Below are positions 1-64,000 of a stretch of 64,000 nt of DNA, piece by piece; positions within the stretch are counted from its first letter, which is position 1; every line of letters begins with the position of its first letter. A program made the translations under genes and the position numbers. The notes below the pieces were generated by a model. It was not told the DNA's origin. It saw only the letters and a program-made list of their open reading frames with translations, and ran no database searches. Source of the stretch: Desulfobacter vibrioformis DSM 8776 (GTDB lineage Bacteria > Desulfobacterota > Desulfobacteria > Desulfobacterales > Desulfobacteraceae); the NCBI RefSeq assembly GCF_000745975.1, contig NZ_JQKJ01000016.1, positions 1 to 64,000 of the forward strand. Reading direction: 5' to 3'.

Positions 1-225
1 CTTTAGAGCCATCATCACCTTGTCTTCCGGGGTCCGCAGGTCAAAGAAAACGGTATCACGTGTCTCAGCAAAGCAGTGATCACATTTGTTGCAATAAAAG
101 ATACGTCGTTTTCCGTTCTGGGTCATATAGGTCGAAATGGCGCTAATGTTACCTCGGTTCATCAGCCGATAATGGGAACATTCCGGGTTTGGGCATGGCT
201 GGCCCCAGTCCTTGGGTTTTCGCAT
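1..225 (-). CDS. Partial transposase-like zinc-ribbon protein (N-terminal 75 residues)
   Basis: The reading frame opens at an ATG (223-225, minus strand) and runs off the left edge of the window, so only 75 residues are visible. They hold a zinc-ribbon arrangement: Cys11 and Cys16 (CPNPEC) and, after a GKRRIFYC stretch, Cys45 and Cys48. This layout is typical of the N-terminal DNA-binding ribbon of IS1-like and related transposases, where a second helix-turn-helix part and then the catalytic domain follow. The catalytic part lies outside the window. It sits beside other degraded genes, which fits a mobile-element remnant. It could instead be a stand-alone zinc-ribbon regulator. Confidence 0.5.
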   Translation of the reverse strand, partial: MRKPKDWGQPCPNPECSHYRLMNRGNISAISTYMTQNGKRRIFYCNKCDHCFAETRDTVFFDLRTPEDKVMMALK

Positions 226-292
226 GGGTCAATCCTCCAATCAATTCGGTATATATATCCAAACTGATAGGATAATTAGCATTTTTTCTTTT

Positions 293-475
293 TCAAAGTA
301 TTACCGGGTGAGCACCTAATTTACCGGAACACTTAAAAACAACGACTCTCCTTCCATCCAGAATCATCTTCTCACCGGTGGCCGGATTCCGCCCCTTCCT
401 GGAAGATTTCTTCTTCACTTGAAATTTGCCGGACCCGCTTATCATGATGTCTTCGGTGTGTTTGGTAAGCGCCAA
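293..475 (-). pseudogene. Internally deleted IHF/HU-family DNA-binding protein
   Basis: This 60-residue frame starts at a TTG (473-475) with GAGGAG about nine bases upstream. It begins MALTK and then jumps directly to EDIMISGSGKF, continuing through KGRNPATGEKM and VVVFKCSGKL. The intact IHF-alpha-like protein at 31962-32252 has the same beginning and the same C-terminal arm, but about 35 extra residues between MALTK and GEDIMISG. Those residues form the two dimerisation helices, so the product cannot fold as a normal HU/IHF dimer. I read it as an internal in-frame deletion in a paralogue, hence a pseudogene. Expression as a small DNA-binding arm peptide is possible but unsupported. Confidence 0.65.
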
Positions 476-898
476 GGGAGTCTGCTCCTCTGTTTATCAT
501 GCCTGGTATTTTCCCCATGTCAAAGCTGATGTTTAAAATTTAGAAGCGGTATTGTCAAGTTTGTTGTTACAGAATAGGAGCTTACAGCCAATCTATAATT
601 TTTTTATGCCAACAGCTTTAACGACCAGGTCACAGCCGAGAGGCCATTCGGGGCATAGAATACAAAAAAATGTCACCTTGTTTCTAAGCTCTGACGTATC
701 CCTTTGCCGGGTCACTGCCTGACGACAAATTCTATGTTGTGCTTTTTCTTCAATACAAGTATTCAAGAATCCATGATATAAAAGCAAAGGCCTCAGAAAA
801 GAAAAATCGCCGTTAATTTTAAAAATTGACCGACGGTGGAGGGGAACAATGAGTACTGTTCGGCCCATTTATAAACCACACCTTCAAAGGCAGAAAAG
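476..898. other. Gap without a convincing gene
   Basis: AT-rich stretch between the deleted IHF gene and the next short gene. An open minus-strand frame (593-868, 91 codons) has a mixed, Cys-containing composition that I cannot match to any family. No RNA gene or clear terminator was seen. Confidence 0.4.
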
Positions 899-1063
899 AT
901 GATTTGGACACTTAAAATTGAATGTGAATGGGGAAGATATCTTGAAGAAGAATGTGTTCGCATAATTGAAATAGACGAAGAATCAACTCTTTATGATTTA
1001 CATTTGATTATCCTAAAATTAGTCAAGTTTGATAATGATCACCTGTTTGAGTTTTTTAATTGA
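899..1063 (+). CDS. Truncated pRiA4b ORF-3-like protein (54 aa)
   Basis: ATG at 899, TGA at 1061-1063. The product contains a RIIEIDEESTLYDLH stretch followed by KFDNDHLFEFF. This pattern (strand, then helix, then FDxDHLxxF) is the signature start of the plasmid pRiA4b ORF-3 / IS1096 passenger TnpR-like family, whose members are normally about 180 residues or longer. Here the frame stops right after the FDxDHL motif, so roughly the C-terminal two thirds are missing. A short upstream frame (ATG at 849) ends in an overlapping ATGA at 899, which could couple translation. It is most likely a decayed remnant; function is not known for the family in general. Confidence 0.45.
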   Translation: MIWTLKIECEWGRYLEEECVRIIEIDEESTLYDLHLIILKLVKFDNDHLFEFFN

Positions 1064-1158
1064 AGTTTTTTATCAACCGATTTACAAAAAAACAGATAGA
1101 TAAAATCTGCCTATTATGCCTAATCTTAACTATTCGACCCTAATAGAAAGGATACTCA

Positions 1159-1587
1159 ATGCCAAAAGGAATGTGGGTTTACGACCCTCAATCTGGGGGA
1201 AAATCAATCCCGAAATCAATTCAGCCTAGAATACGCCAACGTATTCTTGATCATGCAGAAAAACACTACGCCGACAGATGTAATCGTATTGATGTCCGGT
1301 TCCGTGGGAAGTTTTGCTATATTGATGCATATACTGAACCGTTCGTCCCACCAGATTACGACCCAGAACTTTTCGGTGGTAAATCACGAAAAGAGCGTAT
1401 TGCACAGTTACGCGAGATTCCGATTCATCTCTGCCGACTTCGGTACTTTGGTGATGAGGAAAACTGGTCGATGGCTTTCTACACATACAGCAATATGAAG
1501 TACGAGCCGTGTATATTTGACAACGGTTCCTGGCACGGTACACCAGAGCAAGCACTTGATACTTCCTCCGTTTACCTTATGGAATAA
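1159..1587 (+). CDS. Conserved hypothetical protein (MPKGMWVYDP family)
   Basis: A 142-residue cytoplasmic protein with an ATG start behind GAAAGGA. Its opening MPKGMWVYDPQSGGKSIP, the central RFRGKFCYIDAYTEP and the HLCRLRYFGDEENWSMAFYTYS segment recall a small conserved family that I remember from scattered bacterial genomes, always without assigned function. No signal peptide or membrane segment is present; aromatic content is high. The gene sits alone, with an 11-bp direct repeat (CTGCCTATTAT) on either side (1107-1117 and 1689-1699) and an attC-like spacer behind it, which suggests acquisition as a cassette-like unit. Function unknown. Confidence 0.7.
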   Translation: MPKGMWVYDPQSGGKSIPKSIQPRIRQRILDHAEKHYADRCNRIDVRFRGKFCYIDAYTEPFVPPDYDPELFGGKSRKERIAQLREIPIHLCRLRYFGDEENWSMAFYTYSNMKYEPCIFDNGSWHGTPEQALDTSSVYLME

Positions 1588-1589
1588 TT

Positions 1590-1699
1590 GAGTCGAACAA
1601 TCCGCTCCAGACCGACCCTGGGAGCTATCGGCGTTTGAAAAAACTTGACTTTTTACAACCTGCTCGACTATTGCCCCGGTCGGCTGAACTGCCTATTAT
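1590..1699. repeat. attC-like imperfect inverted repeat behind the orphan gene
   Basis: The left part reads CAATCCGCTCCAGACCGACC and the right part CGGTCGGCTGAACTGCC. They can fold back on one another with an extra base in one arm, as the arms of integron attC sites do, and an ACTTGACTTTTTAC loop lies between. The outer RYYYAAC/GTTRRRY cores are not both intact, so this is only a candidate or a decayed site. Confidence 0.25.
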
Positions 1700-1729
1700 T
1701 CATCTATACAATCAATCAAATATAAAAAA

Positions 1730-2278
1730 ATGAAATACATCGGAAAAGTAGAAGTCGAAGAAATAGTGGCAAAAGGAAGAGCATCTTCAGAACAGGAAAT
1801 CACTGAAATGCTTGATGCGTTAGAAGAAAAGCATCCTTATATTTATCAATTTATTTTCGGTGAACCATCAGATGGCATTGCCATGATTAATAAGGATATG
1901 GCCAATTTATATCTGGATTTGTCCTGTGATGTGATATGGGTTTTCAATAGTGTGTTTGGCTGCCTTCCTGAATTTAAAAATGAGGAGGATTTGGTCCTAG
2001 GCCATTTATCAAAGATTGATGCAGAACTTAAATCTATTACCAAAGAAATCCCAATGGATGAAAAGTTTAGAACGAAATTGCAGAAAAGGTTTATTAATCA
2101 AAGCCTTGAGTCAAAAATTCAACTTAATCTTCTGCACTATTTGGAGAGCGAAGTGGTAAAGTATGCATCGTTTAAAAGTGCCCGGAAAAAGGCTATATCA
2201 ATGACAAATAACCTGTTGTTTGTATTGGTTCGTTTGTTGGGAGATTTATATTACAGTGTTCAAATAAAAAATGCATAA
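1730..2278 (+). CDS. Hypothetical protein, 182 aa
   Basis: ATG start behind a purine-poor leader without a strong ribosome binding site. The protein is acidic in its first half (EVEEIVAKGRASSEQEITEMLDALEEKH) and basic towards the end. A recognisable block, FGEPSDGIAMINKDMANLYLDLSCDVIWVF, hints at a small folded domain, but I do not recognise the family. No signal peptide is evident; one weakly hydrophobic segment near the C terminus (NNLLFVLVRLLGDLYY) could be a buried helix. Base composition is AT-rich compared with the NRPS genes nearby, consistent with transferred DNA. The neighbours are remnants, so they give no functional clue. Confidence 0.6.
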   Translation: MKYIGKVEVEEIVAKGRASSEQEITEMLDALEEKHPYIYQFIFGEPSDGIAMINKDMANLYLDLSCDVIWVFNSVFGCLPEFKNEEDLVLGHLSKIDAELKSITKEIPMDEKFRTKLQKRFINQSLESKIQLNLLHYLESEVVKYASFKSARKKAISMTNNLLFVLVRLLGDLYYSVQIKNA

Positions 2279-2314
2279 TCGGGATAGGACTCCCCCTTGA
2301 ACCGGCTTCGCCGT

Positions 2315-2347
2315 ACCGTGTAATATTCCGGTGAATCCTTACACGGT
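2315..2347. repeat. Short perfect inverted repeat
   Basis: ACCGTGTAA (2315-2323) and TTACACGGT (2339-2347) form a 9-bp perfect stem with a 15-base loop. No T-run follows, so it is not a normal intrinsic terminator. It lies just upstream of the sensor remnant and could be an operator or a repeat end. Confidence 0.4.
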
Positions 2348-2365
2348 GAAAGGAAATGGTATAAC

Positions 2366-2646
2366 ATGTCCGCCAGGTGCATGGAGCGCCATATTCACCA
2401 TATATCCCGCACTGTCCTGAAACTTGGGGTCCTCCTGTGCATCATTCTGGTCACGGACGGGTGGATAGTCCGGCCCGCAATACACACGGCCCGGGCGGGA
2501 AGGCTGGACCTTGGTCAGTTAGATTTTTCGACCCAGGGCATCGGCTTTCCGGGCAATGGGCTTTTTACTGGAACCGCCTGCTTACACCACAGGATTTTAA
2601 ACATTTCCCCCTTCCCCAAAAAAACGGCTTTCTGGCCGGCCCCTGA
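2366..2646 (+). pseudogene. Frameshifted 5' remnant of a 7TMR-DISM-type sensor
   Basis: The first frame (from ATG 2366) encodes a signal peptide-like stretch, MERHIHHISRTVLKLGVLLC, and then LDLGQLDFSTQG. Near 2540 the homologous continuation moves to another frame, giving HRLSGQWAFYWNRLLTPQDF, then a stop at 2644-2646. 'LSG-W-FYWN-LLTP-DF' is the hallmark opening of the periplasmic 7TMR-DISM domain found on cyclases, histidine kinases and diguanylate cyclases. Everything after about 90 residues (sensor core, seven membrane helices, output domain) is missing. A single frameshift plus truncation therefore explains what is left. The reconstruction rests on motif recognition only. Confidence 0.55.
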
Positions 2647-2681
2647 GCAGTCTATCATGCCCGAGGCCGGCAAGTATTCGA

Positions 2682-3182
2682 TTAGTCCATCAGGATAAAC
2701 TTGGATTGTTTGGCGGAGCAGATCGGACATTTTTCCGGTGCGGCACCCAGCTCAATGTAACCGCAGACCGGACACAGGTAAAATTCGCTGGCATCCAGAT
2801 CTATGCCATTTTTAACGGCTTCCAGGGCTTTTGTGTAGAGGTTGGCATGCACTTCTTCAGCACCCAGGGCAAATTTAAACATAATTTTGGCTTTATGGCC
2901 GTCGGCCTCTGCCTGTTCCAGCATGGGCGGATACATTTGGGTGAACTCTTCGGTCTCGCCGTCAATAGCAGCCTGGAGGTTCTCGGCGGTTGACGCGATC
3001 ATACCCAAGGCAGCCAAATGACCCTCGGCATGAATCCGTTCTGCTTCGGCAGCAGTTTTAAACAGTTTTGCAATATTTTTGAATCCTTCTTTTTCGGCTT
3101 TTTGGGCAAAAGCCCTGTATTTCTGATTGGCCTGACTTTCACCTGCAAACGCCTCTTTTAGATTGTCATTGGTTGTTGCCAT
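2682..3182 (-). CDS. rbr: Rubrerythrin
   Basis: A 166-residue non-haem iron peroxidase that reduces hydrogen peroxide in the cytoplasm of anaerobes. The N-terminal ferritin-like four-helix part begins NLKEAFAGESQANQKYRAFAQKAEKEG and carries the diiron ligands in ExxH-type positions (AAEAERIHAEGH; GAEEVHANLY). The C-terminal rubredoxin-like knuckles are CPVCGY and CPICSA. Two ATGs lie in tandem; I chose the second (3180-3182) because AGGGAGGA is then correctly spaced. The frame is open up to 3275 but that extension is low-quality leader. The electron donor (rubredoxin) is not in the window. The gene stands alone, downstream of a short inverted-repeat element. Confidence 0.95.
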   Translation of the reverse strand: MATTNDNLKEAFAGESQANQKYRAFAQKAEKEGFKNIAKLFKTAAEAERIHAEGHLAALGMIASTAENLQAAIDGETEEFTQMYPPMLEQAEADGHKAKIMFKFALGAEEVHANLYTKALEAVKNGIDLDASEFYLCPVCGYIELGAAPEKCPICSAKQSKFILMD

Positions 3183-3336
3183 CATTTCCTCCCTTAATTT
3201 AATGAATTGATGAAAAAAGCTGAATTTATCTGTATCGCATTTTGCTTTTTTACTATTATTTTGATTTTTTATCAATGAATTGAAGGAGGGGCGAATTTGA
3301 ACCTGTCCTCATTATTTCATTATGGGGGAACACGTT

Positions 3337-3467
3337 GGCCTTGATCATCTTTTGGGCCAATTTTGATTCTCGAATCATAAATACTTATCGAAAGACCTTT
3401 AACGGCAGTGGGTTATGAATTTGAACAATGCCCCAAATTCTCAAGTTCCGAAACGATGATCAAGGCC
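3337..3467. mobile_element. 131-bp MITE-like element with terminal inverted repeats
   Basis: GGCCTTGATCATC at 3337-3349 is matched exactly, in inverted orientation, by GATGATCAAGGCC at 3455-3467. Allowing two mismatches the similarity extends to about 20 bp (left arm continues TTTTGGG, right arm TTTCGG when read inwards). The 105 bases between have no reading frame. No clear target duplication is visible. This is the form of a non-autonomous transposable element or paired IS ends. It lies between the divergent rubrerythrin and DUF697 genes, a gap of about 450 bases otherwise empty. Confidence 0.5.
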
Positions 3468-3629
3468 TGAATTTATTCTTGCGAAATAAATATGGATTGG
3501 TTATAGTTCTAAAAATTAGGCATGCATCCCCGGATCTATTTCTTAATTTCCGGGTCTTCTGAGGGACCCGGCTTCTACAAACGGGACAAATGCTGTGACG
3601 TTCACAAAAAAATTTTCATGCGAGGTAAT

Positions 3630-4169
3630 ATGACCGAAAAAACGCAGGTAAAAGAAGAAAAAAAGACTACCGCCGCCCCCAATCCGATTGATCCGACATC
3701 GGAGGAAATCACCAAACTTATTCGCAGACGTGCCAACTACGCTGCCGGCGTGGGACTTCTGGGATTACCTCTTATTAACTTTGCCGGAGTGACCACTATA
3801 CAAGTCGGGCTGGTTAAAAGCCTTTGTACCAAGTATGGCAAAACCTTCAGCGAAACTGCCGCTCGAAATATCATATCCGGCCTGCTTTCAAGCGGGGCTG
3901 TTTCGCTGGCAGCTCCAGCCGTCGGAGGCGTTGCTTTAGCCGTTCCCCTGGTGGGGCTTCCCCTGGCAATTGCTACAGCACCGGTGCTCAACGGGGTAAC
4001 AACCTACGCACTGGGGCATGTGTTTGCCACACATTTTGCCCAGGGGGGTTCCCTTGTCGGGACAGCGGCAGGTGAGCTTTCAGGCAGCTTTAAATCCGCG
4101 GTCAAGGTTGCCAGACAAAAAATGGGAAACGTGATTGCCGGAAAACAGGACGCACCTGAAGCAGCCTAG
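3630..4169 (+). CDS. DUF697-family membrane-associated protein
   Basis: A 179-residue protein starting at ATG 3630 behind GAGG; the open frame reaches back to 3522 without a better start. After a charged N terminus (MTEKTQVKEEKK) comes SEEITKLIRRRANYAAGVGLLGLPLINFAGVTTIQVGLVKSL, then two long Ala/Gly/Val-rich hydrophobic segments (roughly residues 90-140) and a basic C-terminal tail. This layout matches the DUF697 group, which includes the C-terminal part of YcjF and is often found next to GTPases. No GTPase is adjacent here. Likely located at the inner membrane; function unknown. Confidence 0.7.
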   Translation: MTEKTQVKEEKKTTAAPNPIDPTSEEITKLIRRRANYAAGVGLLGLPLINFAGVTTIQVGLVKSLCTKYGKTFSETAARNIISGLLSSGAVSLAAPAVGGVALAVPLVGLPLAIATAPVLNGVTTYALGHVFATHFAQGGSLVGTAAGELSGSFKSAVKVARQKMGNVIAGKQDAPEAA

Positions 4170-4516
4170 GCCAGCGTGTAGACCCCGGACTGTTTTTAAT
4201 TTGTCCCGAAATTTTAATTATACCTGATTTTTCACCAGGATCTGCGCATGGCAGGTTTTCCTATGATATTGCGCCATGGGTCGGAAATGGTGTTTGTGTA
4301 AATTAGGGCTGCTTTGCAAGGGACAACTGCGTAAATCCTGCTGGTTTAAATTTTCCCGGGTTGTATTCTTTATTCCCATTCACCCGGAAATCGCTGCCCG
4401 GATTCAGGAAGACAGGTTGCCGGCAATGGCCCCCCCCTGTGTGTGCCTGTATATTCTGTGCATAGGGGACAGGGCAGCATATTTATCTTTCTTGATTGTT
4501 GGGTAAACGGAAACCA
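4170..4516. other. Leader region upstream of the NRPS genes
   Basis: About 350 bases with no supported gene. A 76-codon open frame (4276-4506) lacks a ribosome binding site and looks random. Any promoter for the NRPS operon should lie here, but I do not see a clear -35/-10 pair or operator palindrome. Confidence 0.4.
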
Positions 4517-7500
4517 ATGACTTCCTGTGTTGACGATATGACATTCACGCTTCTGTCCGGAATCTCATTTCCGGAACAATTTTATACATGTGTGTTAAAT
4601 TACCCGGACCGGACGGCGGTCAAGGATGACCGGCGGCAGCTATCCTTTAAAGCGCTGGACCGGCACTCGTGCCTAATCGCCCGGCATCTAAGGGATTTGG
4701 GCCTGGGCCAAAGCACCGCTCCTGAAAATTACGACATCGGCTATCCGGAAAAGGCAAGGGTGTCCCCCTGGGTCATGGTATTGACCGGCAGAACCGTTGA
4801 TGTGGCCGTGGGCATTCTTTCGGTGCTCCGGGCAGGCGGGGCATATATCTGTGTGCCCGAAGAGGCCCCCCGGGCCTACATCCGCCAGATTGCACAAACA
4901 GCCAAAGTGACGGCAGTACTGACTTCTGGTTCTGGGAATCAAGGCCTGGAGGATATCCCCTGCATCGACCTTACCGATCCCCTTACCGATTGGGGGCTGC
5001 ACAACCAGGCGCTTTCAGACCCTTCCGGCGCATGGGACCGGTTTATTCCCCATCCACGGGATATGGCCACCGCCATTTTTACCTCCGGCTCAACCGGCCG
5101 GCCCAAGGGGGTGGTGCTGGAGCACCGGGCGATCTCGGCCATGCTGGCCTGGCAGAAATCATACATGGATCTTCCCCCCGGATCACACACCGCAGCCTTT
5201 GCGCCCTTGGGGTTTATTGCTGCGCCCTGGGAGCTGCTTTTCCCCCTGGCCTCGGGCATGACCCTGCATATTCTCAGTGAGCAGGTGCGGCGGGATCCCC
5301 TGGCCCTGGAAACCTATTTTGAACGTCACGGGATCCGGTACGTGTTTCTGTCTCCGGATATGGCGGAAATGTTCAGCCACAACTGCCACGGACAGTCCCT
5401 GAAATATGTCCGGGTGGCAGGCGGTCCCCTGCGCTCCTGTTCCCGCACCCCTTACGAAATTCTGTACTCCCTGGGCATGTCTGAAAACGGCGGTTCCGTC
5501 ACATTTTTATCCATCCAAAAGGCATATGAATCCGATATCCCCCTGGGCGGGGCATTCGGTCCTTCGCGCATCTATCTCCTGGATGATCAAAACAATATGG
5601 TCGGCCCGGGTGAGATAGGGAGAATGGCGGTGAGTTCCCCGTCCCTGGCCAGGGGATACCTGGGGATGCCTGATCAGACCCGGGACTGTTTCATCGCCAA
5701 TCCCTTTACCCATGTCCGGCCCTCGGTGTATACGCCCCCGTTGACAGATCCGGGCCCGGCCCACGGCATGGACACTTCTGCCTACAACCGTCTTTTTCTG
5801 TCCGGGGACCTGGCCCGCCTGGATGAAAACGGAATGCTGGTCCATTGCGGGCGCAGTGATTTTGTCGTAAAAATTCGGGGGATGCGGGTGGATCCGGGCC
5901 ATGTGGAAGCGGTATTGGCCAGCTGCGACGGCGTGCGGGAGTGTGTGGTGGCTGCCCAGAAAGCAGCGGATCAGGTGGTCCTATGGGCCTGGGCCGCTGG
6001 AGATAACCTGGACGCCCAGGCCCTGAAATCCCGGCTGGCAGCCCTTGTGCCCGATTACATGGTGCCGGACCGGATTAAAATTATGCAGGCCCTGCCACGG
6101 GGGGTCCACGGCAAAATTCAGCGCTCCCGGCTCCCACAAATCCCGGCGGAAAACATGGCATCTGCGGGCCTCTCTGATCCGGAGAATCCGGTGGCCGGCC
6201 ATGATCCCCGCCTGGAACGCCTGTGTGAAATTTTTGCAAAAAAACTACTGGTTTCCCGCGTCACCCCTTTGGACAATTTCTTTGCCCTGGGGGGGGATTC
6301 CCTGAAACTTGCAGGGCTACAGCTCATGCTGCGCAGCGAATTTTCGGTTGATCTGCCCTATGGGGAACTTTTTCGCAGACCCTGGCCCTCGGCAGTTCTT
6401 GAAATGATGGACCTGGCCGGAGATGGGGCCGGCATATCGCGTATCCCTGCTTCCCCGGCCCGGGACCGGTACCCCCTGACCATGCCCATGCGGCAGATGT
6501 ACCTGCTGTGGCGGCTGGGCCGGGATCCCCGGGCTTACGAGGTAGATACCTGCATGATGGTGGAAGGGGATGTGGACGGCCAGCGGCTGGAACAGGCCTT
6601 TGCCAGACTGGTGGCCCAGGAGCCTCTCCTGCGCTCCAGATTCATTGAAAAGGACGGGGAGCCGTTCTGGGTGATTGACGATAATGATAGCATGCCCTAT
6701 GATTTTGTGTCCCTTCGTGCGCCGGATCCGGAACAGGCCCGCCTGCTGTGGGAGAAACTCAGCCTTGCCCGGCCGGCCATAGATCTGTCCCGGTCTCCGC
6801 TCTTTTACGTGGTCTGTATCGAAATCAATTCCCGTTGCAGTTTTCTGGGACTGACAACCCATCATATCCTCGTGGATGCGGCGTCGTCCCGCCTTCTGAT
6901 GGATGCCTGGTGGGACTTGTACACGGTTGGAAAAATCCATGATCCCGGAGGCGGTCAGACCGTTCCAATGACGGATTATGTGCTTTGGGACCGTGCCCGG
7001 CAGGAGAGCCAGGGACTTAAAACATCTGAACGCTTCTGGCAGGAACGGTTAAATCCCCTTCCGCCGCCCCTGGATCTCTCGGGCGCGGCCTCTCCCAGAC
7101 CCTCTGCCCTGACAGGGGGCAGTGCCGTTGCCCGGGTGGTCCTGGGAAAAGAGGACCGGGCCGCCCTGGCAAAACTAGCCGATGTTTACCAGGTAAGCGT
7201 ATTCCAAACACTGCTGGCGGTCTGGGCCGCATTTATTTCCCGCCAGGCAGCCGTTACCCAAGGGTTTGACGAAATCGTGATGGGCGTGCCCTTTGCCGGA
7301 AGGGACCATCCCGCACTCCAGTTCTGCAAGGGGATGTTTGTAAGGACACTGCCCCTGCGTCTTCAGCCCACACCGGACGGATCCCAGCCATTTTCAGACT
7401 GGCTCCGCCAGGTCCGGGAAAGCTTTCTGGATGCCTGGGAACACCAGGCCTGCTCCCTTGAGCGGATTGTGCAGCTGGTCAAGCCCCCCCGGATTCCGGG

Positions 7501-8143
7501 GCGCAGTCCCCTGTTCGACGTGATGATCAACCGGCTTCCCCAGCCCCGGCCCTTCCCGGTGTTCAGGTCAACGGACCAGGAAGTCTCCGCCAGGATCGTT
7601 CCCGGGTTCAACCGTCCCACGGCCATCTTCGACATCATCCTGGAGATCCGGGAGGGCCGGGATCAGATTTTTCTGGAACTGACCTATGCCAGAGATCTGT
7701 TCCAGCCCGGTCTGATGAAAATCTGGGCAGACGCAGTGGCTGCAATTGTCAGAACAGCCTGCGCCGATCCCGGCAGGCCTCTGGAAGAACTGCCCTGGCC
7801 TTCGGACCGGATACTGGCTGAATTTAAACCGGCAGAGAGCGATGACGATCCGCATATCCCGCCGTTTTCCTATGATGCAGACTGGGCCGGGGATGATATG
7901 GCCACACAGGCCCTGATCACTGCATGGCAGGAGGTTCTAGGCGTTTCCATGGCCGGGCCGGCGGACGATTTCTTTGCGCTGGGGGGGGATTCCATTACTG
8001 CCATGCGCCTGGAGGCGGAACTTTTCAAGGCAGGATGGTACCTGCCGGCCACCACAATCTATGAGCAGGCCCGGCTGGGTGAGTTGATACAAATGATGGA
8101 ACCTGCAAACGCTTTTGATGACGAGGACGATGAATTTGCCTGA
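4517..8143 (+). CDS. Non-ribosomal peptide synthetase, A-T-C-T (no second A domain)
   Basis: About 1208 residues. Order by motif: adenylation domain (residues about 20-540; A3 FTSGSTGRPKG at 188, A7 SGDLARLDE, A8 KIRGMRVDPGHVE, A10 HGKIQR), carrier protein with phosphopantetheine site LGGDSL (Ser595), condensation domain (about 650-1080; HHILVD at 782-787), second carrier protein with LGGDSI (Ser1159). No A domain stands between the C domain and the last carrier, so this second module must be charged in trans; the free-standing A protein at 15651 is the obvious candidate. In the first A domain the A4 core reads GFIAAPWEL: the Asp that normally holds the amino group is Ile, suggesting a starter that is not an ordinary alpha-amino acid. 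The start is uncertain (TTG 4496 or ATG 4517, no strong RBS). It overlaps the next gene. Confidence 0.92.
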   Translation: MTSCVDDMTFTLLSGISFPEQFYTCVLNYPDRTAVKDDRRQLSFKALDRHSCLIARHLRDLGLGQSTAPENYDIGYPEKARVSPWVMVLTGRTVDVAVGILSVLRAGGAYICVPEEAPRAYIRQIAQTAKVTAVLTSGSGNQGLEDIPCIDLTDPLTDWGLHNQALSDPSGAWDRFIPHPRDMATAIFTSGSTGRPKGVVLEHRAISAMLAWQKSYMDLPPGSHTAAFAPLGFIAAPWELLFPLASGMTLHILSEQVRRDPLALETYFERHGIRYVFLSPDMAEMFSHNCHGQSLKYVRVAGGPLRSCSRTPYEILYSLGMSENGGSVTFLSIQKAYESDIPLGGAFGPSRIYLLDDQNNMVGPGEIGRMAVSSPSLARGYLGMPDQTRDCFIANPFTHVRPSVYTPPLTDPGPAHGMDTSAYNRLFLSGDLARLDENGMLVHCGRSDFVVKIRGMRVDPGHVEAVLASCDGVRECVVAAQKAADQVVLWAWAAGDNLDAQALKSRLAALVPDYMVPDRIKIMQALPRGVHGKIQRSRLPQIPAENMASAGLSDPENPVAGHDPRLERLCEIFAKKLLVSRVTPLDNFFALGGDSLKLAGLQLMLRSEFSVDLPYGELFRRPWPSAVLEMMDLAGDGAGISRIPASPARDRYPLTMPMRQMYLLWRLGRDPRAYEVDTCMMVEGDVDGQRLEQAFARLVAQEPLLRSRFIEKDGEPFWVIDDNDSMPYDFVSLRAPDPEQARLLWEKLSLARPAIDLSRSPLFYVVCIEINSRCSFLGLTTHHILVDAASSRLLMDAWWDLYTVGKIHDPGGGQTVPMTDYVLWDRARQESQGLKTSERFWQERLNPLPPPLDLSGAASPRPSALTGGSAVARVVLGKEDRAALAKLADVYQVSVFQTLLAVWAAFISRQAAVTQGFDEIVMGVPFAGRDHPALQFCKGMFVRTLPLRLQPTPDGSQPFSDWLRQVRESFLDAWEHQACSLERIVQLVKPPRIPGRSPLFDVMINRLPQPRPFPVFRSTDQEVSARIVPGFNRPTAIFDIILEIREGRDQIFLELTYARDLFQPGLMKIWADAVAAIVRTACADPGRPLEELPWPSDRILAEFKPAESDDDPHIPPFSYDADWAGDDMATQALITAWQEVLGVSMAGPADDFFALGGDSITAMRLEAELFKAGWYLPATTIYEQARLGELIQMMEPANAFDDEDDEFA

Positions 8144-11100
8144 TATCCCCGGCCGCTTCTCCCTGACCCCCATGCAGGAGGGGATGATCTTTGATTCCAT
8201 GGCATCGACATCGTCTGCGGCATCCGGGCACAAGTCCGGTCCCAGATACCTCTCACTGATCCATTTCAGGCTTCCCCGTCCCTGTGATCCTGGGGCCCTT
8301 GGCCGGCGCTGGCATGGTCTTGCCCAAATCCATCCGGCCCTGCGCACCCGGTTTTTCCTTGATGACAACGGAAACCTGACCCAGGCCTTTCCCAAAGACC
8401 ATCTTCCCGGGTTCAGCTGCCAGGATATCTCCGGTCGCAGTGCCGAAGATCAGGACCGGGCCATTGACGATTATCTTGAAGCGGTCCGCACAACAGGGAT
8501 AGACCCCTTTGCCGGTCCCCTGTGCCGGCTGGTCCTGTTTGACAGAGGCGGCGGGCAGGGTGCGGGTATCCGGGATATGGGAATCATTTTCCACCACGCC
8601 GTGCTGGACGGCTGGAGCCTGTCCATCCTGATGACGCAGCTTCTGGCCCAGAAGGCGCCCGGGGACAAAGGGGTGCCCTTTAGCCGGTATCTCCGGTTCC
8701 TGTCAAAGCGGGACATTCAGTCGGATCTTGCCTATTGGCAGGCCAGACTTGACGGCGTTGGGGCTGACTGCCGGCTCCCCGGCCAGGTTCCAGACCCAAT
8801 TTCGGATCAAGGAACGGATACCATGCCATCGGACCCCGCACACCACCGGTTTTCTCTGGGGGAAAGCACGGGTCTGTACGGTCTGGCCCGGCAACTGCGT
8901 ATCTCTCCGGGGCGCCTGCTCCAGGCCTTGTGGGCCCTACTGCTGTGCCGGTACAATGAAGGGCAGGCCGTGTTCGGCCATGTGATCACCGGCCGCATGG
9001 GAACAGTGCCCGGGGTGATGGGGATGGTGGGTATGTGTGTGAATACCATTCCGGCCCGGTTGGACCTGCCCGAAGAAAAGTCCTTTTCCACCTGGATCAG
9101 GGAATGGAATACCCAGGTATCTGCGGATGAACGCCACGGATTTACCTCCCCCACCGCGTTGAACAAGATAGTACCCAACTATGCTGATCTTCTCTTTGTG
9201 GCTGATCCTGCCCCCCCGGCAGACAGCCCTGAGTGGGTCCGGGGATATGGGGAGGCTGTGGCAGGATTTACTGCTGGTTTCGAACTGGGAGAAACGGTTC
9301 TGGCCTGCTTTTCCTATGATACCCGCAAATACCCGGTCCGGGCTGTGGCACGCACGGCAGCCCATTTCTGCAACATCCTGGCCGCTGTCATTAAGAACCC
9401 GAATATCGGTCTGAAAGATATCTCTTTTCTTCCGGATCAAGAGGCGGCCCTGCTGCTGGCCAGCGATCCGCCCTTGCCGGCGGCCGGTAACACCCTGGCA
9501 ACGCTCTGGCGGACGGCGGCGGCGATCCATTCAGGGAAAACCGCCCTGGTCTGGGGCAGCACCCGCATGACCTACGCAGCGCTGGCAGGCCGTGTGGACG
9601 CCCTGGCTTCTGCCCTGGCCGGCCAGGGCGTGAAGCCGGGTGACCTGGTGGCTGTTAAGCTTAACCGGTCCCACCGCATCGCCATTGCGGTCCTGGCCGT
9701 ACTCCAGGCCGGAGCAGCCTACCTGCCCCTTGCCCCGGAGTGGCCGGCCGACCGGATCAGGCAGATTCTGGCCGATACCCATCCGGCCCTGGTGCTGGAC
9801 GACGACACCCTTGACCGGCTCGGACATGTGCCGGCCGCCGGGAAAAAAGAGACGGCATCCCCATCTCCCTGTCCGGAAAATCCGGCTTATGTCATCATGA
9901 CCTCCGGCACCACAGGACGCCCCAAGGGCGTGGTGGTGGAACACCGGAATGCCGTGGCGTTCTGCACCTGGGCCATGGACCGGTACCAGTGGGGGCCGGG
10001 CATGAGCGCCGCCATCCAGACCGAGTTCGCCTATGACGTGGCCATCTGGGGGCTCTATCCGGCCCTGTTCAGCGGCGGCACCGTGCATATCCTGGAACAG
10101 GAGGTTCGGCATACCCTTCACCGGATAAGGGATTACCTGGTCCGGGAAAATATTACCCACATGGATCTGCCCGTTGCCATGGCCGAGGAGTTTATGGACA
10201 TGTTCCCCGGCACCAAGGCCCCCCCTGCCCTGCGCTTCCTGGCCACAGGCGGGGATGCCCTTGGCCGCTATACCAAGGTGCCTTACACCGTTGTCAACGA
10301 GTACGGCCCCACTGAATGCACGGTAACCTGTACCTCATATACCCTGTCCCGGAACATGACGCCCATCCCCATCGGCAGGCCCCTTCCCGGAATGCGGGCT
10401 CTTATTCTGGACCGGATGGGCCGGCTCGCCCCCCTGGGCGTGCCGGGAGAACTCTGTTTTTCAGGGGTCCAGGTGGTCCGGGGATATCTGGGAGACGCCC
10501 GGCTCACCGCTGAAAAATTCACAGATAATCCCTTTTTTGATCCGGACCGGGACGATCCTGAACACAGACGCCTTTACTGCACCGGTGACCTGGCCTGCTG
10601 GCAGGCGGCTCCGGACCATGACCGGGGCGACCTGATCTTTCTGGGCCGCATGGACCACCAGGTCAAAGTAAGGGGATTTCGGGTGGAACTGGGAGAAATT
10701 GAAAGCGTGCTCCAATCCCATCCCGGGATACACAGGGCTGTGGCAGCACTGCTGGCCCCGGCATCCGGCAGCGAAAAGCGTCTGACCGCATGGGTGGTCT
10801 GCCCCGCCAGCAAGTTCCGGAAAGAGGATATCCTTGCCTTTCTCTCGGAGAAACTGCCGTCCCATATGCGCCCTGCACTCATCCGGATAGACGCGCTGCC
10901 GCTGACCCCCGGCGGCAAGATAGACCTTCGTGCCCTTCCTGTGCCGGATGGCCGGGCCCCAGACCTTCCGGCCGCGCCTCCTGATACGCCGGCCGAAAAA
11001 ATGCTCATGGCTGTCCTGGCAGATCTGCTGCCCGGAATGGATGCCAATGTACTGCTGGGCTTTCTGGCGGCGGGCGGGGATTCCATCAACGCCATCCGTC

Positions 11101-14100
11101 TGGCTGCCCGGCTGGAAAGTCTGGGGTGGCGGGTTGCCCTCAGGGATATCATGGCCAGCCCCACCCTCAGGGCCCTGGCGGAAAAGATGAAGGCCCCGGA
11201 TGCCAACGAAGCCGAAGACAAACCCGTACCCCTCCCCCTTCCCGATACCGGATTTTCCAGGACCATGGAAGCAGCCTGGGGCAAGGACACAATCATCCTT
11301 CCGCCCACGCCTACCCAGATAATGCTGCTGACCCAGGTCGCCATGTCCGGGCCGGACACCTATGCCGTGACAGGACATTACAGGCTGCCGGACACGGCAC
11401 CGTCCCCGGAAGAGATCCGCAACCGACTGGTATCGGCCATGGAACGCCACGATATCCTGCGGGCCGGCTTTGTCCTGGATGGGGACGGAGGATACTGGAT
11501 GGTCGTCCCGCCCAGGATGCAAATCCCCTTTGTTTATCATGATCATGCGCACCCGGAGGATATCAGATGCCGGCTCCTGGACCGGCTGGCAGAAATGAAA
11601 GCCGGACTGGACCCCTCTAAGCCCCCCCTGGTCCGCCTGGAAATTTTCAGAATGGCCGAGGGACACCTGGAGATGCTGCTTCACTACCACCACCTGATCC
11701 TGGACGGCTGGAGCCTGGGTATCCTGTTTGACGAACTTTTTGGCCGTGTGCCCGGGCCGCCTGGGCCGGTTCTCTGTTTCGGGGAATATCTTCAATGGAT
11801 TCACGCCCGGATTTCCCGGCATGGGGGGGGCAAAGACAAAACATCCGGCAAGATGATTTCTGCCGGTTTCTGGGATGAAAAATTTCCCGCCCATGCCCGG
11901 CCGGCAGACCTGCCCTTGTGGCCGCCCCAGGAAGCTGCCAAGGCAGATCCTGCTGGTTCAGACCTGCCCCAAAGCCTGCCGCTGCTTTCCTCTGGTGAAT
12001 TCATGGACTGCAAGGCGGCTGCCCGGAAGGCAGGGGTCACGCCTGCGGCATTTTTCATGGCCATGTGGATGCTGGTTCTGACGCGCTATAACGACTGCCC
12101 GGAAGAGGGGCCGATGATGCTGGGATTTGTATCTGCCGGCCGGCCGCCCCTGCCCGGGATTGAGTCCCTGGTGGGCATGTGCGCCAGGACCCTCCCGCTG
12201 GCCATTCCCCTGGCCGGCGATCAATCTTTTACAGGCTTTGCCTTGGCAGTCCAGGATGAGATGGATCAGGTCCAGGCCCGGTATGACGTACCTGACACCA
12301 TGGCCAGCCGTCTGCCCCGCCATCTCTTTTCTTTTGAAGCCGTTGGAGAGGATAACGGGCATTTTCCCATGCCCTTATCTGCCCACGGCAGCGACGGCTA
12401 CGACCTTGTGAGCCTGTTCCGGGACGGCGGGGCCGATTCTGCGGCTGGATTCCGCTTCCATTCCCAAGCCGTACCGCCTGCCCTGGCTGACAGGCTCAGG
12501 GTCCAGTTCCGGGCCATGGCCAGACGGGTGCGGAAGACCCCGGACCTGCCTGCCGGAGTCATCTCCCGACTCCCGGCGGAAGAGATCCGGCAGCTTACAG
12601 AACAATTCGGCCGGGGCAAACATCTGGCCGTTGATTTTCCCACGGCGGTGCATGCCTTCCGCGCCGCTGCCAAACGATATCCGGACCTGCCGGCCCTGGC
12701 CCGTGACACGGTCTGCCTGACTTACAGTCAGCTTGATGACCGGACCGATGCCCTGGCCCGCCGGTTGGCAGCCATGGGGGCGAGCCGGGGCTGCGTGGTC
12801 GGGGCAGTCATGTCCCGGAGCCTTGCCGGGGGGGCCGTACCCCTGGGGATCATGAAAGCCGGAGCCGCTTATCTGCCCCTGGCACCGGATTGGCCGGTTT
12901 CCCGAATCAACGACATGCTGGCGTTCACCAATGCCTGCGCCCTGGTGACGGACTGCCTGGCACCTGCGGATATTTCCCTTCCGGCCCTGATCCTGACAGA
13001 AAATTTTGAAGATCTGGAACCCGAAGGAGACGCCCCGCTTTTACCGGAGCCATCCCCGGCGGATCTGGCCTATGTCATCTGTACCTCCGGCACCACCGGT
13101 CGCCCCAAGGCAACGGCAGTACCCCACAGGGCCCTGGCGAACCAGGTCGCATGGACCCTGGACAGATTCGGGCCGTACGCCCATGACCGGATCCTTCACA
13201 CCATGGCCTTCTCATTTGATCCCTCTTTATGGCTGCTCTTCCCCTTCTGGGCCGGCGGTGCCTGCGTGCACATGGCAGCCGGGGAACTGCTCGTGGACAG
13301 CGCCGCCCTTATGGCAGCCCTCCACCGCTTTGGCATCACCCGTTTAGCCCTGCCCACCCGGGTGGGGGATCTGCTTTTTGACCATGCCCGAAGGGCCTCG
13401 GCCGGAAAGGATACGGGGCGCAGCGGATTTCCCCGGTCCCTGGTCTCCCTGACTGTGGGCGGTGAATCGCCCCAAAGGCTTATGCCGGTGGATTTTGAAG
13501 TGATTAACGCCTACGGCCCAACAGAGGCCTGTATTCAGGTTACCACCTGTCCCGTGTCAACGCTTTCCGGTGCCAGCCGCATCATCGGGCGCCCTTTGGC
13601 CAATGTCCAGGTCTATGTGGTGGACCCAGGGCTTGGGCTCTGTCCGCTGGGGGTGGCGGGGGAACTCTGCATTTCCGGCCCCCAGCTGGCCACAGGATAC
13701 CTGGGCATGCCCGGGGAGACAAGCCAGGCCTTTCTGGACAATCCATTTTCTAACCATCCGGAATTTAATCTGATTTACAGAACCGGGGACCGGGTTCGCT
13801 GGCTGCCGGACGGAAATCTGGAATTTTTAGGACGCACAGACGACCAGGTCAAAATCCGGGGGTACCGGATTGAAATTGAAGAGGTCCGCCAGGTATTGAT
13901 CGCCGCGCCTGGGATCCGGGATGCCCATGTGCTGATTCAAAACGACCGGACCGGTCAGCCCAGTCGTCTGGATGCCTATTATATTCCCCAGGATTCTCCC
14001 GCCACCCGGGACCAGATCAAGGCGTTTATGGGATCCCGCCTGCCGGCGTATATGGTGCCGTCCTCATTTACAGCGGTTCGGCAATGGCCGTTAAACGCCC

Positions 14101-15647
14101 ACGGCAAGCTGGACCGGAACCGCCTGCCGTCACCGCTTCTTGAAACCGTGTCAGGCACCCCGCCCCAGACCGAGGCGGAAAAAATCCTGGCCCGTTCCTG
14201 GGAAGCGGTTCTGGGCATTTCAAACATCTGCCGGGAAGACAGCTTCTTTGACCTGGGGGGGCATTCCCTGCAACTGCTCAAGGTCATGGGGCACATGGCC
14301 GGCACCCATTTTATTGAAATTCAGGATTTTTTTAAAACCCCGAAACTCTCAGATCTGGCAGCCCGCATGAGACCGGTAGAACCGGGCGCGGCCCATGGGG
14401 ATAACGGGAGGCCAGACCCAGTTGTGCATACAGGACATCACCAGGACGCCGGGGAAGACCCGCATTACCAGGCCCTTATGGCTGGTGCGGCCCGTCTTTC
14501 AAAAGCCAGCCCCCTCCCGCTGCACAGAATTATGATCACCGGGGCCACAGGCTATCTGGGCGCCTTTCTTTTAAAAGCGTACCAGGACCGGACAAGGGCT
14601 ACAATTCTGGTACCGGTAAGGGGCGGAAAAGATCCTTGGCAGCGGCTGCATACAAGCCTTGCCTTTTATTTCGGCAAGGCGGACGCTGAACGTATGGTGG
14701 ACCGAAAACGCATCATTCCTGTCAGGGCGGACCTGGGCCGTTCCCGGGATGTGGATGCCCTGGAAACCTGTCTTCCCCACCTGGATATGATTATTCACTC
14801 GGCAGCCGCCGTCAACCACTACGGCAGCCCGGAACTGCTGACTGCGGCCAATGTGACGGCCACAGAACATCTGCTGGAACTGGCCGCCCGGTATGGACAC
14901 TGCCGGTTTGCCCATATCTCCACCCTGAGTGCGGTCAACCTGCCGGGGTTTTCAGAACTTACCCAGGATGCGGGTCCACCTGCCCGGAACCATTACTCCC
15001 GGACAAAGCAGGCAGCGGAAAAACGGGTGCTCAGGGCCAGGGATAACGGTCTGGACTGCCTGATCTTCCGTACCGGAAACCTGATCCTTGACACGGTAAA
15101 TCACCGGTTTCCCCAGGCCGCCCCAAGCAACATGTTTCTGCGCCTGGCCCGGATGATCGCAAAAACAGGTCTGGCAATGGACGGGACCGGCAAGATGGGG
15201 CCGAACTTTGTGGACCAGGCTGCCCAGGCCATCTGCCTCCTTGCCGGTCAGACAGATCCCGGACCGGGGATTTTCCACATCGACAACCCCCACCAGATTG
15301 CCATATCCCAAATCCTTTCCATGGCCCTGCCCAGAAAAGAGGCCATTGTCCGGCTTCCGGTTACAGCCCTGAAAGCGCAACTGCGGATCATGGGCCAGGC
15401 CGGGCCAGGTGACCGGGGAGAGGCTGCCCGGGAGTACCTGGCATGGATAGGCCAGCAGGAAAGGGAGAAGGCAGAAGGCGAAATTTTTGGCGGTGAGATA
15501 AAAATGGACTGGACCCTTGCCCTGCTGGCGAATCTGGGATTTGTCTGGCCCAAAATGACCCGGGAACTGGCCAAAGCCGTCCTGGACCGGGCACTGACCC
15601 TGGACCAGGGTTTTGAAACGCATCATACTGGTGAAAGGAGTGGATAA
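8118..15647 (+). CDS. Non-ribosomal peptide synthetase, C-A-T-C-A-T-R (reductive release)
   Basis: About 2509 residues. Order: C (HHAVLDG near 160), A (TSGTTGRPKG near 596; A4 FAYDVAIWG with the normal Asp near 641; NEYGPTE; KVRGFRVELGE), carrier AGGDSI (Ser near 990), C (HHLILDG near 1192), A (TSGTTGRPKA; A4 FSFDPSLW with Asp near 1702; NAYGPTE; KIRGYRIE), carrier LGGHSL (Ser near 2051), and a C-terminal thioester reductase (from about 2135; TGATGYLG, later NHYSRTK). The reductase, an NAD(P)H-dependent short-chain-type domain, normally frees the chain as an aldehyde or alcohol; no thioesterase is present. My by-eye pocket readings are DVWDAGEVTK and DPWATGAIQK, which I cannot assign safely. 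The gene overlaps the previous one by about 26 bases; TTG 8115, ATG 8118 and ATG 8130 are all possible starts. Confidence 0.93.
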   Translation: MTRTMNLPDIPGRFSLTPMQEGMIFDSMASTSSAASGHKSGPRYLSLIHFRLPRPCDPGALGRRWHGLAQIHPALRTRFFLDDNGNLTQAFPKDHLPGFSCQDISGRSAEDQDRAIDDYLEAVRTTGIDPFAGPLCRLVLFDRGGGQGAGIRDMGIIFHHAVLDGWSLSILMTQLLAQKAPGDKGVPFSRYLRFLSKRDIQSDLAYWQARLDGVGADCRLPGQVPDPISDQGTDTMPSDPAHHRFSLGESTGLYGLARQLRISPGRLLQALWALLLCRYNEGQAVFGHVITGRMGTVPGVMGMVGMCVNTIPARLDLPEEKSFSTWIREWNTQVSADERHGFTSPTALNKIVPNYADLLFVADPAPPADSPEWVRGYGEAVAGFTAGFELGETVLACFSYDTRKYPVRAVARTAAHFCNILAAVIKNPNIGLKDISFLPDQEAALLLASDPPLPAAGNTLATLWRTAAAIHSGKTALVWGSTRMTYAALAGRVDALASALAGQGVKPGDLVAVKLNRSHRIAIAVLAVLQAGAAYLPLAPEWPADRIRQILADTHPALVLDDDTLDRLGHVPAAGKKETASPSPCPENPAYVIMTSGTTGRPKGVVVEHRNAVAFCTWAMDRYQWGPGMSAAIQTEFAYDVAIWGLYPALFSGGTVHILEQEVRHTLHRIRDYLVRENITHMDLPVAMAEEFMDMFPGTKAPPALRFLATGGDALGRYTKVPYTVVNEYGPTECTVTCTSYTLSRNMTPIPIGRPLPGMRALILDRMGRLAPLGVPGELCFSGVQVVRGYLGDARLTAEKFTDNPFFDPDRDDPEHRRLYCTGDLACWQAAPDHDRGDLIFLGRMDHQVKVRGFRVELGEIESVLQSHPGIHRAVAALLAPASGSEKRLTAWVVCPASKFRKEDILAFLSEKLPSHMRPALIRIDALPLTPGGKIDLRALPVPDGRAPDLPAAPPDTPAEKMLMAVLADLLPGMDANVLLGFLAAGGDSINAIRLAARLESLGWRVALRDIMASPTLRALAEKMKAPDANEAEDKPVPLPLPDTGFSRTMEAAWGKDTIILPPTPTQIMLLTQVAMSGPDTYAVTGHYRLPDTAPSPEEIRNRLVSAMERHDILRAGFVLDGDGGYWMVVPPRMQIPFVYHDHAHPEDIRCRLLDRLAEMKAGLDPSKPPLVRLEIFRMAEGHLEMLLHYHHLILDGWSLGILFDELFGRVPGPPGPVLCFGEYLQWIHARISRHGGGKDKTSGKMISAGFWDEKFPAHARPADLPLWPPQEAAKADPAGSDLPQSLPLLSSGEFMDCKAAARKAGVTPAAFFMAMWMLVLTRYNDCPEEGPMMLGFVSAGRPPLPGIESLVGMCARTLPLAIPLAGDQSFTGFALAVQDEMDQVQARYDVPDTMASRLPRHLFSFEAVGEDNGHFPMPLSAHGSDGYDLVSLFRDGGADSAAGFRFHSQAVPPALADRLRVQFRAMARRVRKTPDLPAGVISRLPAEEIRQLTEQFGRGKHLAVDFPTAVHAFRAAAKRYPDLPALARDTVCLTYSQLDDRTDALARRLAAMGASRGCVVGAVMSRSLAGGAVPLGIMKAGAAYLPLAPDWPVSRINDMLAFTNACALVTDCLAPADISLPALILTENFEDLEPEGDAPLLPEPSPADLAYVICTSGTTGRPKATAVPHRALANQVAWTLDRFGPYAHDRILHTMAFSFDPSLWLLFPFWAGGACVHMAAGELLVDSAALMAALHRFGITRLALPTRVGDLLFDHARRASAGKDTGRSGFPRSLVSLTVGGESPQRLMPVDFEVINAYGPTEACIQVTTCPVSTLSGASRIIGRPLANVQVYVVDPGLGLCPLGVAGELCISGPQLATGYLGMPGETSQAFLDNPFSNHPEFNLIYRTGDRVRWLPDGNLEFLGRTDDQVKIRGYRIEIEEVRQVLIAAPGIRDAHVLIQNDRTGQPSRLDAYYIPQDSPATRDQIKAFMGSRLPAYMVPSSFTAVRQWPLNAHGKLDRNRLPSPLLETVSGTPPQTEAEKILARSWEAVLGISNICREDSFFDLGGHSLQLLKVMGHMAGTHFIEIQDFFKTPKLSDLAARMRPVEPGAAHGDNGRPDPVVHTGHHQDAGEDPHYQALMAGAARLSKASPLPLHRIMITGATGYLGAFLLKAYQDRTRATILVPVRGGKDPWQRLHTSLAFYFGKADAERMVDRKRIIPVRADLGRSRDVDALETCLPHLDMIIHSAAAVNHYGSPELLTAANVTATEHLLELAARYGHCRFAHISTLSAVNLPGFSELTQDAGPPARNHYSRTKQAAEKRVLRARDNGLDCLIFRTGNLILDTVNHRFPQAAPSNMFLRLARMIAKTGLAMDGTGKMGPNFVDQAAQAICLLAGQTDPGPGIFHIDNPHQIAISQILSMALPRKEAIVRLPVTALKAQLRIMGQAGPGDRGEAAREYLAWIGQQEREKAEGEIFGGEIKMDWTLALLANLGFVWPKMTRELAKAVLDRALTLDQGFETHHTGERSG

Positions 15648-15650
15648 CAT

Positions 15651-17204
15651 ATGGAACACGCAACCTATACCCGGATGCTGGGTGACCTGGCCGGACAATG
15701 CCCCGATGCCCCGGCCCTTTGCTACAAGGGTGAGACTGCACAGAAACTGACCTTTCGGGAATTGGATCTTTTCAGCAGCCTGGCAGCGGAGAAACTGATC
15801 TCAGCCGGCTGCACAAAGGGGATGGCCATCCCGGTGGTGCTGAACCGGGGACTGGACTGCGTTGTCTGGGCCCTGGGGGTGATAAAGACCGGGGCCACGG
15901 CCGTGCAGCTGGCCCCGGACGTCCCCCTGAACCGAGCCAGGTATATCTTCGAAGATACGGGCGCCCCTTTTATCCTGACCCACCAGGACCTGGCACACCG
16001 GTTCCCGGGCTGCCCCTGCGAGACGGTGGCAGCGGATTTATGGCAATCGGAAACATGGCAGACCGGCGCACGCCAGTCCGAATCCCTGCGCCAGGCCCAG
16101 GCAGCCCGGGAAAATCTGTTGTCCGGGGACACCCCCATGCTGGTTTACTATACCTCCGGCACCACGGGCAATCCCAAGGGGGTGGTTTTCACCCATGCCA
16201 ATGTCCTGGGATTTGCCCGGCGGCACAACGCATTTAACAATATCACGGCAGACACCCGGGTGGCGGCCTTTGCCACGGTCTCATTTGACGCCTTTGTGAT
16301 GGACCTTTATGCGCCCCTGGCCGCAGGGGCCCGGGTCTTTCTGCTGGGAGAAGAGGAGCGCATCTCCCTTGTGGCCCTTCACCGGTACTATATGCGCCAT
16401 AAGCTCCATCTCTCCTTTTTGACCACCCGGGTGGGGGAGGCGTATATGCAGGCCTTTGACAATCCCCATTTACGCCGCCTGCTCACCGGCGGGGAGGTGC
16501 TCCGTGAATTTGTCCCCAGAAGTTATGAGGTGTTCAATATCTACGGTCCCACCGAGACCACGGCCTATGTCACGGCATTTCCCATTACCCGGCCCCTGTC
16601 CGATTATCCCCTGGGACAGGCCCTGCCCGGCATGAAGGTGATGCTGCTGGATGAAAACCTTGCCCCCTGTCCGCCGGGCAGGACCGGTGAGATCTGCATC
16701 TCCGGAGACCAGGTCAGTGCCGGGTACCTGAACCAGCCCCTGAAGACCGCCCAGGGGTTTACGGCCAATCCTTTGTATGACCCGGGAAAAGAGGCCCCTG
16801 CCTTCAGCCGCATGTACCGGACCGGGGACCTGGGGCTGCTGGGCCAGGACGGACAGATCTATTTCAGGGGCAGAAAGGATCACCAGATCAAAATCAGGGG
16901 CTGCCGTATCGAAACCATTGAGGTGGAGACAGCCCTGCTGGCCCACCCGGAAGTCAGGCAGGCCCATGTCCGGCCCTTTACCCGCGGGAACGGGGAAACA
17001 GGCCTGGCCGCCTATGTGGTCAGGTGTGCCGGACAGACAGGCACCGACGCCTTTTTTCACAGCATTAAGGCGTATTTGAAAGATACCCTGCCGGCCCAGA
17101 TGATCCCGGGGCGCATGGCAGAGCTGCCCAGCCTCCCCCTGAACGCCAACGGCAAGGTGGACGGGGCAGCCCTGGCCGACCCTGGAACCCTGGGGCGGCT
17201 CTAA
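15651..17204 (+). CDS. Free-standing NRPS adenylation domain protein
   Basis: A 517-residue single A domain that activates an amino acid as aminoacyl-AMP and loads it on a carrier protein. Motifs: YYTSGTTGNPKGV (near 167), SFDAFVMDLY with the substrate Asp at 213, NIYGPTETT, YRTGDLGLL, DHQIKIRGCRIE, and the terminal NGKVDG Lys. There is no carrier or condensation domain. A by-eye pocket reading, DAMFLGIAYK, resembles codes for aliphatic residues such as valine or isoleucine; this is inference. ATG 15651 follows the stop of the big NRPS by three bases, with AAAGGAG lying inside that gene, so the two are translationally linked. Its likely partner is the A-less C-T module of the first synthetase. 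Confidence 0.9.
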   Translation: MEHATYTRMLGDLAGQCPDAPALCYKGETAQKLTFRELDLFSSLAAEKLISAGCTKGMAIPVVLNRGLDCVVWALGVIKTGATAVQLAPDVPLNRARYIFEDTGAPFILTHQDLAHRFPGCPCETVAADLWQSETWQTGARQSESLRQAQAARENLLSGDTPMLVYYTSGTTGNPKGVVFTHANVLGFARRHNAFNNITADTRVAAFATVSFDAFVMDLYAPLAAGARVFLLGEEERISLVALHRYYMRHKLHLSFLTTRVGEAYMQAFDNPHLRRLLTGGEVLREFVPRSYEVFNIYGPTETTAYVTAFPITRPLSDYPLGQALPGMKVMLLDENLAPCPPGRTGEICISGDQVSAGYLNQPLKTAQGFTANPLYDPGKEAPAFSRMYRTGDLGLLGQDGQIYFRGRKDHQIKIRGCRIETIEVETALLAHPEVRQAHVRPFTRGNGETGLAAYVVRCAGQTGTDAFFHSIKAYLKDTLPAQMIPGRMAELPSLPLNANGKVDGAALADPGTLGRL

Positions 17205-17281
17205 CCCGGGAGAGGTGGGCTTTAGCTTCGCCTATTTAGCCAGAAAGATGGGGAAAAAATAAGAAAAGGAAAAATAAATAG

Positions 17282-18487
17282 ATGGAATTGACACCGATTT
17301 ACGATAACCAGCCGGATATTTACACCCTGAAAGGATTTGCGCCCAGGATGATGAGGACAAAAGATCTCAGGGCCCTCGGGGTAAGCGTTACACCGGATGA
17401 GGCAACCATGGATCTGTTCACCGCGGGATGCCGCTCATTCATGGCCCGCTGGGAGGCGCGTACCGCCATTCCCAGGCCCCGGGTGGACCTGGGTCCGATT
17501 GATCTTGGCAACGACCTGGAAATCCACAACTACACCTCACACTGTCCCACCCTTACCTACGAGGTGAGTCCGGTGCAGGGCTGCCAGGTGGGCTGTCTCT
17601 ACTGCCTGGTCACCGACGGGGTCCATGAGCATACCCTTAGTGCCTATGAAAATTACGACCAGCTCCTGGCACCCATTCTGGAAAAACACCGGCACGAGGA
17701 ACACTACTATTACTATTCGGCAAAGACCGAGGCCCTTCAGGAGCCCACCCTCCAGACCGGCATCGCCCACAGGATACTCAACACCTTTATCCGCCACTAT
17801 GAAAGGTATCCGGATTCCAAGGCAAGGCTTTTCATCGCCTCCAAAGCCGGGATCAAACACCTGATGTATGCCCGGGACGGTGTGCGGATTATCGACCTTT
17901 TTGAACAGCTTAAAGGAAAGATGCAGTTCAACACCAGCATCTCCATTATGCCCGATTCCCTGCGCCTTTTGCTTGAACCTTTTGCAGCGCCGGTTCCGGA
18001 ACGGATGGCTGCGGTCCGGGCCTGCCAGGAGCGGGGCATCCTGTCCGAATCCGCCCTGGTTCAGCCCATTTTTCCCTCATATCTGAACGACGAAGTGATG
18101 TCCGAATTTTTCGGGAGACTCCACCGGAACGGCATTGTCAATTTCAAACCCGAGTTCCTCACCGTATCCCCGGCCACCCTGGCCTGGATCGGGCAGCTGC
18201 TGGAACATTTTGATCCGGACCAGGCCCGGCGCCTCTACACCCTCTATCTGGCACCGGAGAACCAGGACCATAAAAAACAACGGCAGCGCACGGCACCGGA
18301 ACGCGACTTCTGCATGGAACAGTTCAAACGATTCCAGCAGGCAGGGCGCGATTACGGCATCTCCATGTCCATCTGCTACTGGGTGCGCAAGGCCCTTAAC
18401 ATTGACATCGACATGATCCCCATCATCAATGAAAACGGGTACCAGTGCCTGGGGTACCAACGCAAGCTGTTTGACAGCCCCTTTTAG
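17282..18487 (+). CDS. Radical SAM protein, spore-photoproduct-lyase-like layout
   Basis: A 401-residue cytoplasmic enzyme. The 4Fe-4S/S-adenosylmethionine motif is GCQVGCLYC, with Cys101, Cys105 and Cys108 (CX3CX2C). The preceding HCPTLTYEVSPVQGC segment and the later core (ARLFIASKAGIKHLM; KMQFNTSISIMPDSLRLLLEP) recall spore photoproduct lyase-type radical SAM proteins, although no sporulation genes are nearby. It ends the plus-strand NRPS operon (78 bases after the A protein, RBS AAAAGGAAA), so a tailoring role on the peptide or on a precursor amino acid is plausible. Substrate unknown. No SPASM-type extra cluster-binding Cys series is obvious. A DNA-repair role by chance location is the alternative. 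Confidence 0.75.
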   Translation: MELTPIYDNQPDIYTLKGFAPRMMRTKDLRALGVSVTPDEATMDLFTAGCRSFMARWEARTAIPRPRVDLGPIDLGNDLEIHNYTSHCPTLTYEVSPVQGCQVGCLYCLVTDGVHEHTLSAYENYDQLLAPILEKHRHEEHYYYYSAKTEALQEPTLQTGIAHRILNTFIRHYERYPDSKARLFIASKAGIKHLMYARDGVRIIDLFEQLKGKMQFNTSISIMPDSLRLLLEPFAAPVPERMAAVRACQERGILSESALVQPIFPSYLNDEVMSEFFGRLHRNGIVNFKPEFLTVSPATLAWIGQLLEHFDPDQARRLYTLYLAPENQDHKKQRQRTAPERDFCMEQFKRFQQAGRDYGISMSICYWVRKALNIDIDMIPIINENGYQCLGYQRKLFDSPF

Positions 18488-18500
18488 ACGGATAGGGGCA

Positions 18501-18683
18501 CTAGGCGGTTTTCTTTATAAAAATCTTGTTAAAGGCCCGGTTCAAAAGGATATAGATCATTGGCGGGACAGGGGTGAAAAACAGTGAGAAGAAAAAATTC
18601 CCCCAGAACCCGAGAAAGGTTTTCCTGCCAAGAATACCCACGATAAAAGAAAGAACCAAATATAGAATCACCATAGGCGGCAT
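18501..18683 (-). CDS. Small membrane protein
   Basis: Sixty residues, ATG at 18681-18683 behind AAAAGGAA. Two hydrophobic segments (VILYLVLSFIVGILG and a second centred on FFFSLFFTPVPPMIYILL) joined by the loop GRKTFLGFWGN. The GR--GFWG-FF-SLF-TP pattern recurs in tiny hypothetical membrane proteins of many bacteria. It lies at the convergence of the NRPS operon and the exporter operon, 13 bases from the radical-SAM stop codon. Function unknown. Confidence 0.6.
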   Translation of the reverse strand: MPPMVILYLVLSFIVGILGRKTFLGFWGNFFFSLFFTPVPPMIYILLNRAFNKIFIKKTA

Positions 18684-18713
18684 AAGCTAATTCCTTTTCA
18701 AGTTAAAATCTGG

Positions 18714-19700
18714 TCAGCCGCCCTTATTTCCAGGGAGGCTATTCTGTTTTTTTTCAGGAATAATATACAGGATACCCCAGTGATTGGAAGGCACTGCCGC
18801 ATAAAATATTTTTACGGTTTCCCCGGTGGCAGGTGATATCACCTTGGCCGTACCGGACTTGCCCTTCTGGAGATCACGTCCGACCCTGCGCAATTCAGGC
18901 AGCTTTAAAAAGACCGCCAAAGAAAACAGGGTGTGGTTAACCTCCCATTCTTCCCGGGGAGCGCTGATCACAGTGCCGTCTTCCGAAAGCAGCATGACAA
19001 ACCCGTTGTTGGGCAGTTTTTTCTCTGTATTGAAAAAGCGGGTCAGCCAGTCAATGGATACATCCACGGTCACCACCCCGGTAAAGGTGTCTGCAACACC
19101 GTCAAAAAAGGAGAAGGGTACAGCATAGGTGGTCATAAAGACATCGCCGCCGCCTTCATCAAAATAGGGATCCACCCACACCGGCCGGTTAAGTATTTTC
19201 GGCAATAGATACCAGTCTTTGTTGAAATAGTCATATCCGGGCTGATCCAGGGCACTGAACCTGATCTTGCCGTCCTTTTTGCAGGCGTACAATGGCCAGG
19301 AGAGGCTCTTTTCCCATGATAGACCGGGGGCAAATGCCACGGATGTGCCGAAAATTTCCGAATTGTTCAGCATGATGGCTTCCAGAACGATTTTAATCTC
19401 TTCTGTCCGGAGTCGCTGTAACTCAAGGATTGTCGCAACTTCCCTGGGAATTTTCTGGATGGACTTTACAAAAAGATCAATCCGGTCCGTATCTTTTTTC
19501 AGCATCTGCCGGATCTGGCTGCCTGACATGGTTATGGTGTCCGGATTGCCGGTCCGTTTCATTATGCTGGTGGCGGCAAATGACACGGCAATGACGAAAA
19601 TACCAATTGCAAGAATTGCGTCAAGCCTTGTGAGAAGACGTTTTCCCAGGTTGGATTGAGGTTTCTGGGGGCTGTTATCAGCGGTTGACATAGAACGCAT
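18714..19700 (-). CDS. Cache-domain membrane protein without an output domain
   Basis: A 328-residue protein. One N-terminal membrane helix (ILAIGIFVIAVSFAATSIM) is followed by a periplasmic double-Cache-type sensor: SVAFAPGLSWEKS, DYFNKDWYLLP, PVWVDPYFDEGGGDVFMTTYAVPF, and a distal half with FVMLLSEDGTVIS and AVPSNHWGILYIIP. Such domains bind small ligands at the front of chemoreceptors, kinases and diguanylate cyclases, but here the chain stops right after the sensor, so no cytoplasmic signalling output exists. The start at 19700 has AAGGTGAG upstream and overlaps the end of the binding-protein gene by 23 bases. It may sense or bind the same ligand as that neighbour. Confidence 0.75.
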   Translation of the reverse strand: MRSMSTADNSPQKPQSNLGKRLLTRLDAILAIGIFVIAVSFAATSIMKRTGNPDTITMSGSQIRQMLKKDTDRIDLFVKSIQKIPREVATILELQRLRTEEIKIVLEAIMLNNSEIFGTSVAFAPGLSWEKSLSWPLYACKKDGKIRFSALDQPGYDYFNKDWYLLPKILNRPVWVDPYFDEGGGDVFMTTYAVPFSFFDGVADTFTGVVTVDVSIDWLTRFFNTEKKLPNNGFVMLLSEDGTVISAPREEWEVNHTLFSLAVFLKLPELRRVGRDLQKGKSGTAKVISPATGETVKIFYAAVPSNHWGILYIIPEKKQNSLPGNKGG

Positions 19701-20670
19701 CGTAACTCACCTTCCGGGGAATCTTTTGGGTCTTGAGCAGAAAATCCACGGCCTTGTCAAAATCGGATCTGGCCAGATGCCCGCCAGGAGTGTCCGGATC
19801 TTTTGGGCGTATCATCTCCGGCATGGCGTCCATCATCCATTGCAGGTGGACAGGATTGCAGATCAGGTTTTTCTTCAGGAGTATCCTGCTGATAAGGCCG
19901 ATGGCTTCATCGGGGTGGGCCACTGCGTATTCCCAGCCTTCCATGGAGGCTTTAACGAAGCGCCGGACAAGCGCCGGGTCGGCCTGATAGGTCCGGGCCA
20001 GGCAGTAAATTCCGTCTTCAGGGAAATCCATATCAAAATCCTTGAGCCGGAACAGGGTGAGTTCATCAGAATCAATACCGTGATTGATCAGGGTGTTGTA
20101 CTCGTTGTAGTGCATGACCGAAATGATATCCACAGCTTTTTTCAGAAAAAAACTTATCCCCTCATCCACCGAATAGATCTCGGCGCTGATGTTCCGGGTT
20201 TTGATAAACCCCAGGGTCTGGGCCCGGAGCACGGTTCGCCATACAGCGATTTTTCTGCCGTTAAAATCCCGGGGCGTGTTGATACCTGAGGTCTTACGGG
20301 CCACAAATTCGATGGCACTTCTCTGGAATACCTGACCCACATTCACGATATCTTCCCCAAATGCCTTTTTTTCAAGGGCAGTCAACAGGTTCATGATACC
20401 CAGATCGCTCTTTCCCTGCACCAAATCGGTAAGCACATCCTCATTGTAGCCCCGGTCCTGGATCGTAACATCCAGTCCGTACTTTTCATAAATCCCTTTT
20501 TCCCTGGCCATGTAAAACCCTGCGAACTGGGGTTGGGGAAGCCACATGAGCATGAAGTTGATTTTTTCCAGTTCTCCGGCCTGTAAACAGGATACCCCCG
20601 GCAGGAGCATCATCCCCCAGACCAGGAAAATGATGGTGAAACAGCGTTGTTTTCCGGTATGCCGCTTCAT
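19678..20670 (-). CDS. NMT1/THI5-type ABC substrate-binding protein
   Basis: About 330 residues from ATG 20668-20670, one base after the stop of the SPFH gene. A signal peptide (MKRHTGKQRCFTIIFLVWGMMLLPGVSC, perhaps a lipoprotein Cys at the cut) is followed by the NMT1 pattern: INFMLMWLPQPQFAGFYMAREKGIYEKYGLDV, GKSDLGIMNLLTAL, FNGRKIAVW. Family members bind pyrimidine thiamine precursors, sulfonates, nitrate or similar small molecules in the periplasm. No cognate permease or ATPase follows, so it probably does not feed a classic importer; the next gene encodes a Cache sensor. In this operon it could recognise the exported peptide or a cue; ligand unknown. Confidence 0.8.
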   Translation of the reverse strand: MKRHTGKQRCFTIIFLVWGMMLLPGVSCLQAGELEKINFMLMWLPQPQFAGFYMAREKGIYEKYGLDVTIQDRGYNEDVLTDLVQGKSDLGIMNLLTALEKKAFGEDIVNVGQVFQRSAIEFVARKTSGINTPRDFNGRKIAVWRTVLRAQTLGFIKTRNISAEIYSVDEGISFFLKKAVDIISVMHYNEYNTLINHGIDSDELTLFRLKDFDMDFPEDGIYCLARTYQADPALVRRFVKASMEGWEYAVAHPDEAIGLISRILLKKNLICNPVHLQWMMDAMPEMIRPKDPDTPGGHLARSDFDKAVDFLLKTQKIPRKVSYDAFYVNR

Positions 20671-20671
20671 A

Positions 20672-21520
20672 TCATGGTTTCCCGTCGGCATTGAGCAACA
20701 GGGGCAGCCCCTTGTCACCATTGCCCATGATAATAATTTTAGAGTTGGGGGATTTGGCCAGTTCCTGGGTGACCTCAAGGCCCTTCCACTTGAGGATGGG
20801 GATGCCTGCAATGGTTTCAAAGGACCTGATCCCCTGGGCTTCTATGGACTTGCGTTTCCTCTCCTTTTCTTCAATGGACAGTTTGTAATCATATTCCTGG
20901 CTGAGCTGGTCGGAGACCATCTTCCTTTCGATGGAGTCGGCAACCGATTCCGGGAGTATGATGCGTTTGATCAAATAGTCTTCCAGCACAATATTGCGGG
21001 CGAGCATCTTTTTATTTAAATAATATTTTATGGATGCCTGGATCACCAGGGTGGAAATTCTGTAGAGCTGCTCCGGGGGATAATTCCCGATGACGGACAT
21101 GGATGCGGCCTTGACCTCCGGATCCACAAAGGTTTGTGCATAGTTTGCCCCCAGGGTTTTGTGGATGGTGGGGATCCCGTCCCTGATGGGATAGAATCTG
21201 AAGGCGTACTCCACGGTGATGGTCAACCCCTCGGTGGTCAGAATCTTCAGGGTGTTGTTCGATGTCTGCACACGGGTATTGTATATGTACATGACATCCC
21301 AGGGCCAGATGAGATGCAGGCCTTCCCTGTTGATTTCGTTGATCTGGGTCCCCGTGAACCTGGACCACCGGACCCCCTGCTGCCCCGGATAGATTGAGAT
21401 CACAATATTGTTCCAGAAAAATGCAATCAGAAACGCAAGGATCAGCAGGGAAACAGTGATGCCTATGGTATGCTTATCCCACAGGGCGGTGATTTTTTTC
21501 TTGAGTGTTTGCAAAGCCAT
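20672..21520 (-). CDS. SPFH / band-7 (prohibitin-like) membrane protein
   Basis: A 282-residue protein with one N-terminal membrane helix (IGITVSLLILAFLIAFFWNNIV) and then the SPFH domain: ISIYPGQQGVRW, REGLHLIWPWDVMYIYNTRVQTS, LTTEGLTITVEYAFRFYP. The rest is charged and helical (ERKMVSDQLSQEYDYKLSIEEKERKRKSIEA), the usual oligomerising segment. The family forms ring scaffolds at the inner membrane that organise transporters and proteases. The gene stands between the two peptide exporters and the binding protein and is 21 bases from the exporter gene, so an accessory scaffold for the exporter is a reasonable inference. Confidence 0.85.
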   Translation of the reverse strand: MALQTLKKKITALWDKHTIGITVSLLILAFLIAFFWNNIVISIYPGQQGVRWSRFTGTQINEINREGLHLIWPWDVMYIYNTRVQTSNNTLKILTTEGLTITVEYAFRFYPIRDGIPTIHKTLGANYAQTFVDPEVKAASMSVIGNYPPEQLYRISTLVIQASIKYYLNKKMLARNIVLEDYLIKRIILPESVADSIERKMVSDQLSQEYDYKLSIEEKERKRKSIEAQGIRSFETIAGIPILKWKGLEVTQELAKSPNSKIIIMGNGDKGLPLLLNADGKP

Positions 21521-21541
21521 CTGATAATCCCGATTAAGTTC

Positions 21542-23194
21542 TCATAAGGTATGTTGTCCCGTGTCCTGGGAGGGGGGGCCGGTGATCTTCATCCTGCCTT
21601 CTTCCATGTGGTATATCTGGTCTGCCATGTGAAACCATCTGTCGTCATGGGTGACGCAGATGATGATTTTTCCTCGGTCCTTCAGGTCCGGCAACAGTTT
21701 CTCATAAAAGATACGCCGGAAGTGGGGATCCTGATCCGCAGCCCACTCGTCCAGAACCATCACGGGTTTGTCTTCAAGTTCCGCCACCATGAGCGCCAGC
21801 CTTTTGCGCTGTCCTGTGGACAGATCCGTGGTGCTGAAGGTATTGTTCTCCACCTTTACCTTGGTTGAGATATCCAGCCGGCTGAGCAGTTCATCAATCC
21901 TTCCGGGGGTGTGGTCGTTGATGCAGTAAATCCGGCTCGACAGATGGAAGTCACTGAAAACGGCACAAATTTTGTCCCGGTAACTTTGAAGCTGTTCAAT
22001 GCCCAGGGGGGAGCCGTTGACAAGAATCTGCCCCGAATCAGCCGGGATAAGGCCGGTCAGCAGGCGGAGCAAGGTGGATTTTCCCGATCCGTTGCCGCCG
22101 GTGATAAAGGTGATCCGGCCTGCCTTGAATTGTGCATCCAGGGGGCCGGCTGCGAACAAAGAATTTCCCTGGTCATCACGGTAGGTGTGGGTTACCCGGG
22201 TCAGGCCAATGGACCCAAGCCTTCCTTCCAGCGCTTCCCGGGTTTCGGTGGCGGTGTCAGCGGCTGCCGCTGCCAGGCGGTCTTCCATGGATGCGATATG
22301 TTCCAGGGCCAGCTCCGCCTGGGTCACCATGGGGGTGGCAAAGGCAACCGTGCATACGGGTCCTGCAATGAAGATCACCACAATGGTAGCAGGCATCACC
22401 ACCTTGTGAAAATCCGGGGCAAAGACCGGTACCACAAAAACGATGAGTCCGGCCAGGGAATAGAGTAAGGCTTCGGTGGCAGCATAGTTGCGTCCCCACT
22501 TCAGTTTGAGCTGGGCGTTGCTCTCCCCGGCATCCGTGGATGCGCCGGCCAGGTGACCCACCACGCCCTCGGCCCTGGAACCGCTCATCCGGATCTCCTT
22601 AAAGCCTTTTATAAGTTCTGAAAGCCCTTTAAATACAGTTCGTTCTGCGGTATCCGCCCGCCGCATCAAAAGACGAATGGTCTTTACCCTGGCAAAATGC
22701 AGGGCCACGGCAAGGCCGGCAAGGCCGAAGGACAAGACACAGGCCAGGGGGGAGAGCCAGGCCAGGTACGCCGCAAGAAAAACCAGCATCAGCGATTGCT
22801 GCAGACCAATGACCAGTATGGGAAGCACCTGGGAAAGCACCTGGGTATCCTGGGTCAGGACCCCCTGCAGACTGGCATGGCCGATCTTTTCAATGGTGAT
22901 CAGGTCTGTCTGCCGGACAAGATCAAACAGGCGGGTGCGAAGCCGGTGAATCAGCTGCTCGGCATCCCGGGAGGCTGTCACCAGCGTGTGGGTATGGGTG
23001 ATATGGAACACGATGATACTGATGACGAACATGAACATCAGCCGCGGGCTGACCCCCTGGGTGGCTGTGGTCTGGGACACAGTGGAAATAAGGGCCACGA
23101 ACACGAGGGTGGAAACCGGAATCAGGGCGTTCATGGCCAGTGTGGCGTTAAAATTACCCGGAATTTCGCGGACCAGCAGCCTAAACAGTTTCAT
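21542..23194 (-). CDS. Cyclic-peptide-type ABC exporter (PvdE/SyrD-like), second copy
   Basis: About 550 residues, transmembrane half then ATPase. I start at ATG 23192-23194 because GGGAGGAAAG directly precedes it; it overlaps the first exporter gene by 14 bases. ATPase motifs: Walker A GGNGSGKST, signature LSTGQ, Walker B followed by LDEWAADQD instead of the usual LDEPTSALD. The DEWAADQD variant and the HDDRWF switch are characteristic of the cyclic-peptide/siderophore exporter family (PvdE, SyrD). It most likely pairs with the adjacent homologue as a heterodimer in the inner membrane and exports the NRPS product encoded convergently. No peptidase domain is present. Confidence 0.9.
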   Translation of the reverse strand: MKLFRLLVREIPGNFNATLAMNALIPVSTLVFVALISTVSQTTATQGVSPRLMFMFVISIIVFHITHTHTLVTASRDAEQLIHRLRTRLFDLVRQTDLITIEKIGHASLQGVLTQDTQVLSQVLPILVIGLQQSLMLVFLAAYLAWLSPLACVLSFGLAGLAVALHFARVKTIRLLMRRADTAERTVFKGLSELIKGFKEIRMSGSRAEGVVGHLAGASTDAGESNAQLKLKWGRNYAATEALLYSLAGLIVFVVPVFAPDFHKVVMPATIVVIFIAGPVCTVAFATPMVTQAELALEHIASMEDRLAAAAADTATETREALEGRLGSIGLTRVTHTYRDDQGNSLFAAGPLDAQFKAGRITFITGGNGSGKSTLLRLLTGLIPADSGQILVNGSPLGIEQLQSYRDKICAVFSDFHLSSRIYCINDHTPGRIDELLSRLDISTKVKVENNTFSTTDLSTGQRKRLALMVAELEDKPVMVLDEWAADQDPHFRRIFYEKLLPDLKDRGKIIICVTHDDRWFHMADQIYHMEEGRMKITGPPSQDTGQHTL

Positions 23195-24884
23195 CTTTCC
23201 TCCCTGGTTCAATTACGCAACTCCCCGTTTCCTTACGTCCCTTTTTCTTCTTAGAATGGGCGACTTCCGTCAATTTGCCTTCATCAAGATGAAACCTGCG
23301 GTCTGCCGTATCAAAGTAACGGTCGTCGTGGGTCACGGCAATGATGGTAAGTCCCTTTTCCGAAAGAGCGGGCAGGATTTCCCGATAGAATTTTTTTCTG
23401 AACCGGGCGTCCTGGTCTGCTGCCCATTCATCCAGAACCAGGATGGGTTTGTTTTCAAGCAGGGCCGCCACCAGGGCAAGCCGTTTTCTCTGTCCGGTTG
23501 ACAGGTCGGTGCGGGTGAAGCCCTGATCCCGGATATCAGAGACCTGGGCCATCTCCATCCACGCCATCAGGCGGCCTGCTTCTGCCAGGTCATCATCTGT
23601 GAGGCCGTAGAGCCGGGAGAACAGGTAAAAGTCCGAGAAAACCGGTGCAATTAAACTGCGAAAGCCTGCCAGGCGGGCCGGTGTGACGGGAAAACCGTCC
23701 AGGGATAATTGACCCCGTGCGGGGTGATAGAGGCCTGTGAGCAACTTGATAAAGGTGGATTTTCCGGCACCGTTGCCCCCGCTGATGAACACGGTTTCCC
23801 CCCTTTTGATACAGACATCCATGGGACCGATGGTAAAGGCGGGCTCTCCCGGCGGGGCTGGAAATGTGAATTCAATGCCTTGCATCCGGATGTCTGAGAA
23901 ATTGGCGGACAGGGGCTCAAAGGGATCAACACTGCCTTTTTCCTCCAGTGCGGCCAGTTCCTCCTCCAGCACCAGCATGCGTCCTGCGGCAGCTTCAGTG
24001 GCACGCAACACGGCCAGGGACTGCATCAGGCCGAAAATCGGCGATCCCAAAAAGAGAATGGCCGCTGAAATTTTAACCAGATTGCTGCTGACCGTGGGCG
24101 CGTAGAGGGGGACGATAAATAGCACCACCCCAAGCATGACGTTAAAGGTGGTTTCGCCGAACACGAATTGCTGCCAGGTGTGCTGGTGTACACGGCTGCA
24201 GGCATTGGCCGTTTCCAGGGACTGGGCCGCAAACCCCTGGCTGATGGCCTGGCTGCGAACGCTGCACAGCCGCTGTTCCTTGAACCCGTCAAAGAGGTCT
24301 GAGACGTAGTCGAACAGCCGGGCTTCATGATCCCCCATGGCCTTGCGGGCCTGTTCCAGGCTCTTTCCCAGGCGGTAATAAAACAGGGATGCGGCGGTTA
24401 TCATTCCGGACAAAAGCAGGAAGGCGATCATTGAAATGGTGCCAATATAAACCAGGATCATCAGAATCAGGATCACGGACCTCAGGGCCTGGGCAATGTA
24501 TTGGGAATTGGCGGAAATGGCCTTGCAATTCTGTGTGATGCTTTCGAACAGCCGGCTTCTGCCGAAATGTTCCAGCTTCCAGAGATCTGCATGGCGCAGG
24601 CGGTGAATCAATGCCATTCTGATCCGGTTTACGGATTGTTCCAGGTCAGCGGCCAGATGGGCGATCATGGTACTTTCTGCCGTGGCGTATATGAATGTGC
24701 TGGCGACAAAAATCATGGCAAGACGGAGATCTACAAACGCCTCTTGGGCGTCGTGGATGGTTTTTGCCGCATAGGTAATCACCGCCAGGATAACCGTGGT
24801 GCCCAGGGCAGAGACGGCCGCATACCGTATGAGTCTGCGCAGCGGCTTTTCTCCGGAAACATTCAGGAGCCGAACCAGGTTCAT
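23181..24884 (-). CDS. Cyclic-peptide-type ABC exporter (PvdE/SyrD-like), first copy
   Basis: About 567 residues from ATG 24882-24884 (AGGGAG six bases upstream); the frame is open to 25028 but the extension looks like leader. The N-terminal half has five to six membrane helices (ALGTTVILAVITYAA; LAMIFVASTFIYA; VILILMILVYIGTISMIAFLLLSG; FNVMLGVVLFIVPLYAP). The ATPase half carries GGNGAGKST, LSTGQ and LDEWAADQD, the family-specific Walker B region. It is homologous to, but clearly diverged from, the downstream copy, as expected for two halves of a heterodimer. This is the first gene of a five-gene operon ending in the Cache protein. Confidence 0.9.
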   Translation of the reverse strand: MNLVRLLNVSGEKPLRRLIRYAAVSALGTTVILAVITYAAKTIHDAQEAFVDLRLAMIFVASTFIYATAESTMIAHLAADLEQSVNRIRMALIHRLRHADLWKLEHFGRSRLFESITQNCKAISANSQYIAQALRSVILILMILVYIGTISMIAFLLLSGMITAASLFYYRLGKSLEQARKAMGDHEARLFDYVSDLFDGFKEQRLCSVRSQAISQGFAAQSLETANACSRVHQHTWQQFVFGETTFNVMLGVVLFIVPLYAPTVSSNLVKISAAILFLGSPIFGLMQSLAVLRATEAAAGRMLVLEEELAALEEKGSVDPFEPLSANFSDIRMQGIEFTFPAPPGEPAFTIGPMDVCIKRGETVFISGGNGAGKSTFIKLLTGLYHPARGQLSLDGFPVTPARLAGFRSLIAPVFSDFYLFSRLYGLTDDDLAEAGRLMAWMEMAQVSDIRDQGFTRTDLSTGQRKRLALVAALLENKPILVLDEWAADQDARFRKKFYREILPALSEKGLTIIAVTHDDRYFDTADRRFHLDEGKLTEVAHSKKKKGRKETGSCVIEPGRKDETV

Positions 24885-25124
24885 CCCCATCTCCCTGACG
24901 CATATATCCGGCCCGTGAGCCCCATATTGAATATCATTCCTTTTCGGTTCATCCCTGGTCAAGCAGTCCGGCCAAAACAACCGGCCAAAACAACCAGATA
25001 AAACAATAGGATAGCCTAAACCCCTCAACCATTATTCAACAGCCATTTGTTAATCTATAAACGCTTATAATTACAATAATATTACGATTAGAGAAAGAAC
25101 TTTTTTATGAAAGCGATCGAAATT
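24885..25124. other. Intergenic region, probable exporter-operon promoter
   Basis: 240 bases between the exporter start and the cold-shock gene terminator. It contains a direct repeat (CCGGCCAAAACAACCGG..CCAAAACAACCAG around 24969-24998) and then an AT-rich block. No convincing promoter hexamers were singled out. Confidence 0.3.
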
Positions 25125-25158
25125 AAAAAGCCCCCGGGTAAGAATCTACCCAGGGGCT
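25125..25158 (-). terminator. Intrinsic terminator of the cold-shock gene
   Basis: On the minus strand AGCCCCTGGGTA pairs with TACCCGGGGGCT (one mismatch) and is followed by TTTTTAATT. It lies 28 bases downstream of the cold-shock stop codon. Confidence 0.85.
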
Positions 25159-25185
25159 AAAATGTTACAGGGATAAAATGGGATA

Positions 25186-25389
25186 TTAAATCACGGTTAC
25201 ATTTGCAGCTGCCGGTCCTTTGGGACCCTGTACAATGTCGTATGAAACCTGTTCACCTTCATTGAGAGATTTAAAACCCGCTGCGTTGATGCCTGAATGA
25301 TGGACAAACACGTCATTGCCACCACTTGCTTGTTCGATAAATCCAAAACCTTTTGACTCGCTAAACCATTTTACGATACCATTTGCCAT
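25186..25389 (-). CDS. Cold-shock domain protein (CspA family)
   Basis: A 67-residue single cold-shock domain that binds single-stranded RNA and DNA. It has both RNP motifs, KGFGFIE and VFVHHS, and the usual start MANGIVKWF and end [13 protein letters not shown]. The length is standard for CspA proteins. ATG 25387-25389 is preceded by AGGAGAA. The upstream leader (25390-25500) is long and A/T-rich, as is common for cold-shock genes whose mRNA leader controls translation; no specific cold box was identified. A strong terminator follows, so it is monocistronic. Confidence 0.95.
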
Positions 25390-25583
25390 GTAGGCGTTCT
25401 CCTAAATAAAAAAATAAAAAATAAATCGTCTCGATCTTAAAAAGATAATCACTGATTTCTCGGGGAAAATATCTAAGGAAGAAACTCAAGCACATAAGCG
25501 CTTGTAATAAGTTCAGCCATCATACATGAAAAAAAGAGCATGTCAAGGAAATTAATTCCAGCCTTAGAAAACCACCAGGTGCC

Positions 25584-25623
25584 AAGGATATCTGACAGGG
25601 CCGATCCCATGTCAGATATCCTT
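25584..25623. repeat. Perfect 14-bp inverted repeat overlapping the brkB stop codon
   Basis: AAGGATATCTGACA (25584-25597) and TGTCAGATATCCTT (25610-25623) form a 14-bp stem with a 12-base loop. The TGA stop of the upstream minus-strand gene lies inside one arm. No T-run follows, so it may act as an mRNA 3'-end stabiliser rather than a standard terminator. Confidence 0.6.
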
Positions 25624-26886
25624 AATCAACCGTTCCCCATTACACGCCCGGGCAGCCCGGTCAAACCCGTCCAGGCTGTCCTCCAGGGACTGGGCCAGCA
25701 GGGTACCTGCCGTGTACGCATTTGAATCACCCTGGTTCTCTACCGCACACAGCACATCCATGATGCTCATGCACTCAATATCCATGGCCGGGGTGTACCC
25801 GGTTGTATTGCCTTCAAGATTCACTGAATACAAAATGCCTGCATCCATAAGAATCTCCAGAAGGTGATGTACAATGGTTAAGGGCAGATTCAGTTCCCTT
25901 GCGATACGGGTATCTGTGGCCGGGGGCTTTTTTTCGGCAAAACGCCGGACACATCCTTTGACAATCTCGAGCATGGCAAGTTTTCTGGCCCGAATGCTCA
26001 TGGCAGTCAACGTCAGATCCGGGGTTCTTGCATTTTCAGTGTTTTCCCACTCAAAGGCGATTTCCGCCCCGTAGAGCAGTACCCCCCAGGAAATCTGCAA
26101 CCAGATCAGAAACATGGGTAATGCGGCAAAACTGCCATAAATGGCATTGTAACCTGTGACAAAAACCTGAAACTTTAAAAACGCAGTCTGGATAATCTGA
26201 AACAGGGTGCCGGCAAACACCGCCCCTGCGGCGGCAGCCTTGAAATTTACCTTTTTATGAGGCATGATCACATAAAAAAACATGAACAGCGACCAGGTGA
26301 CCACATAGGGCACGACATGGATGAAAAAAGAGAGAATGCCTTTAATATCAATGGGAACGCCAAGATAGACCCAGAAAGATTCCAGGCGGGGAATCATGAA
26401 TAAATTCACGGATCCGGACAAAATGCCCAAAAGCCATGCTGCCAGGGCAATGGTCAGATAATCGGTGAATTTTCTGATCAAAGGCCTGCCATCCCTGATC
26501 CACCAGATACAGTTGAATGTGCCTTCGATATGAAACATCAGCTTAATCAGGGAATATAAAAGAAGCAGAACGCCAAGCACGGCCATAAGCCCTCCCTGGG
26601 TTTTCTCCAGCAGATTGTTGGTGAAAACCAGAATATTCTGGACAATCTCCTCACGGCCCTCAAACAAAGACATCACCTCAGCCTCAAGGAACTGCTGGAA
26701 CCCGAAGCCCTTGGCAATCCCAAAGGCCATGGCCATGACCGGCACGATGCTGTAAAGGGTGTACAGGCTCAAGGCAGATGCCCGCAGCGCACAGTTGTCC
26801 CGTTGATATCCCTTGCCAGCCCTGTAAAGCACCCGAATGGCCTTGGCCCGAAATTGGGCGAATGAAAAGGAGATCCTCTGCTTCAT
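25612..26886 (-). CDS. YihY/BrkB-family inner membrane protein with C-terminal winged helix
   Basis: About 424 residues. The N-terminal two thirds match the BrkB/YihY family: NCALRASALSLYTLYSIVPVMAMAFGIAKGFG, six membrane helices, and GYNAIYGSFAALPMFLIWLQISWGVLLYGAEIAFEWE. The C-terminal part (DTRIARELNLPLTIVHHLLEILMDAGIL) looks like a winged-helix module, an extension seen in some family members. Often labelled ribonuclease BN, but the family is a membrane protein of unclear role. I use ATG 26884-26886, which forms an ATGA overlap with the upstream epimerase stop; an in-frame ATG at 26901 is the alternative. A hairpin covers the stop codon. Confidence 0.88.
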   Translation of the reverse strand: MKQRISFSFAQFRAKAIRVLYRAGKGYQRDNCALRASALSLYTLYSIVPVMAMAFGIAKGFGFQQFLEAEVMSLFEGREEIVQNILVFTNNLLEKTQGGLMAVLGVLLLLYSLIKLMFHIEGTFNCIWWIRDGRPLIRKFTDYLTIALAAWLLGILSGSVNLFMIPRLESFWVYLGVPIDIKGILSFFIHVVPYVVTWSLFMFFYVIMPHKKVNFKAAAAGAVFAGTLFQIIQTAFLKFQVFVTGYNAIYGSFAALPMFLIWLQISWGVLLYGAEIAFEWENTENARTPDLTLTAMSIRARKLAMLEIVKGCVRRFAEKKPPATDTRIARELNLPLTIVHHLLEILMDAGILYSVNLEGNTTGYTPAMDIECMSIMDVLCAVENQGDSNAYTAGTLLAQSLEDSLDGFDRAARACNGERLIKDI

Positions 26887-27875
26887 TTCCGGTTCAACCA
26901 TGCCTTCAGGCGTTTTAAGCCTTCCTGGGTGGAGATCTTTGGCACATAACCCAGGTCATTTTTTGCCCGGCTGATATCAAACCAGTGGGAGGTGGCAAGT
27001 TCCCTTGCCGCAAACCGGGTCATGGGTGGATCCTTTTTAATACCCAAGGTCCGGTAAATGAATTCAAAGAGCCACCCGGCCGCATAAGCGGTGTTCCCGG
27101 ACACATGCCCTTTAATGGGCGGCAGGCCTGCGGCTGCCAGAAAAGCATTGGCCAGGGTCCATTTGGACATGGGTTCATCCTGGCTGATAAAATATATGTT
27201 GCCGGACAGATCAGGATTCAGGGACAGCTTTTCAGCGGCCAGGATATGTGCGTCAGCCGCATTATCCACATAAATGGTATCCACAAGATCCGTATCCGGG
27301 CCGATGATTTTCAGCCGGGATGCCCTTCTGATAATGCCGGGTACCAGGTGGTTGTCTTCCGGTCCCCATATCAGATGGGGCCGTAAAATGATTACGGAAA
27401 GTCCCTGCCCCGCAGCTTTAATTATCTCTTTTTCCGCCAGGGCCTTGGTTTCAGGATAGGGGGCCAGATATTTATCCGGATAGGGAACCCGCTCATTGGC
27501 CCCGTGCATATCCTTGTCATCAAACACCACCGAAGGCGAACTGGTGTGAATCAGCTGCCCAACCTTATTTTTCATGCAGGCTTCAATAACATGCACGGTT
27601 CCGGTCACATTAATGCGAAAATATTCATCATAAGCACCCCAGATCCCGGGTTTTGCCGCCGTATGAAACACGGTGTTCATGCCTTTTAAGGCATGTGTCA
27701 CAGCATTGATGTCGGCCAGGTCTCCCTGGATCTGGGAAACCCCCAGTTGATCCAGCGCTGGATACCAGGACCGGGAGAATGAAAAAACAGTTTCTCCTTT
27801 ATCCACAAGTTTTCTGACCAGGGCCCTGCCCAGGAACCCGCCGCCGCCGGTAACCAGAATATTTCCCAGACTCAT
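26883..27875 (-). CDS. NAD(P)-dependent epimerase/dehydratase (3-beta-HSD/OleD-like)
   Basis: A 330-residue extended short-chain dehydrogenase. The Rossmann motif is ILVTGGGGFLG near residue 5, the active-site pair is Y-x3-K in YPETKALAEK, and the middle has IHTSSPSVVFD, RPHLIWGP and DNAADAHILAAEKL, the pattern of the 3-beta-hydroxysteroid dehydrogenase/OleD branch that oxidises or reduces hydroxy/keto groups on lipid-like substrates. No olefin-synthesis partners (OleA, OleC) occur in the window, so the substrate is open. The stop overlaps the brkB start (ATGA), so the two are co-translated. The tRNA-Gly gene lies divergently upstream. Confidence 0.85.
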   Translation of the reverse strand: MSLGNILVTGGGGFLGRALVRKLVDKGETVFSFSRSWYPALDQLGVSQIQGDLADINAVTHALKGMNTVFHTAAKPGIWGAYDEYFRINVTGTVHVIEACMKNKVGQLIHTSSPSVVFDDKDMHGANERVPYPDKYLAPYPETKALAEKEIIKAAGQGLSVIILRPHLIWGPEDNHLVPGIIRRASRLKIIGPDTDLVDTIYVDNAADAHILAAEKLSLNPDLSGNIYFISQDEPMSKWTLANAFLAAAGLPPIKGHVSGNTAYAAGWLFEFIYRTLGIKKDPPMTRFAARELATSHWFDISRAKNDLGYVPKISTQEGLKRLKAWLNRK

Positions 27876-27931
27876 TTTACCGTTACCACCTGTATATCCA
27901 AAATTTTATAAAATAGCTGTTAAATCTTTGC

Positions 27932-27958
27932 TTGACAAGTCGCAGTTTTTTTTATAAA
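27932..27958 (+). promoter_or_regulatory. Sigma70-like promoter of the tRNA-Gly gene
   Basis: TTGACA at 27932-27937 and TATAAA at 27953-27958, spacing 15 bases, 22 bases before the tRNA. The -35 box is perfect; the spacing is slightly short. Confidence 0.6.
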
Positions 27959-27980
27959 AGTGATCTCGTTTTTCAGCTGA

Positions 27981-28055
27981 GCGGGAATAACTCAGTGGTA
28001 GAGTGCGACCTTGCCAAGGTCGAAGTCGCGGGTTCGACTCCCGTTTCCCGCTCCA
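27981..28055 (+). tRNA. tRNA-Gly (anticodon GCC)
   Basis: Acceptor arm GCGGGAA pairs with TTCCCGC, discriminator T, encoded CCA at 28053-28055. The D arm is CTCAGTGGTAGAG, the anticodon stem-loop CGACCTTGCCAAGGTCG with anticodon GCC, and the T arm GCGGGTTCGACTCCCGT. All arms pair without mismatch. Confidence 0.97.
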
Positions 28056-28224
28056 TCTTTTTTTAAATCCATTTAAAAATCCGGCCCGTTAAAATTCAAT
28101 TTTACACCCAGATTATTCTTGTGTGAAAATTCATATACATTTTAAATATTCTTTTTACCAAGATATAGTACATTCTATTCTCATCAATTGCTTAATAAAT
28201 ACAGATTTCACATACCACAGACAT

Positions 28225-28262
28225 AAAAAAAAGGCCATGGAAACCACTGAAGGTATGCCTTT
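28225..28262 (-). terminator. Possible minus-strand intrinsic terminator
   Basis: On the minus strand AAGGC...GCCTT with a weaker inner stem is followed by eight T. The nearest minus-strand genes are ammA-trpR-like (29776-28923), so it would stop read-through running antisense to the Nudix gene. The stem is short. Confidence 0.4.
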
Positions 28263-28324
28263 GGAAACATTTATGTTACAACCGGCCCATTATTATTAAT
28301 TCATACAAACTTTGGAAAATAATT

Positions 28325-28948
28325 ATGAGCAAAAAACAAGAACAGGTCTTGTGCATTGACCGTGAAACCCTTCCCGCATCCTGGGTAACCCAGAGAACAG
28401 TTCTCCCAATGAATTTTTCCACGTTTGCCGCCACATGCGCCCAAGCTAATTTTTCCTTTGTCCGCCGGGTCATTGCTGAAGAAGACAGACAAAAAAAACA
28501 GATCATTCCGTATATTCTTTTACAGACAGCTGACGGCGGCAGGACAGCGTCCTACAACAGGCAGGGCAGCGAAAAACGGCTCCATGACCTGTGGTCCATC
28601 GGGATCGGCGGCCATATCAACCCCGGGGATAAGACCATGGAGGCAGACAGTTTTGAAAACATTTTAACAAACGGCATGCAAAGAGAACTGGATGAGGAAC
28701 TGATCCGGCGGGTTTCCAGTGACCCCATTGAATTCATCGGCATCATCAGTGAAGATATCACGCCGGTGGGCAGCGTTCACCTGGGCGCTGTCTTTCTGAT
28801 CCGGACACAGCAGCCGGAAGGCTATCTGCCCGGGGATGAATTGCACAGCTTTACCTGGCATGCAACACAAACGCTCTCACAACTGAACCTGGAACTGTGG
28901 TCCGAGCTGGCCCTGGAACTTGTCAATTCCTTGAATCCAGCACTTTAA
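28325..28948 (+). CDS. Nudix-type hydrolase-like protein
   Basis: A 207-residue cytoplasmic protein. The segment GIGGHINPGD, then a stretch of about 20 residues, then GMQRELDEEL matches a Nudix box (GX5EX7REUXEEXGU) with an insertion: the REL-EE metal-binding core is present, while the spacing from the first Gly is longer than canonical. Such proteins hydrolyse nucleoside diphosphates linked to another group. A related group is annotated only as phosphoesterase. The N-terminal region (PASWVTQRTVLPMNFSTF) is not recognised. Start ATG 28325 behind GGAAAA. The 3' end overlaps the convergent TrpR-like gene by 26 bases. Confidence 0.7.
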   Translation: MSKKQEQVLCIDRETLPASWVTQRTVLPMNFSTFAATCAQANFSFVRRVIAEEDRQKKQIIPYILLQTADGGRTASYNRQGSEKRLHDLWSIGIGGHINPGDKTMEADSFENILTNGMQRELDEELIRRVSSDPIEFIGIISEDITPVGSVHLGAVFLIRTQQPEGYLPGDELHSFTWHATQTLSQLNLELWSELALELVNSLNPAL

Positions 28949-29189
28949 GTGCAATGGAACCTTTTTTTTTCAGCACCTTTGATCCCCTTGTGATTTTACA
29001 CAGGCTGATGCCGTATTTCTCAGCGATTTTCCGCTGGGTCATACCCGCATGCAGATCTTTTAAAAGCTTCCAGCGCAAGGAAAGATCCGAAAGCTCCGCA
29101 GGTGTAAAAATTTCATCAAAAAAATGTTCCAGTTCATCCATAGTGTTAATGGATAAAATGACTTCCAGTAATTCCTGATCTATACGCAT
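28923..29189 (-). CDS. TrpR/YerC-type DNA-binding regulator
   Basis: Eighty-eight residues, all helical, matching the Trp-repressor fold: FTPAELSDLSLRWKLLKDLHAGMTQRKIAEKYGISLCKITRGSKVL, with the helix-turn-helix in TQRKIAEKYGIS. It could be a true tryptophan repressor or a YerC/YecD-type relative; no trp genes are in the window to decide. The ATG lies 24 bases downstream of the AMMECR1 stop, so both share a transcript. Its 3' end runs convergently into the Nudix gene. Confidence 0.85.
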   Translation of the reverse strand: MRIDQELLEVILSINTMDELEHFFDEIFTPAELSDLSLRWKLLKDLHAGMTQRKIAEKYGISLCKITRGSKVLKKKGSIALKVLDSRN

Positions 29190-29212
29190 AAATTTTTCTG
29201 CACCCTGCAGTA

Positions 29213-29776
29213 TTATTCCTTTTCACAAAACATATGAACCCTGTAAGTATGAATGGTCAGGCTGCCTGTGGTCCATTCATCGGCATCAAGCCCGGCTTTG
29301 ATGCACAACTGGGATAAAAAAGAAGGGGGGTCAGGCAATTGCTGCCATACCTGGGGAAGAAAGGTGGCTTGTCTGCTTCCTTTTTTTATAATAACGCCAT
29401 CCTTGAAAGGCACAAGTCTTTGAACCAACTCTTTTGACGTACGGTATTCAAATTTTTCAGGCAAGGACAAAAGACTGATCTCCAGATCCACCTGGTCAAA
29501 CTCATCCCTGGCAAGGGGTGCAAACCGGGAATCTTTAAAAGCAGCAAGCCTTGCGGTTTCACCAACCCCTGTTTTCAAGGGTTCAACCGGTTCAATGACA
29601 CCAACACATCCTCTTAATGCACCGTTTTTATGCAGGGTCACAAACAAACCCTGCTTGATTTCCAAAAAAGGCTGATTTAAATCAATTTGTGTTTCATCCA
29701 CAGGAAGGCCAAGTTTTTCAGCAATACTGATGCGAGCCATTTTCAGCAGCATCTGCCCTTGTTTGTCACTAATCAT
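29213..29776 (-). CDS. AMMECR1-domain protein (AmmeMemoRadiSam system protein A)
   Basis: A 187-residue cytoplasmic protein of the AMMECR1 family. The hallmark LRGCVG occurs in NGALRGCVGVIEP, followed by AFKDSRFAPLARDEFDQVDLEISLLS and VPFKDGVIIKKGSRQATFLPQVW. In many anaerobes and archaea the family occurs with a Memo-like dioxygenase fold protein and a radical-SAM protein; neither neighbour is present here, although the radical-SAM gene at 48989 is of a different class. Biochemical role unresolved in the family. The gene leads a two-gene unit with the TrpR-like regulator. Confidence 0.88.
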   Translation of the reverse strand: MISDKQGQMLLKMARISIAEKLGLPVDETQIDLNQPFLEIKQGLFVTLHKNGALRGCVGVIEPVEPLKTGVGETARLAAFKDSRFAPLARDEFDQVDLEISLLSLPEKFEYRTSKELVQRLVPFKDGVIIKKGSRQATFLPQVWQQLPDPPSFLSQLCIKAGLDADEWTTGSLTIHTYRVHMFCEKE

Positions 29777-29997
29777 TTATCCTGCATCCTTATCATAAAA
29801 GAATTTAGAAAGAATCCGACGGAAATAAGCGCAAATATATTTTTTAAAACCCAACAATTCGTGGAACAATTGAATTCTGGATAATAAATTTCCAATTTTT
29901 ATATCAATTCTACATAACTCGATTTGACTTAAATATCTTTCTAAACTATCGTAGATCTTAATTGGTATGGTAGACTTGAAACATTTGAAGTCAATTC

Positions 29998-30033
29998 AAG
30001 GCCACCGGTCAAGGCCACCGGTCAAGTCCACCG
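29998..30033. repeat. Tandem 13-bp repeat
   Basis: AAGGCCACCGGTC occurs twice in tandem (29998-30010, 30011-30023) and is followed by a third, partial unit AAGTCCACCG. It lies about 45 bases upstream of the small gene at 30077, in a 300-base gap that otherwise shows nothing. Confidence 0.8.
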
Positions 30034-30076
30034 AAAGAATTAACAACAATCTAATAGAGATCGTTATTGGTGATAA

Positions 30077-30376
30077 ATGACTGTTATTGACCAGAAACTT
30101 GTGAACAAACTAATAGAAAACGGGGTGGAAGCAGCCTTAATCCCCGGGTTTATTCGCAGTCTGGCCAATGCCTTTCTGATCAACCCCAACATGTCCTACT
30201 GCCAGGCTCTTAAACGCCTTAAATATCTGGGCTGGGAAGACATTGACATTGATTATCACACATTCTCCCTGGCGGTGAATGTCCTTGAGACCAAAGGGTT
30301 GAGCCGTCTTAAGTACAAATCCGCTCCCTGGTACTTATCCAGTTTTAATGCCAGACAATCTCCGACGATTTATTAG
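30077..30376 (+). CDS. Conserved hypothetical protein, 99 aa
   Basis: ATG 30077, weak leader GGTGATAA. The protein is mainly helical: VNKLIENGVEAALIPGFIRSLANAFLINPNMSYCQALKRLKYLGWEDIDIDYHTFSLAVNVLE. The pattern 'IPGFIRSLANAF-INPNMSYCQA--RL-YLGW-D-DIDYHT--LA' looks like a conserved small domain of Desulfobacterota, but I cannot name it. No membrane segment or metal-binding motif. It is convergent with purB, with nine bases between the stop codons. Tandem 13-bp repeats precede it and could be an operator. Function unknown. Confidence 0.6.
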   Translation: MTVIDQKLVNKLIENGVEAALIPGFIRSLANAFLINPNMSYCQALKRLKYLGWEDIDIDYHTFSLAVNVLETKGLSRLKYKSAPWYLSSFNARQSPTIY

Positions 30377-30385
30377 AAGGGGCTG

Positions 30386-31771
30386 TTATTTTTTTGATTT
30401 TTCCTCAAAATACCTGTCCACCAGGGATTCGGCCAACCCCAGGTATGTCTGAGGTAAAAGAGCCCTCATACGTTCTTTCACTTCAGGCGGCACCTTTTCA
30501 AGCCCGTCCACAAACCGGGCCAAATCCTCTTTCTCAATTTTTCTGCCCCGGGTCAAATCTTTGAGCCGTTCATATGGATTATCCTCGCCATATACCCGCA
30601 TAACAGTCTGAAACGGTTCAGCCAGAAGTTCGGGGTTATCATCCAGATCCTTTTCAAGCATCTGCTGGTTTAAATCCACTTTTGACAGGCCTTTTATGGC
30701 ATTTTTCATCCCAATGGTAAAATACCCGAATACTGTGCCAAGGCTGCGCAGCACTGTACTGTCAGTCAAATCTCTCTGGAACCGGGATTTCTGCAGTTTA
30801 ACCGCCAGATGTTCCATCATGGAAATCGCAAGGCCCATATTCCCCTCACTGTTCTCAAAATCAATGGGGTTGACCTTATGGGGCATTGTGGATGATCCGG
30901 TTTCACCTGCCGCAATCCGCTGTTTAAAATATCCGAGACTGATATATCCCCACATGTCACGGTCGAAATCAATCATCACCGCCGCAGCCCGGACCATGGC
31001 ATGAAGAACCCTGGACAGGGCCGTATTTGGATTTATCTGGGTGGTGAATAAAATGGGTTCAAGAGACAAGTGATCCCGAATAAACCGTTCAGACGCGGCC
31101 ATCCAGTCAATTCCGGGAAACGCAAACACATGGGCGTTGTAATTGCCCGTGGCCCCGTTTATTTTCACCTGGATTTCAGTGCTTTCCAACACCTGGATTT
31201 CCTGGTTCAAACGCCAGGCAAAATTGATAAACTCCTTTCCCGGAGTCGTGGGGGTCGCAGGTTGCCCGTGGGTGCGGGACATCATTGGAATGCTTTTATA
31301 AACCAGGGCTTTTTTCTCAATCTCTGCCACAAAGGTTTTAAGCAGCTCAACCACCAGGGCCTTGCCTTTTTTAAGCATCAGCCCGTATGCTGTATTATTG
31401 ATATCTTCGGAAGTGCATGCAAAATGGACCCATTCCCGTATGGAGGCCAGTCCTGCCGCATCCAGTTTTTCCTTAATCAAATATTCCACGGCCTTTACAT
31501 CGTGGTTGGTCCGGAACTCTATCTCCTTGACCCTGAGCGCATAATCCTCATTAAAATCATTTATCAAAACATCCAGACCTGATAAATCTAAGGCGTGGCC
31601 GCCCTGTACAATCTCATGGACCTTTAAATCCGTTATCAGAAATTTCAGCCACTCAAGTTCAACGTGAACCCGGTGATGAATTAATCCGGATTCACTGAAA
31701 ATATGTGAAAGAACCCCGGTAAGATTTGCATAACGACCGTCTATGGGCGTGATGGATAACACCTGTGTCAT
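30386..31771 (-). CDS. purB: Adenylosuccinate lyase
   Basis: A 461-residue enzyme of the fumarase/aspartase superfamily that splits SAICAR to AICAR and adenylosuccinate to AMP, releasing fumarate, in purine synthesis. The superfamily signature GSSTMPHKVNPIDFEN is intact (mobile loop with catalytic Ser), and the usual opening LSITPIDGRYA and MMSRTHGQPATPTT (catalytic His) are present. The length matches the E. coli-type branch (about 456). Start ATG with AGAGAAAATG context (GGAGAG). It is monocistronic and divergent from the IHF gene. Confidence 0.96.
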   Translation of the reverse strand: MTQVLSITPIDGRYANLTGVLSHIFSESGLIHHRVHVELEWLKFLITDLKVHEIVQGGHALDLSGLDVLINDFNEDYALRVKEIEFRTNHDVKAVEYLIKEKLDAAGLASIREWVHFACTSEDINNTAYGLMLKKGKALVVELLKTFVAEIEKKALVYKSIPMMSRTHGQPATPTTPGKEFINFAWRLNQEIQVLESTEIQVKINGATGNYNAHVFAFPGIDWMAASERFIRDHLSLEPILFTTQINPNTALSRVLHAMVRAAAVMIDFDRDMWGYISLGYFKQRIAAGETGSSTMPHKVNPIDFENSEGNMGLAISMMEHLAVKLQKSRFQRDLTDSTVLRSLGTVFGYFTIGMKNAIKGLSKVDLNQQMLEKDLDDNPELLAEPFQTVMRVYGEDNPYERLKDLTRGRKIEKEDLARFVDGLEKVPPEVKERMRALLPQTYLGLAESLVDRYFEEKSKK

Positions 31772-31866
31772 TTTCTCTCCATTATGAATAAATAAAAAAT
31801 ACGGGTGTCATAATAGAACCATCATGTTGATTTTGCAATAAAATACAACAACCGATCATCCTTATC

Positions 31867-31896
31867 TTGACAATCTTGAAGGATTTAAAGTATTTT
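31867..31896 (+). promoter_or_regulatory. Sigma70-like promoter upstream of the IHF gene
   Basis: TTGACA at 31867-31872, then an 18-base spacer, then TATTTT at 31891-31896, about 65 bases before the start codon. Based on pattern only. Confidence 0.4.
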
Positions 31897-31961
31897 ACGA
31901 ACCTGTTTTTATTAATCTTTCAAGAAGCGAGCTTTGTGTGCCGCGGGAGTAAACAGTTATT

Positions 31962-32252
31962 ATGGCACTGACCAAAACGATTATTACAGAAAAAATACAA
32001 AATGAACTGGACCTGTCAAGAACCGTTGCCTACGATGTCATGGAAGAATTTCTCGAAATTATAAAAGAGACCATTGCAGGCGGTGAAGATATTATGATTT
32101 CAGGTTTCGGCAAATTTTGCGTCAATGAAAAAAAAGCAAGAAAGGGGCGCAACCCTGCAACAGATGAGGAAATGACGCTTTCAGCCAGACGGGTTGTCAC
32201 CTTTAAATGTTCCGGAAAACTTCGGGATTTGATTAATTCCAACGCCCGGTAA
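31962..32252 (+). CDS. IHF alpha-type / HU-family DNA-binding protein
   Basis: Ninety-six residues, the normal length. It starts MALTKTIITEKIQ like IhfA, has the dimerisation helices (LSRTVAYDVMEEFLEIIKETIAGGED), the IMISGFGKF turn and the DNA-clamping arm ARKGRNPATDEEM with the conserved Pro that intercalates in the minor groove, and ends in VVTFKCSGKLRDLIN. It bends DNA in nucleoid organisation and at promoters. RBS GGGAG lies about ten bases upstream. The broken M48 protease gene follows after five bases. A deleted paralogue is at 293-475. Confidence 0.9.
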   Translation: MALTKTIITEKIQNELDLSRTVAYDVMEEFLEIIKETIAGGEDIMISGFGKFCVNEKKARKGRNPATDEEMTLSARRVVTFKCSGKLRDLINSNAR

Positions 32253-32257
32253 AATTA

Positions 32258-32854
32258 ATGTTTTTATCTGACCAGACGATCACCAACATTATTCTTGTTA
32301 CGCTCATTGTTGATTTTATAATGAATTATGTGGCTGATCGTCTGAACATCAGCAGGCTGACGACCCACCTGCCTGAAGAATTTTCAGATGTGTATGACAG
32401 AAAAAGGTATAAACAGTCCCAGCAGTATCTTAAGGCCACCACCCGATTGGGTACGGTCACGTCGACCATTGATCTTGGTATTCTTTTAGCGTTCTGGTTT
32501 TCGGGCGGGTTCGGTGCCCTGGACAATTTTGTCCGGGAAACCGGATGGTCTTCCATGGGGTGCGGACTTTTATTCATCGGTATCCTTGCAGGATGCAAAT
32601 TCATTATATCCCTGCCCTTTTCCATCTATTCCACCTTTGTCATTGAAGAGAAATTCGGTTTTAATAAAACCACACCCAAACTTTTTGTTCTGGATCTGAT
32701 CAAATCCATGATGCTGTCCCTGGCCCTGGGCATCCCGTTGCTGTCTGCCATATTCTGGTTTCTGGAAAGCACGGGGTCCTGGGCCTGGATGATCTGCTGG
32801 GGTGTGACCACAGGTTTTATTGTCCCAATCGGTAGTAAAAACTATGGACTTTAG
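32258..32854 (+). pseudogene. STE24-type M48 metalloprotease, N-terminal half (interrupted)
   Basis: This frame supplies the N-terminal membrane half of a CAAX-protease/STE24 family protein: a helix-rich start (TITNIILVTLIVDFIMNYVADRLN), then LPEEFSDVYDRKRYKQSQQYLKATTRLG and STFVIEEKFGFNKTTPKLFVLDLIK, both typical of STE24. The homology ends at CWGVTTGF (about 32818); the following residues VPIGSKNYGL come from inserted palindromic DNA and the frame then stops. The remainder of the protease, including the zinc site, is at 33027-33725 in another frame. The native protein would be about 415 residues. Confidence 0.8.
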
Positions 32855-33026
32855 TCCAAGACTTTTAGTGCATTATTTTTATAGGCATTAAGGGGCATGC
32901 TACGGATTTCGGTTCTTAGTTCTTGTAGCCGTATAAAAATGATCCGCGCAGCGGTACCTTAGATCAGCGACTTTCAGTCGCAACGGGCTTTAGCCCGCCA
33001 TTCTATGGACTTTCAGTCCATAGTGG
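32820..33026. repeat. Palindrome-rich insertion inside the protease gene
   Basis: About 205 bases with no coding sense separate the two protease halves. They contain a series of perfect or near-perfect hairpins with TTTA or TTTCA loops: GGACTTTAGTCC (32846-32857), GCGACTTTCAGTCGC (32967-32981), CGGGCTTTAGCCCG (32984-32997) and CTATGGACTTTCAGTCCATAG with 21 bases at 33003-33023 (arms CTATGGAC/GTCCATAG), plus TACGG/CCGTA at 32901-32933. GGTT occurs at both edges (32814-32817; 33025-33028), which might be a target duplication. Confidence 0.75.
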
Positions 33027-33725
33027 TTGAATCTGGCGGTGCAATACATTGTTCCCTCATGGATCATGCCCTTGTTCAATAAGTTCACTCCCCTTGCAGA
33101 CGGTGAGTTAAAGGACAAACTTTTTGCCTACGCAAAAACCATTGATTTTCCTTTGACCCGGGTCTTTGTCATGGACGGATCCAAACGAAGCACCAAGTCC
33201 AATGCGTTTTTTACAGGTTTTGGAAAAAACAAACGCATTGTGCTGTTTGACACCTTGATCAACGCCCATACCCCGGACGAACTTCTGGCCGTACTTGCCC
33301 ACGAAATGGGACATTTCAAAAAAAAACATATCCAGCGCCGTCTGATTTTCGGCATTCTTCAGATGGGGGTTATTTTTTACCTTCTGTCTTTATTCATCAG
33401 CCAGCAAAGCCTTTTCACGGCATTTTATGTGGATACGCCGTCCATATATGCCGGCCTGATTTTTTTCAGTATTCTTTTTTCCCCGGTTGATCTGGTCATC
33501 TCCATTATCATGCAGTTCTTCTCAAGAAAGGATGAGTACCAAGCAGACCGGTTTGCCGCGTTGACGACAAAAAAGGCCGGGGCCTTGATAACGGCTTTAA
33601 AAAAACTCAGTGCCGATAATCTTGCCAACCTTACCCCCCACCCCTTTTATGTGTTTTTAAATTACTCTCACCCGCCACTGGCCCAGCGTGTTGCAGCCAT
33701 GGAAAAAATTAAAGGCATGGTCTGA
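33027..33725 (+). pseudogene. STE24-type M48 metalloprotease, C-terminal catalytic half (interrupted)
   Basis: The C-terminal 232 residues of the same protease resume with LAVQYIVPSWIMPLFNKFTPLADGELK. The zinc motif HEMGH (in LAHEMGHFKKKH) and the distal ligand region EYQADRFAA are intact, as are two membrane helices and the SHPPLAQRVAAM end. The only available start is a TTG without a ribosome binding site, placed right at the edge of the palindromic insertion, so independent translation of an active soluble-side fragment is unlikely but not excluded. The gene is followed after four bases by the phosphoesterase gene. Confidence 0.8.
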
Positions 33726-33729
33726 TATC

Positions 33730-34239
33730 ATGGAACGGCTTTTAGTATTTTCGGATCTTCACGGCAGTCTCTCGGCCTGGCTGACGGTCAAAGCCTTGGC
33801 TGGCCCCGGTGATGCCGTTGCCATTGCAGGGGATTTGTTTGATACACGGTATGGCAGCTACAATGAGCCAGATTTTGCCCCGGACCAGATCCGGTCAACC
33901 ATTGCCGGCCTGGATTTTAAACTTTTTTATATTTACGGCAATTGTGACGTGGAAGGGTTCTGCAAAGGATTTTCCCATAAGCTGCGCTTTACAGCCTTTG
34001 ATAAAACCATTTTCATGCATCACGGACATAAGAACAATCGAATTCCGGAGGGCACGGATATCGTTATTCAGGGGCACACCCACCTGCCCCAGTTAGAAAA
34101 AATTCAAACGTGCATCCACCTGAATCCAGGCTCCATTGCGCTTCCCAGAAACGAAACAGCCACCTTTGCCGTCATTGACAGCAACAGTATAAGTCTGGTG
34201 ACGCTGTCCGGTAAAAAACTGGCATCACTGACGTTTTAA
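33730..34239 (+). CDS. YfcE/MJ0936-type metallophosphoesterase
   Basis: About 169 residues from ATG 33730, four bases after the protease stop; the open frame upstream overlaps that gene and is ignored. All calcineurin-like metal motifs are present in order: SDLHG, GDLFD, GNCD, HGHK and GHTHLPQ, and the protein ends near LNPGSIALPRNE as YfcE does. The family hydrolyses phosphodiesters with Mn2+ in vitro; physiological substrates are mostly unknown. It is about 15 residues shorter than E. coli YfcE. Transcription presumably depends on the IHF-protease promoter upstream. Confidence 0.9.
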   Translation: MERLLVFSDLHGSLSAWLTVKALAGPGDAVAIAGDLFDTRYGSYNEPDFAPDQIRSTIAGLDFKLFYIYGNCDVEGFCKGFSHKLRFTAFDKTIFMHHGHKNNRIPEGTDIVIQGHTHLPQLEKIQTCIHLNPGSIALPRNETATFAVIDSNSISLVTLSGKKLASLTF

Positions 34240-34243
34240 CTTT

Positions 34244-34334
34244 GGCTCATGTTGGGTTTCAGGGTCTTATTCGACGAGCAACATCATTTTTAAGCAAAAA
34301 TTTCAGAGGAAGGCTTGTGGCTGAACCTTGAGCC
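34244..34334. repeat. GGCTCATG-ended repeat, copy 1 (91 bp)
   Basis: It begins GGCTCATGTTGGGTTTCAGG, almost identical to the left end of the element at 37452. The right end is decayed: only TGAGCC remains of the inverted end. No coding content. It sits five bases after the phosphoesterase stop, in a gap of about 300 bases, and could serve as a 3'-end hairpin. Confidence 0.5.
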
Positions 34335-34537
34335 ACATCGGTTCATGCAGGTTTTATCGATTGTTTTAGTTATCTATACATAACATTTTTGTGTTCCAAT
34401 AATATTGACTATTTCTGAAACAGTCATATCTTTTTTATAAAAGATTCAGCAAGGATTTACGAGAGCTGCCCGAGATTTTGAATCTTAAATTAATAATTTA
34501 GGCTGGCAGTGCCAAATAAAATATATAAGGAGATGAC

Positions 34538-34702
34538 ATGAAAACATATAAAAGTACTGTCGGGGACTATGAATATTCAATTGATAATTTCGGCTGGATG
34601 GTCCAGATAAAATACAAAGGTAATGATATCAATAAATTCAAATGTACAATCTGTGGTAAAACATCCACGGACAAAAACGAAATCTGTAAAGTGAAGGCCT
34701 GA
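34538..34702 (+). CDS. Small Cys-motif protein, 54 aa
   Basis: ATG 34538 with a good AAGGAG five bases upstream; TGA at 34700-34702. The product starts MKTYKSTVGDYEYSIDNFGW, has a short strand MVQIKYKG and ends with KCTICGKTSTDKNEICKVKA, i.e. a CxxC pair and a third Cys ten residues later. This could bind a metal or serve as a redox patch. A strong intrinsic terminator follows within 45 bases, which supports a real, single-gene transcript. I do not recognise the family. Confidence 0.6.
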   Translation: MKTYKSTVGDYEYSIDNFGWMVQIKYKGNDINKFKCTICGKTSTDKNEICKVKA

Positions 34703-34742
34703 ATTGGGAACAGTATATGTATCACAAATATTGACCGAACTA

Positions 34743-34784
34743 TCCTGCGGGGGTGGGATTGATTGCCCCTGCAGGATTTTTTTT
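34743..34784 (+). terminator. Intrinsic terminator behind the small Cys-motif gene
   Basis: TCCTGC/GCAGGA stem extended by GGGG/CCCC, then eight T (34777-34784). Confidence 0.85.
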
Positions 34785-34907
34785 GAACACATGATGATAC
34801 CATTGCTTTGTTCTTCATAAGAAAATTTCAGGGTGTTTATCAGCCGCTTTGATTTGACTTAGACTTAAATCGCCAGGTGCAGCGGGTCAGCGCTTGATTG
34901 AAACCTG

Positions 34908-34948
34908 AAAAACAATCAGGAGCAGGTCTTACCAGAACCCTGCCCCTG
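34908..34948 (-). terminator. Intrinsic terminator downstream of the UspA gene
   Basis: CAGGAGCAGG (34917-34926) pairs with CCTGCCCCTG (34939-34948) with one mismatch; on the minus strand the stem is followed by ATTGTTTTTC. It lies 74 bases after the UspA stop codon. Confidence 0.6.
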
Positions 34949-35021
34949 CTTGTTTATCCCTGTCTTAAAAAATATGTATTAAGACATCCTGTTGGTTCTA
35001 TTTTATTGATTCTATTTTTAT

Positions 35022-35492
35022 TCAGTCAACGATTACCATTGGAATGCCATTTAGAGCGTGCATTACCCGTGAAGCGTTGCTGCCCATAAAAAATTCTTTT
35101 ATACCCGAAGAGGCCCTTCGCCCCATAGCGACCATGCTGTATCTGCCTTTTTGGGCCTCCTGTGCAATGTCGGCCGCAATATTTTTCTCTTGGGGCTGGG
35201 TTTTTATAGAAATTTTTTCTGGGTTAAATCCGGCACCCAGTAAATCATTTCTTGCGGCCTCAAGTGTTTCCCGCATCATATCCTGTCGCTTTTCCTCCAT
35301 CCGGCAAAACGCATTACGTTCTTTTTCAAAATAGGGCGTAAGGCTTGGGCTGTTAAGTTCGCAGGCTGCGGCGGTATTGGGCACGACATAGAACAGCGTT
35401 ATTTCGTGGTCTTTGTTAAAATGTCCTGAAACATATTCAACCGTTTTTTTAGCGTTTTCAGACTCATCGAACGCAAGCAATATTTTGTTCAT
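35022..35492 (-). CDS. Universal stress protein (UspA family)
   Basis: About 156 residues starting at ATG 35490-35492 behind AAGGAGA; the frame stays open to 35603 but the extension lacks family features. The domain starts KILLAFDESENAKKTVEYV and closes with the nucleotide-binding signature VAMGRRASSGIKEFFMGSNASRVMHALNGIPMVIVD (G-2x-G-9x-G(S/T)-like), suggesting an ATP-binding UspA. Such proteins help survival in stress. It groups with desulfoferrodoxin and a ferritin-like helix protein, all on the minus strand, forming a stress-oriented cluster. Confidence 0.93.
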   Translation of the reverse strand: MNKILLAFDESENAKKTVEYVSGHFNKDHEITLFYVVPNTAAACELNSPSLTPYFEKERNAFCRMEEKRQDMMRETLEAARNDLLGAGFNPEKISIKTQPQEKNIAADIAQEAQKGRYSMVAMGRRASSGIKEFFMGSNASRVMHALNGIPMVIVD

Positions 35493-35635
35493 GGATTTTA
35501 TCTCCTTATGATTATTTAAAGGATGCACACACCCTGCGTTTCCCTTTGCAGTCAGCGCCCATCCGTTTTCTGGACGGACACTAATTAATAAAGTCACCCT
35601 CATTCCCGTCAGGCTGCAGCCTTTAAATAATAATT

Positions 35636-35872
35636 TTATACGGCGGCTGAAGTTATGGCATCCCAGTGTGTGGCAATTTGATTATGCACCATCTTGAGCA
35701 TCTCAAGGCTCAACTGTTCGGCATGGTGTGTATGCCGGGCTTTTAACTCCTCAATCCGTGCCCGGATAACTGGATCGGTTACAATTTTCAACGCAAGGTC
35801 ATATGTTTGAATTGCTTTGGTATCTAATTGTATCAGTTGGTCCAGTGTTTTCAATGTCATAGCCTCATCCAT
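35636..35872 (-). CDS. Short ferritin-like helical protein (DUF2383-like half)
   Basis: Seventy-eight residues. The first 50, LDQLIQLDTKAIQTYDLALKIVTDPVIRARIEELKARHTHHAEQL, resemble helices one and two of DUF2383/PA2169-type ferritin-like proteins, including a His-rich ARHTHHAEQ and Asp/Glu positions suited to metal binding. Full family members have four helices and about 150 residues, so this looks like a natural half-length form or a truncated gene. ATG 35870-35872; the leader carries AAGGA. It lies between UspA and desulfoferrodoxin genes, in keeping with oxidative-stress work. Confidence 0.6.
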   Translation of the reverse strand: MDEAMTLKTLDQLIQLDTKAIQTYDLALKIVTDPVIRARIEELKARHTHHAEQLSLEMLKMVHNQIATHWDAITSAAV

Positions 35873-35989
35873 GGCGTATCCTTTTCAAGTTTTCAAGGAG
35901 GGCTTTTAAAACCTTCTTATCCCCTATTGTCTGATGTTCGTATCAGCTTGATTAAACATAAAAGGTTTGTATATGTATGAATTCGCCTA

Positions 35990-36364
35990 TTAAGATTTCC
36001 AGAGGCCATGAACGTTGCAGTATTCCCGTGCCGTGACATTGGCTGAACAACCTTTAAAGATAGCTTCCGGAGCCTGTCCGGGTTGCAGGTAGTGGCGGCA
36101 GGAGGTCTCGCCGTCAATGACTTCAACCCACTCAATAAAGTGTTTTTCCTCCATGGGGTGCGGGTTGGATCCGACCTTTACCTTAACGCCGTCAGCCGTT
36201 GCCTCAATTACGGGTACATGCTTTTCTTTTCCTTCATCCGCAGATTTTTCTTCAAAAAGAACCATCTCAGCACCGCAGCAGACCAGGTCCCCTGCAGCCC
36301 CGTGAAGGACTTCAACAACATTTCCGCAAATCTCGCATTTATAAACCTGTTTTTTTTCAGCCAT
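35990..36364 (-). CDS. dfx: Superoxide reductase (desulfoferrodoxin)
   Basis: 124 residues from ATG 36362-36364 behind AAAGGAGGAAAC. The N-terminal desulforedoxin-like part holds YKCEICGN and a later LVCCGAEM (four Cys for a rubredoxin-type iron, centre I). The C-terminal part has the centre II ligands in [14 protein letters not shown], and CNVHGLW with the conserved Cys-x2-His. It reduces superoxide to peroxide in the cytoplasm without making oxygen, complementing rubrerythrin at 2682. Length matches the two-iron class (about 125). The electron donor rubredoxin gene is not seen. Confidence 0.96.
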
Positions 36365-36570
36365 GTTTCCTCCTTTATGTCTTTTTATATGCAGGTAAAA
36401 CAAGTAATGACGATTCCTGTCCGATTTCATGAGCCAAGATTACAGGTAAAGCGTTTGATCGTATATTCGGGTTTTTACCCATTGCGGATTTTATAACCAT
36501 GTAATTGCAAATATACATAATTTCCCCCATTGAAATAGACATGGATGGCCTCTTATATTTAAATGGAAGT

Positions 36571-36606
36571 CCCAAGAAACAACCCAAGAAATAACCCAAG
36601 AAACAA
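36571..36606. repeat. Tandem 12-bp repeat, three units
   Basis: CCCAAGAAACAA, CCCAAGAAATAA, CCCAAGAAACAA in tandem, immediately before a TTGACA (36608-36613). Located upstream of the small acidic protein and YceI genes; a regulatory role is possible but unproven. Confidence 0.8.
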
Positions 36607-36658
36607 ATTGACAAGCACATTTAATCCCATTTAATCCAAGGCTTAAAGGAGAGTTATT

Positions 36659-36844
36659 ATGTCAGATAAAACAAGTTCAAACCGGGAAACACAAAACGTA
36701 CAAAAGAGTGATACCAATGAACAAAATATAGATATCTGTACGTCTGATCCTGCATGGGCAGAGCATGCAAGACCCAATGAGACGGGGCCTGAACCCTGTG
36801 ATGATGGACGCGGCATTCAATTTGAAAAAGGAGGCAACTCATGA
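36659..36844 (+). CDS. Small hydrophilic protein, translationally coupled to YceI
   Basis: Sixty-one residues, ATG 36659 behind AAAGGAGAG. Very hydrophilic and acidic (SDKTSSNRETQNVQKSDTNEQN; later RPNETGPEPCDDGRGIQFEKGGNS), probably disordered, with two Cys. Its stop overlaps the yceI start as ATGA, so it is either a coupling leader or a small partner protein. A TTGACA and a weak TTAATC box 17 bases apart (36608-36636) may be its promoter. I do not recognise the family. Confidence 0.6.
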   Translation: MSDKTSSNRETQNVQKSDTNEQNIDICTSDPAWAEHARPNETGPEPCDDGRGIQFEKGGNS

Positions 36845-37431
36845 AACCCAGACAACTTTTGATTGCGGTCTTGATTCTACTTTTTTCCAGCACCGCTGCG
36901 CTTGCACAAACCTGGGAAGCAGATAAAGACCATACTGAAATCAGATTTGAGATTAACCATATTCTGACCACGGTGTCCGGGTACTTCCGGGACTATGATG
37001 CGGATATCTCATTTGACCCCAAACACCCTGAAGATGCAAAATTTAATTTCACCGTGAAAGTTAAAAGTATAGATACTCATATTGAAAAGCGGGATGCCCA
37101 CCTTGGCACCGGGGAGTTTTTTGATTCAGACACCTATCCTGAAATGACATTTGTTTCTAAGAAAATTTCAAAGATCGCCAAAGGGCGTTATGCCCTGGAA
37201 GGTGTCTTGACGATTAAAGATGTGTCAAAAAATATAAAAACGCAATTTCAATATTTTGGCCCCAAGCCCCACCCCTTTGCAAAGGAAAAAATGGTCAGCG
37301 GCTTTACCACTGAATTTTCTTTAAACCGGCTGGATTATCATGTCGGAAACGGGAAATATGTAAAGATGGGGATTGTGGGAGAGAATGTGCATATCACGAT
37401 TACCATAGAGGCGTTGGCAGATAAACAGTAA
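36841..37431 (+). CDS. YceI-family periplasmic lipocalin-like protein
   Basis: A 196-residue exported protein. The signal peptide is QLLIAVLILLFSSTAALAQT with cleavage after ALA, and the mature part begins WEADKDHTEIRFEINHILTTVSGYFRDYDADISFD, the canonical YceI opening. Further family marks are KVKSIDTHIEKRDAHLGTGEFFDSDTYPEMTFVS and the closing VGENVHITITIEA. YceI proteins form a beta-barrel that binds polyisoprenoids or amphiphilic compounds in the periplasm. Length is standard. It is coupled to the small acidic gene upstream. Confidence 0.95.
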   Translation: MKPRQLLIAVLILLFSSTAALAQTWEADKDHTEIRFEINHILTTVSGYFRDYDADISFDPKHPEDAKFNFTVKVKSIDTHIEKRDAHLGTGEFFDSDTYPEMTFVSKKISKIAKGRYALEGVLTIKDVSKNIKTQFQYFGPKPHPFAKEKMVSGFTTEFSLNRLDYHVGNGKYVKMGIVGENVHITITIEALADKQ

Positions 37432-37451
37432 AGCCCATCTCAAAATTATTT

Positions 37452-37574
37452 GGCTCATGTTCCGTTTCAGGATCGTATAATGGCAAAGGGTGAACCACGG
37501 GAGCGAGGAAAGACCTTGCTCCATTCGCTTGTCGAGCTTTGGGGCAAATAAAACCTTGAAACACAACATGAGCC
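37452..37574. repeat. GGCTCATG-ended inverted-repeat element, copy 2 (123 bp)
   Basis: Left end GGCTCATGTTCCGTTTCAGG; right end, read on the other strand, GGCTCATGTTGTGTTTCAAG. The two ends match at about 17 of 20 positions. The 80 internal bases contain no gene. The same left end occurs at 34244. It starts 20 bases after the yceI stop codon. This looks like a MITE or a dispersed palindromic repeat. Confidence 0.65.
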
Positions 37575-37851
37575 TTAACTTTTTAGGCTGGAAGACGATC
37601 TAACCAGCCGCCCCACCCCCCTTTTCCACAACTGCTTCCGATCTCCAAAATCGCCATCCAGCGGGTCTTCAGACCGGTTTAGCCTGCCTGTAAAGTCTTT
37701 CGTCAACTATGTTTTTATACGCATTTTTATCTTATTTTTGTCGCGTTGTTTTCTTTTTAATATTCAAATAAACATGTTCACCATAAGCCAAATGCAAAAT
37801 ATCGCATTTCTATCGTGGTTAAGAATTTTAAATGGGCCCAAACGCATAAAA
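37575..37851. other. Non-coding gap before the receiver/PEP-binding gene
   Basis: It contains one small hairpin, GGCTGG (37586-37591) with CCAGCC (37604-37609), and AT-rich DNA just before 37850 that may hold the promoter. No gene or RNA recognised. Confidence 0.4.
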
Positions 37852-40452
37852 ATGGATAAAATGATCAAAAAAACAGACGCCAGACCTGAAAATCCACAGC
37901 TCCCCGGTTTTCAAGTCAGGAATATCCTTTTTGTTTCCGCTCCTTATCATTTGCCGGGACTGAAAGCCGATATCCATCCATCCCCCTGGAAGATCACCCA
38001 CGCTGTTTCCATGGAAGAGGCTGCCGCACTGCTTCCCAAGACGGCATTTGACCTTGTTTTCATTGAAATTGAGGCCCTGGACGACAAAACAGGAATGACG
38101 GGACACCACCTCAAGACCCTTTGCCCCGGCCTGCCGGTAATCCTTCTGGTGCGTCCGGGCCGCTTCAAAAACCGGCCTTCGGAAGAGGATGCGGATCACA
38201 TTTTTGTCTGGTCCGGGACACCTGGACTCTTCCATGCCATGGTCCGCTTCATTGAGGACCAATTCTGCAAGGACACCACCCGCCGTGCAGTTCTCCTGGT
38301 GGAAGACAGTCTTGAATACGCCTCGTTCTTCCTTCCTGAAGTATACAAAGGAATAGATGCGGCCTTCCCCGGTGCCAGACGGCCCAGGCTTATCCTGGCC
38401 GGGTCCCATGAAACCGCCATGGACCGGTTCCGTGAATTGGGAAAACGCCTTGACGGTGTCCTTTCCGATACCCGGCTCCCCTGGCAGGGAAGAGAGGCGT
38501 CCGGAGCCGGCATTGACATTTTATCAACCATTCACAAAGAAATGCCCGGCCTTCCCATCATGCTCATGAGTGCGGAAGGCGCAAACAAAACAATGGCCAA
38601 GGGCATCCCGGCCCCCTTTCTGGATAAAAATGCCAACCACCTGGACCGGGACCTCCATGAATTTTTCCTCAGCCTGGCAGCGGACCGCCCGAACCGGGAA
38701 CAAAAACCCAATCCCCAAGACCAGTATCCTGTTCAAACAAGCCCTGCCGGGCTTACCAGAATCGGACGCGGGTCCATCGGTGGCAAAGCCAGGGGGCTTG
38801 CCTTTCTCGCCCAGACCCTTAACCGCCGCCCCGATCTTGGAACGGCCTATCCCCAAATGGCTGTCAACATCCCTGACACCCTGATCCTCTGCACAGACAT
38901 TTTTGACGACTTTGTCCGTGACAACGGCCTGATCAGACTTACCGGCCGCCCCTTGGCGGAATTGGTCCAGGCATTCATCGACGCCCCCCTGCCCCGGGAG
39001 ATTCTCCGGCATTTGGAAACCTATCTGGCCGCGACCTGTGCCCCTTTGGCCGTGCGTTCCTCCAGCCTTCTGGAAGATGCAGGCACCCATCCCTGCGCCG
39101 GGCTGTACAAAACCTATATGATCCCCAATAACCATGCCGACCCTGACATCCGCTTGTCCCATCTTGCCACCGCAGTCAAGCTGGTCTATGCCTCTGCATA
39201 CTATAAAAAGGCCCGGGCCTTTGTGCGCAGCACAACAGCCCACCCCTTCAGGGACAGCATGGCTGTTATGATCCAGGAAGTCGCCGGCAGCCGGTACAAA
39301 GACTTTTTCTACCCAGCCATTTCAGGCACGGCCCATTCCCTGAATTTTTACCCTGCAGCCAATGCCAAAGCCGACGAGGGGGTCCTGAACCTGGCTCTGG
39401 GTTTAGGCCATACCCTGGCCCAGGGGGAGCAGAGTTTCAGGGTGTTCCCCAAACATCCCCAGGCCACACCCCAATTCTCCGGGACCCGGGATTTTCTGGA
39501 AAAAACACAAAATCGCTTTTATGCCCTCAGAATGGCAGACTATCCGGAGACCCTGCGCTTCGGCATTTGTTCCAACCTGGAACGCCGGGACCTGGCCCAG
39601 GCCCTGGAAGAGGCTCCGGTCAAGGCCCTGGCCGCCACATATATGCCTGCCGAAGACCGGATTCGGGATACCTGGTACTGCCGGGGGCCTAAAATCATAA
39701 ACTTTGCCCAGGTTTTGAAATACGGGACTCCGCCCCTTACCGCCCTGGTAAACGATCTCATGACGGCTTTGGCGCATGATGCCGGCGGCCCGATAGAACT
39801 GGAGTTTACCGCTGACCTCCCGGACAAATCAGGCGGCCCCTGGAACATTTCCCTGCTCCAGGTCCGGCCCATGTCCAGCCCGCGGGACACCAGCCTGATC
39901 ACCAAAAAAGATCTTGACGAAGCAGTCTGCGTCTCCACCTCGGCTCTGGGGAACTGCACCCTGAAAACCATCCGGGACATCGTCTATGTCAACCCGGAGA
40001 CCTTTGAAGGGGCTAAAACCCCGGATATGGCACAGCAGATCAGCCGCATCAATGCGGAACTGGCCAAAACCAACCGCCGGTTTCTGTTGGCTGGTCCGGG
40101 CCGGTGGGGGTCTTCGGATCCCTGGCTGGGCATCCCGGTTGACTGGCAGCAGATCTCCGGTGCCGGTGCCATCGTGGAAATCCGGGACGGCACCATCCAT
40201 GCCGATGCCTCCGGGGGCTCCCATTTTTTTAACACCATCACTGCCCGGGGCGTTCCTTATATCACCGTGAATCCCGGGGATTCCGACCGCATTGATCTGG
40301 AAAACCTGGCCAGCTGCGGCACGGTCCGGGACGAGGGGTTCATCCGTCATATGCGCCTGAACCACCCCCTGCTGATTAAAGTCGATGGAAAACATTCCCG
40401 CAGTGTCATCATTGACGCCGGAAAAGCAGACAATCACATACAGGATAAATGA
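37852..40452 (+). CDS. Receiver-domain / PEP-pyruvate-binding (PEP-synthase-like) fusion protein
   Basis: About 866 residues (start uncertain: ATG 37852 or 37861, no clear RBS; the frame opens at 37738). The first ~120 residues look like a degenerate receiver. A second receiver follows with the acidic pair in AVLLVEDSLEY, a phospho-acceptor Asp in GVLSDTRLP, MSAE and the Lys in PFLDKN. The rest matches the N-terminal ATP-grasp part of PEP synthase/PPDK: GRGSIGGKARGLAF, PLAVRSSSLLEDAGTHPCAGLYKTY, GPIELEFTAD and LLQVRPM. The phosphohistidine and PEP-binding domains are absent. So this may be a phosphorylation-controlled regulatory or ligase-like protein. It precedes the glutamate dehydrogenase operon by 100 bases. 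Confidence 0.8.
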   Translation: MDKMIKKTDARPENPQLPGFQVRNILFVSAPYHLPGLKADIHPSPWKITHAVSMEEAAALLPKTAFDLVFIEIEALDDKTGMTGHHLKTLCPGLPVILLVRPGRFKNRPSEEDADHIFVWSGTPGLFHAMVRFIEDQFCKDTTRRAVLLVEDSLEYASFFLPEVYKGIDAAFPGARRPRLILAGSHETAMDRFRELGKRLDGVLSDTRLPWQGREASGAGIDILSTIHKEMPGLPIMLMSAEGANKTMAKGIPAPFLDKNANHLDRDLHEFFLSLAADRPNREQKPNPQDQYPVQTSPAGLTRIGRGSIGGKARGLAFLAQTLNRRPDLGTAYPQMAVNIPDTLILCTDIFDDFVRDNGLIRLTGRPLAELVQAFIDAPLPREILRHLETYLAATCAPLAVRSSSLLEDAGTHPCAGLYKTYMIPNNHADPDIRLSHLATAVKLVYASAYYKKARAFVRSTTAHPFRDSMAVMIQEVAGSRYKDFFYPAISGTAHSLNFYPAANAKADEGVLNLALGLGHTLAQGEQSFRVFPKHPQATPQFSGTRDFLEKTQNRFYALRMADYPETLRFGICSNLERRDLAQALEEAPVKALAATYMPAEDRIRDTWYCRGPKIINFAQVLKYGTPPLTALVNDLMTALAHDAGGPIELEFTADLPDKSGGPWNISLLQVRPMSSPRDTSLITKKDLDEAVCVSTSALGNCTLKTIRDIVYVNPETFEGAKTPDMAQQISRINAELAKTNRRFLLAGPGRWGSSDPWLGIPVDWQQISGAGAIVEIRDGTIHADASGGSHFFNTITARGVPYITVNPGDSDRIDLENLASCGTVRDEGFIRHMRLNHPLLIKVDGKHSRSVIIDAGKADNHIQDK

Positions 40453-40554
40453 GTTCCCGACGCTGATTATTTTGCGGATCATACCGAACAATTTGATCTC
40501 ATTGATCTCATCAACCCGATTTACAAGACTCACATCTTAAAGGAAAGGTAGACC

Positions 40555-41904
40555 ATGTCAGAAGAACTGAATAAAATCATTGCCAAAGACCCCGATCAAA
40601 AAGAGTTCCACCAGGCTGTTCAGGAAGTGATCGAAACCGTACAACCCGTGCTGGACCGCAACCCCGAATACCGCCAGTCCAAAATCCTGGAGCGCCTGGC
40701 CGAACCTGAACGGACCATCATATTTCGGGTACCCTGGATGGACGACACCGGAACGGTCCAGGTGAACCGCGGTTACCGCATCGAAATGAGCTCGGCCATC
40801 GGCCCTTACAAGGGCGGGCTGCGTTTCCACCCTTCGGTGAACCTGTCCATACTCAAGTTCCTGGCCTTTGAGCAAGTTTTTAAAAACGCCCTGACCACCC
40901 TGCCCATAGGCGGCGGCAAAGGGGGGTCCGACTTTGACCCCAAAGGGAAATCCGACAATGAAGTCATGCGTTTCTGCCAGTCTTTCATGTCCGAACTTTA
41001 CCGCCACATCGGCCCCAACACAGACGTGCCCGCCGGGGACATCGGCGTGGGCGGCAGGGAAATCGGCTATCTTTTCGGACAGTACAAACGACTGAGCAAT
41101 GAATCCTCTTCGGTGCTTACGGGGAAGGGCCTGGACTGGGGCGGCAGCCTCATTCGCCCGGAAGCCACGGGCTATGGTGCTGTCTATTTTGCCGCGGAAA
41201 TGCTGGCCACCCGCAATGGCAGCATGGAGGGCAAAACCTGCCTGGTTTCCGGTTCCGGCAACGTGGCCCAGTACACCGTGGAAAAAATCCTGGATCTGGG
41301 GGGCAAAGCCGTCACCCTGTCGGACTCCGCCGGGTTCATCTATGACGAAACAGGCATTGACCGGGAAAAACTGGCCTGGGTCAAGGCGTTGAAAGACATC
41401 AGGCGGGGCCGGATCAAGGAATATGCGGAAAAATATCCGGAAGCAGTATACACCGAGACAAATGCGGCCCTGGATTACAATCCCTTGTGGACCATCAAGG
41501 CCGACTGCGCCTTCCCCTCTGCCACCCAGAACGAAATAAACGGCAAAGATGCGGGCAACCTCATTGAAAACGGGGTCTTTGTCGTGTCCGAAGGGGCCAA
41601 CATGCCCTCTACCCCTGACGCGGTGGATCTTTTTGTGGACCACAAAATCTTCTACGCCCCAGGCAAGGCGGCCAATGCCGGCGGAGTGGCCGTATCCGGC
41701 CTGGAAATGTCCCAGAACGCCATGCGCCTGGCCTGGACCCGGGAAAAAGTTGACAAACGGCTGCAGGGCATCATGAAATCCATCCATACATCCTGCGTGG
41801 ATGCCTGTGCCGAATACGGCGAGAAAGGCAACTACGTAGCCGGGGCCAACATTGCCGGCTTTACCAAGGTGGTCAACGCCATGTTGGATCAGGGTCTTGT
41901 ATAG
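40555..41904 (+). CDS. gdhA: NADP-type glutamate dehydrogenase (hexameric, 449 aa)
   Basis: Catalyses reversible reductive amination of 2-oxoglutarate with ammonium. The length and the segments RGYRIEMSSAIGPYKGGLRFHPSVNLS (active-site Lys), TTLPIGGGKGGSDFDPKG (second Lys) and VPAGDIGVGGREIGYLFGQYK are those of the bacterial GdhA family. The nucleotide-binding part shows CLVSGSGNVAQY. The cofactor preference NADP is inferred from the family. ATG 40555 follows AAAGGAAAGGTAGACC. A LuxR-type regulator and a giant NAD-GDH follow on the same strand with short gaps, which makes this a glutamate-metabolism operon. Confidence 0.96.
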   Translation: MSEELNKIIAKDPDQKEFHQAVQEVIETVQPVLDRNPEYRQSKILERLAEPERTIIFRVPWMDDTGTVQVNRGYRIEMSSAIGPYKGGLRFHPSVNLSILKFLAFEQVFKNALTTLPIGGGKGGSDFDPKGKSDNEVMRFCQSFMSELYRHIGPNTDVPAGDIGVGGREIGYLFGQYKRLSNESSSVLTGKGLDWGGSLIRPEATGYGAVYFAAEMLATRNGSMEGKTCLVSGSGNVAQYTVEKILDLGGKAVTLSDSAGFIYDETGIDREKLAWVKALKDIRRGRIKEYAEKYPEAVYTETNAALDYNPLWTIKADCAFPSATQNEINGKDAGNLIENGVFVVSEGANMPSTPDAVDLFVDHKIFYAPGKAANAGGVAVSGLEMSQNAMRLAWTREKVDKRLQGIMKSIHTSCVDACAEYGEKGNYVAGANIAGFTKVVNAMLDQGLV

Positions 41905-41989
41905 CCCGTAAATTCCTGGTATATCCGGTCCATATCAGAATCAGCCGCCCTGTTCATGCCCGGGCGGCTGAAAAAATCTGGAGGGGAAA

Positions 41990-42940
41990 ATGAATCACAT
42001 CGTGGAGCAGCCAGATATCGACACCCTGGTCCGCCGCAACCGGGAGCTGGAACAACTGGAGCAGGAGCACCGGCGTATGGAGATGATCTTCAAGCAGCAG
42101 GCCCACAATCTCCAGGAACGGATGAAGGAAATCAACTGCCTGTACGGTATTTCCAAGATCCTGGAACAGACCGGACTGTCCCTGGAAGATACCTTCCAGA
42201 AGGTGGTGGATATCATTCCCCCATCCTGGCAGTACCCGGAGATCACCTGCGCCCAGCTCCTCATCAACGACCAGAGTTTCCGCACGAAAAATTACAAAAA
42301 TACATTCTGGAAACAGCAGGCTGAAATCATTGCCTACGGGGAACCCATGGGCATCCTCACGGTCTGTTACCTGGAAAAGCGCCCCGACCTGGACGAGGGC
42401 GCTTTCCTGGCCGAAGAACGGTCCCTGATCAATGCCGTGGCCGAACATCTCGGCCGGACCATCGAGCGGAAAATGGCGGAAACCGAACTGCGGGAATCCC
42501 GGCGCAAGCTCAAGGAACAGAACCAGCAGCTCAAGGAAAAAAATATTGCCCTGCGGGAAGTGATGAACCAGCTTCGGGAAGAAAAAGCGGACCTGGAAGA
42601 GCGGGTCCTGGCCAATGTGGAAAATCTGCTGCTGCCCCTGGTCAAAAAAATGGAAGACCGGGGATCGGACCTGGACAAAGAATACCTGCGACATCTGGAA
42701 GAAAATATCGCCCAGCTCACCTCTTCCTTTGGTGCCAAAATCTCCCGGCTCCACCAGCGCCTTACCCCCAGGGAAAACGAAATCTGCAATATGATCCGCA
42801 CCGGCCTGGGCTCCAAGGAGATCGGGAAAATGCTCAACCTCTCCCACCGCAGCGTGGAAACCTATAGAAACCACATCCGCAAAAAGCTGGGCATCACCAA
42901 TAAAAAAATCAACCTGACATCTTACCTGTCCGGCCTGTAA
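41990..42940 (+). CDS. LuxR-type transcriptional regulator with GAF-like sensor and coiled coils
   Basis: 316 residues. An N-terminal coiled coil (ELEQLEQEHRRMEMIFKQQ) is followed by a GAF-like domain (INCLYGISKILEQTGLSLEDTFQKVVDIIP...MGILTVCYLEKRPDLDEGAFLAEERSLINAVAEHLGR), a second coiled coil (RRKLKEQNQQLKEKNIALREV...EEKADLEERV), and a C-terminal LuxR helix-turn-helix: LTPRENEICNMIRTGLGSKEIGKMLNLSHRSVETYRNHIRKKLGI. ATG 41990 sits behind GGAGGGG. Between two glutamate dehydrogenase genes, it is the natural candidate for controlling them, perhaps in answer to a metabolite bound by the sensor. Confidence 0.9.
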   Translation: MNHIVEQPDIDTLVRRNRELEQLEQEHRRMEMIFKQQAHNLQERMKEINCLYGISKILEQTGLSLEDTFQKVVDIIPPSWQYPEITCAQLLINDQSFRTKNYKNTFWKQQAEIIAYGEPMGILTVCYLEKRPDLDEGAFLAEERSLINAVAEHLGRTIERKMAETELRESRRKLKEQNQQLKEKNIALREVMNQLREEKADLEERVLANVENLLLPLVKKMEDRGSDLDKEYLRHLEENIAQLTSSFGAKISRLHQRLTPRENEICNMIRTGLGSKEIGKMLNLSHRSVETYRNHIRKKLGITNKKINLTSYLSGL

Positions 42941-42959
42941 CCCGCATGGAGGAACACCC

Positions 42960-45900
42960 ATGGGCAACCTGCTGCCCGACATCAGCCAGTCCCCCCATAT
43001 CATTGACCGCGCCGACGCACTCAACCTCAATATCAGGATTCTCTACGAAGCGGTCATCGATCTTTCCGCCCAGGGCCTGATCACGGCCCATTGCATCAAT
43101 CTGGCCGCAGGTATCCTGCTCAATGACCTGGGGCTTCCCAGCTATTTTTTCGAAAATATCACCAAGGACTCCCTCAAGCAGATCCTCTCCTCCATCACCT
43201 CCAGTATTGCTGTCCAGGATGACCGGGTCGTCCTGGTGGGCCGGGTGGCCCACATCGACTTTGACCTGGGGCAAGGCAGTGAGGTCCAGCGAATCCGCAT
43301 CGCCACCCGGGAAACCCGGGACGCCATGGAAAAACTGATGGAAACCATGATATCCGGCCACCGCAGGGAATATTACTACAGCCGGGAAAATGAATACTAC
43401 ACCTATATCTTCCGTCCGGAAACGGTAAACGATTTCACCAAAAATGAGTTCAGGCAGTCTCCCTTTCTTTTCAACCTTGCCGGGGATTACACCGCAACCC
43501 CAGAATCCACCCGCATGCGGTATGAAAAATTCCTAAAGGACTGCAAGGCATCGGTGACGCCCCTGGTGGAAGCCTTTAATCTGCCGGCCACCGCGGAAAC
43601 CCGGATCATGTTCAACTCGAATTTTGCCACCCCCCAAATCCCCATTTTCCGGCAAATGCTCAAGGACCACGGTTTCACCCTCATGCGGGCCTATTGGGAG
43701 CCCTATTGGGACGGCACCGATGTGCCCTCGTCCATCTGTTCCCTCTATATCCGGGGAGAAATTTCACGGACCCGGGAAACCGGACTGATCCGGGATATTC
43801 AGGATTTCCTGGCCTTTGATGTGGGCCCTGTCACCACCCTTTACGTGGAAGGAAAACTGACCTACAAGGAAATGCTTTTTGCCGGCAATGCCATTGACTT
43901 TGCCCGGATATTCATCTTCTCGGAAACCAAGGCCCAAAGTGATTGGGCCATCATGTCCCGCCTGGATGACAGGGCCTGTGAAGAGGCCTTTGCCTGCCGG
44001 ATCCACGAGGCGGCCCGGGCCGCCTTTGACACCCGGACCATCGAGGCCGCTGCCACGGCCCGCCCCGGCCTGCTCAAAGCCTTATATGAATTATTCGCCC
44101 TTCGCTTTGACCCGGCCCTGGCCCCCCTTCAGTCGGCAACTGACCCCGGGGAACAAGTTGAGACGTTCCACCGGATGTGCCGGACCCGCCTCACAGAACA
44201 CCCCACAGCCCTGCAGATCTTCCGGTTCATGGCAAGACTTGTGACCCACTGCCGGAAAACCAATTTTTATTCCCCGGGCAAACGGGCCTACAGCTTCCGC
44301 CTGGACAGCGGCATCCTGGATCCCCTGGTATACAACCGGCCTGTGTACGGGATTTTCTTTATCAACGGCCACTATGCCTCAGGCACCCACATGCGGTCCG
44401 CCGACATTGCCCGGGGGGGTCTGCGTCTGGTAACAGGCGGTCCAACGCCCCAGGAAAGGCAGATGGAAAATCCGGCCCTGCTCAGCTTTATTCTGGGGCC
44501 CCGGGACCGGCGGCTCAAGCATAAGGACATCTGCGAAGACGGTGCCGCAGGCGTGATCGTTCCCCACCCGGTCTACGGGAAATACCCCAGGGATGCAGTA
44601 CTGGATTTCACCGAAGGCATCCTGGATCTCACGCTTCCCAATGAATATGTAATGGATTATTACGGCCAGCCTGAAATACTTTTTTTCGAACCGGACCGGG
44701 GCACGGCAGGCCTCATGGATACCGTGGCCCTCAGGGCCAAGGAGCGGGGCTGTCCCCACTGGCGGATCATTGCCACGGAAAAAGGCTGCGGCATCCCCCA
44801 CGATAATTACGGTTTCCTGGACAACGGCAACCTGTTCGGGCTGCTGCCGGCCGGGAACGGCCTAAGCGACCTGCAGATCAATGGAAAGTCCCAGCTGGTT
44901 ACCCAGGACCCGGAAAAACTGCGGAAAAAAATCAGTGGAAAAATCAGAACCATGGGCATGACCACCACGGCGATGATGGCGGCCTTCCGCACCCTGATCC
45001 ACCACCATAACGCCCGGGAAAAAGATCTGAATCTCATGGTCATCGGGGGACCCGGCGGCCGACTGGGGGGCAATGAACTGCTCTGCTGCCAGGGCCGGAT
45101 CTGCCTGGCCATAGACAATGATGCCGTCCTCTTTGATCCGGCCGGTTTGGATCCCGGCGAATTGGAAAAACTGGTCTTGGCGGCCCGTACCGGCTTTGCC
45201 GCAAGCACCCTGGCCTTTCCTTCGGACATGCTGTCCCCCGAGGGATTCAAGGTACCGGCCACGACTGCGCGCATCTTCCTGCCCGACGGCACCGTGGTCG
45301 AAGACAGCGCCCTCTTTCACAGGGACTTCCTCTTTGACCCGGAAATGAGAACTTACATCCGCAGGGCCGGTATCCGGGCCTGTCTGCCCTGCGGCGGATT
45401 CAACGGGGGCGTCACCGGAAGCACGGTCACATCCTTTCTGGAAAATTTCAAGGAACTTGAATTCATCGTGGAAGGCGCCAGCCTTTTTTTCGACAACAAC
45501 GCCCGCCGGTATATTGCCGCAAACACCTGTATCCGCCATCTCAAGGATACCACCGCCAACAAGGGCGGCGTATTCTCCTCGGTCATGGCCGAAGTCCTCC
45601 CGGGTTTCCTTCTCGGGGACCAATACGAGGCTGCCATACTTGAGGATTCTAAAGTGCGCAGTGCCCTGGTTCGGGAGATCCTGGGCCTGGTTGAAACCCA
45701 TGCAGCCGCGGAAACAAAAATATTAATCCGCCGCTGCAAAACAAATCCGGACATTCCGCTCTTTGCCCAATCAGACAAGGCAGGGGAAGAGATCCTGGAT
45801 CTTCAGGAAACATTTCAAACCCGGCTCAACACCATATTAAAACAGAAAGCCCTGGTCTGGAAAATCCTGGCAGCCTATATTCCCGGAACCCTGGTCAACC

Positions 45901-46100
45901 TGATGGGCAAAAAACGGATCACAGACATCCTCAATACCGATCCCATGCAGGAATACCGGAACGCCATCATCACCAAACAACTGGCAGTTACGGCCTTTTA
46001 CCGGTTCGGCCTGGAATGGGGAAATTTTACGGCAAGGCTGGAAAAAGACTTTTCCGGCACAGTGGCTGACCTGGCAGCTCCCCTTGGACAGAAGGCATAA
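42960..46100 (+). CDS. Large NAD-dependent glutamate dehydrogenase (about 115-kDa type)
   Basis: A 1046-residue enzyme of the NAD-GDH superfamily whose subunits are far larger than GdhA. The catalytic half has ARGGLRLVTGG (where GdhA has YKGGLR), LKHKDICEDGAAGVIVPHP, YYGQPEILFFEPDRGTAGLMDTVAL and, in the nucleotide-binding part, LMVIGGPGGRLGGNELLC and LPCGGFNGGVTG. The N-terminal ~420 residues are the regulatory region typical of this class. It deaminates glutamate to 2-oxoglutarate with NAD, a catabolic direction opposite to the NADP enzyme two genes upstream. ATG 42960 has GGAGG nine bases upstream. Confidence 0.93.
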   Translation: MGNLLPDISQSPHIIDRADALNLNIRILYEAVIDLSAQGLITAHCINLAAGILLNDLGLPSYFFENITKDSLKQILSSITSSIAVQDDRVVLVGRVAHIDFDLGQGSEVQRIRIATRETRDAMEKLMETMISGHRREYYYSRENEYYTYIFRPETVNDFTKNEFRQSPFLFNLAGDYTATPESTRMRYEKFLKDCKASVTPLVEAFNLPATAETRIMFNSNFATPQIPIFRQMLKDHGFTLMRAYWEPYWDGTDVPSSICSLYIRGEISRTRETGLIRDIQDFLAFDVGPVTTLYVEGKLTYKEMLFAGNAIDFARIFIFSETKAQSDWAIMSRLDDRACEEAFACRIHEAARAAFDTRTIEAAATARPGLLKALYELFALRFDPALAPLQSATDPGEQVETFHRMCRTRLTEHPTALQIFRFMARLVTHCRKTNFYSPGKRAYSFRLDSGILDPLVYNRPVYGIFFINGHYASGTHMRSADIARGGLRLVTGGPTPQERQMENPALLSFILGPRDRRLKHKDICEDGAAGVIVPHPVYGKYPRDAVLDFTEGILDLTLPNEYVMDYYGQPEILFFEPDRGTAGLMDTVALRAKERGCPHWRIIATEKGCGIPHDNYGFLDNGNLFGLLPAGNGLSDLQINGKSQLVTQDPEKLRKKISGKIRTMGMTTTAMMAAFRTLIHHHNAREKDLNLMVIGGPGGRLGGNELLCCQGRICLAIDNDAVLFDPAGLDPGELEKLVLAARTGFAASTLAFPSDMLSPEGFKVPATTARIFLPDGTVVEDSALFHRDFLFDPEMRTYIRRAGIRACLPCGGFNGGVTGSTVTSFLENFKELEFIVEGASLFFDNNARRYIAANTCIRHLKDTTANKGGVFSSVMAEVLPGFLLGDQYEAAILEDSKVRSALVREILGLVETHAAAETKILIRRCKTNPDIPLFAQSDKAGEEILDLQETFQTRLNTILKQKALVWKILAAYIPGTLVNLMGKKRITDILNTDPMQEYRNAIITKQLAVTAFYRFGLEWGNFTARLEKDFSGTVADLAAPLGQKA

Positions 46101-46139
46101 CGGGCATACGGATAACCTGGTTTCCCAAGGCAGCGTGTA

Positions 46140-46799
46140 TCAATGTCTTGTCACGGGTGAAACCGGACTGATCGCCTCCACAGGACCCACGCCCCTGTTT
46201 TTCATGCAGCCCATTTTCCGGGAGTACCCAGGCACCGGAAAGTATTTTCTATAGTCGGCATAGCGGCCTGGGGGTCTTGTTTTTGAACGAAGCAAAGGTT
46301 TAGTGCCTGCCTGGCTATGATGAACTGCGTTCTGGAATACTGTTTCAAATTCTGTTTTCCCTGACCTGCGGACGGTTCCTGCCCGGCGATGGGGCCCTGG
46401 CCTGTGCGGTTGCCCGGCGCTGGCTGTTCCCTGGACGTTTGCTCCCTGTTTTCCATTACAGCATTTTTTTAAGCCGGCTGCCAGGAAGGAAAAAAAGCCC
46501 CGGGACTTTTCTCCACTGCAATGGGCCGGGGCACAGCCATGGATAGAATCTGCAGGGGATTGCCCGGCGCCCTGCTCAATACCCTGGCCGGCAACTGTAT
46601 CCGGCAACAGGGGCAGCAGAAAATGAAAGGCTTCATTCACCTGTTTCATTTTTTCTTCTGAACGCTTTGCTTTCAGCGGATCTTTTGCAAACTTGTCCGG
46701 GTGCCAGATTTTGGCAAGCCTGCGAAAGGCGGTGCGGGCATCCGTAAGGGTGGCGGACGGTGAAAGGCCTAAGATATCTAACCCTTTTTGTTTATCCAT
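46140..46799 (-). CDS. J-domain (DnaJ-like) protein, C-terminal part doubtful
   Basis: The first ~70 residues form a J domain: LDILGLSPSATLTDARTAFRRLAKIWHPDKFAKDP with the HPD triad, then KMKQVNEAFHFLLP. It would recruit and stimulate a DnaK-type chaperone. After that the annotated frame becomes Pro/Gly/Arg-rich and poorly protein-like. An overlapping minus frame (46456-46202) instead gives GKQNLKQYSRTQFIIARQALNLCFVQ, which looks more natural, so a frameshift near 46450 is likely. The start ATG lies behind GGAAAAAC. It is convergent with the NAD-GDH gene. Confidence 0.65.
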   Translation of the reverse strand: MDKQKGLDILGLSPSATLTDARTAFRRLAKIWHPDKFAKDPLKAKRSEEKMKQVNEAFHFLLPLLPDTVAGQGIEQGAGQSPADSIHGCAPAHCSGEKSRGFFSFLAAGLKKCCNGKQGANVQGTASAGQPHRPGPHRRAGTVRRSGKTEFETVFQNAVHHSQAGTKPLLRSKTRPPGRYADYRKYFPVPGYSRKMGCMKNRGVGPVEAISPVSPVTRH

Positions 46800-46817
46800 T
46801 TTGTTTTTCCGTTTTAC

Positions 46818-46843
46818 TTGTCCGGTTTGCTTGTCCGGTTTGC
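46818..46843. repeat. Tandem 13-bp repeat, two units
   Basis: TTGTCCGGTTTGC is repeated exactly (46818-46830, 46831-46843) just upstream of the J-domain gene. A small GGGGT/ACCCC hairpin lies at 46853-46869. The rest of the 295-base gap up to 47094 shows no gene. Confidence 0.75.
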
Positions 46844-47094
46844 TTATCCCTGGGGGTCAACCATACCCCGGGGCCCAATCCCGGTCAAGCCCTTGGGGCA
46901 TGCCTGTGGTAAAACAGTCCCGGATGTTTGGTATGAAAATAGAGACAAAAAGGAGAGACTTGATTTGAAAAACAGAACCGGGCATGATAGTATCCCTTCC
47001 GCTGCCGCAGGACCCGGAACGGCCCTGAACGGCCTTTGTGACCGCTGGATTCTTTATTGTTCTTTGATCTGTCTTTAGCACCCAAGGAGAAAAA

Positions 47095-48840
47095 ATGGCA
47101 TCCTGTGAAGCTGAACCTAAGCCCGTCAATACAGATCCGGACCAAAACGCATGGTTTACGGCGTTTTTCCTTGAAAACCATATTGATCCATTTGCCTATC
47201 CCACGAAAGTCGGGTCCCGGGAGCAGGTGGAATTCATGGTGTATTCTGAAAACGACGAACGGTTCTATCCCTGTTCCAATACCATGTTTGCTGCGATTAT
47301 GTCCCGGAAACGGCCAAGGTTTCTGCGCAACCGTTACCGTGAGGTGCTTGACAAAATTCTTGCCATCATCGAAGAGTTTATTGATTCAGAATATGACCGC
47401 GCATTTTTGTCCAGCCTGATACAAATAAAATATGACAACGAAATTCAAAGCCGGCTGCTCATACCCTCCCGGCTTGAAAAACGCCTGTATAAAATTTTCT
47501 TAAGCCGCACCCATATAGAAGACCCCTATGAAAGCCGCAAAAGAAAGGAAAATGCCAGGGCATACAGGTTCATGGTCTCGGAAACCTTTAAAAAAGCCTT
47601 AAACGAAGTTAACGGCGCCATTGACACCATGAAGGGATTAACGCTCCAACAGGTTAAGGCAAAGATCAATGAGATAGAGTTCACACGGCGGCTCTCCCTT
47701 TTGACGGCCTCATCCCTGTGGCAGGATGACAATTTCAGGGTTCCCTCGTCTTCGGCCATCAAAGCTTTGTTTAAAGCCAAAGTGACCGGCAACGGCATGG
47801 AACGGCTTCTTGAACTGGTGAATAGGCCAAAATCAAAAATCCTGTGGCTTACCGACGAGTCCGGGGATGTGGTGGCGGACATTGCCATTGCCCAGTTCCT
47901 TGCAAACATTGGCCATGTGGTGATCCTTGCGGTCAAAGAAGGACCGTTTTTTAAAAAAGTGTGCCTGACCGACACCCGTACAGACCCGGTTCTTGCCAAG
48001 GCCCTGGACCAGGCCCATTTCATCCACGACAAAACCATCAGCAAAAACAAGCTGGTCCAGCGCCTGAAACAGGATGAACATCTGTATGTGATATCCGACG
48101 GTACCCAGGAAGCACTGAATCTTCTGCTGGTCTCCACCACCTTTTCACGGGTTTTCAAGGAGGTGGACTGCGTGGTGTCAAGGGGGGAAAAACAAAGAAA
48201 CCGGCTGATCCGCACCCATTTCAGGTTTACCCGGGATGTGCTCAACATCTGCGCAAAAGACAACAGGCTGGACATCGTCTTTAAACCCAGGCACCCTGAT
48301 TTTATCAATTTCAGCCACACGGATCTTGAAGAAAAAGCCGATAAAATTATTTCCAAAATGAAGCAGGCCAAAACCAAAAATATGACGGTAATGTTCTACT
48401 CGGGCATCATCGGTTCCATCCCCGGCAAAATTGATGTGGCAAAAAAAATAATGAGCTGTTTTATCGAGCATTTACAAAACCAGTCCGACAACCTGTTTAT
48501 CATTAATCCCTCTTCATATTATGAGCCGGGCATGGATGCCGATGATCTGATGTATATGTGGGAAATTGTTCAACAAAGCGGATACATTGATATCTGGCGT
48601 TTCCAGACCTCCGAGGACATTGCCCAAAGTTTTGCACTCATGGAACAGAAGGTACCGCCGGAATGGATCGGAAAGGATGCCACCTATTCCACCGGCTGCA
48701 CCAAGGAGATGCGTATTGCCCAGGATGTCCAGAAAAAGAACCCGGAAATGCAGCTTATAGGGCCTTCTGTGGATAAATTCATGCGCAGGAATGAATACGG
48801 GGTAGGCTCCATGTACGATCAGCGCCTGGCCGGGATATAA
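47095..48840 (+). CDS. DUF89/ARMT1-like domain protein
   Basis: A 581-residue cytoplasmic protein. The C-terminal half carries the DUF89/ARMT1 pattern: ILWLTDESGDVVADIAIAQFLANIGHVVILAVKEGPFF, YVISDGTQEALNLLLVSTTF, then VVSRGEKQRN, corresponding to the DESGD/metal-binding Asp and the (K/R)G-x-x-N region of metal-dependent damage-control phosphatases. The N-terminal ~200 residues are helical and specific to this subgroup. DUF89 proteins hydrolyse harmful sugar phosphates; ARMT1 itself was also reported as a carboxyl methyltransferase. Substrate here unknown. RBS AAGGAG; a radical-SAM gene follows on the same strand after about 150 bases. Confidence 0.75.
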   Translation: MASCEAEPKPVNTDPDQNAWFTAFFLENHIDPFAYPTKVGSREQVEFMVYSENDERFYPCSNTMFAAIMSRKRPRFLRNRYREVLDKILAIIEEFIDSEYDRAFLSSLIQIKYDNEIQSRLLIPSRLEKRLYKIFLSRTHIEDPYESRKRKENARAYRFMVSETFKKALNEVNGAIDTMKGLTLQQVKAKINEIEFTRRLSLLTASSLWQDDNFRVPSSSAIKALFKAKVTGNGMERLLELVNRPKSKILWLTDESGDVVADIAIAQFLANIGHVVILAVKEGPFFKKVCLTDTRTDPVLAKALDQAHFIHDKTISKNKLVQRLKQDEHLYVISDGTQEALNLLLVSTTFSRVFKEVDCVVSRGEKQRNRLIRTHFRFTRDVLNICAKDNRLDIVFKPRHPDFINFSHTDLEEKADKIISKMKQAKTKNMTVMFYSGIIGSIPGKIDVAKKIMSCFIEHLQNQSDNLFIINPSSYYEPGMDADDLMYMWEIVQQSGYIDIWRFQTSEDIAQSFALMEQKVPPEWIGKDATYSTGCTKEMRIAQDVQKKNPEMQLIGPSVDKFMRRNEYGVGSMYDQRLAGI

Positions 48841-48988
48841 AAGACAGCGTTTCCCATGGTCATCTTTAAAATTGCCATTACACTGACGGCAAATGATATG
48901 GCGATGGCCCTGTTTGATTCAGATATGCGGAGACAACACGCTTTCTTTAATTGAGATTCCGGCACCATTCTGGTATATCCTGCCCATC

Positions 48989-50275
48989 ATGGCATATATC
49001 AACAAACAGATGCTCACGGCTGTAGTGGCTGATGAACACGGCAATATTTTTGAACTGGACGGATATGCTGCCGCAGGCATGTCCGGAAATGATTTTTTTA
49101 TTCTGACAAAATCCGGTACCTGTCCCATGCCCCACGGCAGTGAACTGATGATGCTGCCCGACAGAGCCCCCATTGTATTCAACCTTGTTACAGACCGGTT
49201 TGAAAGGCTTGAAACCAACCCGTTCCAGCCTGACCAGCGCATTTTTCCGGTGGGGGTGTTCAACTCCCCGGGGTATGTGAATTTGCATTTCTGCGCCTAT
49301 GACGATGCCGGCATGGATACGCCCCTGCCGCTTTTTTCCTACGGCGCCTTGGGGTTTGGGAAAAATAATTTCAGGTCCGCGGCCCTTCTGGTGGATGGCG
49401 AACCCCGGCAGGACCTGCGGCTGATGCCCATTGCAGACGTTCAAAAGGGGGTGGACAAATACAGAAAAAAATATCCGGACAACCGGCTCATGCGCCACCT
49501 GGAAAAATGTGCCCTGGAGTACGGATGCCCGGCCGGCAAAAACTTTTTCCTGGGCCGGTATGAAGCGCCGCTGCCAACCTCCGTGGTCTGCAACGCCCGG
49601 TGCCTTGGGTGCATCTCCCTTCAAACGGAAAATAACCTGTGCGCCTGCCAGGACAGAATATCCTTTATCCCTGATCCGGAAGAGATTGCAGGCGTGGCCC
49701 TGGAACATATCCTGAAAGTTGAAAAGGCCGTGGTCAGTTTTGGCCAGGGATGCGAGGGAGAACCGTTAACCTCGGCAGATGCCATTGAAAAGGCCATTGT
49801 CCTGATCCGGGAAAAGACCGGCCAGGGCACCATCAACCTGAACTCCAATGCCAGCCTGCCAGACCGGGTGGAACGGTTGTGCAAGGCAGGCCTGGACAGC
49901 ATGCGCGTGAGTATGAACTCGGTACGCAAAGCGTGTTATACGGCCTATTTCCGTCCCAAATCCTATCGTTTTGAAGATGTGGTGGACAGTATCAAAAGGG
50001 CCAGGGCCAAAGGCTGTTTTGTGGCAATCAACTACCTGAACTGCCCGGGATTTACAGATTGCCAACGGGAAAAACAGGCGCTTTTTGATTTTATCCGGGA
50101 CACGGATATCAACATGATCCAGTGGCGCAACCTTAATTTTGACCCCCGGCATTATATCCGCATCATGGAAAATGCCGCACCCGGCGGCTCCCCCACCGGC
50201 ATGGCAAACCTGATAAAAGACCTGAGCCAAAAATTTGCCCATCTCATCCACGGCTATTTCAATCCACCCCAATAA
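48989..50275 (+). CDS. Radical SAM protein
   Basis: About 428 residues from ATG 48989. The first ~200 residues form a separate N-terminal domain (AVVADEHGNIFELDGYAAAGMSG). The radical-SAM cluster motif is CNARCLGC (CX3CX2C), after PLPTSVV; an additional Cys cluster (TENNLCACQDRISFIP) follows closely. Conserved strands are KAVVSFGQGCEGEPLT and GTINLNSNASLPDRVERLCKAGLDSMRVSMNS, the usual barrel signatures including the GEP-like motif that contacts SAM. The family is common in Desulfobacterota but I know no substrate. It may act with the ARMT1-like protein upstream. An open frame back to 48893 lacks a good start. Confidence 0.8.
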   Translation: MAYINKQMLTAVVADEHGNIFELDGYAAAGMSGNDFFILTKSGTCPMPHGSELMMLPDRAPIVFNLVTDRFERLETNPFQPDQRIFPVGVFNSPGYVNLHFCAYDDAGMDTPLPLFSYGALGFGKNNFRSAALLVDGEPRQDLRLMPIADVQKGVDKYRKKYPDNRLMRHLEKCALEYGCPAGKNFFLGRYEAPLPTSVVCNARCLGCISLQTENNLCACQDRISFIPDPEEIAGVALEHILKVEKAVVSFGQGCEGEPLTSADAIEKAIVLIREKTGQGTINLNSNASLPDRVERLCKAGLDSMRVSMNSVRKACYTAYFRPKSYRFEDVVDSIKRARAKGCFVAINYLNCPGFTDCQREKQALFDFIRDTDINMIQWRNLNFDPRHYIRIMENAAPGGSPTGMANLIKDLSQKFAHLIHGYFNPPQ

Positions 50276-50361
50276 TATCATTGAAAAACCTTGCCTGATT
50301 TGATTTAATTATTAGTTTGTAATTATTTAATGGTATTTTAACCCGTTAAGGAAAGGCTGAC

Positions 50362-51045
50362 ATGTTACCCGACATCAGCGGCATTATTATCATAGCTGGA
50401 AATTACGGCAGCGGTAAAAGTGAAACTGCTGTCAACCTGGCAGCCGTATCCCGGAAGTCGGGCAAAAGCGTCAAGATAACGGATCTGGACCTGGTCAACC
50501 CCTATTTCAGAAGCAGGGAAGCTAAAAAGCCCCTGGAAGATCTCGGGGTGGAAGTGGTGCTGCCGGGCAGAAAATACATGCATGCAGACCTCCCCATCCT
50601 GACCCCGGCCGTGGCTGACATGATTAAAAATCCGGCCGACGTGACCATTCTGGATGCTGGCGGCGATGCTGCGGGCGTGACTGTTCTTGCGGCCCTGGAA
50701 GATGTGCTTGAAAAAAGCCATGTCAAACTGCTGCAGGTGATCAACCCCCTGCGCCCCAATACCTGCGATGTCCAAGGCTGCCTTAAAATAAAGGCGCAGA
50801 TCGAAGCCACCGCAAAGCTGCCTGTCACAGGCCTGATTTCCAATGCCAACCTTCTTGACGAAACCACGCCGCAAATTATTTATGACGGCTACAATCTGGT
50901 GACCCGGGTATCCGAAGCCACCGGTCTTAATATTGAATTTATAACAGCGTCCACCAGACTTTTGCCTCAACTGGCCACTGAACGGATCTTCTGCCCGATC
51001 CTGCCCATTGACCGGTTTCTGGCACTTCCCTGGACACGCAATTAA
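50362..51045 (+). CDS. MinD/ParA-like P-loop ATPase
   Basis: A 227-residue ATPase with the deviant-type Walker A GNYGSGKSETAVNLA, a switch region ITDLDLVNPYFRSREAKK and Walker B VTILDAGGD. It is close in form to CobQ/MinD-like nucleotide-binding proteins. It is the first gene of the unit that continues with the ferredoxin and the oxidoreductase subunits (gap of 21 bases to the ferredoxin), so it might help assemble or mature the iron-sulfur complex; that is inference. RBS AAGGAAAGG. Confidence 0.82.
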   Translation: MLPDISGIIIIAGNYGSGKSETAVNLAAVSRKSGKSVKITDLDLVNPYFRSREAKKPLEDLGVEVVLPGRKYMHADLPILTPAVADMIKNPADVTILDAGGDAAGVTVLAALEDVLEKSHVKLLQVINPLRPNTCDVQGCLKIKAQIEATAKLPVTGLISNANLLDETTPQIIYDGYNLVTRVSEATGLNIEFITASTRLLPQLATERIFCPILPIDRFLALPWTRN

Positions 51046-51066
51046 CACCAAGGAGTCATACTTACA

Positions 51067-51285
51067 ATGGCCTATAAACACATTATCGATGCCGAAAGGT
51101 GCAAAGGGTGCGGTCTTTGTGTGCATTTCTGCCCGAAGAACGTGCTTGAAATCACCGACAAGGTAAATGCAAAAGGGCATTTCCCGGCCTTTCAGGCCAG
51201 ACCAGAGGACTGCATTTACTGCGCCATCTGCTGTACCATGTGTCCGGATGTGGCTATCAGTATAGTTGAAGAACAAAGTGCTTAA
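51067..51285 (+). CDS. 2-oxoacid:ferredoxin oxidoreductase, delta (2x[4Fe-4S] ferredoxin) subunit
   Basis: Seventy-two residues with two ferredoxin clusters: CKGCGLCVHFCP and CIYCAICCTMCP. This is the electron-carrying small subunit that passes electrons from the thiamine-diphosphate subunit to external ferredoxin. Position before the alpha-, beta- and gamma-type genes (order delta-alpha-beta-gamma) is that of Kor/Vor-type complexes in anaerobes. RBS AAGGAG. Confidence 0.92.
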   Translation: MAYKHIIDAERCKGCGLCVHFCPKNVLEITDKVNAKGHFPAFQARPEDCIYCAICCTMCPDVAISIVEEQSA

Positions 51286-51311
51286 ATTTTTATTTCCAAG
51301 GACAAAAGACA

Positions 51312-52382
51312 ATGGCTAAAGTCTTAATGAAAGGCAATGAAGCAATCGGCGAAGCCGCCATCAGGGCAGGCTGTCTAAACTATTTTGCATACCCCATCAC
51401 ACCCCAGTCGGAAGTCGCCGAATATCTGAGCAAACGCCTGCCCGAAGTAGGCGGCGTGTTTCTCCAGGGCGAAAGTGAAGTCGCGGTCGGGTATATGCTT
51501 TTCGGGGCCTCGGGTGCCGGAGAGCGTGTCATGACCACGTCATCTTCTCCGGGCATCAGCCTGATGAGTGAAGCAATTTCCTATATTGCCGGAGCTGAGT
51601 GCCCGGCTGTGTTTGTCAATATCATGAGAGGCGGCCCGGGGCTGGGCGGAATCCTGCCGTCCCAGGGTGATTATTTCCAGGCAACCAAGGGCGGCGGCCA
51701 CGGCGACTACCATCTGCTGGTCCTGGCACCGGACGGTGTTCAGGAAGCCGTGGAAATGACCATGCAGGCCTTTGGCCTGGCTGAAAAATATAGAAATCCC
51801 GTCATGGTCATGGGCGACGGCATGATCGGCCAGATGATGGAACCGGTGGAATTTCCTGATGATCTGAAAACAGAACCCACCAATAAGGATGACTGGGCCT
51901 CCAATGGCATGTCCACCCGGAAGAGCAAAAAGAAAAACCTGGTGAAATCCCTGTTCCTGGACCCTGCTGAACTGAACCAGCACAACCTGAACCTCAAGGC
52001 CAAATACGAGCAGATGAAAAAAGAAGATGTTCAGTATGAACTGTACAATGCCGACGGGGACTATCAGATTCTGATCGCAAGCTACGGTACCATGAGCCGC
52101 GTATGCCGCACCGCCATTGACATGCTCAAGGCCGAGGGTATTGAAGCCGCCATGTTCCGGCCCAAGACCTTATTTCCCTTCCCTGAAAAACAGGTACATG
52201 ATGCCGCACTAAAAGAGACCTGCAAATGCGTGATCAGCATTGAAATGAGTATGGGCCAGATGGTGGAAGATGTCCAGCGCTGCGTTATGGGCAAGAAACC
52301 AGTGGAATTTTACGGGGAATGCGGCGGTGAAATTCCGTCACCTGAAAAAATCATGGAAATCGTAAAAGAGCTGATCGGGTAA
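51312..52382 (+). CDS. vorB: 2-oxoacid:ferredoxin oxidoreductase alpha-type subunit (VorB-like)
   Basis: 356 residues. It starts LMKGNEAIGEAAIRAGCLNYFAYPITPQSEVAEYL, the typical VorB/KorA pyrimidine-binding domain, and includes the core QGESEVAVGYMLFGASGAGERVMTTSSSPG and GGPGLGGILPSQGDYFQATKGGGHGDY. The complex decarboxylates branched-chain or 2-oxoglutarate-type 2-oxoacids to the acyl-CoA and reduces ferredoxin. Assignment to the branched-chain (Vor) rather than 2-oxoglutarate (Kor) branch is by resemblance only. The neighbours supply all other subunits. RBS AAGGA. Confidence 0.9.
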   Translation: MAKVLMKGNEAIGEAAIRAGCLNYFAYPITPQSEVAEYLSKRLPEVGGVFLQGESEVAVGYMLFGASGAGERVMTTSSSPGISLMSEAISYIAGAECPAVFVNIMRGGPGLGGILPSQGDYFQATKGGGHGDYHLLVLAPDGVQEAVEMTMQAFGLAEKYRNPVMVMGDGMIGQMMEPVEFPDDLKTEPTNKDDWASNGMSTRKSKKKNLVKSLFLDPAELNQHNLNLKAKYEQMKKEDVQYELYNADGDYQILIASYGTMSRVCRTAIDMLKAEGIEAAMFRPKTLFPFPEKQVHDAALKETCKCVISIEMSMGQMVEDVQRCVMGKKPVEFYGECGGEIPSPEKIMEIVKELIG

Positions 52383-52404
52383 CACGCCGGTCAAGGAGAA
52401 AATA

Positions 52405-53148
52405 ATGGGAAAGGCATTTTCTAAGCCAGAGGCGTTAACAGACAATTACACCCACTATTGTCCCGGCTGCACCCACGGCATTGTCCACCGGCTGGTGGCC
52501 GAGGCCATAGATGAGCTGGGCATCCGGGAAAACACCGTGGGGATCGCCCCTGTGGGATGCGCTGTCATGATCTACGATTACATTAACTGTGACTTCCAGG
52601 AAGCAGCCCACGGCAGGGCCCCTGCCATGGCAACCGGCATCAAGCGGGTGCGCCCGGATCTCATGGTATTCACCTACCAGGGGGACGGGGACCTTGCCAG
52701 TATCGGCATGGGTGAAATCATTCACGCCGCCAACCGCGGGGAAAAAATAACCGTCATCTTTATCAACAACGCCATTTACGGCATGACCGGCGGCCAGATG
52801 GCCCCCACCACCATGCCGGGCCAGCGGGCCACCACAGCCCCTGCCGGCCGTGATACGGCCCAGACAGGCATGCCCATCCGCATGGCCAACCTCATGAGTG
52901 AAATTGTGACCCCGGGCTATGTCACCCGGCAGGCCGTACTCAAGCCACAGATGGTGAACAAATGTAAAAAAGCAATTAAAAAGGCATTCCAGTACCAGAT
53001 GGACAACACCTGTTTCAGCTTTGTGGAGGTGGTCTCCACCTGTCCCACCAACTGGGGTATGACGCCGATCAATGCCTTGAAATGGGCCGAAGAAACCTTG
53101 CTGCCTTACTATGAACTGGGCGATTACAAAACCCCTGAGGACGCCTAA
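52405..53148 (+). CDS. 2-oxoacid:ferredoxin oxidoreductase beta (TPP-binding) subunit
   Basis: 247 residues. The N-terminal YCPGCTHGIVHRLVAEAIDELG includes the Cys pair of the subunit family, and the thiamine-diphosphate motif is GDGDLASIGMGEIIHAANRGEKITVIFINNAIYGMTGGQ. The GDG...NN spacing matches pyrophosphate and Mg2+ binding. It forms the active site together with the preceding subunit. Start ATG with AAGGAGAAAAT upstream; 22 bases from the alpha-type gene. Confidence 0.92.
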   Translation: MGKAFSKPEALTDNYTHYCPGCTHGIVHRLVAEAIDELGIRENTVGIAPVGCAVMIYDYINCDFQEAAHGRAPAMATGIKRVRPDLMVFTYQGDGDLASIGMGEIIHAANRGEKITVIFINNAIYGMTGGQMAPTTMPGQRATTAPAGRDTAQTGMPIRMANLMSEIVTPGYVTRQAVLKPQMVNKCKKAIKKAFQYQMDNTCFSFVEVVSTCPTNWGMTPINALKWAEETLLPYYELGDYKTPEDA

Positions 53149-53166
53149 AAAAATTGGGAGACACCC

Positions 53167-53703
53167 ATGCAGACAGAAATTAAATTTGCAGGATTCGGCG
53201 GCCAGGGCATTCTTCTCAGTGCCAAGCTGCTGGCCTATGCCGCAATGAAGCAGGGATTCCAGGTCGCCTGGATTCCTTCCTACGGACCTGAAATGCGGGG
53301 CGGCACCGCATATTGCACCGTTGTGATCAGTGACAAGCTCATTGGATCACCCATTATAAAAAGCCCCACCCATCTTGTGGCCATGAACCGTCCCTCCCTG
53401 GAAAAATTCGACGACACCATTAAACCCGGGGGGATTGTATTTATTAACGCATCACTGATCCCGGTCAGAAGCCAGCGCAAGGATGTGGTTGAGCTGGTGG
53501 TACCGGTCAATGATATTGCCATTGAGGCCGGATCTGTCAGGGCCGCCAACATCGTTGCCCTGGCCGCATTTGCAGCCAAAAGCAAGCTGGTGGATCTGGA
53601 TCTTTTGAAAAAATGCGTCAAGGAAGAATTTGCGGCCAAAGCAAAAATTATTCCCTTGAACATGGATGCGTTTGACAGGGGCGTGGCTGCTGCCCAGGCA
53701 TAA
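53167..53703 (+). CDS. 2-oxoacid:ferredoxin oxidoreductase gamma subunit
   Basis: 178 residues starting EIKFAGFGGQGILLSAKLLAYAA, the classic gamma-domain opening, followed by PSYGPEMRGGTAYCTVVIS and LIGSPIIKSPTHLVAMN. This subunit closes the four-gene oxidoreductase unit and completes the CoA-binding/assembly part of the complex. ATG 53167 behind GGGAGACACCC. A strong terminator follows within 26 bases. Confidence 0.93.
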   Translation: MQTEIKFAGFGGQGILLSAKLLAYAAMKQGFQVAWIPSYGPEMRGGTAYCTVVISDKLIGSPIIKSPTHLVAMNRPSLEKFDDTIKPGGIVFINASLIPVRSQRKDVVELVVPVNDIAIEAGSVRAANIVALAAFAAKSKLVDLDLLKKCVKEEFAAKAKIIPLNMDAFDRGVAAAQA

Positions 53704-53728
53704 TAGTTCCCTGAACAGCCAAAACATC

Positions 53729-53770
53729 AAAAGCGGGAAAAAGTGCTTTAAAAGCCTTTTTCCCGCTTTT
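53729..53770 (+). terminator. Intrinsic terminator of the oxidoreductase operon
   Basis: AAAAGCGGGAAAAAG pairs with CCTTTTTCCCGCTTTT; the stem ends in a T-run. Because of the A-run at the left it could work in both directions. Confidence 0.85.
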
Positions 53771-53836
53771 GGCCAGAGCATTTCATGCAATGGCGTTCAA
53801 AAAGTTCTGCTGTGAAAAGGATCTGAATTTTTTAAC

Positions 53837-53885
53837 ATGCGCCCTTCCATCACCGCTGTCGGGTTATGGAAGGGTGCATATTTTT
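53837..53885 (+). terminator. Second strong hairpin with T-run
   Basis: ATGCGCCCTTCCAT (53837-53850) pairs with ATGGAAGGGTGCAT (53866-53879), one G-T pair, followed by ATTTTT. The T-run suits the plus strand, although the nearest plus-strand operon already has a terminator; it may insulate the minus-strand btuB gene. Confidence 0.6.
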
Positions 53886-53918
53886 CGCTGATAAAAATTA
53901 ACGGTCTGTCAGACTAAC

Positions 53919-55910
53919 TTAAAATTTGACCCGAACACCACCGTAATAAACCGCTTCTGCCGCAGGATAGTAGGATTCCCAGCCAGACCCATAACTGTAA
54001 CCGTCACAGTATTCCTCATTAAAGATATTGGTTGCATTGAGAAAAAATTCCAGCTGCTTATAGGGATATGCCAAGTATAAATCAACGGTATGGGCACTGC
54101 CGAGCTTTTCATCGGAATTATAAAAATCATTTCCTGCGTACCTGTCATCCAGATAATTATATTGACACCTGAATGTCAGGCCAAAGTCAAAATTCAATGC
54201 AACCCCAAGACTTGCCTTAAACTCGGGAACTAGAGGAATCTTCTTTCCGCCGATATCTACACCGGAATACTGGCCGCTGATGACCTCAGCATCGGTGTAT
54301 CCCAAACCGCCGAAAAATGAAATCAGTCTGGTCGCTTTGAAGTCAGCATTCACTTCCGCACCTTGGTGCCGGGTTTGATTCAAGTTTTGATTCTCGCCGG
54401 ACCACCCGATAGTAACCCAGGTGATTTCGTCATCTACATCGAACGTGAATAATCTGAAATCAACAGCCAGACGATTTTCCAACCCGACATAACGAACACC
54501 TGCCTCAAATCCCTGTGAGGTTTCATGCGTCAAATCCGAATTCACCGTACCAGATGTTAAATTCATGAATTCATCAACCCGTGGAAATCTGTACGCTTGA
54601 TAAGCCCGGACATAAACTTTTGACCTGGGCGAAAAAATATAGGCCAGACCGATATTCCAAGCCCACTCCTCTTCGTTTACATCCTTATTCGCCGCAAGAT
54701 CAGCAGATTCCAAGGTGGTGCGGAATTCTTCATAGCGGGCACCCAAATTTAAGACCAGACTTTCCAATATGCTGAACTCATCCTGCACATAGAACCCGGC
54801 TGTTTCCTGGGTATGATTATAATTAGCGAAATCCAGAATATTCCAGTTATACATCCTGGCGTCGTAGTTTGTGTCGTAATATTCAAAACCAAGAGTTAAA
54901 CGATTGTCTTGGCCGAAAATAGAATGATCCAGGATATACTGAGGACTGACACCAAGGGTGTTAAAATCATAATCGTAGGACGAACCCCATGAGATATCGT
55001 GCCGCTCATAGGTTCGATAACTGAGATCAACATTTAGCCGGCCAAACGCCCCCCAGTCAGATTTAACCGATAGTACATATGCATCGTCCTGGCTCTCCCC
55101 TTCATCATTCGGGTAGCTGGGATTAAACTGTTTTCTGTTTGTTTCCATCTGGGTCTTTGTTAGGGCGCCGGGGTATTCATAATCGGCCTGGGTCGTAGAT
55201 GCCTCAAATGAGAAGCCTAAGGTATCCGACGGATCAAAGTTGATACTTGCATTGCCACTCTGCCGGCTTGCATCAGAATGCTCTCTGTACCCATCGGTAT
55301 CATAAAAAACCCCGCCAATACTCCCCCCCAATTTACCCGAGGAAAAACTGATCCCGGCGAGGCCTTTGGCTGTGCCGTAGGAGCCTATACCGCCCTCTGC
55401 CCATCCATGCACACCATCCTGGGAGTCTTTGGTGATAATATTAATGACACCGCCCATGGCATCCCCACCGTACAGCACAGAGTTACCTCCGTGAACCAAT
55501 TCAATTTTTTCAACATTTTCAATGGGGATGGAAAGGAAGTTGACAGACGACAGATCAATGGGATTCAGTTTTCTTCCATTAACCAGAACCGCCACATGAC
55601 GGTCAGAAGATTCACCAAACCCGCCTATGTCAACTTTCTGATTAAATCCGTTTCCGTTGAGGTCTGAAACAACAACGCCCCCGAGATGGTTAAGGGCATC
55701 CGGCACGGACTGGGCTCCGCTGGCACGGATATCTTCGGCCGTGATCACTGTAATCTGGACAGGGACCTTCTCATTGGCCTGTTCAGACCGGCTGGCTGTA
55801 ACAATAATATCATCCACCAGTACCACATCATCCTCCGTTTCATCTGCCATGCCCGTGCAGGGCAATGCCAGAAAAGCCGACACCAAAACCAGCCACAATT
55901 TTTTTTTCAC
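53919..55910 (-). CDS. btuB: TonB-dependent outer-membrane receptor, cobalamin type (BtuB-like)
   Basis: A 663-residue outer-membrane barrel protein. GTG start 55908-55910 behind AGGAGGAAAAA; signal peptide KLWLVLVSAFLALPCTGMA. The plug domain starts after DDIIVTASR and holds VPVQITVITAEDIRASGAQSVPDALNHLGGVVV and ELVHGGNSVLYGGDAMGGVINIITK. The barrel ends in a terminal aromatic-type strand (YYGGVRVKF), as needed for outer-membrane insertion. Specificity for cobalamin is inferred from the riboswitch directly upstream and the btuFCD genes beyond it. TonB/ExbBD are not in the window. There is no close minus-strand terminator with a clear T-run. Confidence 0.92.
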   Translation of the reverse strand: MKKKLWLVLVSAFLALPCTGMADETEDDVVLVDDIIVTASRSEQANEKVPVQITVITAEDIRASGAQSVPDALNHLGGVVVSDLNGNGFNQKVDIGGFGESSDRHVAVLVNGRKLNPIDLSSVNFLSIPIENVEKIELVHGGNSVLYGGDAMGGVINIITKDSQDGVHGWAEGGIGSYGTAKGLAGISFSSGKLGGSIGGVFYDTDGYREHSDASRQSGNASINFDPSDTLGFSFEASTTQADYEYPGALTKTQMETNRKQFNPSYPNDEGESQDDAYVLSVKSDWGAFGRLNVDLSYRTYERHDISWGSSYDYDFNTLGVSPQYILDHSIFGQDNRLTLGFEYYDTNYDARMYNWNILDFANYNHTQETAGFYVQDEFSILESLVLNLGARYEEFRTTLESADLAANKDVNEEEWAWNIGLAYIFSPRSKVYVRAYQAYRFPRVDEFMNLTSGTVNSDLTHETSQGFEAGVRYVGLENRLAVDFRLFTFDVDDEITWVTIGWSGENQNLNQTRHQGAEVNADFKATRLISFFGGLGYTDAEVISGQYSGVDIGGKKIPLVPEFKASLGVALNFDFGLTFRCQYNYLDDRYAGNDFYNSDEKLGSAHTVDLYLAYPYKQLEFFLNATNIFNEEYCDGYSYGSGWESYYPAAEAVYYGGVRVKF

Positions 55911-55941
55911 TTTTTCCTCCTGAAGGTATTGGTCCGGGCAT

Positions 55942-55974
55942 AAAAAAACCCGGACCGATAAATTTCAATCCGGG
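55942..55974 (-). terminator. Riboswitch-controlled intrinsic terminator
   Basis: On the minus strand CCCGGA, a 14-base loop, TCCGGG and seven T, 35-60 bases before btuB. The TCCGGG arm is shared with an alternative hairpin (55931-55956, arms GGTCCGGG and CCCGGACC), so the two structures exclude each other. This is a convincing expression platform for the cobalamin riboswitch. Confidence 0.75.
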
Positions 55975-56040
55975 ATTTCCCAAACTATCTCAGGATCTTT
56001 CGTACCAGCCCTATCCTCGAGGCTATCGGCACCTTATCCA

Positions 56041-56192
56041 GGCAGGTCTTCTGACTTCCGGGTCTTGCTTTCCCTGCGCCTTCCCAGTACAGTGTACCAG
56101 TGGTTTAATGCAGAGATCGTCTCCGGTTACAGCGGCGGGTCCGTTCCTGAATTTCACAGGATTCCCTTTTAGCAGTTTTCCATGAAACTGCC
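56041..56192 (-). ncRNA. Cobalamin riboswitch
   Basis: Read on the minus strand, the closing stem is GGCAG (56188-56192) with CTGCC (56041-56045). Inside are the conserved blocks AAGGGAATCCTGTGAAATTC, GGACCCGCCGCTGTAACC, ACTGGGAAGGCGC and GCAAGACCCGGAAGTCAGAA just before the closing stem: the B12 box and the P7-P9 elements in the standard order. It binds adenosyl- or another cobalamin form and represses the downstream gene. It lies between btuD and btuB, so btuB is its direct target. Confidence 0.95.
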
Positions 56193-56307
56193 ATTGTGCT
56201 TTTGCACACACCTGAACAAATTTTTTGTATTTCTATATCTGATGCACAGAACTTGTCAAACAGATAACGGCTTTCACAGCGATTTTGAGAATTTATCAAG
56301 AATTGCA

Positions 56308-57108
56308 TCAGGCCCCTGCCCTGTCTATGAACACGCAGGGCCGGCCGGATTGGGGGTTTTTGTTCACCCGGACCGGGGTATGATACACGGCCTGGATGTT
56401 TTTCCGGGTCAAAATTTGCTCCGGGGTGCCCATGGCATGGATTTGCCCTTTATCCTTGTTTAACAGCACCAGAAAATCGGAATATTCAGCGGCCAGATTT
56501 AAATCATGAATTACCATGAGTACGGTGAGGCCTAAACGATCCCGCAACCCGGAAATAAGATCAAGAATCCTGGCCTGGTGGGTGATGTCCAGATGTGCTG
56601 TGGGTTCATCCAGCACAAGGAATTCCGGTTCCTGGGTCAATGCCCTTGCAAGGGCAGCCAACTGGCGCTCCCCGCCTGAAATTTGGTCCATGGCAGAATC
56701 GGCAAGGTCCAGGATGCCTGTGACTGTCATAAAGTGCCGGGCAAGGTCCCTGTCTTTGCCGGTTTCAAAAAACTGAAACGGTTTGAAAAAAGGCAGCCGG
56801 CCTAACAGCACATAAGCTTGAACCTGCATGGGCAAGGGCTCCAGGTTTTGATGCACCACAGCCATCTGCCGGGCAAGGTCGGCCCGGACCTGCCTGGCAA
56901 TGTCCTTTCCCTTGAGTACAATTTTTCCCTTGAACGGTTCCAGGTTTCCGCAAACCGTGCGCAGCAGGCTGGTTTTTCCGGTGCCGTTGGGACCGATAAC
57001 GGAAACAATCCGGCCGGCCGGCACATCAAAACTGATATTCGACAATACCCGGCGGTGGCCAAAGCCCAGGGTGATATCCTGAATTTCCACCAACGGTGAT
57101 GGTGTCAT
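56308..57108 (-). CDS. btuD: Cobalamin ABC importer ATPase (BtuD-like)
   Basis: About 266 residues. The start ATG (57106-57108) overlaps the btuC stop as ATGA; the longer open frame up to 57225 lies in the btuC gene and is discarded. Motifs: Walker A GPNGTGKTS, Q-loop VVHQNL, signature ISGGERQLAALARAL, Walker B LVLDEPTAHLD and H-loop VIHDLNLAAEY. This is the FecCD/BtuCD class of importer ATPases for cobalamin or Fe-siderophores; cobalamin is favoured because btuF-cbiZ, btuF and the B12 riboswitch surround it. Confidence 0.92.
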   Translation of the reverse strand: MTPSPLVEIQDITLGFGHRRVLSNISFDVPAGRIVSVIGPNGTGKTSLLRTVCGNLEPFKGKIVLKGKDIARQVRADLARQMAVVHQNLEPLPMQVQAYVLLGRLPFFKPFQFFETGKDRDLARHFMTVTGILDLADSAMDQISGGERQLAALARALTQEPEFLVLDEPTAHLDITHQARILDLISGLRDRLGLTVLMVIHDLNLAAEYSDFLVLLNKDKGQIHAMGTPEQILTRKNIQAVYHTPVRVNKNPQSGRPCVFIDRAGA

Positions 57109-58112
57109 AGGTCTTCCTTTTTTCTGGAAATGGCCCAGATGAACACCACGCCGCCAATGATGCCGGTGATCACACCCACGGGCAGTTCCAGCGGCGCGAT
57201 CACGGTCCGGGCCACCACATCGCACATCAGCAGAAACACGGCACCGGCCAAATAAGAGGCAAGCAAAAGGATCCTGTGATCCGGCCCGGTGACCAGACGC
57301 ATGAAATGGGGAACAATAAGACCCACAAACATGATGACGCCTGCCATGGATACGGACAGACCGGTTAGAAACGATGCAATGAAAAAAATGCCTTTCCTGG
57401 CCCGGGCCGTGTTCACCCCAAGGCCTGCGGCCTCTTCTTCGCCCAGGGCAAGGGCGTTGAGATCAAAGCAGAAAAAATAGGAGAGAAAAAGGCCTGCCAG
57501 GGATCCCATCAGGGCCATGCGGATCAGGGCCATGTCCGGTTCGTCCAAAGATCCCATGATCCACAGCACAATGGTCTGAAGATCATCGGCCCGGGCCAGG
57601 GCCATAAGCAGCATAACAAGGGAGGAGGCCACATAGGAGATCATGACGCCGGTAAGCAGCATCCGGTTGGAGCGGATATGCCGGGTGCTTCGGTTCAGCC
57701 CGTATACCAAAAAAATAACCAGGCTGGCACCGGCAAACCCGGATAAAGGATAGGCAATGATGCCGATGACCGCGTAGAGCTTGAACAGAATATTTATGCA
57801 GATGCCCAGGGAGGCCCCGCCGGAAATTCCAAGGGTATAAGGCTCTACCAGAGGATTTTTAAACATGCCCTGGAGCAGGGTGCCTGCAAGGCTCAATGCC
57901 CCGCCCATGGCAATGCCAAGCAAGGTTCGCGGCAGCCGGATACCCAGGAGGATGCCGTATTCGGCACTGCCCGGTCCTGCGGCAATAATTCCCGGGATGT
58001 CAGCAAATCGGATACAGGCACTGCCCACGGACAGGGACAGGCCTGCGGTGAACGCCAGAAGCACAAACAGGCCGAGGGAAAACAGGCCCCATGACCTGGC
58101 ATTGGCCTTCAA
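57105..58112 (-). CDS. btuC: Cobalamin ABC importer permease (BtuC/FecCD family)
   Basis: A 335-residue inner-membrane permease with about ten helices. Family marks: GIRLPRTLLGIAMGGALSLAGTLLQGMFKNPLVEPYTLGISGGASLG, LGVNTARARKG and VGLIVPHFMRLVTGPDHR. The start is TTG (58110-58112) and overlaps the btuF stop as TTGA, a coupled start like the ATGA junctions in the same operon. It forms the transmembrane pore of the vitamin B12 importer together with BtuD and takes substrate from BtuF. Confidence 0.92.
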   Translation of the reverse strand: MKANARSWGLFSLGLFVLLAFTAGLSLSVGSACIRFADIPGIIAAGPGSAEYGILLGIRLPRTLLGIAMGGALSLAGTLLQGMFKNPLVEPYTLGISGGASLGICINILFKLYAVIGIIAYPLSGFAGASLVIFLVYGLNRSTRHIRSNRMLLTGVMISYVASSLVMLLMALARADDLQTIVLWIMGSLDEPDMALIRMALMGSLAGLFLSYFFCFDLNALALGEEEAAGLGVNTARARKGIFFIASFLTGLSVSMAGVIMFVGLIVPHFMRLVTGPDHRILLLASYLAGAVFLLMCDVVARTVIAPLELPVGVITGIIGGVVFIWAISRKKEDL

Positions 58113-58993
58113 TTGGGCCCTTCGGCAATTCCGATTTCCGGGTGGATCAAAACTGCCACCTGCTTAAGGCCAGATGCAAAGCTGACAGGTGTCGGGCGGC
58201 AAATCACTTCCGGATCAAGCACGTGAATTTCATTATTCCCGGCAGATGTCAGGAAAGGAAACGCCATCCACCGTTTTTTCTCAAGGGCTGCGGCTTTTTT
58301 ATTTGACCCCATGGTGGCCACGAGAATAACATCCGGGTCCTGTTTAATCACCTCTTCCCGGGAGTAGACGCCCGAGGGTTGGTTTTCTGCAATATTAACG
58401 GCATTGGCCCGGATGATATATTCGTTGATAAACAGATCTTTATTTACTGTGTGAAGGGGTTTAAGACCAATCTGGATAAAAACCCGTCTCGGGTTTAAGC
58501 CGGCAACCTGTTCGCGAACCCTATCCACATCCTTTGAGGCCTGTTGCACAAGAACCTGGGCCTGGGCTCTTTTGCCAAGGACGTCCGCAATTTCTAGGGT
58601 AATGGCGCACATCTGCTCAAATGTTTTGGGATTGCGGATCGCCATGACCCGGAGACCTTGGGAACGAAGGATATTAAGTTGCTTTTCCCTGCTCAAAGGA
58701 GAGGATATCACAAGATCCGGTTGCAGGCTGATAACCTTTTCCACATTCATCTGGGTTACGGACCCGATCTTCTCTTTTTGGGCCGCCTCGGGGGGGATCG
58801 TACAATAGGAGGTGTCGGCAATCAGCTGGTCCTGGGCCCCTAAAAGATAAATGGTTTCCGTGATAAAAGGAGACATGGAGATCACCCGGGCAGCCGGTGC
58901 CGGGGCTTGGGCTGCGGCCCAGGCCGGAAGGCAGACCAGGGCCAGGGCCAGGCCCCAGACGAAAAGCATTTTAAAAGGCTTAGGCCTGTCCAT
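58109..58993 (-). CDS. btuF: Cobalamin-binding periplasmic protein (BtuF-like)
   Basis: A 294-residue exported protein: signal peptide (MLFVWGLALALVCLPAWAAAQA), then the helical-backbone binding-protein fold: RVISMSPFITETIYLLGAQDQLIADTSYC, VEKVISLQPDLVISSP and KRVFIQIG-like middle strand. It delivers corrinoid to BtuCD. The ATG (58991-58993) overlaps the last base of the preceding TAA stop. A second BtuF-like domain is part of the upstream fusion, so the operon has two binding domains, perhaps for different corrinoids. Confidence 0.9.
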   Translation of the reverse strand: MDRPKPFKMLFVWGLALALVCLPAWAAAQAPAPAARVISMSPFITETIYLLGAQDQLIADTSYCTIPPEAAQKEKIGSVTQMNVEKVISLQPDLVISSPLSREKQLNILRSQGLRVMAIRNPKTFEQMCAITLEIADVLGKRAQAQVLVQQASKDVDRVREQVAGLNPRRVFIQIGLKPLHTVNKDLFINEYIIRANAVNIAENQPSGVYSREEVIKQDPDVILVATMGSNKKAAALEKKRWMAFPFLTSAGNNEIHVLDPEVICRPTPVSFASGLKQVAVLIHPEIGIAEGPN

Positions 58994-61050
58994 TATTCAT
59001 TCACCTCTCCAATCCGGGCTTTGGCACCGGCCATAACGGCATTCAACGCTTTTTTGATTACAATGGGAACATGATCATCCAGGGTGGCATCCTCTATTTT
59101 AACGGGTTGCCCCGCGATATTTTCCGCCATCTGTCCGCACCACAGGTCAAAGGCGTCAAGGCTTTTCATCTGCCCGCGTTCATAGGCATCGCTTAGGCTT
59201 AACGCGGATTCCATAAATCCTGAAATTTCTTTGCTCAACAGCAGGTGCTCAACCATTGCGTTGAACTCACTTTTCTTTTGCAGGCAGTTACACTGGGCTT
59301 CGGAGGTAATTTTATAAATGCTGATATTTCGCTCCTTCAGACGTTGAAAAACATGGCGTCCGGGCAAAATTGCGTTCTGCTTTTCCACGGCATGTTTAAC
59401 CCCTGCGTAAACCGCCTTTGCAATGAGTTCTCCCATTTTAGAATGCCCCCCTGCATTGTCAATGGGTAAACCCTGTCCTTCCACCACCAGGATATTGTCC
59501 GTGCCCGTACCCGTGGCCGGATGTTTTTCCCCGGAATAGCTTGAACGGATGTCCAGGTCTTCAAGAAGGGCTGTCTTGGCTTCCGTGGCCGAAATAATTG
59601 CCCGGGACATGGCCCTGGGAGTCAGGTGCATATTGGTTAATATCAATATATTAATGGTGCCCGGTTCATAAAACATGCCCTTATCTGCGCCCATGCGCAC
59701 GGCATTGGACATGACGCCTGCCGTAACCAGCGCCATGACTTTCATATCCTTGAATTTTTCGGTTCGAATGGACAAATTTCCCATATCCGCCCCAGTCATG
59801 AGCAGGGCCGTTGTTTCGGCTTTTTTGCCAATGGCACCAAGGATGCTGACGCGGACAGAATCTATGCCGGGCAGATGGCCCGGCAGCCAGGTGGGCGGCG
59901 GGGTATAATGGTTGCCCACAGTTGTAATATTATCCCGCCAGCCCTCCAGGGTGGACAAAACGGTCATGGGAGGGGTTAAATCAACTGCCAGGGTTTTGTT
60001 GGGATAGTCAAACACGTACGCATTGATGATGGATGCTTTTTCCACATAGGGCAAATCCTTTGAGATATTGCGTTCAAGGGGCGTTTCATCGATAATCCCG
60101 GAAGAATGGACATCATTTTTCGCATTGGCAAATTGCTGTGTGTAAATCAATGAGGAGAGATAAGCCACAAAATCGGAGGTGTGAACCGACGCCCTGCATG
60201 TCAGATTACAGGGCAGGTAATAGATCTGGTTATTTTTCACCGCATCCACATCTTTCCAGCCTGGCTTCGAGAAAAATTTCTTTGCCACCAGTTTATCATC
60301 CCCGCAGCCGTAAATCACCTGGGGATTAAAATGGGTCCATTCTTTTAGGGTTACAGGTACAATTTTGCCTGTTTTGCCGAAATCCGGGGCCTGGCCGCCT
60401 GCAGCCCGGATCATTTCTGCCTGGAACGTGTCAGCCCCCGGCGTCATGATGCTGTCCCGGCCCATGAGCCGCATTACCCGTTTATGTTTTACGTTTGCCT
60501 TGTCCAGCTTGGCTTTGACATGGGCCAGATTGTCCATGTTCTTTTTCACCAGGTCCAGGGCCCGGACTTCATGGCCTGTGATCCGGCCAAGCGTTTTCAT
60601 CTGGGCCCAGGCCTGGTCCATGGAGTTTGTATTATAAACAAAAACTTTCAGCCCGGACCTTTTTGCATCTTCAATAATCCGGCGGTGAAACGAGGCGGTG
60701 ATAAGCAAATCCGGATGCACTTTTTTGACATGGGCACCGCAAGGATTGAAAAACCCACCCACAACTTCGCGTTTGTCTGATCCTGAAAGGGTCACATCAT
60801 GGTAGGTGACCCCTTTTAGCCGGTCCCCGGCCCCGATAGTTACAAGTATTTCCGATGCCGTGGGCACCAGGCTGACAATTCGTTGGGGCGGCTGATCAAA
60901 AACAAGGATTGCACCGGTGCTGTCCTGCACCTGAATAGGGGCGGCCAATGCCGCAACATTGCCTTGGAAAAACCCCGTGAGAAAAAAAGCAATAATATAA
61001 AAAACCAAAATATAGCGGTTTGGGCGTAAATATTTTAAATGCAAACGCAT
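58993..61050 (-). CDS. BtuF-CbiZ fusion (corrinoid-binding domain plus adenosylcobinamide amidohydrolase)
   Basis: A 685-residue exported protein. After a signal-anchor-like segment (YILVFYIIAFFLTGFFQG), residues ~40-290 form a periplasmic corrinoid-binding domain (RIVSLVPTASEILVTIGAGDRLKGVTYHD; VKKVHPDLLIT). Residues ~350-560 are CbiZ: VGNHYTPPP, VMALVTAGVMSNAVRMGADKG, ILILTNMHLTPRAMSRAIISATEAKTALLEDL and HPATGTGTDNILVVEGQG. CbiZ cleaves the nucleotide loop of other corrinoids so they can be rebuilt to the preferred cobamide. A C-terminal ~120-residue helical part is not recognised. It is the first gene of the tight btuF-cbiZ/btuF/btuC/btuD operon. No riboswitch is seen in front of it. Confidence 0.88.
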   Translation of the reverse strand: MRLHLKYLRPNRYILVFYIIAFFLTGFFQGNVAALAAPIQVQDSTGAILVFDQPPQRIVSLVPTASEILVTIGAGDRLKGVTYHDVTLSGSDKREVVGGFFNPCGAHVKKVHPDLLITASFHRRIIEDAKRSGLKVFVYNTNSMDQAWAQMKTLGRITGHEVRALDLVKKNMDNLAHVKAKLDKANVKHKRVMRLMGRDSIMTPGADTFQAEMIRAAGGQAPDFGKTGKIVPVTLKEWTHFNPQVIYGCGDDKLVAKKFFSKPGWKDVDAVKNNQIYYLPCNLTCRASVHTSDFVAYLSSLIYTQQFANAKNDVHSSGIIDETPLERNISKDLPYVEKASIINAYVFDYPNKTLAVDLTPPMTVLSTLEGWRDNITTVGNHYTPPPTWLPGHLPGIDSVRVSILGAIGKKAETTALLMTGADMGNLSIRTEKFKDMKVMALVTAGVMSNAVRMGADKGMFYEPGTINILILTNMHLTPRAMSRAIISATEAKTALLEDLDIRSSYSGEKHPATGTGTDNILVVEGQGLPIDNAGGHSKMGELIAKAVYAGVKHAVEKQNAILPGRHVFQRLKERNISIYKITSEAQCNCLQKKSEFNAMVEHLLLSKEISGFMESALSLSDAYERGQMKSLDAFDLWCGQMAENIAGQPVKIEDATLDDHVPIVIKKALNAVMAGAKARIGEVNE

Positions 61051-61364
61051 CTTCTTCCTTTAGGGTAATCCGCCTATGTAACTTGCCTGCACTTAATACC
61101 AATTTCGAATGGCTCATGCGGATTATAATTGAGAGCGGGCAATACAGGTAACCTCGCGCAGCGGGCTTAGCTCAGGTGAAAGCGGATTATTCTGTCATTT
61201 ATTCATAATATGTCCACATGCGAAAGACTTTCACAACTTTATCGTCATTTATAATTTGGTAGTGGTAATTTTGAGACATTTACCAACCCGTCCCGTGTTA
61301 TCGCCATTCGGGCAGGTTGGTAACTGTTCGGTTTTAGGAAATGGTCCTATACTGTCAAGTTGAT
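61051..61364. other. Intergenic region with repeated TAATCCGC boxes
   Basis: The 314 bases hold TAATCCGC (61066-61073) and, inverted, GCGGATTA at about 61118 and 61181. A GGCTCATG (61111-61118) recalls the repeat ends at 34244 and 37452. No canonical B12-riboswitch blocks are present. The promoter of the cobalamin operon should lie here. Confidence 0.4.
61280..61323 (-). terminator. Hairpin downstream of the acyl-CoA dehydrogenase gene
   Basis: TTACCAACCCGTCCCG and CGGGCAGGTTGGTAA form a stem of about 15 bp with two mismatches. On the minus strand it follows the dehydrogenase stop codon by about 40 bases, but only a weak T-rich tail follows, so it is a possible rather than a certain terminator. 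Confidence 0.4.
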
Positions 61365-62519
61365 CTATGGTTTCCGTTTATCCTTGAGCACTGCATTTGA
61401 AATGACAATACGCTGAATTTCGCTGGTGCCTTCGTAGATGGTAAATACCCGGGCGTCCCGGTAAAACCGCTCCACCGCGTAATCTTTGGTAAACCCGTAG
61501 CCTCCGTGGATCTGGATGGCCTGGGCCGTGATGTCCTGCACCATTTCCGAGGCAAACAATTTGGCCATGGAGGCTTCCCGGGTAAATCTTTCGCCCCGGT
61601 CCTTCATGGAGGCCGCAGAAAGAGTCAACTGCCGGGCAGCTTCTATTTTTGTGGCCATATCCGCAATCTGAAAACGGATGGCCTGGTGTTTGGTGATGGC
61701 CACCCCGAACTGCTTGCGGCCCCGGGCATACTTGATTGCGGCATCAAAGGCCGCCTGGGCCACGCCAAGGGACTGGGCTGCAATACCGATCCTGCCGCTG
61801 TCCAGGCCGGACATGGCAATTTTAAACCCATCCCCTTCTTTGCCCAGTATATTGGCGGCCGGCACCCGGCAATCCTCAAAAATCAAGTCCGTGGTGTCCG
61901 ATGCCCGCAGCCCCATCTTATCTTCATGATGCCCCACGATGAGACCGGCTGTTGTCTTGGGCACAATAAAACAGGATATGCCCCTATGCCCCAGGGTTTC
62001 GTCCGTCTTGGCCGTGACAAGGACCACGGAACTGTTTTCCCCGGAAGTGATAAACCGCTTGGTGCCGTTAATCACGTATTCATCGCCGTCCTTTATAGCG
62101 GTGGTGGCCTGGCTCACCGGATCAGACCCGGCATCGGGTTCGGTCAGGGCAAAGGCCCCGAGGATCTCCCCGGATGCCAGGGGCACGAGAAATTCCTGCT
62201 TTTGTTCTTCTGTGCCGAACTTATTGAGGGATTCGCACACAATGGAATTCTGGACCGACATCACCACGGAGGTGGATGCGCAGGAGTATGCGATCTCGGA
62301 CAGGGCCAGCACATAGGACACCGCATCTGCAGCTTCCCCGCCGTATGCTTCGGGTACCATCATACCCATCAGCCCAAGCTCCCCCATCTGTTTGAAATTC
62401 TCTGCGGGGAACGCTGTGGTTTTATCCCGTTCAGCAGCAGTGGGGGCAACCACTTTGCGAGAAAATTCACGCACCATATTCTGGATCATCACCTGTTCAT
62501 CGGTTAACTTGAATAACAT
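61365..62519 (-). CDS. Acyl-CoA dehydrogenase
   Basis: A 384-residue flavoenzyme of standard family length that introduces the 2,3-double bond into acyl-CoA in beta-oxidation or branched-chain amino-acid breakdown. The catalytic Glu is in FTIYEGTSEIQRIVIS; the FAD-binding stretch FALTEPDAGSDPVSQ and KRFITSGENSSVVLV, plus the second signature QAIQIHGGYGFTKDYAVERFYRDAR, are intact. Chain-length preference cannot be read by eye; the form is that of short/branched-chain enzymes. It is transcribed together with, or just after, the XRE-cupin regulator 27 bases upstream. Confidence 0.95.
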   Translation of the reverse strand: MLFKLTDEQVMIQNMVREFSRKVVAPTAAERDKTTAFPAENFKQMGELGLMGMMVPEAYGGEAADAVSYVLALSEIAYSCASTSVVMSVQNSIVCESLNKFGTEEQKQEFLVPLASGEILGAFALTEPDAGSDPVSQATTAIKDGDEYVINGTKRFITSGENSSVVLVTAKTDETLGHRGISCFIVPKTTAGLIVGHHEDKMGLRASDTTDLIFEDCRVPAANILGKEGDGFKIAMSGLDSGRIGIAAQSLGVAQAAFDAAIKYARGRKQFGVAITKHQAIRFQIADMATKIEAARQLTLSAASMKDRGERFTREASMAKLFASEMVQDITAQAIQIHGGYGFTKDYAVERFYRDARVFTIYEGTSEIQRIVISNAVLKDKRKP

Positions 62520-62546
62520 GGTATCTCCTTTTTCAACAAAACAGAT

Positions 62547-63092
62547 TCAAGGCGCATAGACCACCACAATCAGTTCGGCATCATGATCACCGATATTGCG
62601 CAGGTCATGCTTGATCCCTGAATTGAAATGAAGGGATTCCCCTGTGTTCAAGGTATTGATATGATCCCCAACCTGGATTTCAACTGCCCCGTCCAGCACA
62701 TAGGCAAACTCCTCGCCCTCATGCTGAAATCCAACCCCCTCATGGCTTCCACCGGCTTCTACCACGATGCGGAATGCCTTTAAATGATTGTTTTCAGCCC
62801 CAGGGGACAATGGTGTATACGCATAATGATCTGTGCGCTTGGTATAGGCATCGGCCCGGGCTTCCACGGAATCATCAGGCTCCTTGAGCAAGAAACCTGA
62901 ATCCAGTTGAAGGGTGCGTGAGAGCTGGAGCAGCGTTCCCACCGAAGGACGCTGCTCCCCGCTCTCAATTTTTTTGATAAAATCTTTTGACAGCCCGGTT
63001 TCATTGGCCATGGCGTCCAGGCTGAGTTTTTTGTCCAGCCTGGCGCGCCTGATCCGGACGCCTACATGGGTCACTTCTTTCTTTTTAGCCAT
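62547..63092 (-). CDS. XRE-type regulator with C-terminal cupin domain
   Basis: About 181 residues starting at ATG 63090-63092 behind TTGGAGATC (the frame is open to 63128). The N-terminal helix-turn-helix is RIRRARLDKKLSLDAMANETGLSKDFIKKIESGEQRPSVGTLLQLSRTL. The C-terminal cupin barrel (GVGFQHEGEEFAYVLDGAVEIQVGDHINTLNTGESLHFNSGIKHDLRNIG) binds a small effector. Proteins with this layout commonly control amino-acid, polyamine or acyl-CoA genes. It directly precedes the acyl-CoA dehydrogenase and follows the aminotransferase, so regulating branched-chain metabolism is plausible. Confidence 0.92.
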   Translation of the reverse strand: MAKKKEVTHVGVRIRRARLDKKLSLDAMANETGLSKDFIKKIESGEQRPSVGTLLQLSRTLQLDSGFLLKEPDDSVEARADAYTKRTDHYAYTPLSPGAENNHLKAFRIVVEAGGSHEGVGFQHEGEEFAYVLDGAVEIQVGDHINTLNTGESLHFNSGIKHDLRNIGDHDAELIVVVYAP

Positions 63093-63182
63093 ACGATCTC
63101 CAATAGTTTGAGGGTGATCAAACTCCATCTTTGACTGAGCGCTCGTTCAGCGCCGATGGACTAAAAAACACACAAGGTTCAT

Positions 63183-64000
63183 TTACTCTACAACTTCAAT
63201 CCAGCCTTCGGTATCTTCAGCGTTTCCGTACTGAATGGCAGTCACGGCATTATAAAATTTCATACATACCTCACCGGGTTCACCGTTGCCGATATGAATA
63301 ACCCGGTCTTTATAGCGCAGTTCTCCCACAGGGGAAACAACAGCAGCGGTTCCGGAGCCAAACATTTCCTGCAGGGTTCCATTGTCGGCAGCGGCAATGA
63401 CCTCATCAATACTGATCTTGCGCTCACTGACCTTCATGCCCCATTTTTTGGCCAGTTCAATGACTGAAAAACGGGTAATGCCGGGCAGGATGCTGCCGTT
63501 CAGCATTGGGGTAACCAGTTCGTCATTGATAAGAAAGAAAATATTCATGGCCCCGACTTCTTCAATATATTTGAGCTCAATACCATCCAGCCACAGCACC
63601 TGATTATATCCCTCTTTTTTGGCCTTTTCCCCGGCCAGAAGGCTGGCTGCATAGTTACCCGGGGTTTTGAATTCGCCGACACCGCCGCGTACAGCCCTGA
63701 CATGGTCCTCGCAGACCCAGATTTTTACAGGCTGCAGACCCTGGGCATAGTATGATCCCACAGGGGACAGAATGATAAAAAACTTATATGTATAGGATGC
63801 CCTGACACCAAGGAAGGGGTCGGTGGCCACCAGGGTGGGCCGGATGTACAAAGATGTTCCCATGGTTTCGGGAATCCAGGCCTGCTCAAGCTTGATCAGC
63901 TTTTTAAGCGCATCCATGACAAAATCGATATCAATTTCAGGAATGCAAAGCCCCTGGCTGGAACGGTTCATGCGGGCAAAATTATCACGGGCCCTGTAGA
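63183..64000 (-). CDS. ilvE: Branched-chain amino acid aminotransferase (partial, cut by window edge)
   Basis: At least 272 residues of a PLP-dependent class IV aminotransferase; the 5' end lies beyond the right edge, because the frame continues upstream of the first ATG (63971) as YRARDNFARMNRSS, a typical BCAT context. Family marks: ETMGTSLYIRPTLVATDPFLGV, VRGGVGEFKTPGNYAASLLAGEKAKKEGYNQVLWLDG with the conserved Lys region (cofactor-binding GNYAAS), GAMNIFF, GILPGITR-like and MFGSGTAAVVSPV. It transfers amino groups between Leu/Ile/Val and 2-oxoglutarate. Its neighbourhood with an acyl-CoA dehydrogenase and the Vor-like oxidoreductase suits branched-chain amino-acid metabolism. Confidence 0.93.
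   Translation of the reverse strand, partial: YRARDNFARMNRSSQGLCIPEIDIDFVMDALKKLIKLEQAWIPETMGTSLYIRPTLVATDPFLGVRASYTYKFFIILSPVGSYYAQGLQPVKIWVCEDHVRAVRGGVGEFKTPGNYAASLLAGEKAKKEGYNQVLWLDGIELKYIEEVGAMNIFFLINDELVTPMLNGSILPGITRFSVIELAKKWGMKVSERKISIDEVIAAADNGTLQEMFGSGTAAVVSPVGELRYKDRVIHIGNGEPGEVCMKFYNAVTAIQYGNAEDTEGWIEVVE

Follow-up and report, generated by a model that had tools for sequence, protein, structure and literature searches.

How does a nonribosomal peptide synthetase (NRPS) charge a carrier domain that has no adenylation domain of its own? The question is raised by a locus at the start of the window, the whole 64,000-nucleotide stretch of Desulfobacter vibrioformis DSM 8776 DNA analysed here. 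A sequence-only reading had described a first synthetase (NRPS1) of adenylation (A), carrier (T) and condensation (C) domains in the order A-T-C-T, a second (NRPS2) in the order C-A-T-C-A-T-R, where R is a terminal reductase, and one carrier-less A protein at 15651-17204, together a closed scheme of four carriers and four A domains with one A domain acting in trans. Pfam domain annotation, which that reading had proposed as a check, confirms the domain orders of all three proteins, and the count is correct and recurs in two further genomes: a relative in the same family (G419) and a Planctomycetaceae metagenome-assembled genome (MAG; G480).

Domain organization of the assembly line

4517-8143, + strand: NRPS1, A-T-C-T, 1208 aa from the ATG common to the window and G419 (Pfam, motifs)
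4595-6115, + strand: A domain of NRPS1 (N1A), pocket IAWFRASGS, without Asp235, Arg299
6215-6388, + strand: NRPS1 carrier T1, GGDS
6461-7807, + strand: NRPS1 condensation domain, HHILVDA
7907-8095, + strand: NRPS1 A-less carrier T2, GGDS
8115-15647, + strand: NRPS2, C-A-T-C-A-T-R, start TTG 8115 or ATG 8118/8130, overlapping the NRPS1 end
9513-10937, + strand: NRPS2 A domain 1 (N2A1), pocket DVWDAGEVT, acidic residues at 278 and 322
12660-14126, + strand: NRPS2 A domain 2 (N2A2), pocket DPWATGAIQ
14535-15227, + strand: terminal reductase domain of NRPS2, NAD_binding_4, TGATGY and YSRTK
15651-17204, + strand: free A protein, 517 aa, no carrier, pocket DAMFLGIAY, candidate in-trans loader of T2
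17282-18487, + strand: radical SAM protein, CxxxCxxC (C101, C105, C108), spore photoproduct lyase fold in model

The genes for NRPS1, NRPS2, the free A protein and the radical SAM protein all lie on one strand, those for the two synthetases overlapping. The line has the C, A and T domains of a type I modular NRPS with their catalytic motifs (HHxxxD, A3/A7/A8/A10, GGxS): motifs A3, A7, A8 and A10 are intact in all four A domains of the window, and the GG(D/H)S serine is present in all four carriers. The NRPS1 C domain reads HHxxxDA instead of HHxxxDG in each of its three copies (window, G419 and G480). Pfam places two Condensation, two AMP-binding and two PP-binding stretches in NRPS2, followed by NAD_binding_4 at 98.1 bits, and this domain, with its motifs TGATGY and YSRTK, is predicted to be an active reductase. 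Among the 25 best matches per protein, the named-NRPS equivalogs (aureusimine, myxochelin, enterobactin) scored far under their cut-offs.

NRPS1 thus contains a C-T module without a cis A domain, as in a split module. A hidden A domain beside this last carrier, a possibility that the sequence-only reading had itself raised, is ruled out, since Pfam boundaries put only 99 nt (33 aa) between the C domain and T2, too little for an A domain.

A free-standing adenylation protein as candidate loader of T2

The other half of a split module, an intact separate A protein, is encoded alongside the NRPS genes. By Pfam it consists of AMP-binding and AMP-binding_C, carrier absent, and it scores 335.1 bits against the amino-acid adenylation model TIGR01733 (cut-off 317.4); its gene begins 3 nt past the stop of NRPS2, in the window as in G419. 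Of the nine C domains found in the source genome, one has no A domain behind it, and that is the C domain of NRPS1. The C4 NRPS was rejected as A-less partner of the free A protein, as it starts KS-AT-T and each of its three C domains is followed by an A domain. The C5 line, which combines PKS domains (AT, DH, KR, T) with three A domains bearing Cys-type pockets, was rejected likewise: an A domain stands after every one of its C domains, three in all, leaving its first carrier (145947-146147) aside. Given that the assembly comprises 86 contigs and is about 95% complete, another A-less module could be missed.

We searched a family sample of 86 genomes, scoring at most the best 8 candidates per genome for NRPS1 and at most the best 17 for the free A protein. 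The free A protein (E≤1e-70) is present in exactly two of them, the same two that have an NRPS1 ortholog. NRPS1 itself matched 84 of the 86 at E≤0.001, in the manner of A domains and acyl ligases, and the best match below G419 is 29% identical. Comparison with G419 gave dN/dS values of 0.20 for NRPS1, 0.19 for T2, 0.20 for the free A protein and 0.25 for NRPS2; the NRPS layout, including the A-less T2, is under purifying selection. The GGDS motif of T2 is kept in all three copies. On the other side of the balance, only five of nine pocket positions of the free A protein are the same in the window and G480, and an MbtH gene, which some A domains require, was looked for and none was found. Two PPTase-family genes lie elsewhere in the source genome.

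In-trans loading of T2 by the free A protein is the best reading of this architecture, favoured because the A-less layout is under purifying selection and recurs with orthologous A domains. The earlier proposal to that effect stands as the best explanation, on a basis that is comparative, not biochemical.

The layout recurs in a distant genome

The A-T-C-T protein and free A protein recur together in G419 (80%), which appears in the family search and is absent from the list of radical SAM matches in the phylum sample. G480 (locus L041) encodes an A-T-C-T counterpart of NRPS1 (41% identity) as well as a free A protein, a C-A-T-R end and the radical SAM gene. In a tree, the A domains fall in four starred clades, each with window, G419 and G480 copies; two of the G480 domains are flagged for unlike letter make-up, and its free A protein is a 361-residue piece. 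Because that free A gene has one in-frame TAG and lies on the strand opposite the radical SAM gene, and NRPS2 is split over two frames and two contigs, decay or poor assembly may have affected this third copy. Tight coupling of free A and NRPS2 was not seen in G480, and its T1 motif is GGNS. Recurrence of the layout in a genome placed in another, distant bacterial phylum makes it look functional, as an uncharacterised variant of a pathway type already known.

Known kinds of in-trans loading

In the leinamycin pair LnmQ/LnmP, a discrete A-only protein loads a carrier in trans. The sequence-only reading had held assembly lines with an in-trans A domain to be uncommon and NRPS loci to be rarely described from this lineage. 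Both arguments were too strong, given that in-trans adenylation is an established kind, as two sources describe it (PMC8949500, PMC12400406), and that C domains (E≤1e-20) are present in 37 of 86 genomes of the Desulfobacteraceae family sample. The titles listed on NRPS in sulfate reducers and anaerobes, a set with most subscription papers outside it, named no characterised NRPS product of a sulfate reducer.

According to PMC8949500, syringomycin SyrB1/SyrE is a split module: as in the window, the main-line module has no A domain and a separate protein activates the monomer. SyrB1 is A-T and SyrC shuttles the residue, whereas the free protein of the window is A only, and no SyrC-like shuttle was recognised by general annotation of the island genes described below. 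For albicidin, ramoplanin and enduracidin the same source gives trans-complementation as reported or proposed, where a stand-alone protein supplies a missing or dead A function; those proteins are A-T didomains with extra regions, in contrast to the 517-aa A-only protein here. In capreomycin, according to PMC12400406, the A-less module CmnI is loaded from another protein, as proposed for T2, but the loader, CmnA-A1, is the A domain of another module and not a free A protein.

An unusual starter domain

Asp235 is present in 33 of 36 aligned A domains and missing only from the three N1A copies (window, G419 and G480), all of which have Ile at 235 and Arg at 299. Their pockets are identical at nine of nine positions, though the domain is only 45% identical to that of G480. 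N1A scores 251.2 bits against TIGR01733, under the cut-off of 317.4. Without Asp235, N1A probably takes a starter that has no α-amino group, and so is not an α-amino acid, and the chain is probably an acyl cap with three amino acids, not four amino acids. The closed four-module scheme held in its count, while its product probably differs from four amino acids in this way.

Alternative explanations

It is doubtful, though worth keeping in view, that N1A instead takes an ordinary or β-amino acid through an atypical pocket, which would make the product a tetrapeptide. This would bear on the starter alone and is compatible with in-trans loading of T2. TIGR01733 does match N1A, though under its cut-off, and pocket codes are by nature predictive; against this stands Ile for Asp235 together with Arg299 in every ortholog, where all 33 other domains keep Asp235.

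As to T2, the capreomycin precedent as reported (PMC12400406) is of an A-less module loaded trans-iteratively, and the gene for the free A protein adjoins the radical SAM gene. T2 might then receive its residue from a different module's A domain (N2A1 or N2A2, say), leaving the free A protein another task, perhaps activation of the radical SAM enzyme's substrate. We consider this unlikely: the line has just a single free A protein and a single A-less module, their gene order and the 3-nt gap are preserved, and the two co-occur in two of 86 family genomes and again in G480. A carrier without a cis A domain could, on general reasoning, also remain after loss of an A domain, in which case T2 would be a skipped relic, the acyl-T1 chain would pass straight to NRPS2 and the product would be one residue shorter. 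The intact GGDS of all copies, the low dN/dS of T2 and retention of the A-less layout at 41% identity in G480 make this very improbable.

The radical SAM protein and its relatives

The gene at 17282-18487 lies within the span covered by the sequence-only reading, which did not discuss it; nor did it discuss the exporters beyond that span. Pfam Radical_SAM scores the protein at 17.5 bits, under the cut-off of 29.5. The three cysteines C101, C105 and C108 are invariant in all 19 aligned sequences (the window and 18 of 20 loci; L044, L048 and the G419 copy are omitted). The structural model (pLDDT 86.3) has spore photoproduct lyase as its best match in VIA-align (Z 19.6, rmsd 3.4 over 280 residues), the next fold family following at Z 14.1; spore photoproduct lyase is not among the 50 plain Foldseek matches listed. 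As modelled, this is a radical SAM protein with a predicted spore photoproduct lyase fold, and we do not file it as that lyase itself. The identity is 15-16%, and the gene lies in an NRPS operon whereas the lyase belongs to sporulation.

Seventeen of the 20 relatives fetched adjoin an ATP-grasp-like gene instead, as in Fibrobacter and Bacteroidales, and a Fibrobacter homologue has a WbqC partner besides the ATP-grasp-like one. With most relatives away from NRPS genes, the link to the assembly line is not obligatory. The nearest fold to a model of this neighbour (alignment and model from 7 of the 17; pLDDT only 68.3) is the E-64 ligase Cp1B (Z 16.9), tied with glutathione synthetases (16.3); the window has no such gene. 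At E≤0.001 the radical SAM protein matched 22 of 395 genomes in a phylum sample and 31 of 294 in a Planctomycetota sample, yet besides G000 and G480 no match in either exceeded 36 bits, so these were taken as distant superfamily members and set aside. A tblastn search of 72,556 plasmid records gave no match at 1e-5. Literature queries returned nothing for WbqC with ATP-grasp (most subscription papers outside the search), a sole paper on iron deficiency in Bacteroidetes for WbqC with radical SAM, and a sole paper on marine SAM metabolites for spore photoproduct lyase, nonribosomal peptide synthetase and radical SAM together.

A broader reading, which we regard as a long shot, would join these observations into one anaerobe-associated warhead system. 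At its core a radical SAM enzyme of this fold would produce or alter a small carboxylic acid, perhaps a dicarboxylic one, or the first amide of that acid, while the amide-forming machines built around the enzyme would be unrelated to one another. For the window and the Planctomycetaceae MAG this would mean an NRPS in which N1A, lacking Asp235 and bearing Arg299, accepts the acid and the free A protein supplies the following hydrophobic residue; in Acholeplasma the machine would be a single C-A-T-TE module with a CaiB-type CoA-transferase, and in Fibrobacter and Bacteroidales an ATP-grasp ligase. If true, the products would be capped short peptides of the E-64/leupeptin protease-inhibitor type, that of the window with a C-terminal aldehyde. 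If the radical SAM link holds, either system, NRPS or ATP-grasp, could serve to solve the reaction, which would then hint at a class of anaerobe metabolites not yet known.

A proposed pathway

We consider it reasonably likely that the locus encodes a split, reductively released NRPS whose free A protein loads T2 in trans and whose product is exported. N1A, judging from its missing Asp235, would activate a starter acid without an α-amino group and place it on T1; the free A protein, from its architecture and conservation, would activate an amino acid, probably hydrophobic, and load it onto T2 in trans; and the NRPS1 C domain would condense the two. NRPS2 would append a probably basic residue and one further residue, and the R domain would reduce the thioester, releasing an N-acyl tripeptide as the aldehyde, as the alcohol or in a form that the aldehyde gives by cyclisation. 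A building block or the chain may be the target of the radical SAM protein, and two half-exporters would move the product out. Domain order, orthology, intact motifs, selection and co-occurrence are computed; we infer all catalytic steps and substrates, the radical SAM role and the product. The system is compact enough for in-trans loading to be examined with a handful of domains expressed separately, and in it an NRPS stands beside a radical SAM enzyme, strongly conserved and uncharacterised, with a predicted spore photoproduct lyase fold.

The island and its export genes

3591-25107: island common to the window and G419, four aligned pieces at 81-85% DNA identity with short unaligned gaps
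3522-4169, + strand: DUF697-like protein, 26.9 bits, just under the Pfam cut-off of 27.7; conserved in G419, relative in L041
18714-19700, - strand: dCache-type sensor or ligand-binding protein, conserved in G419
19678-20820, - strand: NMT1/SsuA-like substrate-binding protein, conserved in G419
20672-21520, - strand: SPFH/Band 7 protein, conserved in G419, relative in L041
21542-23212, - strand: ABC half-exporter, TIGR01194 cyclic peptide export family, 326.9 bits (cut-off 286.2)
23181-25028, - strand: ABC half-exporter, TIGR01194, 290.5 bits (cut-off 286.2), relative in L041

These genes and the assembly line form an island of about 21.5 kb with a G+C content of 0.574, versus 0.493 in the rest of the window; its flanks do not align to G419, of which 31 kb was compared. 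The DUF697-like gene has a start common to G419 at about 3630. Both half-exporters pass the curated TIGR01194 cut-off, which predicts a role in export. A scan found 12 promoter-like signals where 6.3 were expected, and 20 terminator-like signals against an expected 17.1.

Architecture of the split assembly line

The four genes at 4517-18487 lie on the plus strand and are all open reading frames. The features of the locus, including the minus-strand genes beyond it, are:

4517-8143 (+), NRPS1: AMP-binding, AMP-binding_C, PP-binding, Condensation, PP-binding (Pfam); carriers at 6215-6388 (+) and 7907-8095 (+) and C domain at 6461-7807 (+) (genome-wide searches)
8115-15647 (+), NRPS2: two Condensation and two AMP-binding domains, two PP-binding stretches and NAD_binding_4 (Pfam)
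15651-17204 (+), free A protein: AMP-binding and AMP-binding_C, nothing else (Pfam)
17282-18487 (+), radical SAM protein
within 18714-25028 (-), two TIGR01194 half-exporters, both above cut-off, and SPFH, SsuA-like binding and dCache proteins

The sequence-only reading had proposed that the last carrier of NRPS1 lacks an A domain of its own, and this holds: a hidden A domain is ruled out by the short gap of 33 residues between the C domain and that carrier. The NRPS1 and NRPS2 frames overlap, and a gap of 3 nt parts the NRPS2 stop from the start of the free A gene, both here and in G419, a relative from the same family that shares this region. Nine C domains were found in the genome (86 contigs, about 95% complete). 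An A domain stands behind each of the three on contig C4 and the three on C5, and among the three in the window only that of NRPS1 has none. With a lone A-less C module among the nine, the free A protein has one obvious partner.

The system is intact and not decaying. Signatures A3, A7, A8 and A10 are kept in all four A domains (A7 of the free A was read separately, since the scripted pattern matched an earlier stretch). Also retained are GG(D/H)S in the carriers, HHxxxD in the C domains, and TGATGY and YxxxK in the R domain of NRPS2. Against G419, dN/dS (Nei-Gojobori, own script) was 0.20 for both NRPS1 and the free A, 0.25 for NRPS2 and 0.11 for the radical SAM gene; the A-less carrier taken by itself gave 0.19. 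The genome has two PPTase-family genes outside this locus, and a search of it found no MbtH gene; dsrA is present, consistent with a sulfate reducer.

Substrate pockets of the four A domains

A tree built from 36 A domains places each of the four in one group with its copies from G419 and from G480, a Planctomycetaceae MAG. The free A is thus a long-standing, distinct component of the system rather than a recent duplicate. Its identity is 29% to the NRPS1 A domain (N1A) and 34-35% to those of NRPS2 (N2A1 and N2A2).

Table. Pocket residues at nine positions in the GrsA frame (fragment verified against 1AMU), and positions kept between window and G480
N1A: IAWFRASGS in all three orthologs; 9/9
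Free A: DAMFLGIAY (window, G419), DAWFAGHIY (G480); 5/9
N2A1: DVWDAGEVT (window, G419), DAADSGEVT (G480); 6/9
N2A2: DPWATGAIQ, DPWVFGAIQ, DPWVCGLVN; 4/9

Asp235 binds the alpha-amino group. It is present in 33 of the 36 aligned domains and absent only from the three N1A copies; in the same alignment, Arg at 299 occurs in these three alone. Against an amino-acid adenylation model N1A scored below the cut-off and the free A above it. We infer that the starter is fixed and is not an alpha-amino acid, because N1A lacks Asp235, has an invariant pocket and scores below the cut-off. By pattern reading rather than tool prediction, we presume a hydrophobic substrate for the free A and a basic one for N2A1, whose positions 278 and 322 are acidic. 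In the window, G419 and G480, the NRPS1 C domain (6461-7807) carries HHxxxDA in place of HHxxxDG, which may be compatible with an unusual donor such as an acyl starter.

The radical SAM protein and its neighbourhoods

Sequence comparison at E<=1 found no solved relative of the radical SAM protein, and its family matches were all sub-threshold. Its CxxxCxxC cysteines (C101, C105, C108) are invariant in all 19 aligned sequences, from the window and 18 of 20 further loci. The predicted structure (pLDDT 86.3) matches spore photoproduct lyase (SPL) with Z 19.6 over 280 residues, the next fold lying well below at Z 14.1; a plain Foldseek search of the same model placed other radical SAM enzymes at the top, and SPL was absent among the best 50 listed.

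The 20 loci were recovered by scanning 84,980 species genomes with the radical SAM protein; the scan was bounded by the peptide patterns used, and it may omit records close to the genome that holds the window. Seventeen (L042, L043, L045-L058 and L060, from Fibrobacter, Prevotella and Bacteroidales) share an ordered unit of radical SAM gene, a protein of ~406 residues and a WbqC-family protein, the last called by Pfam in L042 and by tblastn with the L042 protein in the remainder. Record titles, some of them silent on source, give a ruminant origin for many. The ~406-residue protein of L042 has no Pfam match; the model of this protein family (pLDDT 68.3, built from 7 of the 17 neighbours) adopts an ATP-grasp ligase fold, its nearest matches being a tie between Cp1B at Z 16.9 and glutathione synthetases at Z 16.3. 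According to PMC12568646, Cp1B couples epoxysuccinate to amino acids in the synthesis of E-64, with a preference for hydrophobic ones.

In L044 the contig ends after the radical SAM gene, and in L041 and L059 NRPS genes take the place of the other two members of the unit. That of L059 (6516-12218, C-A-T-TE) adjoins the radical SAM gene in Acholeplasma sp. OttesenSCG-928-E16, a mycoplasma relative. The best NCBIfam row for a CaiB-type CoA-transferase there is succinate-glutarate CoA-transferase, below cut-off. ABC-like matches also lie near this NRPS. Thus 19 of the 20 loci have an amide-forming, or probably amide-forming, enzyme nearby, which is the basis, by neighbourhood only, for a speculative reading that links this radical SAM family to amide-forming machinery.

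Distribution and origin

The sequence-only reading had called NRPS loci rarely described from strictly anaerobic Desulfobacterota; in this family NRPS genes are common, occurring in 37 of 86 genomes and, among the 42 good-quality ones, in 18. This particular line was found in only two of the 86, the source genome and G419, whether followed by NRPS1 (80% identity, next row 29%; up to 8 best candidates scored per genome) or by the free A at E<=1e-70 (up to 17 per genome), and the radical SAM gene is found in the same two of 19 genus genomes. The stretch 3591-25107 matches a single G419 stretch at the DNA level with unaligned flanks (31 kb fetched). Its G+C is 0.574 versus 0.493 in the rest of the window, and in G419 0.536 versus 0.45-0.50. 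The G+C shift and unaligned flanks suggest an acquired island.

In G480 (MAG MI.B8_8), locus L041 holds C-A-T-R, DUF697, SPFH, an ABC exporter, a radical SAM protein (64% identity) and a free A. A separate contig encodes a 1185-residue A-T-C-T protein with 41% identity to NRPS1 across residues 21-1202, and C and A frames come after it; the first carrier of that protein reads GGNS and the second GGDS. With contig binning taken as given, the layout thus appears to recur in a genome assigned to a different phylum. This recurrence is weakened by the state of the G480 copy: its free A has one in-frame TAG and lies on the strand opposite to the radical SAM gene, and its NRPS2 is split across two frames and two contigs.

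In-trans A loading had been presented as uncommon. As a kind it is already known, and PMC12400406 states that its experimental validation in bacteria is still limited. What appears to be new is the combination of an A-only loader of an internal C-T module, a pocket for a non-amino-acid starter, an SPL-fold radical SAM partner and release by reduction, of which our literature search found no description and which seems to be maintained in genomes of two phyla.

Accompanying genes and other assembly lines

All minus-strand genes at 18714-25028 are conserved in G419. L041 has relatives of the SPFH protein and one exporter; for the SsuA-like and dCache proteins, a search at 1e-6 gave no match there. 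A DUF697-like protein (3522-4169) and the SPFH/Band 7 protein (20672-21520) accompany the NRPS genes in the window, G419 and L041 (counterparts at 4486-5064 and 5388-6068); possible roles are export, membrane protection or immunity. The SsuA/NMT1-like binding protein and the dCache protein (18714-20820) adjoin the exporters and might serve product sensing or retrieval.

The source genome encodes two further lines. A PKS/NRPS hybrid on contig C5 (about 145900-166700; locus L082, 148000-167900) has three A domains with the identical Cys-type pocket DLYNLSLIW, and it looks like a thiazoline-type metallophore line, with a likeness to that of yersiniabactin. On contig C4 (204243-218915; locus L081), a 4227-residue hybrid opens with KS-AT-T and continues with three C-A-T modules; an AMP-ligase and a small carrier are encoded just before it.
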